A stretch of 34,093 bases of DNA, taken from assembly GCA_028694795.1 (NCBI GenBank), contig JAQVKF010000017.1, forward strand, positions 1-34,093. The letters are read 5' to 3'. A program made the translations under genes and the position numbers. The stretch comes from Thermoguttaceae bacterium (GTDB lineage Bacteria; Planctomycetota; Planctomycetia; Pirellulales; Thermoguttaceae). This document shows, one piece after another, positions 1 through 34,093 of this stretch. The notes beneath the pieces were generated by a model that was not told the DNA's origin, searched no databases, and worked only from the letters and a program-made list of their open reading frames with translations. Numbering within the stretch: position 1 is the stretch's first letter; every line of letters begins with the position of its first letter.

Positions 1-157
1 CATATTCAGGTGTAACGGAACCGGTTTCACACAACAATTTCACCCACGCGTTGTGGGTCTTGCGATCAATCCCGAACACCGCCTTGAGCTGTTTGAATGT
101 AGCACCACCCTCTTTGAAAGCGATGGCCCGTTTTCTAAATTTCTTGTCGTATTTCAT
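1..157 (-). CDS. IS630-type transposase, N-terminal part, cut by window edge
   Basis: The reverse strand reads an open frame from an ATG at 157 to the window edge, 52 codons with no stop. It begins MKYDKKFRKRAIAFKEGG and continues with a helix-turn-helix containing FKQLKAVFGIDRKTHNAWVK, then LCETGSV. This pattern (basic start, then a helix-turn-helix ending in a W-K pair, then ETGS) is the usual N-terminus of IS630-family transposases, which bind the element ends and insert at TA dinucleotides. The DDE catalytic domain would lie to the left of the window and cannot be seen. No IS end could be recognised between 158 and 258. It could be an intact IS or a remnant. Its neighbour at 259-538 is a TA-flanked MITE, so it is a candidate partner transposase, but no match of ends has been shown. 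Confidence 0.75.
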   Translation of the reverse strand, partial: MKYDKKFRKRAIAFKEGGATFKQLKAVFGIDRKTHNAWVKLLCETGSVTPEY

Positions 158-258
158 AGAACTAGTATCGGATGTTCAAAGGATAAACTTAAATTAAATG
201 ACTATAGCAGAAGTAGCACACGTAAACTCGCTATGTGAAGTGATAGTACCAACGACTA

Positions 259-538
259 GGGTGTCACATATAATCACATAATAAAAACCGATAGCAAAGA
301 ACGAAATGACCGCAATTGGAGTGGTTGATGTCGGTTGATATTGAAGTTTGTGCGTCTAGTAAAAAGTTTTGGAAGGGGAATCTGAGGGGAAACTTTTTGC
401 AAAAAGGTTCCTCTCATGGGTTCTTCGTCTCAAAAGAGTTTGACGAAAAAGCATTTTCTACGAAAATGCTCACCCTTTTTACCTGACATTGGTGCTGCCG
501 TCGCTCCGATGGGGGTGCCAACTTGCGTGAACACACCC
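259..538 (+). mobile_element. MITE copy A, 280 bp, both internal modules
   Basis: This is a transposase-less element flanked by TA on both sides (257-258 and 539-540). The right end reads GTGAACACACCC, the inverse of the family end GGGTGTGTTCAC. The left end GGGTGTCACATA has lost about three bases against the consensus GGGCGTGTTCACATA. It is the longest copy in the window. It carries module 1 (the purine-rich stretch ttggaaggggaatctgagg, about 369-388) and module 2 (about 410-475, with the short hairpin gcattttctacgaaaatgc). No credible coding sequence is present. It lies 38 bp downstream of the FHA gene stop. Confidence 0.85.
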
Positions 539-577
539 TAGTAAAAAGTCCAATAGCCGAATGATCAATGGAACGGA

Positions 578-1687
578 TTACTCCGATTCGCTCGGCTGTT
601 CCATTTGGTGAAGATAGGCCGCCAACTGTGCCTCTACATCCAAGATATTTTGCCACTGAAAAGCGAAATAAGGATGAGGTGGCACCGCGGCCATAAGCAC
701 CGAAGATTCGGTCGAAACGGACAACGGTTGGACGTCATTCGGCTCATATGGGGCCGCGACAACGTTTTGGACAGATCGCCCGTTGGCAGGTGGAAGCGGT
801 ACGGACGGTAATGGCGGTACGACAGAGGCCACGGATGCGGCAAGCGGTGAAACACTCGGCGAAGACACTCTTTTTTCAGACGCGATGGAGGCTTCTCGTG
901 CATGTTCGCACTCGCGCATCTCCAAAGCGGCATGATCTCTTCCGAACGCCATCTTCGGCATGGTCGCCTTCGTCTGGCCCATCAACGACGTGATCTGCCG
1001 CTCACCGAGCATAGTATCCTGAAATTTTCGCAGCTTTAGATAAAGATATTGGAGCAATTCACTCATTTGTGCCATCTGACACGGAGACAAACCAGTCGGC
1101 AAACAAGGCGGACGATTCTGAAACAATTCTCGATGGCGGGCTTCGTTCGTGAGTAAAGCAGAAAAGAATTGCTGATCGGACAAACCCGATTGCAGCAACG
1201 GGTTTTCGCCAAGCGATTCCGCCGCCAGAATCTCGTCCGGAGGAAATTCACCGGAATCACACTGTTGTAATTCCGCTTCCAATTGCTTGTGAGGATGGTT
1301 CAACACATTTTGTGTGGACTGTTCGGAACCATCGGCAATAAATTTTTCCAACGCGTCATGTTTCCTAGTGATTCCGAGGAGCCGAGACATAATTTCGACG
1401 CGTGTACCGACCAACATCGTGGTATTGCCCAGCGTGACGAGATCGCCAGGGCGTAAAATCCATTGCCGCACTGGCTCGCCATTGACCCGCGTACCATTCG
1501 TGCTGTCGCAATCGGCTAATAAAACAACCCCTTCGTCTTCCTGTATCTTCAAGTGACAACGGCTCACCAGCAGATCGTTCAGTTGGATTCCGTTTCCTGA
1601 CTCACGGCCGATGGTCAAGGGCGTACGACGTACATGGACCTGGCCACGATCAGTTCCACTCAGGATGCGAAATGTTAATTTTACCAT
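578..1687 (-). CDS. FHA-domain protein
   Basis: This 369-residue protein has an N-terminal forkhead-associated domain (about 1-95), which binds phosphothreonine peptides in signalling complexes. The hallmark residues are visible: GRES at 27-30, SRCH at 42-45 and DSTNGTRVNG at 61-70. The rest (about 100-369) is of unknown fold, with a Pro/Ala/Ser/Val-rich linker around residues 280-305. There is no signal peptide or membrane segment, so it is likely cytoplasmic. The start at 1687 directly begins the FHA strand MVKLTFRIL, so it fits, although no strong Shine-Dalgarno site is seen. Family knowledge suggests a partner Ser/Thr kinase, but none is encoded in the window. The gene stands alone; MITE copy A lies just beyond its stop. 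Confidence 0.85.
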   Translation of the reverse strand: MVKLTFRILSGTDRGQVHVRRTPLTIGRESGNGIQLNDLLVSRCHLKIQEDEGVVLLADCDSTNGTRVNGEPVRQWILRPGDLVTLGNTTMLVGTRVEIMSRLLGITRKHDALEKFIADGSEQSTQNVLNHPHKQLEAELQQCDSGEFPPDEILAAESLGENPLLQSGLSDQQFFSALLTNEARHRELFQNRPPCLPTGLSPCQMAQMSELLQYLYLKLRKFQDTMLGERQITSLMGQTKATMPKMAFGRDHAALEMRECEHAREASIASEKRVSSPSVSPLAASVASVVPPLPSVPLPPANGRSVQNVVAAPYEPNDVQPLSVSTESSVLMAAVPPHPYFAFQWQNILDVEAQLAAYLHQMEQPSESE

Positions 1688-2252
1688 CGTTTTACCCGAA
1701 TATTATCTTGGTACCACTTGACGTGGGGTTCACGACCGCAACTTTAAGAAAGACACATACGGACGCAGCATAATTCGCTTTTATTGTACGCAGAAGAGGC
1801 CCCTCTGTCTCCATAAATCTTGTATTTTTTATTAAAATTTTTTTACAATAGGAAGACACCCAATCGCACAACACGGTGAATACGGCATGCCATCCAAAAG
1901 TTATCCCCAACAGGGCGCGTGGATGCCGCGAGGTGTCATATTTTCGGCTACCGATGTTTCGTTACCTCTTCGTCTCTTGACGTTCCAATAGGCGTATTTC
2001 CAACCAACATTGCATTCTTATCGTCTACATTCTTTCACACCCAAACGTTTCCAAAAAAGGTGCATTCTGCGGCTCTTGTATTCATTTATTCCATTTCGTA
2101 CAATCAATAGTGTCTCTTTATTCACTCGGATATAAAAATACACTTTTTGACACTTTTATAACTGTTTTTACAATGAAAATCATCGTGTTTTACCTGATTT
2201 TTCATGAGTATGCATATCCGTTACAACGCCTTTCCATGTATCGGAGAACATT
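1688..2252. other. Intergenic region between divergent FHA and SUMF1 genes
   Basis: About 565 bp, clearly richer in A and T than the flanking genes, with homopolymer runs near 1825-1850. I see no gene I can support. The short open frames here lack ribosome sites and family features. A promoter for the SUMF1 gene is proposed at 2147-2174. The FHA gene promoter must also lie here but was not recognised. Confidence 0.6.
2147..2174 (+). promoter_or_regulatory. Candidate sigma-70-type promoter of the SUMF1 gene
   Basis: TTGACA at 2147-2152 (perfect -35) is followed after 16 bp by TACAAT at 2169-2174 (5 of 6 matches to the -10). It lies about 78 bp before the start codon at 2253, in an AT-rich stretch. 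Function is inferred from consensus only. Confidence 0.5.
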
Positions 2253-3407
2253 ATGATGTCTATTTGTCCACAATGCGGTACGGAACAAAGGGATATTCTC
2301 CGCTGTGATGTCTGTGGATGCTCGTTGACATTGCAACAAGAAGACCATCGTACCTCTAGTCCATTACATTGGAGCGATTCGTCGCCGGATATTTCCTCTC
2401 CATTCAGCGGGAAATTTTCCATCGGCCCCAAACATGCGGTTCGGAAAAAAACACCGCCTTATCTAAGAAAGATACGGAAGGTTTTGTCCTTAAAATGGGC
2501 TGATTCATCCGCAGACTTTTTTACAGCTATTTTACTGATTTTCCATCGGAACAGAAAGTTCGTCGGGGGTATTGCCATCAGTATCATGATCTTGGCGACA
2601 TTCTCGGTGGTTTCCACAGTATATCCCGACATGATCCCCAATATACGTTCATCCGAATCTTTTCCCCAATGCTGGACATGTCCGTCAGGAATGGAATTTC
2701 GGCGGATTCCCGTCGGATCCTTCGTCATGGGCTCGCCGGAATCGGAAGAAAATCGTGACGATGAAACGCCGCACTATGTCACATTGACGCAGCCATTTTA
2801 TATAGGACTTTATGAGGTAACACAAAAAGAGTGGGAATCGGTGATGAATCAAAATTTATCAACCATTTTTGGTGACAAGTATCCTGTAGAACAGGTCAGC
2901 TGGAATGATTGCCGCGAGTTTGTCAAGGCACTAAATACTCGCTATCGATCGAAACTAGACAGTCAGTTTGGACCGGGTTGGGAATTTGCCTTACCGACGG
3001 AAGCGCAGTGGGAATATGCGTGCCGAGCCGGCACAACGGGGCCCTACGCGGGAGACCTCGACACAATGGCATGGTATGGAGATAATACATTGAGTTCTCG
3101 TCCCATCGGGCAAAAAGCACCCAACGCGTGGGGGCTATACGATATGCATGGGAACGTCTGTGAGTGGTGTCAGGATTGGCGAGACACTTATCCGTCGGAC
3201 GGGGTATCCGATCCAACGGGACCGGATTCTGGTTCGTCTCGTGTCATTCGTGGTGGCAGTTGGAATAGTCACGCGTGGGGCTGCCGTTCAGCTCGCAGAC
3301 GCCACAGTCATCCGGCATATCGATACGACAGCGTGGGATTACGCCTCGTGATTCGCCCCATGGCTCAGCACGATCCATCGCAGGCGGACCACGATGAAAG
3401 GCCATGA
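2253..3407 (+). CDS. Zinc-ribbon, membrane-anchored SUMF1-domain protein
   Basis: 384 residues. The N-terminus carries a zinc ribbon (CPQC at 5-8, CDVC at 18-21). A single membrane segment follows at about 103-124, and a SUMF1/formylglycine-generating-enzyme-like domain spans about 148-368. The domain shows the family marks GSFVMGSP, PVEQVSW, LPTEAQWEYACRAG, GLYDMHGNVCEW, RVIRGGSW and GLRLV. True formylglycine-generating enzymes use two cysteines, spaced like C-H-x-x-x-C, after RGGSW. Here the first is Ser339 and only Cys344 remains, so sulfatase activation is unlikely. Such domains also serve as ligand-binding scaffolds. The orientation implied is zinc ribbon inside, SUMF1 domain outside. 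A GGAG at 2243-2246 supports the start at 2253, although the next codon is also ATG. The gene stands alone and no sulfatase is nearby. Confidence 0.88.
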   Translation: MMSICPQCGTEQRDILRCDVCGCSLTLQQEDHRTSSPLHWSDSSPDISSPFSGKFSIGPKHAVRKKTPPYLRKIRKVLSLKWADSSADFFTAILLIFHRNRKFVGGIAISIMILATFSVVSTVYPDMIPNIRSSESFPQCWTCPSGMEFRRIPVGSFVMGSPESEENRDDETPHYVTLTQPFYIGLYEVTQKEWESVMNQNLSTIFGDKYPVEQVSWNDCREFVKALNTRYRSKLDSQFGPGWEFALPTEAQWEYACRAGTTGPYAGDLDTMAWYGDNTLSSRPIGQKAPNAWGLYDMHGNVCEWCQDWRDTYPSDGVSDPTGPDSGSSRVIRGGSWNSHAWGCRSARRRHSHPAYRYDSVGLRLVIRPMAQHDPSQADHDERP

Positions 3408-3656
3408 AATGGCGAGTCATAAAATCGCGGGAGCGAACCCATCATTCTGCCATCAGGTCTGTCATCAACAGCCCACGGTTCCCAGCCCCATTCTCCTCAG
3501 AAAACGCATCACAGATTTTTGGCTGTCCTCTTCCATTTCAGAGATGGCTATTGAACTTGCAATCCATTAAAATCTGTAGCAACGTCCCTCGGCTGAGTCT
3601 GTTGCGAGTGGGACAAAGCCCCATAAAAGCAATATTATCGTAAAGGTTATTTAAGC

Positions 3657-5987
3657 ATGAAACAATCGCTCCTTTTTCCCATTTTGTTGAGTTGGACTTT
3701 GACCGTAGGATACGCCTCGGAACCGCAGTCATCCATTCCGCTTCCGAACGTGATCGCCACACCGGAACGTATGGCGGAAGAGCGACTTTCGTTCCAAACG
3801 CACACCGCGTGGAAGCCGCGGGTCCAATTGAACGCGGATGTCGCGATGGTCTATGGAATTGACGACTCGCTTCCGGAGCGTATCCAAACGTGGCGAGAAC
3901 GAGGATATCGCGTTCATCTAATGACAGGCGTTTCGTGGGGCGGATACCAAGATTATCTGTATGGCAAATTCGATGGAGAAAACCACGAGGGCGAGGCGCA
4001 AATGGATCGGCAAGGCGAACCATTGCGACACAATCCTAACAGCGATGTTTACTACATGTCGCCCGGCGAAAGTTATGGCAAATATCTGGCCGCTGGTGTG
4101 TTGCGAGCAATCGACGCTGGTGTCGATGCGGTCTATTTGGAAGAGCCTGAGTTTTGGGTACATTCCGGTTGGGAACCGAATTTCCGAAAGGAATGGAATG
4201 CCTTTTATGGTGACGAATGGCTGGCACCGGACAGTTCGCCGGACGCCCAGTATCGGGCTTCGAAGCTGAAATATTATCTGTATCGTCGGACGCTCGCGCA
4301 GATCTTTGACGCCGTGCGAGAACACGCGAAACAAACAGGTAAACAGATTCCGTGCTACGTTCCGACACATTCACAGGTGAATTACGCGCAGTGGCGGATC
4401 GTCAGTCCGGAAGCGTCGCTATTGGACGTCGGTTGTGATGGTTATATCGCGCAAGTCTGGACAGGTACGGCACGTTCTGCGAATTTTTACCAAGGTCGCG
4501 AGGCGGAGCGAACATTTGAAACGGCATATATTGAGTATGGAGCGATGCAAAATTTGGTCCGTGCGAGTGGGCGTCGTGTATGGTATCTGAACGATCCGAT
4601 TGAGGACAATCCCGACCACACGTGGGCCGATTACCAGAAAAATTGGGAATGCACGTTGACCGCTTCGTTGCTCCAACCGGAGGTCTGGCGATATGAGATT
4701 ATGCCGTGGCCGGATCGAATTTTTTATGGTCAATATCCCACCGCCTTACCGAAGGAGCTTGAGGGTAACGCGGAAGCTGCGAAACAAGCGGAGAAAATCA
4801 CCATCCCGACGACTTATGAAACGGAACTGCAGGCGGTGATTTCAGCGTTGGGCGATATGCGGCAACCGGTTTCGGCAACGCGTTGGGAAGTTTCCGGTAC
4901 ACAGGGCATCGGTGTTCTTTTTTCCGATACGATGATGTTCCAACGTGGCGGACCTGGCGCGAGTGACGCCCATCTCGGTTCCCTATACGGCCTAGCTTTA
5001 CCGCTGATTAAACATGGGATACCGCTTGATTTGGTACAGATCGAAAATGTGACCGAGTCGAACCGGTTTCTCGATCGATACCGCATATTACTGCTAACGT
5101 ATGAGGGGCAGAAACCACCGAAGCCAGAGTTCCACGCGGCGTTAGCCGATTGGGTTCGACGTGGTGGCGTATTGGTGATGCTCGACGATGACAGCGATCC
5201 ATTTAATCAGGTTCACGAATGGTGGAATATGGGCGATTTTGCGGATGAACGGGCCTATGCCACACCGCGGCATCATCTGTTTGAACAGCTTGGGTTAGAT
5301 GCCGAAGTGACAGGCCTCCAGCGAGTGGGAGACGGTTATGTGCGTTATGAGAAACGCTCGCCCGCCGCGTTGAGTCGGCAAGAAGATGGTGCGGATCAAG
5401 TGCGTCGACTCACGGCGGAAACCGCTCAGCTGGCGGGGATTCCGTGGTCCGAAACCCACACGCTCGCACTGCGTCGTGGTCCCTACCTCGTGGTCGCGAC
5501 AATGGACGAATCCATCCAGAACGCCGACAATCAACCCGCGTCGCAACGATTCCCAGGGCGATGGATTTCCCTTTTCGATCCGCAATTTCGGATTCAGCAA
5601 GATTGGGTAAGCGGGCCAGGAAGCCGCGCGTTACTGCTCGATTTGACCGCGATTCCCGCCGATTACGCTGGCGTATTGGTAGCGGCCTGCCGAGTGCGTT
5701 CATCCGATCTGAACGCGACAGAGATGCGATTCAAGACCGATGGCATTGAGGGGTCGGTTGGCATGTTATGTGTCGCCTGTCCGGAAAAACCGTGGGAAGT
5801 CTGTGTGGGTGATACGACGATTCCAGAGTGCGATACGACCGTTTTCGAACAGGAACCACCAATCGACACGTCCCGCGTGGTTGCGAGCTACTGCTATTGC
5901 GAAGAGAACCATCTTTTGCGAATTCGCTTTTTGAATCGGGCCGATGGCGTCCAGCTACAAGTACGTACCCAAGCGGCAGCGGAATAA
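3657..5987 (+). CDS. Secreted GH42-like putative glycoside hydrolase
   Basis: 776 residues with a signal peptide (about 1-20, MKQSLLFPILLSWTLTVGYA), so it is exported. The first half (about 55-400) reads like a TIM barrel of the glycoside hydrolase type. It has acidic residues at strand ends, such as VYLEEPEFW at 159-167, and aromatic-rich loops. Residues about 475-515 (ILLLTYEGQKPPKPEF, then WVRRGGVLVMLDDD) resemble the glutamine-amidotransferase-like trimerisation domain that follows the barrel in GH42 beta-galactosidases. A beta-rich C-terminal part ends the protein. The substrate is unknown and the catalytic pair is not identified; E162, E163 and E165 are candidates. It could also be one of the hypothetical GHL families. 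It has no operon partner: 249 bp separate it from the SUMF1 gene and the next gene is convergent. Confidence 0.7.
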   Translation: MKQSLLFPILLSWTLTVGYASEPQSSIPLPNVIATPERMAEERLSFQTHTAWKPRVQLNADVAMVYGIDDSLPERIQTWRERGYRVHLMTGVSWGGYQDYLYGKFDGENHEGEAQMDRQGEPLRHNPNSDVYYMSPGESYGKYLAAGVLRAIDAGVDAVYLEEPEFWVHSGWEPNFRKEWNAFYGDEWLAPDSSPDAQYRASKLKYYLYRRTLAQIFDAVREHAKQTGKQIPCYVPTHSQVNYAQWRIVSPEASLLDVGCDGYIAQVWTGTARSANFYQGREAERTFETAYIEYGAMQNLVRASGRRVWYLNDPIEDNPDHTWADYQKNWECTLTASLLQPEVWRYEIMPWPDRIFYGQYPTALPKELEGNAEAAKQAEKITIPTTYETELQAVISALGDMRQPVSATRWEVSGTQGIGVLFSDTMMFQRGGPGASDAHLGSLYGLALPLIKHGIPLDLVQIENVTESNRFLDRYRILLLTYEGQKPPKPEFHAALADWVRRGGVLVMLDDDSDPFNQVHEWWNMGDFADERAYATPRHHLFEQLGLDAEVTGLQRVGDGYVRYEKRSPAALSRQEDGADQVRRLTAETAQLAGIPWSETHTLALRRGPYLVVATMDESIQNADNQPASQRFPGRWISLFDPQFRIQQDWVSGPGSRALLLDLTAIPADYAGVLVAACRVRSSDLNATEMRFKTDGIEGSVGMLCVACPEKPWEVCVGDTTIPECDTTVFEQEPPIDTSRVVASYCYCEENHLLRIRFLNRADGVQLQVRTQAAAE

Positions 5988-6036
5988 GACAATAGGGTCA
6001 CACAGCGGAGTCAGAGGAATCAAACGAGTGAATCAA

Positions 6037-6061
6037 GTGGCACCCAAAGGCGGAGTGCCAC
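6037..6061. terminator. Hairpin between convergent genes
   Basis: GTGGCAC (6037-6043) and GTGCCAC (6055-6061) form a perfect 7-bp stem with an 11-base loop in the 103-bp gap between two convergent genes. There is no T run, so it is a possible 3' end structure rather than a classic intrinsic terminator. Confidence 0.35.
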
Positions 6062-6090
6062 ATACCGATGTGTTGTGATCGATACAGCCG

Positions 6091-6795
6091 TTAGCGGACG
6101 AAATCGGCCTCTAATTCGTAAATTCTCAGTGAGCCGTCCGGATTAGTTTCGGGCGGATCTTTCACGGTAAATCGTCCCCCCACACCGAGTTGACGTGTGG
6201 TAAAATTGACAGTGCGACCAGGCGTCATTTTGACGAAAACATGGTGTGTATCTTTCGTATCGACCGCGCAATGTCCGCAACCGTCCGGCTGAGCGGAATT
6301 GAGCGTAAAACTTTTGACCACGCTACCTTTGCCGGGTGACATGTAACCGCGCACGAACACCTTACGGTCGCTGAGAATTTTCGAATCTTGAGGCACGATG
6401 GATCCAGCATCCTTATCTGTCGGTTGAAGTTGGGCGAATTCGATCGGTTGGTAATCGCTCGGGATCCGATTTTGGTCATGGATATAGGTCGCACCTGCCG
6501 CGACGGTGAAAAAAATGGCCGACAGATACCCCGCCGTGATGAGGTTACGGCCCGTATAAACTTCCGGATTACGACGGATCTGTTTCGCTGCCAACCAACC
6601 GCAAATGACCGCAAGAATGGGCAATGCGAACATAAAAAATTCACGATAAACAACGCAAACGCCGCTCAACAACCCGAAGACCAACGCCGCAATCGCCAGC
6701 GACGAGACCGAGCGGTAAGCGTTAACCTCGTCACCCGTCGCATCCGACATCGTGACACTGCTCTCTTTGTATTTGAACTTTTCCGAAAAACTCAT
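6091..6795 (-). CDS. DUF4190-type membrane protein with DUF3299-like C-terminus
   Basis: From the ATG at 6795 the protein has 234 residues (MSFSEKFKYKES at the start). The open frame runs upstream to 6999, but those extra 68 residues lack family character, so the shorter start is preferred; an ATG at 6819 is another option. It has two or three membrane segments (SSLAIAALVFGLLSGVCVV, then FFMFALPILAVICGWLA, then LITAGYLSAIFFTVAAG), as in DUF4190 proteins. After this comes an outside domain with KVFVRGYMSPG, a CGHC pair and HHVFVKM. That part resembles DUF3299, which usually contains a similar RGYM motif and cysteine pair. Function is unknown in both families. It is convergent with the GH42-like gene, and no partner gene is evident. 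Confidence 0.65.
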   Translation of the reverse strand: MSFSEKFKYKESSVTMSDATGDEVNAYRSVSSLAIAALVFGLLSGVCVVYREFFMFALPILAVICGWLAAKQIRRNPEVYTGRNLITAGYLSAIFFTVAAGATYIHDQNRIPSDYQPIEFAQLQPTDKDAGSIVPQDSKILSDRKVFVRGYMSPGKGSVVKSFTLNSAQPDGCGHCAVDTKDTHHVFVKMTPGRTVNFTTRQLGVGGRFTVKDPPETNPDGSLRIYELEADFVR

Positions 6796-7034
6796 CGCTG
6801 CATCCCAAGTTTTAATCATAAACCGATTGCGTGAAGTCCATGGAACTGACGCACCATGGATACGAAAGTGACGGGGGCCCCCTTGAATTGATCTACGCGA
6901 ATACGCGAGATTCCCGCCATTCGCGATGACACTCTCCCATGGGGCGATCAACCTAAGGATTGCTACGCACGACAACACGGGATGGTTCGGCTGCGGCAAC
7001 GCGAAGGCCGGAAAGGTTTCTTATTGACGTTGGC

Positions 7035-7056
7035 GTTACCAATGTCAGATAAAATG
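7035..7056 (-). repeat. Solo copy of the short dispersed motif, diverged
   Basis: Reads gttaccaatgtcagataaaa, a diverged inverse of the motif TTTTTACCTGACGTTGGTAC seen inside the MITEs. No MITE ends flank it. Confidence 0.4.
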
Positions 7057-7148
7057 ACAACCACACCATACGGCCCGACCGCTTCCGCAGCAAGCCGGAT
7101 GGGAAGTAAAAAGGGTTGCGCGGCGTCGAAGTACGCCGTGTAAAGCCG

Positions 7149-7171
7149 TAGCGCCAACGTCCGGTAAAAAG
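7149..7171 (-). repeat. Solo copy of the short dispersed motif
   Basis: Reads gcgccaacgtccggtaaaaa, the inverse of the dispersed motif with few changes. It lies just before the stop of the gene at 7176, i.e. immediately downstream of that gene in transcription direction. No MITE ends flank it. Confidence 0.55.
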
Positions 7172-7175
7172 CCCA

Positions 7176-8627
7176 TTACAACCACTTGGTATCATGAGAA
7201 TGCAGGAACGAGTCGATATCCGCGGCAGCGGCCTTCCCCGCGCCCATCGCCAAAATGACCGTTGCGGCACCGGTTACGATATCGCCACCTGCCCACACGG
7301 CGGGACGACTTGTCCGTCCGGTTTCGGTGAACGTCCGAATATATCCACGCTGATTCAGTTCCAAACCTGGCGTCGATTGAGCGAGAACCGGGTTCGCGTT
7401 CCCACCGATGGCCACGATTGCTAAATCGATATCAATGGTAAATTCGGCGGGCGCCCCATCGGCATTGGTTTTAGGAACCGGGCGACGCCGTCCAGAAGCG
7501 TCCGGTTCACCCAACACCATTTCTTGACATCGAGCGGCTTTCAAACGTCCTTTTTCATCACCCAAATATTCCACTGGTGCGGAGAGGAATTTGAAGATAA
7601 TTCCTTCTTCCATGGCATGGTGTACCTCTTCTCCACGGGCGGGCAGTTCTTCTTGCGAACGGCGATAAATAATGTAGACATTTTCGCCGCCCAATCGTTT
7701 CGCCGTACGTGCGGCATCCATCGCCACGTTGCCACCACCGACGACCGCCACGTTTTTCCCCAGCAATACCGGTGTATCGTACTCCGGAAAACGGTACGCT
7801 TTCATTAAATTCGAGCGTGTTAGATATTCATTTGCTGAATAGACTCCACCCAGATGTTCGCCAGGAATGTGCATAAACGACGGAAATCCCGCTCCAACAC
7901 CGATATACACGGCGTCATATTTAGGTTCACCATTCTCGCCATTGAGAATCTCGTCCACCATGATTGACGTACCAACCGCCTGGTTCAGTTCCAATCGAAC
8001 GCCCAACTGCTGAAGGTAATCGACTTCTTTCTCGACGATCGCTTTCGGAAGTCGAAACTCCGGAATCCCATACATGAGCACGCCGCCCGGACGATGGAAC
8101 GCCTCAAAAATCGTCACTTCGTACCCGAGTAGCGAGAGGTCGCCCGCCACAGTCAATCCCGACGGTCCCGCACCGATGACCGCGACCCGTTTACCATTAG
8201 GAGCCGCTTTGGTTGGAAGATGGATGAGTTGGTGTTCCCGTTCGTAATCCGCCGCAAAACGTTCCAAACGTCCGATACCGACGGGTTCATTTTTTTTGCC
8301 CAACACACACATGCTTTCGCACTGTTTTTCTTGCGGACACACACGCCCGCAGACAGCGGGCAGACAGTTCGTTTCCTTAATTTTCTGAGCCGCCTCTGCG
8401 AATTTCCCTTCCGCAATCAGCGCGATAAACTCCGGAATTTTCACCGCCACGGGACAGCCGGTACGACACATCGGTTTTTTGCATTGCAAACATCGACGCG
8501 ATTCCTCGACAGCCATCTCCTCGGTATACCCTTTCGGAACTTCCAGAAAATTATGAATACGCTCCTGTGGAAGTTGTTCCGGCATAGGCGTCTTTTTAGG
8601 TGAACGATTCGGATTCAAATTCGGCAT
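7176..8627 (-). CDS. gltA: Glutamate synthase (NADPH) small-subunit-type FAD oxidoreductase
   Basis: 483 residues, full length for the family. The N-terminal iron-sulfur part has cysteines at 46, 49, 54 and 58 (CLQC, then CRTGCP) and at 93, 97, 103 and 107 (CGRVCP, then CESMC). An FAD-binding Rossmann fold follows (VIGAGPSG, 150-157). Next comes an NADPH-binding fold (VVGGGNVAMDAART, about 295-308), and a final FAD motif WAGGDIVTGAATVILAMGAGK completes it. These subunits pass electrons from NADPH to a partner that reduces 2-oxoglutarate and glutamine to glutamate. Stand-alone versions are annotated as homotetrameric glutamate synthase or as the NADPH subunit of NfnAB/SfrAB. No large subunit or NfnA-like partner is adjacent, so the true partner is open. 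The start at 8627 has a weak AGAAG site; Met15 is an alternative. The symbol follows the family model for the stand-alone form. Confidence 0.85.
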   Translation of the reverse strand: MPNLNPNRSPKKTPMPEQLPQERIHNFLEVPKGYTEEMAVEESRRCLQCKKPMCRTGCPVAVKIPEFIALIAEGKFAEAAQKIKETNCLPAVCGRVCPQEKQCESMCVLGKKNEPVGIGRLERFAADYEREHQLIHLPTKAAPNGKRVAVIGAGPSGLTVAGDLSLLGYEVTIFEAFHRPGGVLMYGIPEFRLPKAIVEKEVDYLQQLGVRLELNQAVGTSIMVDEILNGENGEPKYDAVYIGVGAGFPSFMHIPGEHLGGVYSANEYLTRSNLMKAYRFPEYDTPVLLGKNVAVVGGGNVAMDAARTAKRLGGENVYIIYRRSQEELPARGEEVHHAMEEGIIFKFLSAPVEYLGDEKGRLKAARCQEMVLGEPDASGRRRPVPKTNADGAPAEFTIDIDLAIVAIGGNANPVLAQSTPGLELNQRGYIRTFTETGRTSRPAVWAGGDIVTGAATVILAMGAGKAAAADIDSFLHSHDTKWL

Positions 8628-8861
8628 GGTTCTTCTCTATATGCTAAGCTCGTTAATATTGCGGAAAAAGTCATCCAGAAGATAACTGTGGTTTCTACTC
8701 ATCCCCATCCCCACGCAGGCATTTCCTCTGCAGCCTTTGCCAACGGACTTCACCCGTCCCGCAGGGCCCTTCCTCAGGTTCTACTCATCGAATTGCGGAT
8801 ATTCCTCGCAACGTTGATATCTCCCAACATCCATCGACTTCGGTCATTCTCGGATATTCGA

Positions 8862-9956
8862 TTATTCACTGGTTGTATTTCGTCGCAGCGAGGCCACTTG
8901 CATCTCATTGCGTACTTTGGAACGCGCAAAATGGCTGATCCGCGCGATCCCGGCGGAACCAATATATCCCGCGTCACTCCCAAGCTGCGCATAATCAATG
9001 ATCAATTGATTCGCGAGCGTCCGGAACGTCTGACGTTTAGCTTCACTGCGTATGATGGACAGGAAGCGGCGTCCTGTTGCGGTCGAGGTCATTCCGAAGG
9101 TCATCGCTCCACCGAGCAACACACAAGCGGGATCAATTGTGTGAAGCAAGCTGACGATTCCCTGCGCAAGCCGTTTGGCCATATTATCAATCAATTCATT
9201 ACACAGAGCATCACCCGCTTCCGCTTCCTCCGAAATGAGCCGCGGCGAAAGGGTTTCTCCAGCCTCCAACCGCGTGCGTAACGAGGTTTCCGCCCCCTCA
9301 TCCAACCGTTCACGTGTAATAGTCAGCGTGGCTCTCGCGCCGCAATACGCCTCCAAATGCCCATACATACCACAGCCACACCGTCGCGCGCTGGGCGAAG
9401 TATCAATGATCATATGACCACATTCCGCACCGTGCCCGCTGTTTCCTTCGATGATCAGATCGCCAATAATAATTCCCGCGCCAATGCCCGTACCGAGTGT
9501 GAGTAACACGAGACTATCGAATTGAGTTCCGTTACCGACCCAAAATTCACCATACGCAGCTGCCGAAGCATCGTTCGCCAGCACGACCGGCATATTGACA
9601 CGTTCACGGATTTGTTGACGAATAGGAAAATTTTCCCACCCGGGAAAATTGACCGGTACACGCATCGTACCTTCACGAAAATCGAGAATCCCTGGTGCGC
9701 CGATCCCCAAAGCCGCCAATTCTGGCGACTGCAGCCCGATCTGTTGGATGGCTGAGGAAACACGTTCCGCGATACGATCCATTACCGCGTCCGGCCCTTG
9801 CTCGACACGAGTAGAGATCAGCTCAAAATAGAGCGTACGTCCCATATCGTCAACGATACCGAGCTTGGTGTTGGTGCCACCGAGATCCACTCCGACATAG
9901 CAGGGAAATTTGGCTTCATGGCACGGTGTCAAATGATGACTAGGCTGTTGATCCAT
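8862..9956 (-). CDS. ROK-family sugar kinase (glucokinase type)
   Basis: From the ATG at 9956 the protein has 364 residues. It shows the phosphate-binding loop DLGGTNTK (24-31), the catalytic Asp129 in ANDASAAAYGE, and the sugar-binding GHGAECGH with Glu178 and His181. The zinc site includes CGCG (Cys193, Cys195). The usual third cysteine of CxCGxxGCxE is His200 here (GMYGHLE), a variant also seen in some ROK glucokinases. The family phosphorylates glucose or other hexoses with ATP. No DNA-binding helix-turn-helix precedes the kinase, so it is an enzyme rather than a repressor. The frame continues upstream to 10046 behind a GGGAGGA only 2 bases from that ATG, so the true start is uncertain. 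It is 234 bp downstream of the gltA-like gene start and transcribed in the same direction. Confidence 0.85.
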   Translation of the reverse strand: MDQQPSHHLTPCHEAKFPCYVGVDLGGTNTKLGIVDDMGRTLYFELISTRVEQGPDAVMDRIAERVSSAIQQIGLQSPELAALGIGAPGILDFREGTMRVPVNFPGWENFPIRQQIRERVNMPVVLANDASAAAYGEFWVGNGTQFDSLVLLTLGTGIGAGIIIGDLIIEGNSGHGAECGHMIIDTSPSARRCGCGMYGHLEAYCGARATLTITRERLDEGAETSLRTRLEAGETLSPRLISEEAEAGDALCNELIDNMAKRLAQGIVSLLHTIDPACVLLGGAMTFGMTSTATGRRFLSIIRSEAKRQTFRTLANQLIIDYAQLGSDAGYIGSAGIARISHFARSKVRNEMQVASLRRNTTSE

Positions 9957-10536
9957 TGCTATCGACCGCTCTGAGGGTTCATCGGAAATAAAAAAAGGGA
10001 AGGATACAGATATAGAACCTGTCACGACATCAGAACAGGCCTCCATTTCCTCCCATTCGATAACGATTACATCCCGCCCAAACCGCGATATTGCGAAGGT
10101 AGGAAAAGCGTTTACGTCATTTTACCCGTATCGACAAATCGACACAATGAGGGGCCAAAGCGTAGGTTTTATTTTTGGAGGGAATGGCTATAATCTTTGT
10201 AATGTTTGGAGGAAAGGGCGTTTCGTTTTCCGAATGAATCGCAACAAGTCCTCCACGCGAAGGAGTTTTGCCACATCTGCTTCCGAGGATCATCCATTGC
10301 ACGCAACATCGCGGCTGACGTGTTGCGGACATCTGATGCTGGATGGATCGAGTTTTGGACGATTCAGATCTCGGTTGGAAATGGGGCCATTTGAAAAAAT
10401 GTGATCGATTCGAATTGAGTCAAGCGATTTTCCAGCGAGGTATTGCGTCCAACGAAACTTTCGTGGCTGTAAAGATTCAAACTCCAAAAACGATATTGTA
10501 TCTTCACCTGTTTCCTCGATAAAGAAGTGGGCTTCC
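9957..10536. other. Intergenic region between divergent ROK kinase and MBL-fold genes
   Basis: About 580 bp (490 if the longer kinase start is used). It must hold both promoters, but none with a clear consensus was recognised. Several short open frames on both strands overlap each other and show no family features; a ggaggga before an ATG near 10187 opens only 17 codons. Confidence 0.5.
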
Positions 10537-11643
10537 ATGGATCAAACATTACCGTCCTCTCATCAACCTAGCGAAAAACCGGCTCCACCGGAGCATATCC
10601 AACGTTTTGAAACATCTTCCGGAGCGAGAATTTACCGCATTTGCTGTGAGGTCATCCCACATTACCAAGGTTTTGTACATCTTGCGCTAGGCGATTTTCC
10701 ATCAACGCTTTTCGACACGGGCAGTGGAGATTCAGCGTCACGTCGCGATCTTTACGAAGGTTTGGAATTGGTTTCGTCACGTTATGGTGAATCGTTTCAG
10801 GTGGAAAATCTCCAGCGTATTTGGCTAACACATACGCATCACGATCATATTGGTGCGACAGCGGAATTGGTGGCAAAAAGCGGAGCGAGGGTTGGGGTTC
10901 ATCCATATGATTCGCGTTTAGTGGTGGTTTGGGACGAGAATGCGCACTTGACCAGACGTGTCACAACGTCCATTATCTCAGAGGCGGGAGTAGAACCGTC
11001 GCGTCAACGTGAACTGGTCGAAGCGTTTGCAATGCGTCCACATATGATCGGTTCCGCTCCGCGCGTGGACGAGTTTTTACGGGATGGTGATCAGATGGGT
11101 CCGTTCACGATTTACCACGTTCCAGGCCATTCGCCTGGGCATTTGCTGTTTGAGCTGGACGGTTGGGTGATTGGTGGCGACCACCTGCTTTCGCGTACGG
11201 TGAGCCAACTTTGGCCGGAGCGAATGCAGCCGTTTACGGGCGTGGCTCACGCACTTGCGTCGATCAATCGTTTGCTGACGTTACCGAGAATGCAAACCAT
11301 GCTAACGGGACATGAGGAAGTGATCACTAACATTCCGGAGCGCACACGCGCGGTATTGGAGACACATCATCGTCGGAACCGTCGGTTATTACAGATGGTT
11401 CAACATGCGGATCATCCGGTAACGGCATCCGAGTTATCAGATCGTATTTATACGCATCGCAATGGGTTCTTTGGATTTTTGGCGGTAACAGACGTAGTCG
11501 CACGTTTGGAATATTTAATGCTGCAAGGTTTAATCGGGGTAGCGAACTCGGAAGAAATTTCGCAAAACGCGGCGGCGGGGATCTCGACCGCGACCCATTA
11601 TTATCCGTTACCAGTCACAATGATCCCAAACACAGAGATTTAA
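10537..11643 (+). CDS. Metallo-beta-lactamase-fold hydrolase
   Basis: 368 residues. The metal site is complete: H99-T-H101-H102-D103-H104, then His198 in PGHSPGH, Asp215 in GGDHLL, and a later His in LTGHEE. This is the glyoxalase II/LACTB2-like branch, which hydrolyses thioesters, phosphodiesters or other esters with two zinc ions. Residues about 285-340 look like a small helical or winged-helix C-terminal domain, as in LACTB2-type proteins. There is no signal peptide, so it is cytoplasmic. The substrate cannot be told from sequence. No strong ribosome site is seen before the start. It is monocistronic and convergent with the histone-like gene. Confidence 0.85.
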   Translation: MDQTLPSSHQPSEKPAPPEHIQRFETSSGARIYRICCEVIPHYQGFVHLALGDFPSTLFDTGSGDSASRRDLYEGLELVSSRYGESFQVENLQRIWLTHTHHDHIGATAELVAKSGARVGVHPYDSRLVVVWDENAHLTRRVTTSIISEAGVEPSRQRELVEAFAMRPHMIGSAPRVDEFLRDGDQMGPFTIYHVPGHSPGHLLFELDGWVIGGDHLLSRTVSQLWPERMQPFTGVAHALASINRLLTLPRMQTMLTGHEEVITNIPERTRAVLETHHRRNRRLLQMVQHADHPVTASELSDRIYTHRNGFFGFLAVTDVVARLEYLMLQGLIGVANSEEISQNAAAGISTATHYYPLPVTMIPNTEI

Positions 11644-11649
11644 CGCGAC

Positions 11650-11706
11650 TCTTTCACAGTCGGCACTTCTTTTACGACCGGCACTCTTCTTCTACAGTCG
11701 GTCGTT
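11650..11706. repeat. Imperfect short tandem repeat downstream of MBL gene
   Basis: Three loosely repeated units of about 18-20 bp (ttcacagtcggcact, tttacgaccggcact, tctacagtcggtcgt) follow the MBL gene stop directly. The role is unknown; they might form a 3' end structure. Confidence 0.4.
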
Positions 11707-11863
11707 CTACAGCCTACCACGAGAACTTCTGTGGTCATCCGATCGATACGATTTCGATATCGACCGGACGATATCATCCTGATACAACCCCTGTGTCAAA
11801 ATCGACACCTTGCCATATTCTCTGAATATGCATCCAGAGTAAAAAACAACAGAAATCGAAAAC

Positions 11864-12199
11864 TTACTCAGCGGCCTTTTTAACGGTTTTCTTGGTGGTT
11901 TTTTTGCACGCTTTTTTACAAACTTTTTTGGCGGCTTTCTTGACAGCAACTTTCTTGACGGCGGTTTTTTTGACGGCTACGGGCTTCGCCGTATCAATCT
12001 TTGCAACGGCGGCTTTCTTAGCGGTTTTTTTAACAGCCGCTTTTTTGACGGCTTTTTCCGGCGCGACCGCATCGTTTTTTTCAACGGTCGTCGCTTGGTC
12101 TGCAGCCTCTTCGCACACCTTCTTTACGGCCTTTTTGCAGGCTCTTTTGCAAACTTTTTTCGTCGCGGCCGTCGCTGGTGCTGCTGTTTTCTTTGCCAT
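11864..12199 (-). CDS. Lys/Ala-rich histone H1-like nucleoid protein with cysteine motifs
   Basis: 111 residues, almost entirely Lys, Ala, Val and Thr, built from repeats of the KKAVKK, KKVAVKKAA and KKTAKKAA kind. This is the composition of bacterial histone H1-like proteins (chlamydial Hc1/Hc2 type, AlgP-like tails) that bind and compact DNA without a fixed fold. It differs in its cysteines: VCKRACKKAVKKVC near the N-terminus and VCKKACKK near the C-terminus, two CxxxC pairs plus one. A central acidic patch (EEAADQATTVEKNDAV) separates the halves. GAGGAG eight bases before the ATG at 12199 is a good ribosome site. The opposite strand is open for almost the whole length only because of the lysine and alanine codons. 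Monocistronic. Confidence 0.8.
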   Translation of the reverse strand: MAKKTAAPATAATKKVCKRACKKAVKKVCEEAADQATTVEKNDAVAPEKAVKKAAVKKTAKKAAVAKIDTAKPVAVKKTAVKKVAVKKAAKKVCKKACKKTTKKTVKKAAE

Positions 12200-12913
12200 A
12201 CTCTAACTCCTCAAAGGAATGTTTTGTCAGCATCTCATGTTTAACCATGGATCATAAAGATGCTTTTGTGATGATATGATATACAGTATCTATACCCACC
12301 AGAAAAAGAGGGATAAATATTGCTTCGGAGGGCGAGCATCCACTGGAAGCCCACGTGATTCGGAGCAAATAAGTGTATACGAAGCGTTTTATCAACACTT
12401 TCATACAATGTGGTTACAATACCACAACACCCCAAAATTGACAAGGGAATTTTATACATGGGAACCAAAAATTTTTAGTTTTTTCGGTCAAAACGAAGCT
12501 TCGTCTCCCGTTCGCGCATATCCACTGGTATGATAACTTGGAAATATCCATCTAAGACGACCATTCATCCATTTCATATGATGATAAAACAGGTGGAATT
12601 TTCCCTAATGATTTTTGAAAATCGCAAGACAATACCCGAGTGAATTGGGCTATTCATCGCCTAGAACTATGAAATGGACACATCCAAAACGAGGCTGACA
12701 CGCATCGCTCGCTTAAACAATCCAACGACAACCGTACGGGGACGCAAAACCGCGATGCCGCTTGCTCACGTTTTCGACGGCACATCCGCCGACAACGGTA
12801 TTGGCATTTGACCTTTTCACGCCATATTTCCCCTAGCCGGCAGCCTTTCCGTTGCCGGCCAGGTTGGAGTAGAAAATCGAGAACCATGACTACTACCGCA
12901 CGAAATACCACTA
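12200..12913. other. Long intergenic region between histone-like gene and metG
   Basis: About 714 bp upstream of the histone-like gene and downstream of metG. It is AT-rich from 12200 to 12660 and GC-richer after that. The open frames here lack ribosome sites and recognisable domains. The promoter of the histone-like gene should lie here but no clear -35/-10 pair was found. A long leader or a decayed gene is possible. Confidence 0.5.
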
Positions 12914-14977
12914 TTAGTGGATACGCTGACCAGGTTTTGCGCCGGAGTCTGGCGAGAGCACGAACAAATCGGAGCCGCCTGTGCCTGCACATAAGACCAT
13001 GCCTTCACTCGTTCCGAATTTCATCTTACGCGGTTCCAAATTGACAACACATAAGACCAATCGGCCGGTCAGACGTTCTGGCGTATAGGCGGCTTTAATT
13101 CCGGCAAAGACAGTCTTTTGGACGTCACCGCCAAAACCGAGCGTCAATTTCAACAGTTTACGGGCTTCGGGGATTTCTTCCACCCGCAGTACTTCCGCCA
13201 CTCGCAGATCAACGGCCCCAAATTGGTCGATATTGATCCGTTCTTCCACAAAAGGTTCTGCGGTCAACGCTTCAGAGACGGTGTTTGCAGTGGTTTTCGC
13301 GGCTTCGTCCGTCGACGTGCCAGAGGTCTGTGGAACTACGTTTTCTTCTTTACCAGCTTCGATCATGGCTTCTACCTGTTCTTTCTTTACACGTACCATT
13401 AAATGTTCAAAAGTGTTGACGGGGGTGCCGATCAACGGCGTTTGGGCTTGTTCCCACGCATGAATCGGTTCGCCCAACAACTCGCCAACCTTCGTCGCCA
13501 GTTCGGGAAGTACCGGAGCGAGATAAATCACGATCTGACGAAAGAGATTGAGACCTACGGTGCAAATATCCTGTACTTTTTTGGCATTCGCTGGATCTTT
13601 CACCAGTGTCCATGGAGCTTGTTGATCAATGTACAGATTGGCACGATCGGCCGCTGTCATCACCAACCGCATCGCGCGATTGAAATCACCATCTTCCATG
13701 GTATTGGCTATTTGTTCACTATCTTTCGCGGCTTCGGCGAACAGACCTCCATCCTCTGGATAAGTGGATGAAAGACCACATGTTTGAACGAAACGAGCGG
13801 TACGGCTAGCCAAATTGACCACTTTTCCGACGAGGTCCGAATTGACTTTCGCGACAAATTCATCCAAGTTCAGGTCTAAGTCATTTGTATTATTTCCAAG
13901 TTTTGAGGCGTAATAGTAACGCAAATAGGCCGGATCAAGGTGATCGAGATAGGTGGATGCCTGAACAAATGTACCACGACTTTTCGACATTTTCTCGCCA
14001 TCGACGGTCAGGAACCCATGAATATGGACCCGGGACGGGAGGGTATATTGAGCGGTGTGGAGCATCGCGGGCCAAAACAGCGTATGGAAGTAGGTAATAT
14101 CCTTTCCGATAAAGTGGTGTATTTCTGTATCGGAATTTTTCCACCAAGATTCAAAGCTCTGTCTGGTACGTTTGCACCAAGCAAGTGTGGTACCGACGTA
14201 ACCGATCGGCGCGTCGTACCAGACATACCAATAGTGCCCCGGAAAGTCGGGGATTTCGAAGCCGAAATATGGCGCAGGGCGTGAAATATCCCAATCCCGA
14301 AGCGGTTCGTTGAGGAAGAAATTTTTGAGATATTCAGCAACGGACGGCTGCAAATGCGTTCCCGCCTGTGTCCACTCGTTCAAAAATCCGTGTAATTTTT
14401 CGAGTTGGAAGAAGAGATGTTTTTCGGTACGAAGTTCAGGCGTTGCGCCGGAGAGCGTACTATGTGGATTCACTAAATCTTTTGGAGTATACGTTTTTCC
14501 ACATTTTTCGCAGGAATCGCCGTATTGATCTTCCGCTTTACAAAACGGACAGGTTCCTTTGACGAAGCGATCGGCCAAAAACGTACCCGCGATCGGATCG
14601 AAAAGTTGCTCGACTTCCTTTTCAGCGATAAGGTTCGCCGCTCGTGCGAACTTCCAGATATCGTGACAAATCTCACGATTTTCGTCGCTGTTTGTACTTC
14701 CATACTCATCAAAAGCGATTTGAAACCGGTTAAAATCAGAGAGGTGCGACTTACGCATCCGGGCGATTACATCGGATTCATCGCAATTTTCCTTGCGAGC
14801 GCGGATCATGATCGCCGTACCATGTGTGTCATCCGCACAGATGTACACACATTCATTACCGCGTAATTTTTGAAAGCGAACCCACATATCCGTTTGCAAA
14901 TACTCGACCAAGTGTCCGAGGTGAATATGTCCATTCGCGTAAGGTAGCGCGCTGGTCACGAGAATACGACGACTCAT
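12914..14977 (-). CDS. metG: Methionyl-tRNA synthetase
   Basis: 687 residues from the ATG at 14977, which has AGGAG eight bases upstream; the frame is open for 23 more codons but those are not family-like. The enzyme charges tRNA-Met with methionine using ATP. It shows HIHLGH at 17-22 (HIGH signature), the zinc-knuckle cysteines at 143, 146, 156 and 159 (CPFC, CEKC), and KMSKS at 329-333. The C-terminal 110 residues form a tRNA-binding OB-fold domain ([20 protein letters not shown], then [18 protein letters not shown]), as in dimeric bacterial enzymes. An Ala/Thr/Glu-rich linker of about 40 residues joins it to the anticodon-binding part. It lies 331 bp downstream of apgM on the same strand, so it probably has its own promoter. 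Confidence 0.97.
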
Positions 14978-15131
14978 TAAATTTCTCCTATCATCGAATT
15001 TGGCATGAGACTTCGAACGAATATAGTAAACACATGTACATCGCATCTGGCGGTAATGCGCCGCTGCGTGTTCATGTTACCGCACGGTTACTCATGGTCC
15101 GCCACGGTCACTTCGTTCCCGGTCCTCACTA

Positions 15132-15201
15132 GGGCGTGTTCACATAAATTGCACCTCCATCGGAGCGACCGGCTGTACCAGCGTCAGGTGAAAAGGGTGA
15201 A
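15132..15201 (-). mobile_element. MITE copy B, one-ended remnant
   Basis: This starts with GGGCGTGTTCACATAA after TA (15130-15131) within CTAG and matches the right half of copy A in reverse up to about 15201 (…gtcaggtgaaaagggtga). It then diverges; the other end is missing. It lies in the 331-bp gap between apgM and metG. Confidence 0.75.
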
Positions 15202-15238
15202 CCGACGAATGCCGGAAACGGAGTGACCGCATCGTCGG
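15202..15238. other. Inverted repeat in the apgM-metG gap
   Basis: CCGACGA (15202-15208) and TCGTCGG (15232-15238) form a 7-bp stem, starting where MITE remnant B stops. It could be a 3' hairpin of the apgM transcript, but no T run follows. Confidence 0.35.
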
Positions 15239-15257
15239 AAGTACTTCACCGAGTTGG

Positions 15258-15280
15258 CTGTGCCAACGTCAGGTAAAAAA
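15258..15280 (-). repeat. Solo copy of the short dispersed motif
   Basis: Reads ctgtgccaacgtcaggtaaa in the plus direction, 85 bp from the same motif inside MITE remnant B. It may be debris of a second insertion or an independent motif. It lies downstream of the apgM stop in transcription direction. Confidence 0.55.
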
Positions 15281-15308
15281 CCATACGATCCGCTGGCAAC
15301 GCCGCGAA

Positions 15309-16541
15309 CTAAGAGTGCAGTAAAAAGTGATAAAGCAATCGCCACCCTTCAGGAAATTGCAGCGTGGAGTTCGCCGCAGTCGCCTCGCTATAGGCGATTG
15401 AGCTGTCCGATTGAATACCGGTACCGCACATAGTGAACGGAATATCACCATGAGCGTGCGTTTTAGTCCGAATCGGAGTCAGATGGTCTGGTTGGACCAG
15501 GATCCGATAACTGTCGGCATATTTCTGGCGTAAAGCGTCGTGGACGGGTCGGACGATCAATTCGTCAATTTTCTCCAACGATTCGATTTTTCCATGTAAA
15601 TTACCCTGATGAGATGTTTCGTCAGGAGCTTCAACATGGATGCAAACGACATCAACTTCACGCAGCGCGTCGATCGCAGCCTGCCCCTTACCCACGAAAT
15701 TTGTGTCCAAATATCCAGTGACGTTTGGCACCTCGACCCGTCGCCATCCGATCAATTCGGCAATCCCTCGCAGTAGATCAACCGCCGTGATCATCGCCCC
15801 CGTCAACCCATGCAATTGTGCGAACGGTTTCAAAATCGGCGAACATCCGAGTCCCCAGAGCCAAATGTGCGTCGCGGGTAGTTTGCCTTCCGCGAGCCGT
15901 TTTACATTCACCGGATGGTTCGCCAGGATTTCACCACTCGCTTCCATCATCTGACAAACCATGTCGCACCCCGCGCCGCGTGGATAGGAATCAAGAATGG
16001 TTTGGTCCATCCGATCATGCGGCGGTGTCGCTTGAAACGCCATCGTGAACGAATACGGCGAAGAGGCGTCCGTTCGCAACACAAGCAAATTACGATAGCT
16101 CACACCAGGATAAAAGGTTAGTTTACTGTCGTCTAAATGGCAGCGTTTCGGCAACTCGGCGTTAAGTGTTTCGATGATCAGCCGAGCTTCCTCCGTGGAA
16201 ATATGTCCGGCGGTGAAGTCTCGCATGGCACCATTTTGAATGCAGACAAGATTGCAGCGTAAAGCCCAATCATCAGAACCGAGCGAGATTCCCTGAGCGG
16301 CGGCCTCAAGCGGAGCGCGACCACGATAAAATTCGACCGGATTATAGCCCAAGACGCTCATGTTTGCCGAATCGGAGCCAACGGGCAGCGATTCTGGCGC
16401 ATGATTCGCGCGACCGACTACTCCGAGTCGAGCGATCTGGTCCATTGCCGGCGTGCGAGCGACCGCCAGTGGGGTTTGTCCAGAGAGCGATGGAATCGGT
16501 TCATCCGCACATCCATCCGGCACAATAATTACGTATTTCAT
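15309..16541 (-). CDS. apgM: ApgM-type phosphoglycerate mutase / proposed homoserine kinase
   Basis: 410 residues from the ATG at 16541 (MKYVIIVPDGCADEP), the usual length. The frame is open upstream to 16652, but that would overlap hom and is not family-like. It belongs to the alkaline-phosphatase superfamily. The metal-binding PDG (Asp9) and the GSDSANMSVLGY motif (about 55-66) with its conserved serine are present. Family members act as cofactor-independent phosphoglycerate mutases. A subgroup next to threonine genes is annotated as a proposed homoserine kinase. Here it directly follows homoserine dehydrogenase on the same strand, 80 bp downstream. This favours phosphorylation of homoserine on the way to threonine, although the mutase role cannot be excluded. 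No thrC or classic thrB is in the window. Confidence 0.88.
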   Translation of the reverse strand: MKYVIIVPDGCADEPIPSLSGQTPLAVARTPAMDQIARLGVVGRANHAPESLPVGSDSANMSVLGYNPVEFYRGRAPLEAAAQGISLGSDDWALRCNLVCIQNGAMRDFTAGHISTEEARLIIETLNAELPKRCHLDDSKLTFYPGVSYRNLLVLRTDASSPYSFTMAFQATPPHDRMDQTILDSYPRGAGCDMVCQMMEASGEILANHPVNVKRLAEGKLPATHIWLWGLGCSPILKPFAQLHGLTGAMITAVDLLRGIAELIGWRRVEVPNVTGYLDTNFVGKGQAAIDALREVDVVCIHVEAPDETSHQGNLHGKIESLEKIDELIVRPVHDALRQKYADSYRILVQPDHLTPIRTKTHAHGDIPFTMCGTGIQSDSSIAYSEATAANSTLQFPEGWRLLYHFLLHS

Positions 16542-16621
16542 TTTGTCACTATAGACCTTTAAATCTCTCAATTTTGCACACGGAAGTAAGGCGTTGCGTC
16601 TCACTTCCAGTTCATTCCCGA

Positions 16622-17932
16622 TCACGCATCCAATACACGCAAGGAGACACATTCGCCACGTACGCAGTGGAAAGCGTTAATCGTGGCAATCGCGTCCGAA
16701 ACCGCGGCGACATTCGCCTCGTGAGTCATTACGATCAGCGGCACCGTTCGATCCGTCTCGCCAGCCGCCGTTTCTTCACGTTGTAGCACCGAGGCCACCG
16801 AAATGCCGCGAGCACCCAATACGGAGGTAATTTGCGACAACACGCCCGGTTGATCCTCTACCTGGAAATGCAGGTAAAAACGCCCACTTGAAAGCGTTGG
16901 ATCTCGCAACGGTACCGCACCGGTCACCCCATCGGGCCACAGATTCAGCGCATCGAATGTAATTCGAGCACGTCCAAGAATCGTATCGATCACGTCGGCG
17001 GTCACGGCGGAAGCGGTGGGCATCTGTCCAGCACCTTTGCCGTAGAACAGGACGGGACCGACGGCATCCCCGATCACATGGACCGCATTGAACGCTTCTG
17101 AAATATGAGCCAGAGGCATTCCACGACGCAGTAGCGTCGGAGCGACGAGGAGTTCCAATCCGTTGTCGTACAATCGCGCCGAGGCGATCAGCCGAATCGT
17201 GTAACCCAATTCTCGAGCACATCGAATATCGGCAACATCAACTGTATTGATTCCGACGCGAGGAATCGTTTGCCAATCAATTTTCGCACCAAACGCCAAT
17301 TGAGCGAGAATCGCCAGTTTTTGTGCCGCGTCCGAGGCACTGACATCCATGGAGGGATTCGCTTCGGCATATCCCAAACGCTGAGCGTCGGCCAATGCGT
17401 CGGCATACGCCGCGTCACGCTCTTCCATCGCGGAGAGAATATAATTACACGTACCGTTCAAGATTCCGCGAATCGACAGAATCTGATTCGCGGCCAAGTT
17501 CTGTCCGATTCCCGCGATGATGGGGATTCCGCCACCGACGGAGGCCTCAAAGGCGATCGTCTGCCCATATTTCCGAGCCGCGGCGAATAGTTCCGGTCCA
17601 TGGGTGGCCAAAAGTGCTTTATTGGCGGTCACGACACTTTTACCACTCGCTAAGGCGCGTAACACAAAGGTGCGAGCGGGTTCTGTGCCGCCGAACAATT
17701 CAATCACGATGGAAATGGAAGGATCATTAAAAACCGTTTCGATATCGCTGGTTAAGACACCATCCGGCACAGCAACGCCACGATCACGAGTCAAGTCCAT
17801 ATCGACGATCTTAGCAAGCGTGACCGGTCGCCCGACACGTTGGGCAATCCGAGCGTTTTGTTCGATCAGAAGTTTCGCTACTCCGGAACCAATCGTTCCA
17901 AACCCCAGCAGCGCGATTTTCGCGGTTTCCAT
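16622..17932 (-). CDS. hom: Homoserine dehydrogenase
   Basis: 436 residues, typical of the monofunctional enzyme with a regulatory tail. It reduces aspartate semialdehyde to homoserine with NAD(P)H. The Rossmann motif GFGTIGSG is at 10-17. TANKALLA with the conserved Lys105 follows, then SVGGGIPI, ILNGTCNYIL and the AEANPSMDVSASDAAQKLAIL segment of the catalytic domain. An ACT domain at about 350-432 (FYLHFQVEDQPGVLSQITSVL) is the usual site of feedback inhibition by threonine. The start METAKIALLGFG is family-like, with GAGGATC just before the ATG. It is the first gene of a likely hom-apgM transcript; the TATAAT at 17975-17980 suits its promoter. Confidence 0.95.
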   Translation of the reverse strand: METAKIALLGFGTIGSGVAKLLIEQNARIAQRVGRPVTLAKIVDMDLTRDRGVAVPDGVLTSDIETVFNDPSISIVIELFGGTEPARTFVLRALASGKSVVTANKALLATHGPELFAAARKYGQTIAFEASVGGGIPIIAGIGQNLAANQILSIRGILNGTCNYILSAMEERDAAYADALADAQRLGYAEANPSMDVSASDAAQKLAILAQLAFGAKIDWQTIPRVGINTVDVADIRCARELGYTIRLIASARLYDNGLELLVAPTLLRRGMPLAHISEAFNAVHVIGDAVGPVLFYGKGAGQMPTASAVTADVIDTILGRARITFDALNLWPDGVTGAVPLRDPTLSSGRFYLHFQVEDQPGVLSQITSVLGARGISVASVLQREETAAGETDRTVPLIVMTHEANVAAVSDAIATINAFHCVRGECVSLRVLDA

Positions 17933-18282
17933 GATCCTCTTTCCTTATACCAAAAATATTTCGATGCCGCACTCATTATAAAGTATACCGATTCCCTGAG
18001 AAATTGGCAGTAGCGAGTTCCGATTTTTGTGAAAATCACCATCCTGTAAACACATTGATCAAACGGTGCGAGCCGCCACGAGCGGCAATCATCACCGCCA
18101 CCGTGGACGCTCCCACGTTTATCGCACCTCGAACCTTGATCCGTTCGTTATTTGTCCGGGGGAATTGCTACGGAGATTAGAATCAGACATAATGGGGTTG
18201 TATTCTTTTTTCAGGAAAGAGAATCCTTTCGAGCCCCGTGATATTGCGTTGATTTCCCACCCGCGATGATAAGGCGATACCA
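17933..18282. other. Intergenic region between divergent hom and flippase-like genes
   Basis: 350 bp. The left side holds a candidate -10 for hom (17975-17980). A small hairpin GCCGC-cacga-GCGGC lies at 18072-18086. No gene is supported here. Confidence 0.5.
17975..17980 (-). promoter_or_regulatory. Candidate -10 box of hom
   Basis: A perfect TATAAT on the minus strand lies 42 bp before the hom start codon. The -35 position about 17 bp upstream reads poorly (near TTTCTC), so this is tentative. Confidence 0.35.
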
Positions 18283-19467
18283 ATGACCACCGCTCCCGCT
18301 GATTCCGAAAAATCCAATATTCAAACAAATTTCCACGTCGTATCCACCTCCGCCCAACCGTCGCCATGCTCGGTAGAGGCCACCATAACCGTTGAACCAT
18401 CAGCGGCGGTTCCATCGGCCACGGCGCCCACGGTACAATCTTCGAATGAGGCGGTGATACCGAAGAGACGCTCACGACGAACTCGCTGGATGATGTGGAT
18501 GAAACTGGCGATCATGTTGTTGATTGCGGGCGGTTTGTACTTAGCGGTGCGTAAATCGCTGCATTTGCTCGACGAGAACGACCACGGTTGGAATTTTCAA
18601 CCGTGGTGGCTCATAAGCGCGACGTTTGTTTATACGTTATCTCTTTTTCCATCGGGTCTGTTTTATTGGCTCGGTATGCGAGGTTTAGGCCAACATCCAT
18701 CACTTTATCGGTCAGTTCGTTCCTATTACATTGGTCATTTGGGCAAATATGTGCCGGGCAAGGCGATGGTTCCAGTACTGCGGGCGGCACTGGTTTGCGG
18801 TCCACGGGTAACGACGGCAGCGGCGGTCGCGGCGGTCTTTCTCGAAACGCTCACCTGGATTGCGTCTGGGGCGTTTTGGGGTGTTGCTTACCTGATTATC
18901 GCCTATCGCAGTGCCTGGCAAACGCAGCCATGGCTTCTTTTCGCGGCGGTGGGCGTGGTGGTCGGAGCGGCTCTACCCACGCTACCGCCGGTATTTCGAT
19001 TCGCACTGACCCTATTGCAAAAATGTTTTCCACGAAAAGCGGAATCGCTATCGAGTTTGAAGCGGCTTAATTTTCGAACGCTCGGACTCGGATGGATTTG
19101 CAGCTCGGTCGTTTGGTGGGGAATGGGGGCCGCGTATTGGTTAGTATTGCGATCAATGAACGTTGGGATTGATTATTTCCCCATATCGACCTTGCCATTT
19201 TGTATGATGACCATCTCGTTAGCCATTTCGATTAGTTTCCTGATTTTGCCGCTTCCAGGCGGATTAGGATTACGAGAAACGGTCATTTACGCTTTAATGA
19301 CGACGGTCTTTTTCGCGGGAACGACGGAACCGGAGATTGCGCGTTCGATTGCCGCATTGTCCGCCGTCCTCTTTCGCTTGATTTCACTTGGTGGTGAAGT
19401 GGGCGTTTCGGTGATTTTGTACCTCATTCGCCCACCCCGAGAGACAATGGACGAAACCATTCGGTAG
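18283..19467 (+). CDS. Flippase-like membrane protein (lysylphosphatidylglycerol synthase TM-region family)
   Basis: 394 residues. An N-terminal soluble Ser/Thr/Pro/Val-rich tail (about 1-60) and a basic patch KRRSRRTR are followed by about seven membrane segments, the first at about 74-90. Two family signatures are present: YYIGHLGKYVPGKA at 148-161 and LPLPGGLGLRE near 322-332. This is the UPF0104/lysylphosphatidylglycerol synthase transmembrane family (AglD-like). It flips or modifies lipids or takes part in glycolipid synthesis; the catalytic aminoacyl-transferase domain of full MprF proteins is absent. The long N-terminal tail is unusual, and a later internal start (such as Met70) could be the real one. 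No strong ribosome site is seen at 18283. Monocistronic. Confidence 0.8.
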   Translation: MTTAPADSEKSNIQTNFHVVSTSAQPSPCSVEATITVEPSAAVPSATAPTVQSSNEAVIPKRRSRRTRWMMWMKLAIMLLIAGGLYLAVRKSLHLLDENDHGWNFQPWWLISATFVYTLSLFPSGLFYWLGMRGLGQHPSLYRSVRSYYIGHLGKYVPGKAMVPVLRAALVCGPRVTTAAAVAAVFLETLTWIASGAFWGVAYLIIAYRSAWQTQPWLLFAAVGVVVGAALPTLPPVFRFALTLLQKCFPRKAESLSSLKRLNFRTLGLGWICSSVVWWGMGAAYWLVLRSMNVGIDYFPISTLPFCMMTISLAISISFLILPLPGGLGLRETVIYALMTTVFFAGTTEPEIARSIAALSAVLFRLISLGGEVGVSVILYLIRPPRETMDETIR

Positions 19468-19612
19468 TATAAATTTGCCGCTGCATTTCCCGGCTGTCCA
19501 CCACCTAGAGGTGTCGCATTCGTGAGCCAATACCGAAGCCGTCCGTATTCACCGGCGCATAAAATGATTTACGAGCCATCCGTGTTGCCATATTAAAACA
19601 AGGAGTCATACG

Positions 19613-21220
19613 ATGCAAGAACACGAAATCCTTCATTCTGGCTGCATTTGTAATGCTATGCCACGTCGTCATTTCCTCACAACGGGTTGCGCCGTGTGCG
19701 CAACAGGTGGGCTTTTGGCCACCTTATGCCAAAACACACCCACCGTCTCGGCCAATGCCGCTTCCCAAAAAACGAATGCGATGAGGATCCGTATTTTCTT
19801 CGCGTTGCACTCCCCAGTGCAGGAACAACCCGATTGGCCGAACCTAGGATTCGATTTTCGACCGGTCATCTCCCGTGTTGTCGAACAACTCAATGCGGCG
19901 TGTAACGATATCGAATTCATCCCCAGCATGGTCAACGGGGCCCAAGCGACCGAGCAGATTCTCACGGAAGATGCCGAGCTCGACGGAACCGACCATGCGA
20001 TCCAAGGATATTTCGTGATGCAGCTGAACTGCTGGAATCAATGTGTACAATCGTGTGTCGCGACACAAAAACCTGTTTTATATGTCGATTTTCAATTCGC
20101 GGGTAGCGGTGGTTTTCTCGTCTATACCGCTGGACTCTTACGTGCGGAGGCCAAAAACTTCGGATTTATCGGTTCATCCAAATTTGAAGATGTGATCCTC
20201 GCCGCCCAATGTTTTAAGACTATTACGGCGCCAAATGAATTCGCCGAGGCCGTCGCAAAAGTTCGAAAAGAACGTACCCCTTTATTCAAACTCGCGGTCA
20301 AGGAAGATCCTGTGGATTGCTTGCCGATCCCGGAACTACTCGAAAAAATCAGAGGGCTTAAACTGATCGCCATCGGTGGAATGATGGGTGGAAACCTCGT
20401 CGAATCCACAAAATCGGAACTCGGTATTGATGTGCTAGCGATGGATTATCAGGAAATCAACGCCCTATGGGAAAAGGCGGATCGCAACGAGGCGGCGGAA
20501 ATCGTTCAAAAATGGAAAAGTCCGAACACCGTAATCAGCGATGATGTTTCGGATGAAACACTTGAACGCTCCGCTCGCATGGCCATCGCGATGCGGCAAA
20601 TGCTCGAAAAATATGGCGCGCAGGGCATTACAATGAACTGTCTGGGCGGCTTCTACGGTAAACAGATTCAAGCCTATCCATGTCTCGGTTTTCATGAAAT
20701 TTTGAACACTGGGAAGGTCGGAGCGTGTGAATGCGATATACGTTCTTCCATAACGATGCTCGTCATGTCCGCGCTCACGCAAGGTCGTCCGGGCTATATC
20801 AGCGATCCGATTATCGATACGGCGAAAAATCAGATCGTCTACGCCCATTGCGTTTCGTCCAACAAAGTTTTTGGTCCGAATGGTCCATCGAATCCAATGG
20901 AAATTCTCACTCACTCAGAAGATCGTGCGGGTGCGTCGGTACGTTCGATTGTGCCGGTCAATGGCATGCTGACCACAACGGTCGAATTTTCTCCCGATCG
21001 AAAAGAACTCCTATTCCATCAGGCCATCGCCGTCGAAAATGATCCGGACGATCGTGCGTGTCGTACCAAAATCGGCGCGGTACCGCTCGGAAATATCGAA
21101 AAACTTTACACACAATGGGACCATTACGGCTGGCATCGCGTGACCTATTATGGCGATCTGAAGGCCGAAGTCTTTGCGATTGCCGACGCTCTTGGTTGGA
21201 CAGTCTGTGAAGAAGCGTAA
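19613..21220 (+). CDS. Tat-exported L-fucose/L-arabinose isomerase-like protein
   Basis: 535 residues with AAGGAG eight bases before the ATG at 19613. The N-terminus has a twin-arginine signal: PRRHFLTTG at 17-25, then a weakly hydrophobic stretch ending near SANAAS. The mature part has the layout of the FucI/AraA superfamily. These are normally cytoplasmic enzymes that interconvert aldoses and ketoses with Mn2+. Segments such as GYISDPIIDTAKNQIVYAHCV and SVRSIVPVNGMLTTTVEFS match the C-terminal domain of FucI-like proteins. No catalytic Glu/Asp pair could be assigned with certainty. Export by Tat suits a folded, metal-loaded protein. It forms an operon with the malectin-like gene 22 bp downstream. 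It could be a binding protein with an isomerase fold rather than an enzyme. Confidence 0.75.
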   Translation: MQEHEILHSGCICNAMPRRHFLTTGCAVCATGGLLATLCQNTPTVSANAASQKTNAMRIRIFFALHSPVQEQPDWPNLGFDFRPVISRVVEQLNAACNDIEFIPSMVNGAQATEQILTEDAELDGTDHAIQGYFVMQLNCWNQCVQSCVATQKPVLYVDFQFAGSGGFLVYTAGLLRAEAKNFGFIGSSKFEDVILAAQCFKTITAPNEFAEAVAKVRKERTPLFKLAVKEDPVDCLPIPELLEKIRGLKLIAIGGMMGGNLVESTKSELGIDVLAMDYQEINALWEKADRNEAAEIVQKWKSPNTVISDDVSDETLERSARMAIAMRQMLEKYGAQGITMNCLGGFYGKQIQAYPCLGFHEILNTGKVGACECDIRSSITMLVMSALTQGRPGYISDPIIDTAKNQIVYAHCVSSNKVFGPNGPSNPMEILTHSEDRAGASVRSIVPVNGMLTTTVEFSPDRKELLFHQAIAVENDPDDRACRTKIGAVPLGNIEKLYTQWDHYGWHRVTYYGDLKAEVFAIADALGWTVCEEA

Positions 21221-21242
21221 TCACACTAAAAGGAGAAAAAAT

Positions 21243-22307
21243 ATGTACAAATATTTAGCTATGTTGGGCTTGATTGTCGCCTTCATTTCAGCGAATTGGG
21301 TTCATCCAACCATCACGTACGCTCAAGAAGCTCCGGCAACGAGTGAATCATCGGCGGCATGGTCCATCTTGCCCGATGGGATTTTCGGTTTGGATCCGAT
21401 TCCCAATGCCGACTCGGCCTCACCCGCATACCGTTATCGGATATCGTACCAAATTCCCGGAGCGGCCAGTACCCATTGGAACATCCAAACGGTACCGCTT
21501 TTGGACCATGAAAAAAAGCAAGTAACAAATATACAAGTATTCGGAAATACACCCATGATCCAATGGGCATCACCTGTAGAAGGAAGTGATCCGGCATTGA
21601 CTTCGATTGACGTGGGATTTGGCGGGAAACCGATCGTCTATGAGATTAAAGTCGAAAAGCATGGAAAATACCAACTGATTCTTGGTGTTTGTGAAGGACA
21701 TCATCAGCAGCCTGCACAGCGAATACTTCAATTCAGCATCGACGGCCAAAAAATCCGAACACTCGACACAATGCGTGACGGACGCAATGTTCCCATTTAT
21801 GAAACGTTCGATGTGGAAGATGCAGACGGTGACGGCATCATCCGCCTCGAAGTGGGAACGATCCAGGAAAGCATTGATCGCAATAGTATTCTCAATGTAT
21901 TATGGCTATTGCCGCAGGAAGCGAATAAGACGATTTCGCGGGAATCGCTGCTTGCTGGAAAAGTGGATGGAGCAATCATCCATCACAATGCCTCGACACG
22001 TTCGCAGAATCCTCTCCGTGTACAAATGACTCTGACCGTGGAGGCACCGAAGTCGCATGATCTGACCATCGCTCCGATTTTTTCCATTGAAACCAACGAT
22101 TCTGCTAGTGTCGTTCGTGAACGTCCTAACCGATATACCATTGGTAACGATTTCCAATGGACACTCGAAGGCCTTCCGATGCGTCTCAATTCCATCGTCA
22201 ATCATGAAATTCGTTTTGAATGTGATTCCATGATACTCCCGGCAGGCGAATCGAAAGAATTTTCCATGGAGCTAACCCGTGAAATAGAAGGAACCGATAC
22301 CAACTAA
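21243..22307 (+). CDS. Secreted protein with malectin-like carbohydrate-binding region
   Basis: 354 residues from the ATG at 21243, which has AAAGGAG upstream; the frame is open 23 codons further but that part overlaps the preceding gene. A signal peptide is clear (MYKYLAMLGLIVAFISANW, cleavage near TYAQEA). Residues about 105-215 (YEIKVEKHGKYQLILGVCEG, RILQFSIDGQKIRTLD, VEDADGDGIIRLEVG) read like a malectin-type beta-sandwich that binds glucans. The flanking parts are beta-rich and unassigned. There is no catalytic motif. It sits 22 bp after the Tat-exported isomerase-like gene, so the two are likely cotranscribed and act together outside the cytoplasm, perhaps on one carbohydrate ligand. 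The end of the transcript is probably the GC hairpin at 22382-22403. Confidence 0.65.
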   Translation: MYKYLAMLGLIVAFISANWVHPTITYAQEAPATSESSAAWSILPDGIFGLDPIPNADSASPAYRYRISYQIPGAASTHWNIQTVPLLDHEKKQVTNIQVFGNTPMIQWASPVEGSDPALTSIDVGFGGKPIVYEIKVEKHGKYQLILGVCEGHHQQPAQRILQFSIDGQKIRTLDTMRDGRNVPIYETFDVEDADGDGIIRLEVGTIQESIDRNSILNVLWLLPQEANKTISRESLLAGKVDGAIIHHNASTRSQNPLRVQMTLTVEAPKSHDLTIAPIFSIETNDSASVVRERPNRYTIGNDFQWTLEGLPMRLNSIVNHEIRFECDSMILPAGESKEFSMELTREIEGTDTN

Positions 22308-22336
22308 CCGACATCAATTGGTCAGACCACATGGTA

Positions 22337-22437
22337 CTTTTTACCCGACGTTGGTACTGCCAACATCTAACAAGAAACACTCCCGGCCCTTCGGGCGGTC
22401 GGGTTGTGGTGATTTTACCTGACGTTGTTACCGCCAC
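22337..22437 (+). repeat. Two solo copies of the short dispersed motif
   Basis: The motif TTTTTACCTGACGTTGGTAC plus TGCCA occurs at 22337-22363 (ctttttacccgacgttggta) and again at 22411-22437 (gattttacctgacgttgtta), on both sides of a GC-rich hairpin. No MITE ends are present. It lies between the convergent host operon and the phage module. Confidence 0.65.
22382..22403. terminator. GC-rich hairpin at the host/phage junction
   Basis: CCCG-GCCC-ttc-GGGC-ggt-CGGG forms a strong stem with a small loop and a bulge, in the 198-bp gap between convergent transcripts. Only short T stretches follow. It may end the malectin-like operon on one side and the phage transcript on the other. Confidence 0.5.
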
Positions 22438-22505
22438 ATCGCTGGTTTACCTTCCCTATTCCAGTCGGTCGATCCCGGATTGAGGACAACTTATGTGAAC
22501 GCTCC

Positions 22506-23357
22506 CTAACTCACGGCGGATTGAAATAGAGCCGAAAAATCGGATATATCGTAAAGTCCATGTCCTTCACAAGTCACACGTTCCCAACTCCCAATCGAAG
22601 GAGACCAAAAATGATTCCAACCAAATGACGTATCCCGATGTCTTAGCCCTCGCTGACGGAATATGTAACGAATCTTCCACGTAAATGCACTCGGACCGGT
22701 CGCAAGATCCGCTCGGTACAATTTATTGCTCTGTATGCCGACAAACAACAACGTTTCCGCCGCGGCTCCCAAAAACGAAGTCTCATTCTCCGTTCCTTGC
22801 AATCGCTGGATCGTATTCCACGGCGGATTTATTACATTACTCCATGTCACACGATGTTCCGTAATCGGAATGACACGAATATAATACGGTCGCTCACTCG
22901 GAGTTGCCGAAGCATTCGCCCCACTCCAACCGCTTGTCGGAATTTTGATCGTCTCGGTATCATATCCCAGCTCATAAGTGATTTGCGACCCAGATTCCGT
23001 GACCGCAACGTCGGAGACATCGGTTAATTCCTCTTGTGATAACACGCCGTAACACACAATCGCCTTGGCAAAAGAGCCTGGATAAGTGTTCAAATCTTGT
23101 GATATTGCGGTAAATCGCCGAACTTCCGGACGATCACCGCTAATCGGTTCCAATCGAAGTTGCGTCGCCACAATCGACGATTTTCCAGGATAAATCGCGG
23201 GACCGTTCTCCTGATTCCTACTCGCTAAGCCTAAAACTTCACACGCAAAGGCATCTCGATCACTCCACGGAATCACAAACGTCCGCTCCGCATAAAAACC
23301 GTCCGGACCATAATTTTCTATCGGAGAACCAGATAGTTCCGCGAACATGACACTCAT
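22506..23357 (-). CDS. Last gene of phage module, unassigned structural candidate
   Basis: 283 residues, family not recognised. GAGGAG eight bases before the ATG at 23357 fixes the start. The protein is beta-rich with many aromatic residues, with no signal peptide or membrane segment. The C-terminal 60 residues (KIRYIFRQRGLRHRDTSFG and WNHFWSPSIGSWERV) are rich in Trp and Arg. By position it is the distal gene of a head-gene transcript, where head-completion, neck or spike proteins are usual, but nothing in the sequence proves such a role. Two solo repeat motifs and a hairpin follow its stop. MITE copy D lies 77 bp upstream of its start codon, so D sits in its leader region. Confidence 0.6.
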   Translation of the reverse strand: MSVMFAELSGSPIENYGPDGFYAERTFVIPWSDRDAFACEVLGLASRNQENGPAIYPGKSSIVATQLRLEPISGDRPEVRRFTAISQDLNTYPGSFAKAIVCYGVLSQEELTDVSDVAVTESGSQITYELGYDTETIKIPTSGWSGANASATPSERPYYIRVIPITEHRVTWSNVINPPWNTIQRLQGTENETSFLGAAAETLLFVGIQSNKLYRADLATGPSAFTWKIRYIFRQRGLRHRDTSFGWNHFWSPSIGSWERVTCEGHGLYDISDFSALFQSAVS

Positions 23358-23433
23358 ATCATACTCCTCTATAGATTTTATGTTCAGATATTTATCTAGC
23401 CTTAACCGCTCGTACCAACGCGAATTCCGACCA

Positions 23434-23633
23434 GGGCGTGTTCACATAAGTTGCACCTTAATCGGAGCGACCGTCTGTACCAGCGTCAGGTAAAAAGTTT
23501 CCCCTCAAGCTCCTTTTCCAAAACTTTTTACTAGACGCACAAACTTCAATATCAACCGACATAAACCACCCCGATTGCTATTATTTCGTTCTTGGCTATC
23601 GGTTTTATCATGTGATTATATGTGAACACGCCC
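23434..23633 (-). mobile_element. MITE copy D, 200 bp, module 1 only
   Basis: Ends GGGCGTGTTCACATAA and TATGTGAACACGCCC are near-perfect inverses. TA follows on the right (634-635 of this kilobase), but CA stands on the left, so one flank has mutated or the duplication is not intact. The element reads in reverse relative to copy A and carries the purine-rich module 1 but not module 2. It lies between two phage genes. Confidence 0.85.
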
Positions 23634-23723
23634 TAAAAATACGACATTTTTGTCCTTGGCAAAAAGCCATGTACAATAAAATCGCGATGGTCCGTACTCA
23701 ATCAAAGGAAATGGTTTCTGGGA

Positions 23724-24347
23724 TCACTGCACAAAACTCGAAATCGTTTCTCCAGAACTTGTCGTTCCACCCTCATCGGTGGAAGAAGTCGCTTCATTCG
23801 AGGTCGTACCACCTGTCGAATCGCCCGAATCCGCATTCCAACCGGGTGAGGTTCCCAGAATGGCGATATCAAATAAGACGTCGTTGCCATTCGCCGTTAA
23901 TTTAATTTTTTTCGCCGTCGAATCGACACTCCACCCGGTTCCGAAATTCGCCAACAACAGCGGTGTGCCAGGCTCAATATTCAACGCATCACCAGCTAAC
24001 GCGAATGGACCTGTCCATGGTGTCAAAACTTCACTACTAATGTTCAAAACACCTGTATTTGAACGATTGTACAGATATAAAAGTTTTACCGCCCCCAATG
24101 TAAACGTCACATTACGACCGAAAATCAATTGGGCCAACGAGGTTAGATCATACGTCACGCTCGCATCTTTACAAAGCGTTTGAGATTCTAAATACCACGC
24201 AATATCAACATCCGGTAATGTTGATGGAGCCAAACTGTCACGTCGAAAACTAAGTTTCGTCGAATCTGTCACACGACGAGATATACTAGTGTCCATCCAC
24301 GTCCAACCACACTCCATACGTGTTAAAATATCTAATCGTGTCGCCAT
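23724..24347 (-). CDS. Phage-module protein with Ser/Thr/Gly-rich tail
   Basis: 207 residues, family not recognised. AAAGGAA before the ATG at 24347 gives a suitable start. Residues 1-170 look like a compact beta-rich domain (SVTYDLTSLAQLIFGRNVTF, TLGAVKLLYLYNRSNTGV, TPLLLANFGTGWSVD). The last 35 residues are a flexible acidic Ser/Thr/Gly tail (DSGDSTGGTTSNEATSSTDE). Such tails occur on exposed virion proteins, but this is only suggestive. It is flanked by MITE D downstream and, beyond 219 bp, MITE E upstream, so its transcription from the upstream phage genes must pass through element E. Confidence 0.6.
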   Translation of the reverse strand: MATRLDILTRMECGWTWMDTSISRRVTDSTKLSFRRDSLAPSTLPDVDIAWYLESQTLCKDASVTYDLTSLAQLIFGRNVTFTLGAVKLLYLYNRSNTGVLNISSEVLTPWTGPFALAGDALNIEPGTPLLLANFGTGWSVDSTAKKIKLTANGNDVLFDIAILGTSPGWNADSGDSTGGTTSNEATSSTDEGGTTSSGETISSFVQ

Positions 24348-24405
24348 AAAATATTTCCTTTATATGCTTCCCTTTGAATTTACGCCGTATATTTGCGATC
24401 TTTTC

Positions 24406-24430
24406 CATGACCAAACCATGCTTGGTCGTG
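24406..24430. other. Hairpin upstream of the 207-residue phage gene
   Basis: CATGACCAA and TTGGTCGTG form a 9-bp stem (one G-T wobble) with a 7-base loop, 59 bp upstream of the start at 24347. It could be a leader hairpin or a processing site. The rest of 24348-24566 shows nothing recognisable. Confidence 0.35.
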
Positions 24431-24566
24431 TCTAATCAGGGTCCATAGTTCGACTTTTGAATCCCGCTTTTGCCCAATTGAAAATCTTAATTTTGGATCA
24501 ATATCACTGATCGACGGGGAACATCGTCAGGAAAAATCCGGTCGTATAAACCACTCCAAGCGTCTA

Positions 24567-24768
24567 GGGCGTGTTCACATAGAATCACATAGTAAAAACC
24601 GATAGCTAAGAATGAAATGACCGCAATCGGTGCGGTTTATGTCGGTTGATATTGAGGTTTATGCGTCTGGTAAAAAGTTTTGGAAGGGGAATTTGAGGGG
24701 AAACTTTTTACCTGACGCTGGTACAGATGGTCGCTCCGATTAAGGTGGCAACTTGTGTGAACACACCC
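24567..24768 (+). mobile_element. MITE copy E, 202 bp, module 1 only, in a stop codon
   Basis: Ends GGGCGTGTTCACAT and TTGTGTGAACACACCC are flanked by TA on both sides (24565-24566 and 24769-24770). It carries module 1 (ttggaaggggaatttgagg), bordered by GTAAAAAGTTTT and AAACTTTTTAC, which are inverse to each other. Its right end supplies the last base of the TAG stop codon of the neighbouring phage gene. Confidence 0.9.
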
Positions 24769-25208
24769 TAGATGCCAGGAAATTTCAAGACACGGACTCG
24801 CATCGTCATACACCAGACCCAAGTGCCATCACTCTGTTGATTCGAATCGTTTTCCAGTATCTCACTTCGAAGCCATAGTGTCCCTTGCAATCTGCCCGCG
24901 GAGTCCGTCACTTGCCACATCGCCGCATCAAACAGTTCACACAACGTGGTAACGAGTTCTGAAGAGCTAAGGTAATGTCGATGGTAAATCTCCAATACAA
25001 AATAGACATCTTCTATATTAACACCCGTATTCGTCACCAAATACGGACGCGCATTCTTTCGTAATACCGATATGTATGGCGGATGACGATGAATCGGATA
25101 ACCGGTAAAAATCAATTCCGGACTCAACAAACGGAGCAACTCGCTACTCGCCGCACATCGCGCATGAACTGCCGATTCCACCACGCTCGCTCTATCTTGA
25201 TCCGACAT
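24768..25208 (-). CDS. Phage-module protein, unassigned (head-tail joining candidate)
   Basis: 146 residues from the ATG at 25208 (MSDQDRASVVESAVH), which has GAGGAA about 7 bases upstream. The frame is open 27 codons further, but that would overlap the preceding gene. The family is not recognised. The sequence alternates helices and strands (YISVLRKNARPYLVTNTGVN, VYFVLEIYHRHYLSSSELV, GTLWLRSEIL) and ends VRVLKFPGI. Size and position after capsid genes suit a head-completion or connector-type protein, by analogy only. The TAG stop consists of the TA target site plus the first G of MITE copy E. Joining the flanks without the element would still give TAG, so the reading frame end is unchanged by the insertion. 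Confidence 0.65.
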   Translation of the reverse strand: MSDQDRASVVESAVHARCAASSELLRLLSPELIFTGYPIHRHPPYISVLRKNARPYLVTNTGVNIEDVYFVLEIYHRHYLSSSELVTTLCELFDAAMWQVTDSAGRLQGTLWLRSEILENDSNQQSDGTWVWCMTMRVRVLKFPGI

Positions 25209-25263
25209 AAAAAATTCCTCTAAACCGGTGATTTTCCTTATTTCCTCGTTGCTCAAAACTTGA

Positions 25264-25899
25264 TCACAGCGAACGCTCGCACTCCGCATCCAGTTCCACT
25301 AAACCTGGAAAATGCGATGGCAATTGGAATGAACATACTGTAAAAATATTCTCTGTCGCATTGCGAAGACGATGCACTTTCGGCGAAAAATTCTCGCAAA
25401 GAAGAAGTATTTGTACACTGATATTTCCCTGCATTTTGTCATCCGAGCTGGTCACTCGCGGAATCACAGTACCACGTACTCCTGTCAAAAACGCCTGCCA
25501 AGCGATCAATTGTGCTCCAGACGCGTCTTTCGTGAAACTCGGCACTTCTAACGTAAAAATCTCCTCAAACAACGTGGACATCTTTTCATTCCGCGTCGTC
25601 AAGAGCCAGCGGTCTAAACGCTGCTTCACATACAGCACCGTCCAAACGCCACGCTCGCCATCTTCCAACAGATCACCCACACGAGGGGGATCACCGCTCT
25701 CGCTTAGCGGGATCTGCCACTGCATCATCCCCGTCAATCGATACGCATTCTTCTCATTCGAAAGGTAATCATTCGCATAAGAGGTCCGAATGGCCCGCGT
25801 GATCGGCACTGAATCGCCACCTCCGCGATGCCAGGTCACCGGAATAAAACCGTCCACTATCCGCGAAAAGTCGCCTGAAAAAATCGCCGTCTCTGACAT
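25264..25899 (-). CDS. Phage-module protein, unassigned
   Basis: 211 residues. GAGG about 8 bases before the ATG at 25899 supports the start. No family is recognised. The protein opens MSETAIFSGDFSRIVDG. Its middle has a beta-type stretch (RGVWTVLYVKQRLDRWLL) with the feel of head-closure or baseplate-type small domains, but that is not proof. The C-terminal half is also beta-rich (NISVQILLLCENFSPK, IFTVCSFQLPSHF). There is no membrane or signal segment. It ends 55 bp before the start of the following 146-residue gene, so the two are probably cotranslated from one transcript. MITE copy F lies 82 bp upstream of its start. Confidence 0.65.
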   Translation of the reverse strand: MSETAIFSGDFSRIVDGFIPVTWHRGGGDSVPITRAIRTSYANDYLSNEKNAYRLTGMMQWQIPLSESGDPPRVGDLLEDGERGVWTVLYVKQRLDRWLLTTRNEKMSTLFEEIFTLEVPSFTKDASGAQLIAWQAFLTGVRGTVIPRVTSSDDKMQGNISVQILLLCENFSPKVHRLRNATENIFTVCSFQLPSHFPGLVELDAECERSL

Positions 25900-25981
25900 C
25901 TTTAAGCCTCACACTCCATCGCTTGTCAAATATTATATCCCAATACTCCGATCTAGCCCGTACGCATAGCGGGTTTTACTA

Positions 25982-26221
25982 GGGCGTGTTCACATATAAT
26001 CACATGGTAAAAACCATGGCCAAGAATGAATGACCGCAATCGGAGTGGTTTACGTTGGTTGATATTGAAGTTTGCGCGTCTAGTAAAAAGTTTCCTCTCA
26101 TGGGTTTTTCGCCCCAAAAAAGTTTTACGAAAAAACATTTTCGTAGAAAATGCGCAACTTTTTACCTGACGCTGGTACAGACATTGCTTCGATTGGGGTG
26201 GCAACTTGTGTGAACACGCAC
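25982..26221 (+). mobile_element. MITE copy F, 240 bp, module 2 only
   Basis: Flanked by TA (25980-25981 and 26222-26223). Ends are GGGCGTGTTCACATA and TGTGTGAACACGCAC. It carries module 2, with tcatgggtttttcg and the hairpin cattttcgtagaaaatg, and lacks module 1. It is nearly identical to copy G but in the opposite direction. An open frame through it encodes a peptide like one in copy G, which follows from the DNA identity and is not counted as a gene. Confidence 0.9.
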
Positions 26222-26316
26222 TAGATGATTGTACAAATAACATGCTCGCGAACACATAGCACAAAGGTAATTCCCATTCGCTTCGTTGGAAAGGAACGCT
26301 ATGAATCTATTCCGTA

Positions 26317-26529
26317 TCATGTCGAACCATACGAATGAATCTCATATGGCTGCGATTGAGACAGCTTCGTATCGCACCAATCAATGATCTTTTGAAGCTG
26401 TCCCAAATAGTCCGTCCACGAAACACTCTGACCCTCTAGCGTGTAACTCGGCTTCGGACTAAGCGTGATCTCCTCCATATTGTTCATCGCCTGTAAACGA
26501 ATCTGACGGATCTGCAAAACGTCGTCCAT
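26317..26529 (-). CDS. Small phage-module protein, 70 residues
   Basis: GAGGAGG seven bases before the ATG at 26529 is one of the best ribosome sites in the window. The protein begins MDDVLQIRQIRLQAM and ends in a helix rich in Gln and Trp (SWTDYLGQLQKIIDWCDTKL) followed by QPYEIHSYGST. The family is not recognised; size and position suggest a small structural or assembly protein. It lies alone between two oppositely oriented MITEs (F and G), about 95 and 125 bp away, so the whole gene sits in the loop of a 240-bp inverted repeat. Confidence 0.7.
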   Translation of the reverse strand: MDDVLQIRQIRLQAMNNMEEITLSPKPSYTLEGQSVSWTDYLGQLQKIIDWCDTKLSQSQPYEIHSYGST

Positions 26530-26654
26530 CGTATCCTCCTCACGTTCAAAATATCCCCAAATTTTTCTTCAAAAAAGACCAACTCGAATCAAACGTCGCT
26601 TCGTTGTGATCCGAAACGTTGTCCCATTCCATCCAAAAGATGAAAAAATATCTA

Positions 26655-26893
26655 GTGCGTGTTCACACAAGTTGCCACCCCAATCAAAGCAATGTCTGTA
26701 CCAGCGTCAGGTAAAAAGTTGCGCATTTTCTACGAAAATGTTTTTTCGTAAAACTTTTTTGGGGCGAAAAACCCATGGGAGGAAACTTTTTACTAGACGC
26801 GCAAACTTCAATATCAACCAACGTAAACCACCCCGATTGCGGTCATTCATTCTTGGCCATGGTTTTTACCATGTAATTATATGTGAACACGCC
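26655..26893 (-). mobile_element. MITE copy G, about 239 bp, module 2 only
   Basis: An inverse, almost identical copy of F (only scattered base differences seen by eye). The left end GTGCGTGTTCACACAA follows TCTA; the right end GTGAACACGCC is followed by ATCTA, so the exact right boundary is uncertain by three bases. The TA on the right is part of the TAG stop codon of the next phage gene (stop at 26896-26898). Confidence 0.88.
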
Positions 26894-26895
26894 AT

Positions 26896-27300
26896 CTAAA
26901 TCGCGTTTACTCGAAAACGCACCATAAATAAAATACCCATCTGCGAACGTATTTGGTACTCCACTAAATAATTCCGACCCGCCGCCGAAAACGGTTCGCT
27001 CTCGCTCGTCGGTAACGTGTGACGGAAATTGTAACCCACCGCATCACTCTTCCACGCTCCATCCGTTTGCAACGTATCAAAAAACGTTGATGAAATGTCC
27101 ACCATATTCGAAGCGTGACCGGATACCACCGCTCGGAAATCTGGACGCTGTGCATCTAATTCGTAAACACTGTACCGAATCGAAGCAATTTGAGACGACA
27201 CGAGGACCATTTCTTTCTCGTCCGCAATTCTCGCCATAAACACCGCCGATGCTTGTTTGAATACGGTCCCTAATATGTCGTGCGCTGAAGATAATGCCAC
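26896..27300 (-). CDS. Phage-module protein, unassigned, GTG start
   Basis: 134 residues beginning at a GTG (27298-27300) with GAGGAG seven bases upstream, so the start is well supported although not ATG. No family is recognised. The N-terminal part is helical (SSAHDILGTVFKQASAVFMA). The middle contains DFRAVVSGHASNMVDISSTF. The end, YNFRHTLPTSESEPF followed by YLVEYQIRSQMGILFMVRFRV, reads as paired beta-strands, as in small virion proteins. Position directly after the major capsid gene suits a head-completion role, by analogy only. The TAG stop includes the TA at which MITE copy G is inserted. Confidence 0.65.
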   Translation of the reverse strand: MALSSAHDILGTVFKQASAVFMARIADEKEMVLVSSQIASIRYSVYELDAQRPDFRAVVSGHASNMVDISSTFFDTLQTDGAWKSDAVGYNFRHTLPTSESEPFSAAGRNYLVEYQIRSQMGILFMVRFRVNAI

Positions 27301-27592
27301 GTCTGATCTCCTCTACTTTTTTTGTTTTTTTCAATATCAATCAAACAGCTATCGCATGCCTGACTAAATGCTCCGCACAAATTTCAGCTGAAAATAACCA
27401 ATTTCAAATGAACAAAAATATTTTCTAACGATGTATTTCTTATTTCATCTATCGATGATCAAAATGGGAGGAACCTTGTAATTTGATAAGAACCCAAAGC
27501 TGTAAACGCTCTCAGAAAGGGTATGGGCAGCGTCGCGGAAACGCCAATGCGTCTAGGATACCAGTGAACTCGCTGCCCGGTATTTCCGACCA
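27301..27592. other. Gap between major capsid gene and next phage gene
   Basis: 292 bp, AT-rich. It contains a perfect 12-bp palindrome TTTCAGCTGAAA at 27382-27393, about 80 bp upstream of the GTG-start gene; it could be a regulator site or be due to chance. No gene is supported here. Confidence 0.4.
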
Positions 27593-28741
27593 TCAGTCTG
27601 TACTCATCACTACGTAACGCGGATTCAAAACCGCCGCCGCCCCGCGCTCACTCGCCTTGAATCGAACCAAAATATCCTGATTGAAGTCCGCCTCGCTCGG
27701 CGCGACCGAATGCGTCACCGTAATCGGCCAGTTCTCCATATAACAAAACGCCTTCCGGAAATTACCCAAAAGCCACGGATGTGATGTGTTATTCGCCACA
27801 GATAATCGACTCAACGCGATACGACTGCTCACCACTTGATAACTCGAAAGCGGATTCGAGGTAATCGTCGTCTGACCACCCGATGTCGAATGAACCTCAG
27901 TCGCACTCATCGTGCGTTTCGCTGTGTGGTAAACTGACGGTAGCACAAACAGCGTATTGGGTTGAATCAACACAGGTTCCTGCGTCGTGGGATCCAAAAT
28001 ATTCGAAAATACCTGCTCTGCCGCGTCCACGCTCGTCCAGTCCGAAAACGCATTCGACCCCAATTTATTCGCCCACGGCCCCGATTCACTCGAACTATAA
28101 TAGGTGTTGTACGATGTTCCGTTCCATTTGTAACTGTTCGTAATGCCAAATAGTATGTCAATCAGCCGCTTCTCTTTATTCAACCCCAGAATCTCGCCGA
28201 CCTCCGCCGCTCGAGACAAAACCAAATTCGTCTGGTCAAAAAATACCGCCTCTCGCGTCACTGGTACAATCAGCCCTCGCTTCGTCGTCTTCGGCGTCTC
28301 AATGTAATCCTCGCCAAAACCCACATTGTGGTACGGCATCCCTGGAGCAACTTCCGCCGCGTCATCCGGAATACGGCCCACTCCGGGAATCTTTTCTCCA
28401 TCAAATCGCGTTGGAATCGTCTCAACCAACTTCGACGCCACAAACGTCTCCTGTGTGTACGAATCCAAAATCTTCGAATAAATGACCTGGTTGCTCACGT
28501 TCAAAAACGCCGTCAAATCCACGCCATCGCTTGATTCCAACAACATTGAGCCGCCTCGAGGATTCAAGGTCCGAACCCATTCACGCCCGTCTGGAATCAA
28601 CGACTCGGCTAAATCTCGAAAACTAAAATCCTCGGGACGAAGCTCACGCCGATCCAACGCCTCGCTCAAATGCGAAACCGTACGTTCCGCTCCATCCAAC
28701 TCATAACGACGACGCAATTCTCGATATTTAATCGTTGACAA
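27593..28741 (-). CDS. Phage major capsid protein
   Basis: 382 residues beginning at a TTG codon (28739-28741) with GAGGAG eight or nine bases upstream. The N-terminal 60 residues are charged and helical (YRELRRRYELDGAERTVSHL), like a delta or scaffold segment. The rest has the character of an HK97-fold major capsid protein: YTQETFVASKLVETIPTRFD, then KTTKRGLIVPVTREAVFFDQ, then TLFVLPSVYHTAKRTM, and a C-terminal QDILVRFKASERGAAAVLNP. It forms the icosahedral shell. Order supports the call: terminase, portal, protease and decoration genes lie upstream on the same strand. A 20-bp tandem repeat lies 39 bp before the start. The TTG start may lower translation, or an upstream start was missed, but none fits as well. 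Confidence 0.8.
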   Translation of the reverse strand: MSTIKYRELRRRYELDGAERTVSHLSEALDRRELRPEDFSFRDLAESLIPDGREWVRTLNPRGGSMLLESSDGVDLTAFLNVSNQVIYSKILDSYTQETFVASKLVETIPTRFDGEKIPGVGRIPDDAAEVAPGMPYHNVGFGEDYIETPKTTKRGLIVPVTREAVFFDQTNLVLSRAAEVGEILGLNKEKRLIDILFGITNSYKWNGTSYNTYYSSSESGPWANKLGSNAFSDWTSVDAAEQVFSNILDPTTQEPVLIQPNTLFVLPSVYHTAKRTMSATEVHSTSGGQTTITSNPLSSYQVVSSRIALSRLSVANNTSHPWLLGNFRKAFCYMENWPITVTHSVAPSEADFNQDILVRFKASERGAAAVLNPRYVVMSTD

Positions 28742-28780
28742 TAGTTCTCTCCTCGATCATACTTATGCATCAATGCCCCA

Positions 28781-28820
28781 TCTTCTGATAAGTATATAAA
28801 TCTTCAGATAGGTATACAAA
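28781..28820. promoter_or_regulatory. Tandem 20-bp repeat upstream of major capsid gene
   Basis: Two direct units, tcttctgataagtatataaa (28781-28800) and tcttcagataggtatacaaa (28801-28820), match at 17 of 20 positions and end 39 bp from the capsid start. A period of 20 bp is about two helical turns, so a regulator could bind both on one DNA face. A near-palindrome GCATTGATGC lies between them and the gene. The role is inferred. Confidence 0.45.
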
Positions 28821-28997
28821 ATCGATAAAATACTTCAGCAAAATGGGTACCCACCACATTAACTTCCATCGTGGAATCCACTTTTTCATCCGGGGACTAA
28901 GTCACTCAACGGCCCCAAATTGAACTCCATTGGCAAACATTCCAATCAGAATCGGTCTCATGCCCTGTCGTAAAAAACATCTTCGACCACGATCCGA

Positions 28998-29453
28998 CTA
29001 AACACCACCCTGGACCACCTTCGACCAAACGTCGCACAGCACACTCGTCGTCGTACTGCTGTAATGTCGCACCGCGCGACCAATCGCTCCTGTACTGCCC
29101 GACAATTTCACCAATTTCTGGTCTTCCAGTAAATTACTTGACGTATTCGGCGCAATGTAACTACCAATCGTAAACGTGTTATCCACACACTCGTACTCAA
29201 ATACCCCTCGCGTCGCCACTCGAATCGGCGTCGTATCGCCCACGCGGCTCTTCTGCATCGCAATTCCTAAAAATTTTCCTTGAAATCCACTCTGTGTCGT
29301 CGAGGCGTCCGTCGTCCAAGCATAAGAAGACGCCGGTTTCGCATCGTCCGTATCCAACCACAATAAATCGCCAATCTCAATTTCCGTCGCAGAGTCCACC
29401 GGTGCAATCACTGGATTCGTATCCCCATAACGCCATCGCATTCGATCACTCAT
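28998..29453 (-). CDS. Capsid decoration-like protein
   Basis: 151 residues from the ATG at 29453 (MSDRMRWRYGD), with GAGGAAG about nine bases upstream; a longer frame to 29486 exists but lacks this site. The sequence is beta-rich: NPVIAPVDSATEIEIGDLLW, then GKFLGIAMQKSRVG, then PIRVATRGVFEYECVDNTF, GSYIAPNTSSNLL and VLCDVWSKVVQGG. This is the layout of DUF2190-type and other small head-decoration proteins that stabilise capsid surfaces. It lies between protease and capsid genes, the usual place for such a protein. A 256-bp gap with a tandem repeat separates it from the capsid gene. It could also be another small head protein. Confidence 0.65.
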   Translation of the reverse strand: MSDRMRWRYGDTNPVIAPVDSATEIEIGDLLWLDTDDAKPASSYAWTTDASTTQSGFQGKFLGIAMQKSRVGDTTPIRVATRGVFEYECVDNTFTIGSYIAPNTSSNLLEDQKLVKLSGSTGAIGRAVRHYSSTTTSVLCDVWSKVVQGGV

Positions 29454-29542
29454 CTTCGCTCTTCCTCTCTTGAAATTTCGTCTCACTCTTCCTATAGATT
29501 ATCTGTTCACTTCCTCGATTGTCAGCTTCGGAAAAATTCCAC

Positions 29543-30694
29543 TCAGTTCTTCTTGATCTCTTCAATAAAATGGCTTACACTCTCCAGCTCACCCGGCTCC
29601 TCACGCAACGATAAACGCCTCTGTTCCATCAGCCGAACACGATCCAATATCAACGCACGAATCGTGTATTCATCCTCCGCCTCATAAAGCGTTTTCAAAA
29701 ATATCTCCGACACCATCAACTGGCCATATGCATCATCCGACAACGGAATCGAAAGTCCTTGTTCCTGTAATAACTCGCGAATGCAAAGCTCACGATCTTT
29801 TCGGCATATCTCCTTTCGAAGCAAATGAAGCTCCCCCTCCACTCGCTTACGCGATGCCTCGCTCTCCTCAAAACGCTGACGTAAACTACGATACGAACGC
29901 TTACCTCGCGAATTTTCTTCGTCACTCAACGACTTCAAAGAACAAGACTTCGCCAAAGCTCCATCCGTCATCGGAAGAACGGTCTCTTCCCCGTGCTCAT
30001 CACCTTCCAATAAATTGGTTTCGCCATCCAATCGCAAATCCGCACATTCCAACAAACCACGCCGCTCATAGGGGCCGCAATGAGTAGTTGCCCACTCAAA
30101 GGATTCCGGTTCACGTTCTTCGACGTCCAGTTCCGAAGCCGCCAGCCGCAGTTGCGTTGAAGCCAAGGGTGTTGAATCGGACTGTGTAGACACAGATTGC
30201 ACCAAAGTTTCATTTTGAGACTCGAACAGACCTCGCGTCGTCGCAGGATCCGCCACCAAATCCACACCCAACACCTTCATGATCTTTTGTACTACCACAC
30301 CCTGCTCATCGTGCGAGGTTTCCGCCTCCACATGATGCGAAAAACCTACGTTTTCAGGTGCATGTTCCGCGTCCCACAACAATTGCTCCGCCAACGGATG
30401 TTTGGGATTGTAATGGAAATCCGCAAAAAGCCCCATGTCTGGACGGTATTGGACCCCGTGAAGTACGCCAATCCGATCTCGGTAGTCTCGCGGATGTTCG
30501 CCTGATTCCACGTGGTTGATGTTCACCTTCGCATTCTCATAAAGCGATACAGATTCCGATAAACAATTTTCCGTATATCGACGTCCATTACGCGAATAAA
30601 AACCCAGTACCTTTACGCCATGTAATATCCCTCGCGAACGATCTATCCGAAACTCTCCCGCTCGCGAAAAGGCATATTCGTACATATTCTCCAT
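29543..30694 (-). CDS. Prohead protease fused to scaffold-like region
   Basis: 384 residues from the ATG at 30694, which has GAGG five or six bases upstream; a start at 30709 is also open. The N-terminal 160 residues look like a head-maturation serine protease: VNINHVESGEH with His61, then NVGFSHHVEAE with Ser119, then KVLGVDLVADPATTRGLFES, a layout known from S78/T4 gp21-like proteases. The middle is acidic and low in order. Residues about 275-375 are a charged coiled coil (SYRSLRQRFEESEASRKRVE, LRKEICRKDREL), as in scaffold or delta domains. Such fusions cleave the scaffold and capsid tails during maturation. It lies between the portal and decoration genes, as expected. The catalytic residues are inferred from motif spacing. 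Confidence 0.75.
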   Translation of the reverse strand: MENMYEYAFSRAGEFRIDRSRGILHGVKVLGFYSRNGRRYTENCLSESVSLYENAKVNINHVESGEHPRDYRDRIGVLHGVQYRPDMGLFADFHYNPKHPLAEQLLWDAEHAPENVGFSHHVEAETSHDEQGVVVQKIMKVLGVDLVADPATTRGLFESQNETLVQSVSTQSDSTPLASTQLRLAASELDVEEREPESFEWATTHCGPYERRGLLECADLRLDGETNLLEGDEHGEETVLPMTDGALAKSCSLKSLSDEENSRGKRSYRSLRQRFEESEASRKRVEGELHLLRKEICRKDRELCIRELLQEQGLSIPLSDDAYGQLMVSEIFLKTLYEAEDEYTIRALILDRVRLMEQRRLSLREEPGELESVSHFIEEIKKN

Positions 30695-30868
30695 TTTGAC
30701 CTCTTTCATGTTGATGTTTCGGGAATCTTATCGACTCCATCCGTTTTTCGAATGTCTCACCCTCGAAATGCAAAGGCTATGTACGCTATCATTCCCCAAA
30801 AAGAATCGTCGCCTCGCTTCCACTGTCTCGAAACGCTCGAAAAGGTTTGAAATTCTTCCACGATACCT

Positions 30869-31054
30869 CTATTTACAAGTTTGCTCAATTCGACGACGGT
30901 AACTTTGGATCGTACCGTCCTGCACCGCAAACTCAATCTGTACCGAACCAAAGAAACCTCGTTCCAATGTCTCCTCGTAAATTTTGCGAAGCATTGACTC
31001 GATCCGCTCTATTTTCTCCTGATTCGTATTTGTTTCCCTCAGTTTTACGCTCAT
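30869..31054 (-). CDS. Small DUF2292-like protein in phage module
   Basis: 61 residues from the ATG at 31054; a TTG at 31066 adds four residues and neither has a strong ribosome site. The N-terminal half is a helix (NQEKIERIESMLRKIYEETL). The C-terminal half, FGSVQIEFAVQDGTIQSYRR, matches the pattern of DUF2292 (YezF-like) small proteins, where a GSV-I-VQDG-V strand pair ends near a basic tail. Their function is not established, although they are often near phage genes or stand alone. It sits between portal and protease genes on the same strand, which argues for a phage role. Confidence 0.6.
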   Translation of the reverse strand: MSVKLRETNTNQEKIERIESMLRKIYEETLERGFFGSVQIEFAVQDGTIQSYRRRIEQTCK

Positions 31055-31167
31055 CGTTGTATCCAATCACATGGTTCAATTAAAAGGATTTTTTAAAAAT
31101 GTTTTATTTGTACATGCATATACAAATATATCTTATCTATTTTCGGTCACGATATGACCGAATGTTC

Positions 31168-32472
31168 TCAAGACTCCTTCTCCGGATCAATACCATGTCG
31201 CAATGCCATCGTCTGCGGTGAAAGTACCCCGCAACGCAACAAAATCTCATCCGCCTGGGCTTCCTGCAAACGATTACGTACTACTAAGTTCGGTGGAACA
31301 CACAATAAACGTATCCGCGATAATGCCTCTCGCGGAAGACGACCCGCTCGTACCGCATGCGAAATCACACGACGGAATATCCGCGTGTCCTCCTCCACCA
31401 TTTCCTGCTGCAATCGCTGGAATGTCCGAACACACGGCCCCTCCGCCACCATCGTTGAGGAATAATTCGCATTCGACGCATCACTCGTCAGCATAAACTC
31501 CGGCATCACTAAACGGGACGCTACCGCTCGAAGCTCCGCTTGCAAAATCGATACAAAACTGCTCGCGTCAATCGTGGAGGCCGGAAACTCGTACTCCACA
31601 CCGGAAGACGCATCCAATATCGTGCCGGGTGAATAACGACGATACGAATGTACCTGACCACTTGCGTCCACCATGTTGGCATTTGCCTCATTTTGCACAA
31701 ATTGGCGCACCGTACTCGGATTTCCCTGCGTGTGTTTCCGAATAATCGCTATCGCCGACTGAACGCCGGCTACCACGCTCATGTTCCTTAGAATCTTCTC
31801 CGCACGCTGCAAATTCTTCATCACCGGATAAAATAACGGCACGCCTCGCTTCATTGACTCGTCTACGTTCGCCTTTCGATGCTGTATCGACGTCGATGAC
31901 ACTAACTCACCCTTCACAAAATAACCGCGGACTAGCTCCGGATCGTGACTCGCTGTCCAGACCCCAAAACTACTGTCCGGATCTGACGCCCGCTCCGGCG
32001 GTGTACGCACTTGTGATGGCTCCACAAATCGCACTCGAACGATCCCATCAGGCTCCTCGAAAAAACGCAAAAACGCCTCGCCATCTCGGTCCATGCGCCG
32101 CACGATCTCCTGCTGACGTCGATACCAGTGATTCTCACTCATAAATTCGTCCAACACGCTCTGAACTCGTGACGATAACTCACAGTCCGATTCGCTTCGC
32201 GGAATCACTTTACACGAATAACCAGAACCTACAATGTAACTGATCCGATTCTCATGACCGTTGATCGCAAACTCGTTCGTCATCGCTAACTCACGACACG
32301 CTAAACGCACCTCGTCTAACTCACCCTCCGTTTGCCATGGGATACAACCGTCTCGAAGCGTCCCCGACATGCACGCTCGCCAGTGTCCCGGTGCGTCGTC
32401 GTAAAACTCACTCGGTGGTAATAAATTCCGGAAAAACTCCTCTACGATCTCCCGCATCCCTTGATTCAACAT
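31168..32472 (-). CDS. Phage portal protein
   Basis: 434 residues; GGGGGAG five bases before the ATG at 32472. Portals form the dodecameric ring through which DNA enters the head. The sequence fits a lambda-type portal: an N-terminal wing with NEFAINGHENRISYIVGSGY and a conserved IVRRMDRDGEAFLRFF. The family stretch HRKANVDESMKRGVPLFYPV comes next, followed by a long helix (KNLQRAEKILRNMSVVAGVQ). A glutamine/alanine-rich C-terminal part includes RLVMPEFMLTSDASNANYSS, also usual for portals. No protease domain is fused. It lies 228 bp after the terminase gene; the gap holds a solo dispersed motif at 32521. Confidence 0.85.
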   Translation of the reverse strand: MLNQGMREIVEEFFRNLLPPSEFYDDAPGHWRACMSGTLRDGCIPWQTEGELDEVRLACRELAMTNEFAINGHENRISYIVGSGYSCKVIPRSESDCELSSRVQSVLDEFMSENHWYRRQQEIVRRMDRDGEAFLRFFEEPDGIVRVRFVEPSQVRTPPERASDPDSSFGVWTASHDPELVRGYFVKGELVSSTSIQHRKANVDESMKRGVPLFYPVMKNLQRAEKILRNMSVVAGVQSAIAIIRKHTQGNPSTVRQFVQNEANANMVDASGQVHSYRRYSPGTILDASSGVEYEFPASTIDASSFVSILQAELRAVASRLVMPEFMLTSDASNANYSSTMVAEGPCVRTFQRLQQEMVEEDTRIFRRVISHAVRAGRLPREALSRIRLLCVPPNLVVRNRLQEAQADEILLRCGVLSPQTMALRHGIDPEKES

Positions 32473-32520
32473 GGAATCTCCCCCATCAATGATATTATGT
32501 ATACGTGTACAAAAACGGAC

Positions 32521-32547
32521 ATTTTACCTGTCAGTGGTACTGCCATT
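32521..32547 (+). repeat. Solo copy of the short dispersed motif
   Basis: Reads attttacctgtcagtggtac then tgccatt, close to the motif found in the MITEs and between host genes. It lies between the terminase and portal genes, with no MITE ends nearby. Confidence 0.5.
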
Positions 32548-32700
32548 TCATTCGTTTGCCATCCCGGATCACTTTGTTCGCGGTCAGATTGGAGTGGAAT
32601 ATTGAATGAATATTCGACAAGTGGAGCCTGAAACGATGTAACCACCCCAACGGATCACAGACCGGGCGGTAACAGAAACCCGCCACCGGGCGATCCAAGA

Positions 32701-34093
32701 CTAAAGGGGAAGGCGTGTGCCCAAACCATCGTCTAACCGAGAGACTGGACACTGAAGCTCCGTCGCTAAACGTATTGCCATCTCTAATGCGTCCGGACCA
32801 TCGTCATGATCGCCTAACGGAAATGTACGTAACTGCTCCACCAACAATTGCGAACCTGGAGAACCGCGGCGGAAACGAATCCGACGACCTGATAAAAATG
32901 GACTTAATCGACGAATACGAATCATTTTGTTCACTCGATTCTCGATCATCCACGGATTGGTTGACATCCCCCGACGACCAAACTCTTCCGTAAACAACTC
33001 TGCCAATAACTGCTGAAATTGGTTCGACTCCACGCCAAATGCGTCTGGCCCAAAACTTCGCACCAACTCCACACCCTCCGATATGATCTGATGCGTTGGT
33101 CGCCTCTTCATGTCTGCATCAATATATAAAATCCCACTTGTATCCATCCCCAACATCACAAACGCTGAATAATCGCCGCAACGAGAATCATTCCCCTTAC
33201 TCGGATCTAGCGTTAGCGTCTTCAACCGAAGATCCGTCGGCCATTCGTTAAACCAAATCGTTTCATCAAATAGTTCCTCCGACCACTCGCATTGGTCCGG
33301 ATGAATCGGATGATTCTGCTTCTCTCGCTCAAATGTCGATGCACCACCCTCGCATCGCATTCGCATTAACGTGTATAAACTTTCACGTTCTGGCCACAAC
33401 AACTCCGCTCCGACATCCATTTGGGAACGGTGATCCTCGTAAAACGATAGCGCCCGCTGTGCTGAGTCCGCACGCTCTGCGTCCGAATATAAAGACTCCC
33501 ATTCCTTCCATAACGACATCGCGTCCGGCCAACGGATAATCGACGAAAATGCCCGTGAACGCCAACCTGGCGTGTGCGTCAACTGAATCGAAAGACACTC
33601 CCGATGCAACGCCGTTCCAATGTGAATCAGATTCGTTCGCTCATCACCCGCCTTTAATACCGTTCCCGTAAACCAATTACGTGAACTCTCCCGCAAATCC
33701 GCTGAATAAATGTGCATTTCACTCTGCAAGTCATCGCACACGATCAGCGTCGGACGGTTCGCTCCACTCCGCTTACCTCGAAGCCGTTGTCCACTGCCAA
33801 ACGCCTCGATCACCACCCCATTACGTAAACGCAATATCTGATCTCGCCACACGGGACCTCGACCGAAACTCTCCGGATACACCTTACATAACTCCGGATT
33901 CGATACCATTTGAACACGTATACAGTCTAAATGTGATCGTACCTGTTGCCTCGTATCCGAAAGAATCCATATGTAAGGCTCAAGGCCCTCCAACGCACTA
34001 CGCAACACATACGCTAATGTATTAAGCGTCGATTTCGCCGAACCACGAGGACCTAAAAAATTCAACTTCATCCCTCGACGACTCGAATAACGA
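32701..34093 (-). CDS. Phage terminase large subunit, N-terminus beyond the window
   Basis: At least 464 codons; the frame stays open to the right edge (RYSSRRG before the first internal Met), so the true start lies outside. It packages DNA into the head. The Walker A motif GPRGSAKST is at 34027-34053 and a Walker B-like LIVCDDL follows about 100 residues on, with Asp-Asp in place of the more common Asp-Glu. The C-terminal nuclease part shows LTLDPSKGNDSRCGDYSAF, DAFGVESNQFQQLL and a final HDDGPDALE, the three acidic motifs of terminase nucleases. The visible part lacks only the first adenine-binding segment. It is the first visible gene of the phage transcript. A small terminase subunit, if any, would lie to the right. 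Confidence 0.9.
   Translation of the reverse strand, partial: RYSSRRGMKLNFLGPRGSAKSTLNTLAYVLRSALEGLEPYIWILSDTRQQVRSHLDCIRVQMVSNPELCKVYPESFGRGPVWRDQILRLRNGVVIEAFGSGQRLRGKRSGANRPTLIVCDDLQSEMHIYSADLRESSRNWFTGTVLKAGDERTNLIHIGTALHRECLSIQLTHTPGWRSRAFSSIIRWPDAMSLWKEWESLYSDAERADSAQRALSFYEDHRSQMDVGAELLWPERESLYTLMRMRCEGGASTFEREKQNHPIHPDQCEWSEELFDETIWFNEWPTDLRLKTLTLDPSKGNDSRCGDYSAFVMLGMDTSGILYIDADMKRRPTHQIISEGVELVRSFGPDAFGVESNQFQQLLAELFTEEFGRRGMSTNPWMIENRVNKMIRIRRLSPFLSGRRIRFRRGSPGSQLLVEQLRTFPLGDHDDGPDALEMAIRLATELQCPVSRLDDGLGTRLPL

Follow-up and report, generated by a model that had tools for sequence, protein, structure and literature searches.

A phage-derived head and DNA-packaging module, probably domesticated and with its tail genes reduced, in Pirellulales

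Known gene transfer agents (GTAs) use a tail for the delivery of DNA. The HK97-type shell protein has also been kept by cells in the encapsulins, which work without a portal and a terminase. Described GTA families stem from few lineages, three families being listed in the viriform framework of 2023, with planctomycetes unmentioned (PMC9953437). Among these, the Bartogtaviriformidae and Brachygtaviriformidae, covering the GTAs of Bartonella and Brachyspira, are virus-derived, encoded by the host and classed as viriforms (PMC9953437). Under the electron microscope, CcGTA, the host-controlled particle of Caulobacter, appears as heads some 40 nm in size without a visible tail (PMC9632790). The capsid-forming satellites cf-PICIs, of about 14 kb, are mobile elements that encode their own capsid and packaging functions and depend on a helper phage (PMC10803314). 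The large terminase (TerL) of a prophage of the planctomycete Zavarzinella has been placed in a transition zone beside the RcGTA-like TerLs (Esterman et al. 2021, PMC7947584).

The phage-like head module considered here is genuine and comes from a metagenome-assembled genome (MAG) of Pirellulales (Planctomycetota), G000, in which the window, that is, the whole analysed stretch of 34,093 nucleotides, makes up contig C117. Its genes form a minus-strand run from TerL to the distal gene g1 (34092-22506), beyond which lie a convergent intergenic region (22308-22505) and a plus-strand host operon. A preliminary description had counted twelve minus-strand genes ending at a convergent host operon; the run and the operon were borne out, but eleven genes are credible, the open reading frame 25953-26264 having been rejected as a twelfth, since it sits within a MITE-like repeat. 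The features are as follows:

32701..34092, minus strand: TerL, 5' end truncated by the contig end; homologues in phages and relatives, C117/C247 junction
31168..32472, minus strand: portal protein; Pfam Phage_portal_2, E 1.5e-20; phrog_21, E 1e-37
29543..30709, minus strand: gene in protease/scaffold position, between portal and cement, conserved in relatives; phrog_29592, E 3e-6
28998..29486, minus strand: cement/decoration protein; Phage_cement_2, E 1.7e-4 (just under the cut-off); phrog_122 head decoration, E 0.006
27593..28741, minus strand: major capsid protein; Phage_capsid_4, E 3e-13; in 76/100 relatives
26896..27300, minus strand: neck7, gene in head-tail connector position; same-place homologues, optional in relatives
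26317..26529, minus strand: sm6, conserved 70-aa gene; same-place homologues in relatives
25264..25899, minus strand: g4, gene in connector/adaptor position; homologues in relatives and phages
24768..25289, minus strand: g3, tail completion/terminator-like; Tail_completion_gp17, E 3.7e-5 (just below the curated cut-off); phage homologues
23724..24347, minus strand: g2, beta-sandwich virion-type protein; phrog_22694, E 4e-11; AF2 model, mean pLDDT 74.6
23358..23723, minus strand: tail-gene gap, holding a MITE-like copy; tail tube here in relatives; tube, chaperone and tape measure in phages
22506..23357, minus strand: g1, last module gene, Dit position; in 57/100 relatives; phage homologues, E 2e-17 and 2e-25
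23435-23635, no strand: MITE-like copy, intergenic, inside the tail-gene gap
24565-24769, no strand: MITE-like copy, intergenic
25979-26226, no strand: MITE-like copy, intergenic
26650-26893, no strand: MITE-like copy, intergenic, inverted relative to the 25979-26226 copy

The portal, protease-scaffold, decoration and capsid genes reported earlier were thus recovered, three of them by Pfam matches and the protease gene by its position; phrog_29592 is a family of unknown function, and the position together with a conserved N-terminal half suggests that the product may act as a protease. The reported integrity of the coding frames holds as well, every reading frame of the module being open, and so do the MITE insertions between genes, with four intergenic copies of 200-245 bp (88-98% identical) verified and the window's host portion also containing members of this family (249-541 and 15128-15195). 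Homologues of TerL occur in 229 phage records and in the relatives; its Walker (ATPase) and nuclease residues are invariant or nearly so among 44 TerLs, and it shares a broad family with the alphaproteobacterial TerLs at 31-36% identity. No match to the capsid, g1 or g2 was returned by tblastn among 50,697 phage records, and none to g1, the capsid or TerL by searches of the PDB sequences, including a phmmer search with the capsid, which covered the GTA particle entries among the PDB sequences and is still compatible with distant homology. The AF2 model of g1 (pLDDT 67.9) gave no significant match in Foldseek. For g2, a closer fold identity was dropped, as the Foldseek matches were only weak (jelly rolls of plant viruses and further beta proteins, query TM about 0.21-0.34), and only a predicted beta sandwich is retained.

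The right edge of the window cuts inside TerL. The adjoining contig C247, overlapping C117 by 28 nt (27/28 identical), supplies the TerL N-terminus (about 85 residues) and the small terminase gene TerS, which is followed by an ABC-ATPase/GNAT gene, ParB, an HTH gene and the host genes ffh, trmD and argJ. The right-hand sequence, where the other half of a prophage had been envisaged, holds no recognised integrase, lysis or tail genes on C247, and this proposal is disfavoured. Nor were integrase, replication or lysis genes recognised on either side of the module in G000; host genes lie on both flanks, g1 being the terminal gene of the module.

Conservation across related genomes was checked in a sample of 100 relatives belonging to 20 families, most of them MAGs, the gene calls and tests being made with our own scripts. 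Homologous modules were found in 75-76 of them, with the portal in 75/100 and the capsid in 76/100, nearly always in one copy; the capsid is 55-68% identical within the main clade. The module is missing from entire lineages (f5, f8 and several genera of the window's family f1) rather than sporadically. Gene order is conserved, the succession ParB, ABC/GNAT, TerS, TerL recurring in about 60 loci, and the head genes may also be dispersed along single contigs (e.g., G065, G014, G051). The host flanks are partly common between families, Exo_endo_phos, HD_4, MoCF_biosynth and HEAT genes being found in f1, f2, f7 and f14; a synteny of the window with G023 through the host gene beside g1 was dropped, 30% identity being too weak. 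In many genomes ParB is preceded by an HTH gene, and several families have an XRE-type regulator where the module ends. Nearly all the relatives that carry the module have intact frames, apart from a split portal in G015 and occasional stop codons, and some genomes hold second phage-like copies.

The gene trees largely, not wholly, follow that of rpoB. Distances of the portal and the capsid correlate with those of rpoB at 0.70 and 0.76 (permutation maxima about 0.45), and 15 of 32 splits are common to the rpoB tree (chance mean 0.27, maximum 3). Inheritance was not purely vertical, since in f10 a phage-like TerL has taken the place of the original one, and the TerLs of f6 and f12 are divergent; the f10 replacement and 8 strong splits that contradict the rpoB tree count against a purely vertical reading. 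In congeneric pairs, dN/dS of the head genes is mostly 0.04-0.25 (0.035-0.23 for terminase and capsid, on which this check had been suggested, with the same range for the portal), and some pairs, several in number, have a module dS like that of rpoB (0.26-0.37 against 0.34, for instance, and 0.99-1.12 against 1.03). The module genes, as one unit or a few dispersed blocks, are under purifying selection.

The related phages encode a tail tube, a chaperone, a tape measure of 550-737 aa and then the Dit-position homologue of g1. A full tape measure is present in none of the main-clade host modules examined, which hold at most ORFs of 69-111 aa at its place, and the tube is absent genome-wide from most of f1, the window included. 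The tube-to-g1 distance is 2447 bp in one phage with a tape measure, 764-1352 bp in f6/f15/f19 and 17-424 bp in f2/f3/f10/f13 and some f1; the terminator is also lost in G019 and G052. The genes that set the length of the tail have thus disappeared step by step. A tail encoded elsewhere in the genome was rejected, as the tube (alignment A3, Phage_tube_2) had no match in G000 or in the complete genome G023, a search that a strongly diverged tail locus would escape. A tape-measure profile matched just a small segment within a 3014-aa frame in G000 (E 5e-6) and nothing in G023, while tape-measure-like genes occur elsewhere in the genome of some relatives. The earlier statement that nothing like a tail tube or tape measure is present was therefore right as to these two, but g3 is Tail_completion_gp17-like and g1 is homologous to the phage protein that follows the tape measure. 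The missing tube and tape measure count against a GTA-like reading, known GTAs being ones that deliver through a tail.

Like RcGTA and the alphaproteobacterial GTAs, the module is a host-fixed head and packaging cluster without an integrase. As in GTAs generally, its virus-derived structural and packaging genes are fixed in the host (75-76/100, mostly single copy), inherited vertically under purifying selection, with the tree conflicts and some TerL replacement noted, and unaccompanied by recognised genes for self-mobilisation on either side in G000. Unlike RcGTA, with its siphovirus-like tail, it has no full tape measure and has lost the tail tube in the window's lineage, has its TerS preceded by ParB and ABC/GNAT genes and a capsid that matches no solved structure by sequence, and belongs to a host of another phylum. 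CcGTA encodes a tail tube, hub/baseplate and fibres, whereas the module of the window encodes no tube. The Bartonella and Brachyspira GTAs are likened to it only as virus-derived, host-encoded particles, with no homology claimed. It differs from cf-PICIs by the lack of an integrase and a largely vertical inheritance, which do not fit a mobile element, from encapsulins by the portal, TerS and TerL conserved alongside the shell, and from an ordinary prophage in G000 by the lack of integrase, lysis genes and a full tail.

It is likely that a phage head and DNA-packaging module has been domesticated and vertically inherited in Pirellulales, the packaging and transfer steps below being part of this reading; the domesticated particle suggested earlier agrees with the order-wide single-copy conservation, the co-divergence with the host, the common host flanks and the scattered genes. 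The putative particle, to judge from the gene content, is probably GTA-like, with a stub tail or none. The cell would express the module genes, as the HTH gene preceding ParB in many genomes and the XRE-type regulator at the module end suggest. The capsid would assemble around the portal, and TerS/TerL would pump cellular DNA into it, because the module is not itself a mobile genome; the connector, terminator and g1 may seal the head or build a stub tail. Most likely, by analogy with GTAs, the filled particle would leave lysed or vesiculating cells and hand DNA to kin. More tentatively, and with somewhat less than an even chance, this may be a GTA-like system that is both ancient and novel in kind, in which a siphovirus-type tail was dismantled stepwise (the tape measure, then the tube, in some lineages the terminator too) while packaging was selected, so that a tail-less or stub-tailed particle moves or stores DNA.

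That the capsid serves the cell in some other way, as a nanocompartment or by storing or protecting DNA, without cell-to-cell transfer, is considered unlikely: the loss of the tail would be costless in such a role and a tail-less head has no evident delivery device, but TerL, TerS and the portal are selected and the motor residues intact, which argues against an empty shell, as it would need none of them. Rather improbable, too, is a borrowing of tails, in which DNA-filled heads, in the manner of capsid-forming satellites, dock onto those of phages residing in the same cell. The connector and terminator genes retained beside the lost tube and tape measure, the tape-measure-like genes elsewhere in some relatives and the need of cf-PICIs, which build their own capsids, for helper phages (PMC10803314) would suit it, whereas the lack of an integrase, the largely vertical pattern, the complete G023 without a match to the module's tube, Phage_tube_2 or the tape-measure profile, and the terminator gone in G019 and G052 would not.

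An ordinary or recurrent planctomycete prophage family, partly sampled, is very improbable; genuine phage relatives, second phage-like copies in some genomes and the TerL replacement point to it, against which stand the single-copy clade-wise distribution, dS like that of rpoB in several pairs, host genes on both sides with common flanks, the missing tape measure and the long MITE-bearing gaps. A functionless, decaying remnant of an ancient prophage is hardly credible. The stepwise loss of tail genes, the MITE insertions, the split portal and the occasional stop codons would be expected of it, but dN/dS is mostly well under 0.3, frames are intact order-wide, and the tail genes were lost while the packaging genes were spared; the decayed prophage offered in the preliminary description is disfavoured on these grounds.

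A literature search, with most subscription papers and preprints outside its reach, returned no GTA from Pirellulales or any other Planctomycetota and no description of the module. With a capsid and packaging module that is single-copy, under selection and spread across an order, the range of domesticated virus particles would reach another phylum, and the graded loss of the tail makes it a testable question whether a tail-less DNA-packaging particle can serve its cell. The testing is made practical by the cultured strain Botrimarina hoheduenensis Pla111, which carries the module (locus L020), the run stopping at g4. A further suggestion is that fragments of host chromosome are among the IMG/VR 'viruses'.

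The module carried by the window is a conserved, selected and host-fixed packaging capsid with a reduced tail. The window, 34,093 bases long, is the entire contig C117 of a 3.99-Mb draft genome (310 contigs, 89% complete), and its terminase has named relatives in Pirellulales and Thermoguttaceae MAGs and in the cultured Botrimarina hoheduenensis Pla111. The genes are arranged as follows:

34092-32701, minus strand: large terminase TerL, 5' end cut off
after TerL, minus strand: portal, protease/scaffold-position gene, cement, major capsid, and the small genes neck7, a 70-aa gene, g4, g3 (tail completion gp17-like) and g2
ending at 22506, minus strand: g1, the final module gene

The initial 85 TerL codons sit at the end of the adjoining contig C247, and the final 28 bases of this contig match the start of the window's minus strand at 27 of 28 positions. 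C247 also contains an HTH gene (143 aa), a ParB-like gene, an ABC-ATPase/GNAT fusion and TerS, the last called from the copy in a relative (Sf6_terminase, E 6e-6, just below the cut-off), and past the HTH gene stand the host genes ffh, trmD and argJ. At the other end, the module adjoins a convergent host operon on the plus strand, the remaining left side of the window being occupied by host genes for methionyl-tRNA synthetase, homoserine dehydrogenase, a ROK family protein and others. The module, counted from ParB through g1, therefore measures about 15 kb and is flanked by host genes at either side. The other half of a prophage, which the preliminary description had offered as one option for the sequence to the right, gives way there to packaging genes followed by ffh, trmD and argJ; neither an integrase nor lysis or tail genes were recognised around the module on either side, in C247 and the window. 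The intergenic gaps are mostly 228-458 bp, the median same-strand gap of the related phages being 8-39 bp. Four of the module gaps are occupied by copies of one MITE-like family, which is not module-specific, because further copies (249-541 and 15128-15195) sit among the host genes of the window.

Among 100 sampled relatives from 20 families, portal was found in 75, capsid in 76 and some TerL match in 82, a figure that includes weak unrelated matches, with the rpoB control detected in 97; the module genes nearly always occur as one good copy per genome. Absences follow clades (families f5 and f8; genera g9, g10, g25 and g32). Capsid identity to the window is 55-68% within the main clade and drops to 26-51% in other orders of the class-level comparison. 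The order ParB, ABC/GNAT, TerS, TerL is seen in about 60 loci, followed downstream by portal, protease, cement, capsid, a variable slot, neck7, sm6, g4, g3, g2, tail tube and g1. In many genomes (for example, G065, G051, G014, G032 and G093) the TerL/portal block stands apart from the capsid block, on other contigs or at kb to tens of kb, which would fit long-resident gene sets and would not be expected of active prophages.

In congeneric pairs, dN/dS was 0.06-0.23 for TerL, 0.05-0.22 for portal, 0.035-0.19 for capsid and mostly 0.06-0.31 for the smaller genes, with a single cement value of 0.40, rpoB giving 0.02-0.12. For several pairs (G020/G048, G030/G053, G004/G058, G004/G040) the module dS is near the rpoB value; for others (G074/G090, G077/G093) it is higher, at most about twofold. 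Distances correlated with those of rpoB at 0.70 for portal (permutation maximum 0.45) and 0.76 for capsid (0.44); the TerL correlation of 0.45 lies under its permutation maximum of 0.52, and TerL evidence alone would not establish vertical inheritance. With a single-gene (rpoB) species tree, mostly MAGs and genes called by the author's own caller, 15 of 32 splits were common to the rpoB tree (chance maximum 3), and 8 strong splits contradicted it, mostly near families f6, f10, f12, f13 and f20; the TerL of f10 clearly resembles that of phages, and f6 and f12 have divergent TerLs. The module is thus inherited for the most part vertically, and replaced on occasion. The TerL-side host flanks (Exo_endo_phos, HD_4, MoCF_biosynth and HEAT genes) are common to f1, f2, f7 and f14; at the opposite end, f1, f2, f7, f18 and f19 have an XRE-type regulator.

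In the phage relatives, the terminator is followed by a tube (PHROG major tail protein, E 5e-5), a gene at the chaperone position, a tape measure of 737 aa (E 5e-19) or 550 aa (E 3e-5) and the g1 homologue; tube and g1 are 2447 bp apart in a phage with tape measure. This distance is 764-1352 bp in the host modules of f6, f15 and f19, where a chaperone-like gene is present and the ORFs at the tape-measure place do not exceed about 110 aa, and 17-424 bp in f2, f3, f10, f13 and some f1; in most f1 genomes, the window included, the tube is absent and g2 is followed by g1. The tube search, which strongly diverged tail genes elsewhere would escape, found a tube in 22 of 100 genomes, and none in the window's genome or the complete genome G023. 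In G019 and G052, g2 and g3 are also lost from the module, and f7, f14 and f18 are without g1, which by its position may be Dit-like. The tail history is not uniform, since the same head is followed, in one f14 genome, by a tail tube of another kind (Phage_tube_2). The tape measure determines tail length in siphophages; therefore, a stub tail or no tail at all is to be expected of the module particles. In some genomes (loci L325, L327) g1 is followed by glycosyltransferases and a sulfotransferase-like gene, and in L276 a CBM96-like protein is encoded after the connector genes, past the capsid block; surface decoration of the particle is a possible role for these products.

The use of the capsid as an empty shell is counted against by the TerL Walker A, Walker B, nuclease aspartates and glutamate, which show no or almost no variation across 44 sequences; DNA packaging thus appears, from these residues, to be under selection. 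A GTA-like role fits the module best, being without a mobility or replication gene, and is reasonably probable. The module genes would then be expressed in the cell, the capsid would assemble with host DNA as its cargo, and release of the particle would be followed by DNA transfer. CcGTA particles have no visible tail (PMC9632790), cf-PICIs form their own heads and rely on helper phages (PMC10803314), and a planctomycete prophage TerL was placed near the RcGTA TerLs by Esterman et al. (PMC7947584). No description of this module was found in a literature search whose reach excluded most subscription papers and preprints.

A parallel, strongly syntenic capsid module occurs in seven genomes of different genera in family f22 of another order (L339-L345; G165, G196, G125, G304, G133, G236, G162). 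Its TerL belongs to a different family, and it also has an ABC/GNAT gene and encodes a 242-aa protein that matches tape measures (E 8e-8); it is perhaps a second domestication. In G109 and G189, only protease, cement and capsid are still together.

Besides the conserved copy, G073 (C1, L277), G063 (C10, L279) and G078 (C132) have another, more divergent one of some module genes. The portal gene of G015 (C4, L201) is in two parts, 14752-14973 and 3180-4289, broken at about residue 88 and 10 kb apart with other genes in between; a similar-looking split runs across contigs in G013. G036 and G057 have many separate TerL C-terminal fragments (L061, L065, L071, L072, L078 and L081 among them), often starting at contig ends and with differing neighbours, which reflect either a dispersed repeat that includes the 3' end of TerL or an effect of the assembly. 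Several IMG/VR 'viral' contigs among L082-L111 carry the host-type module, with TerL identities of 50-60%, and resemble pieces of a chromosome.
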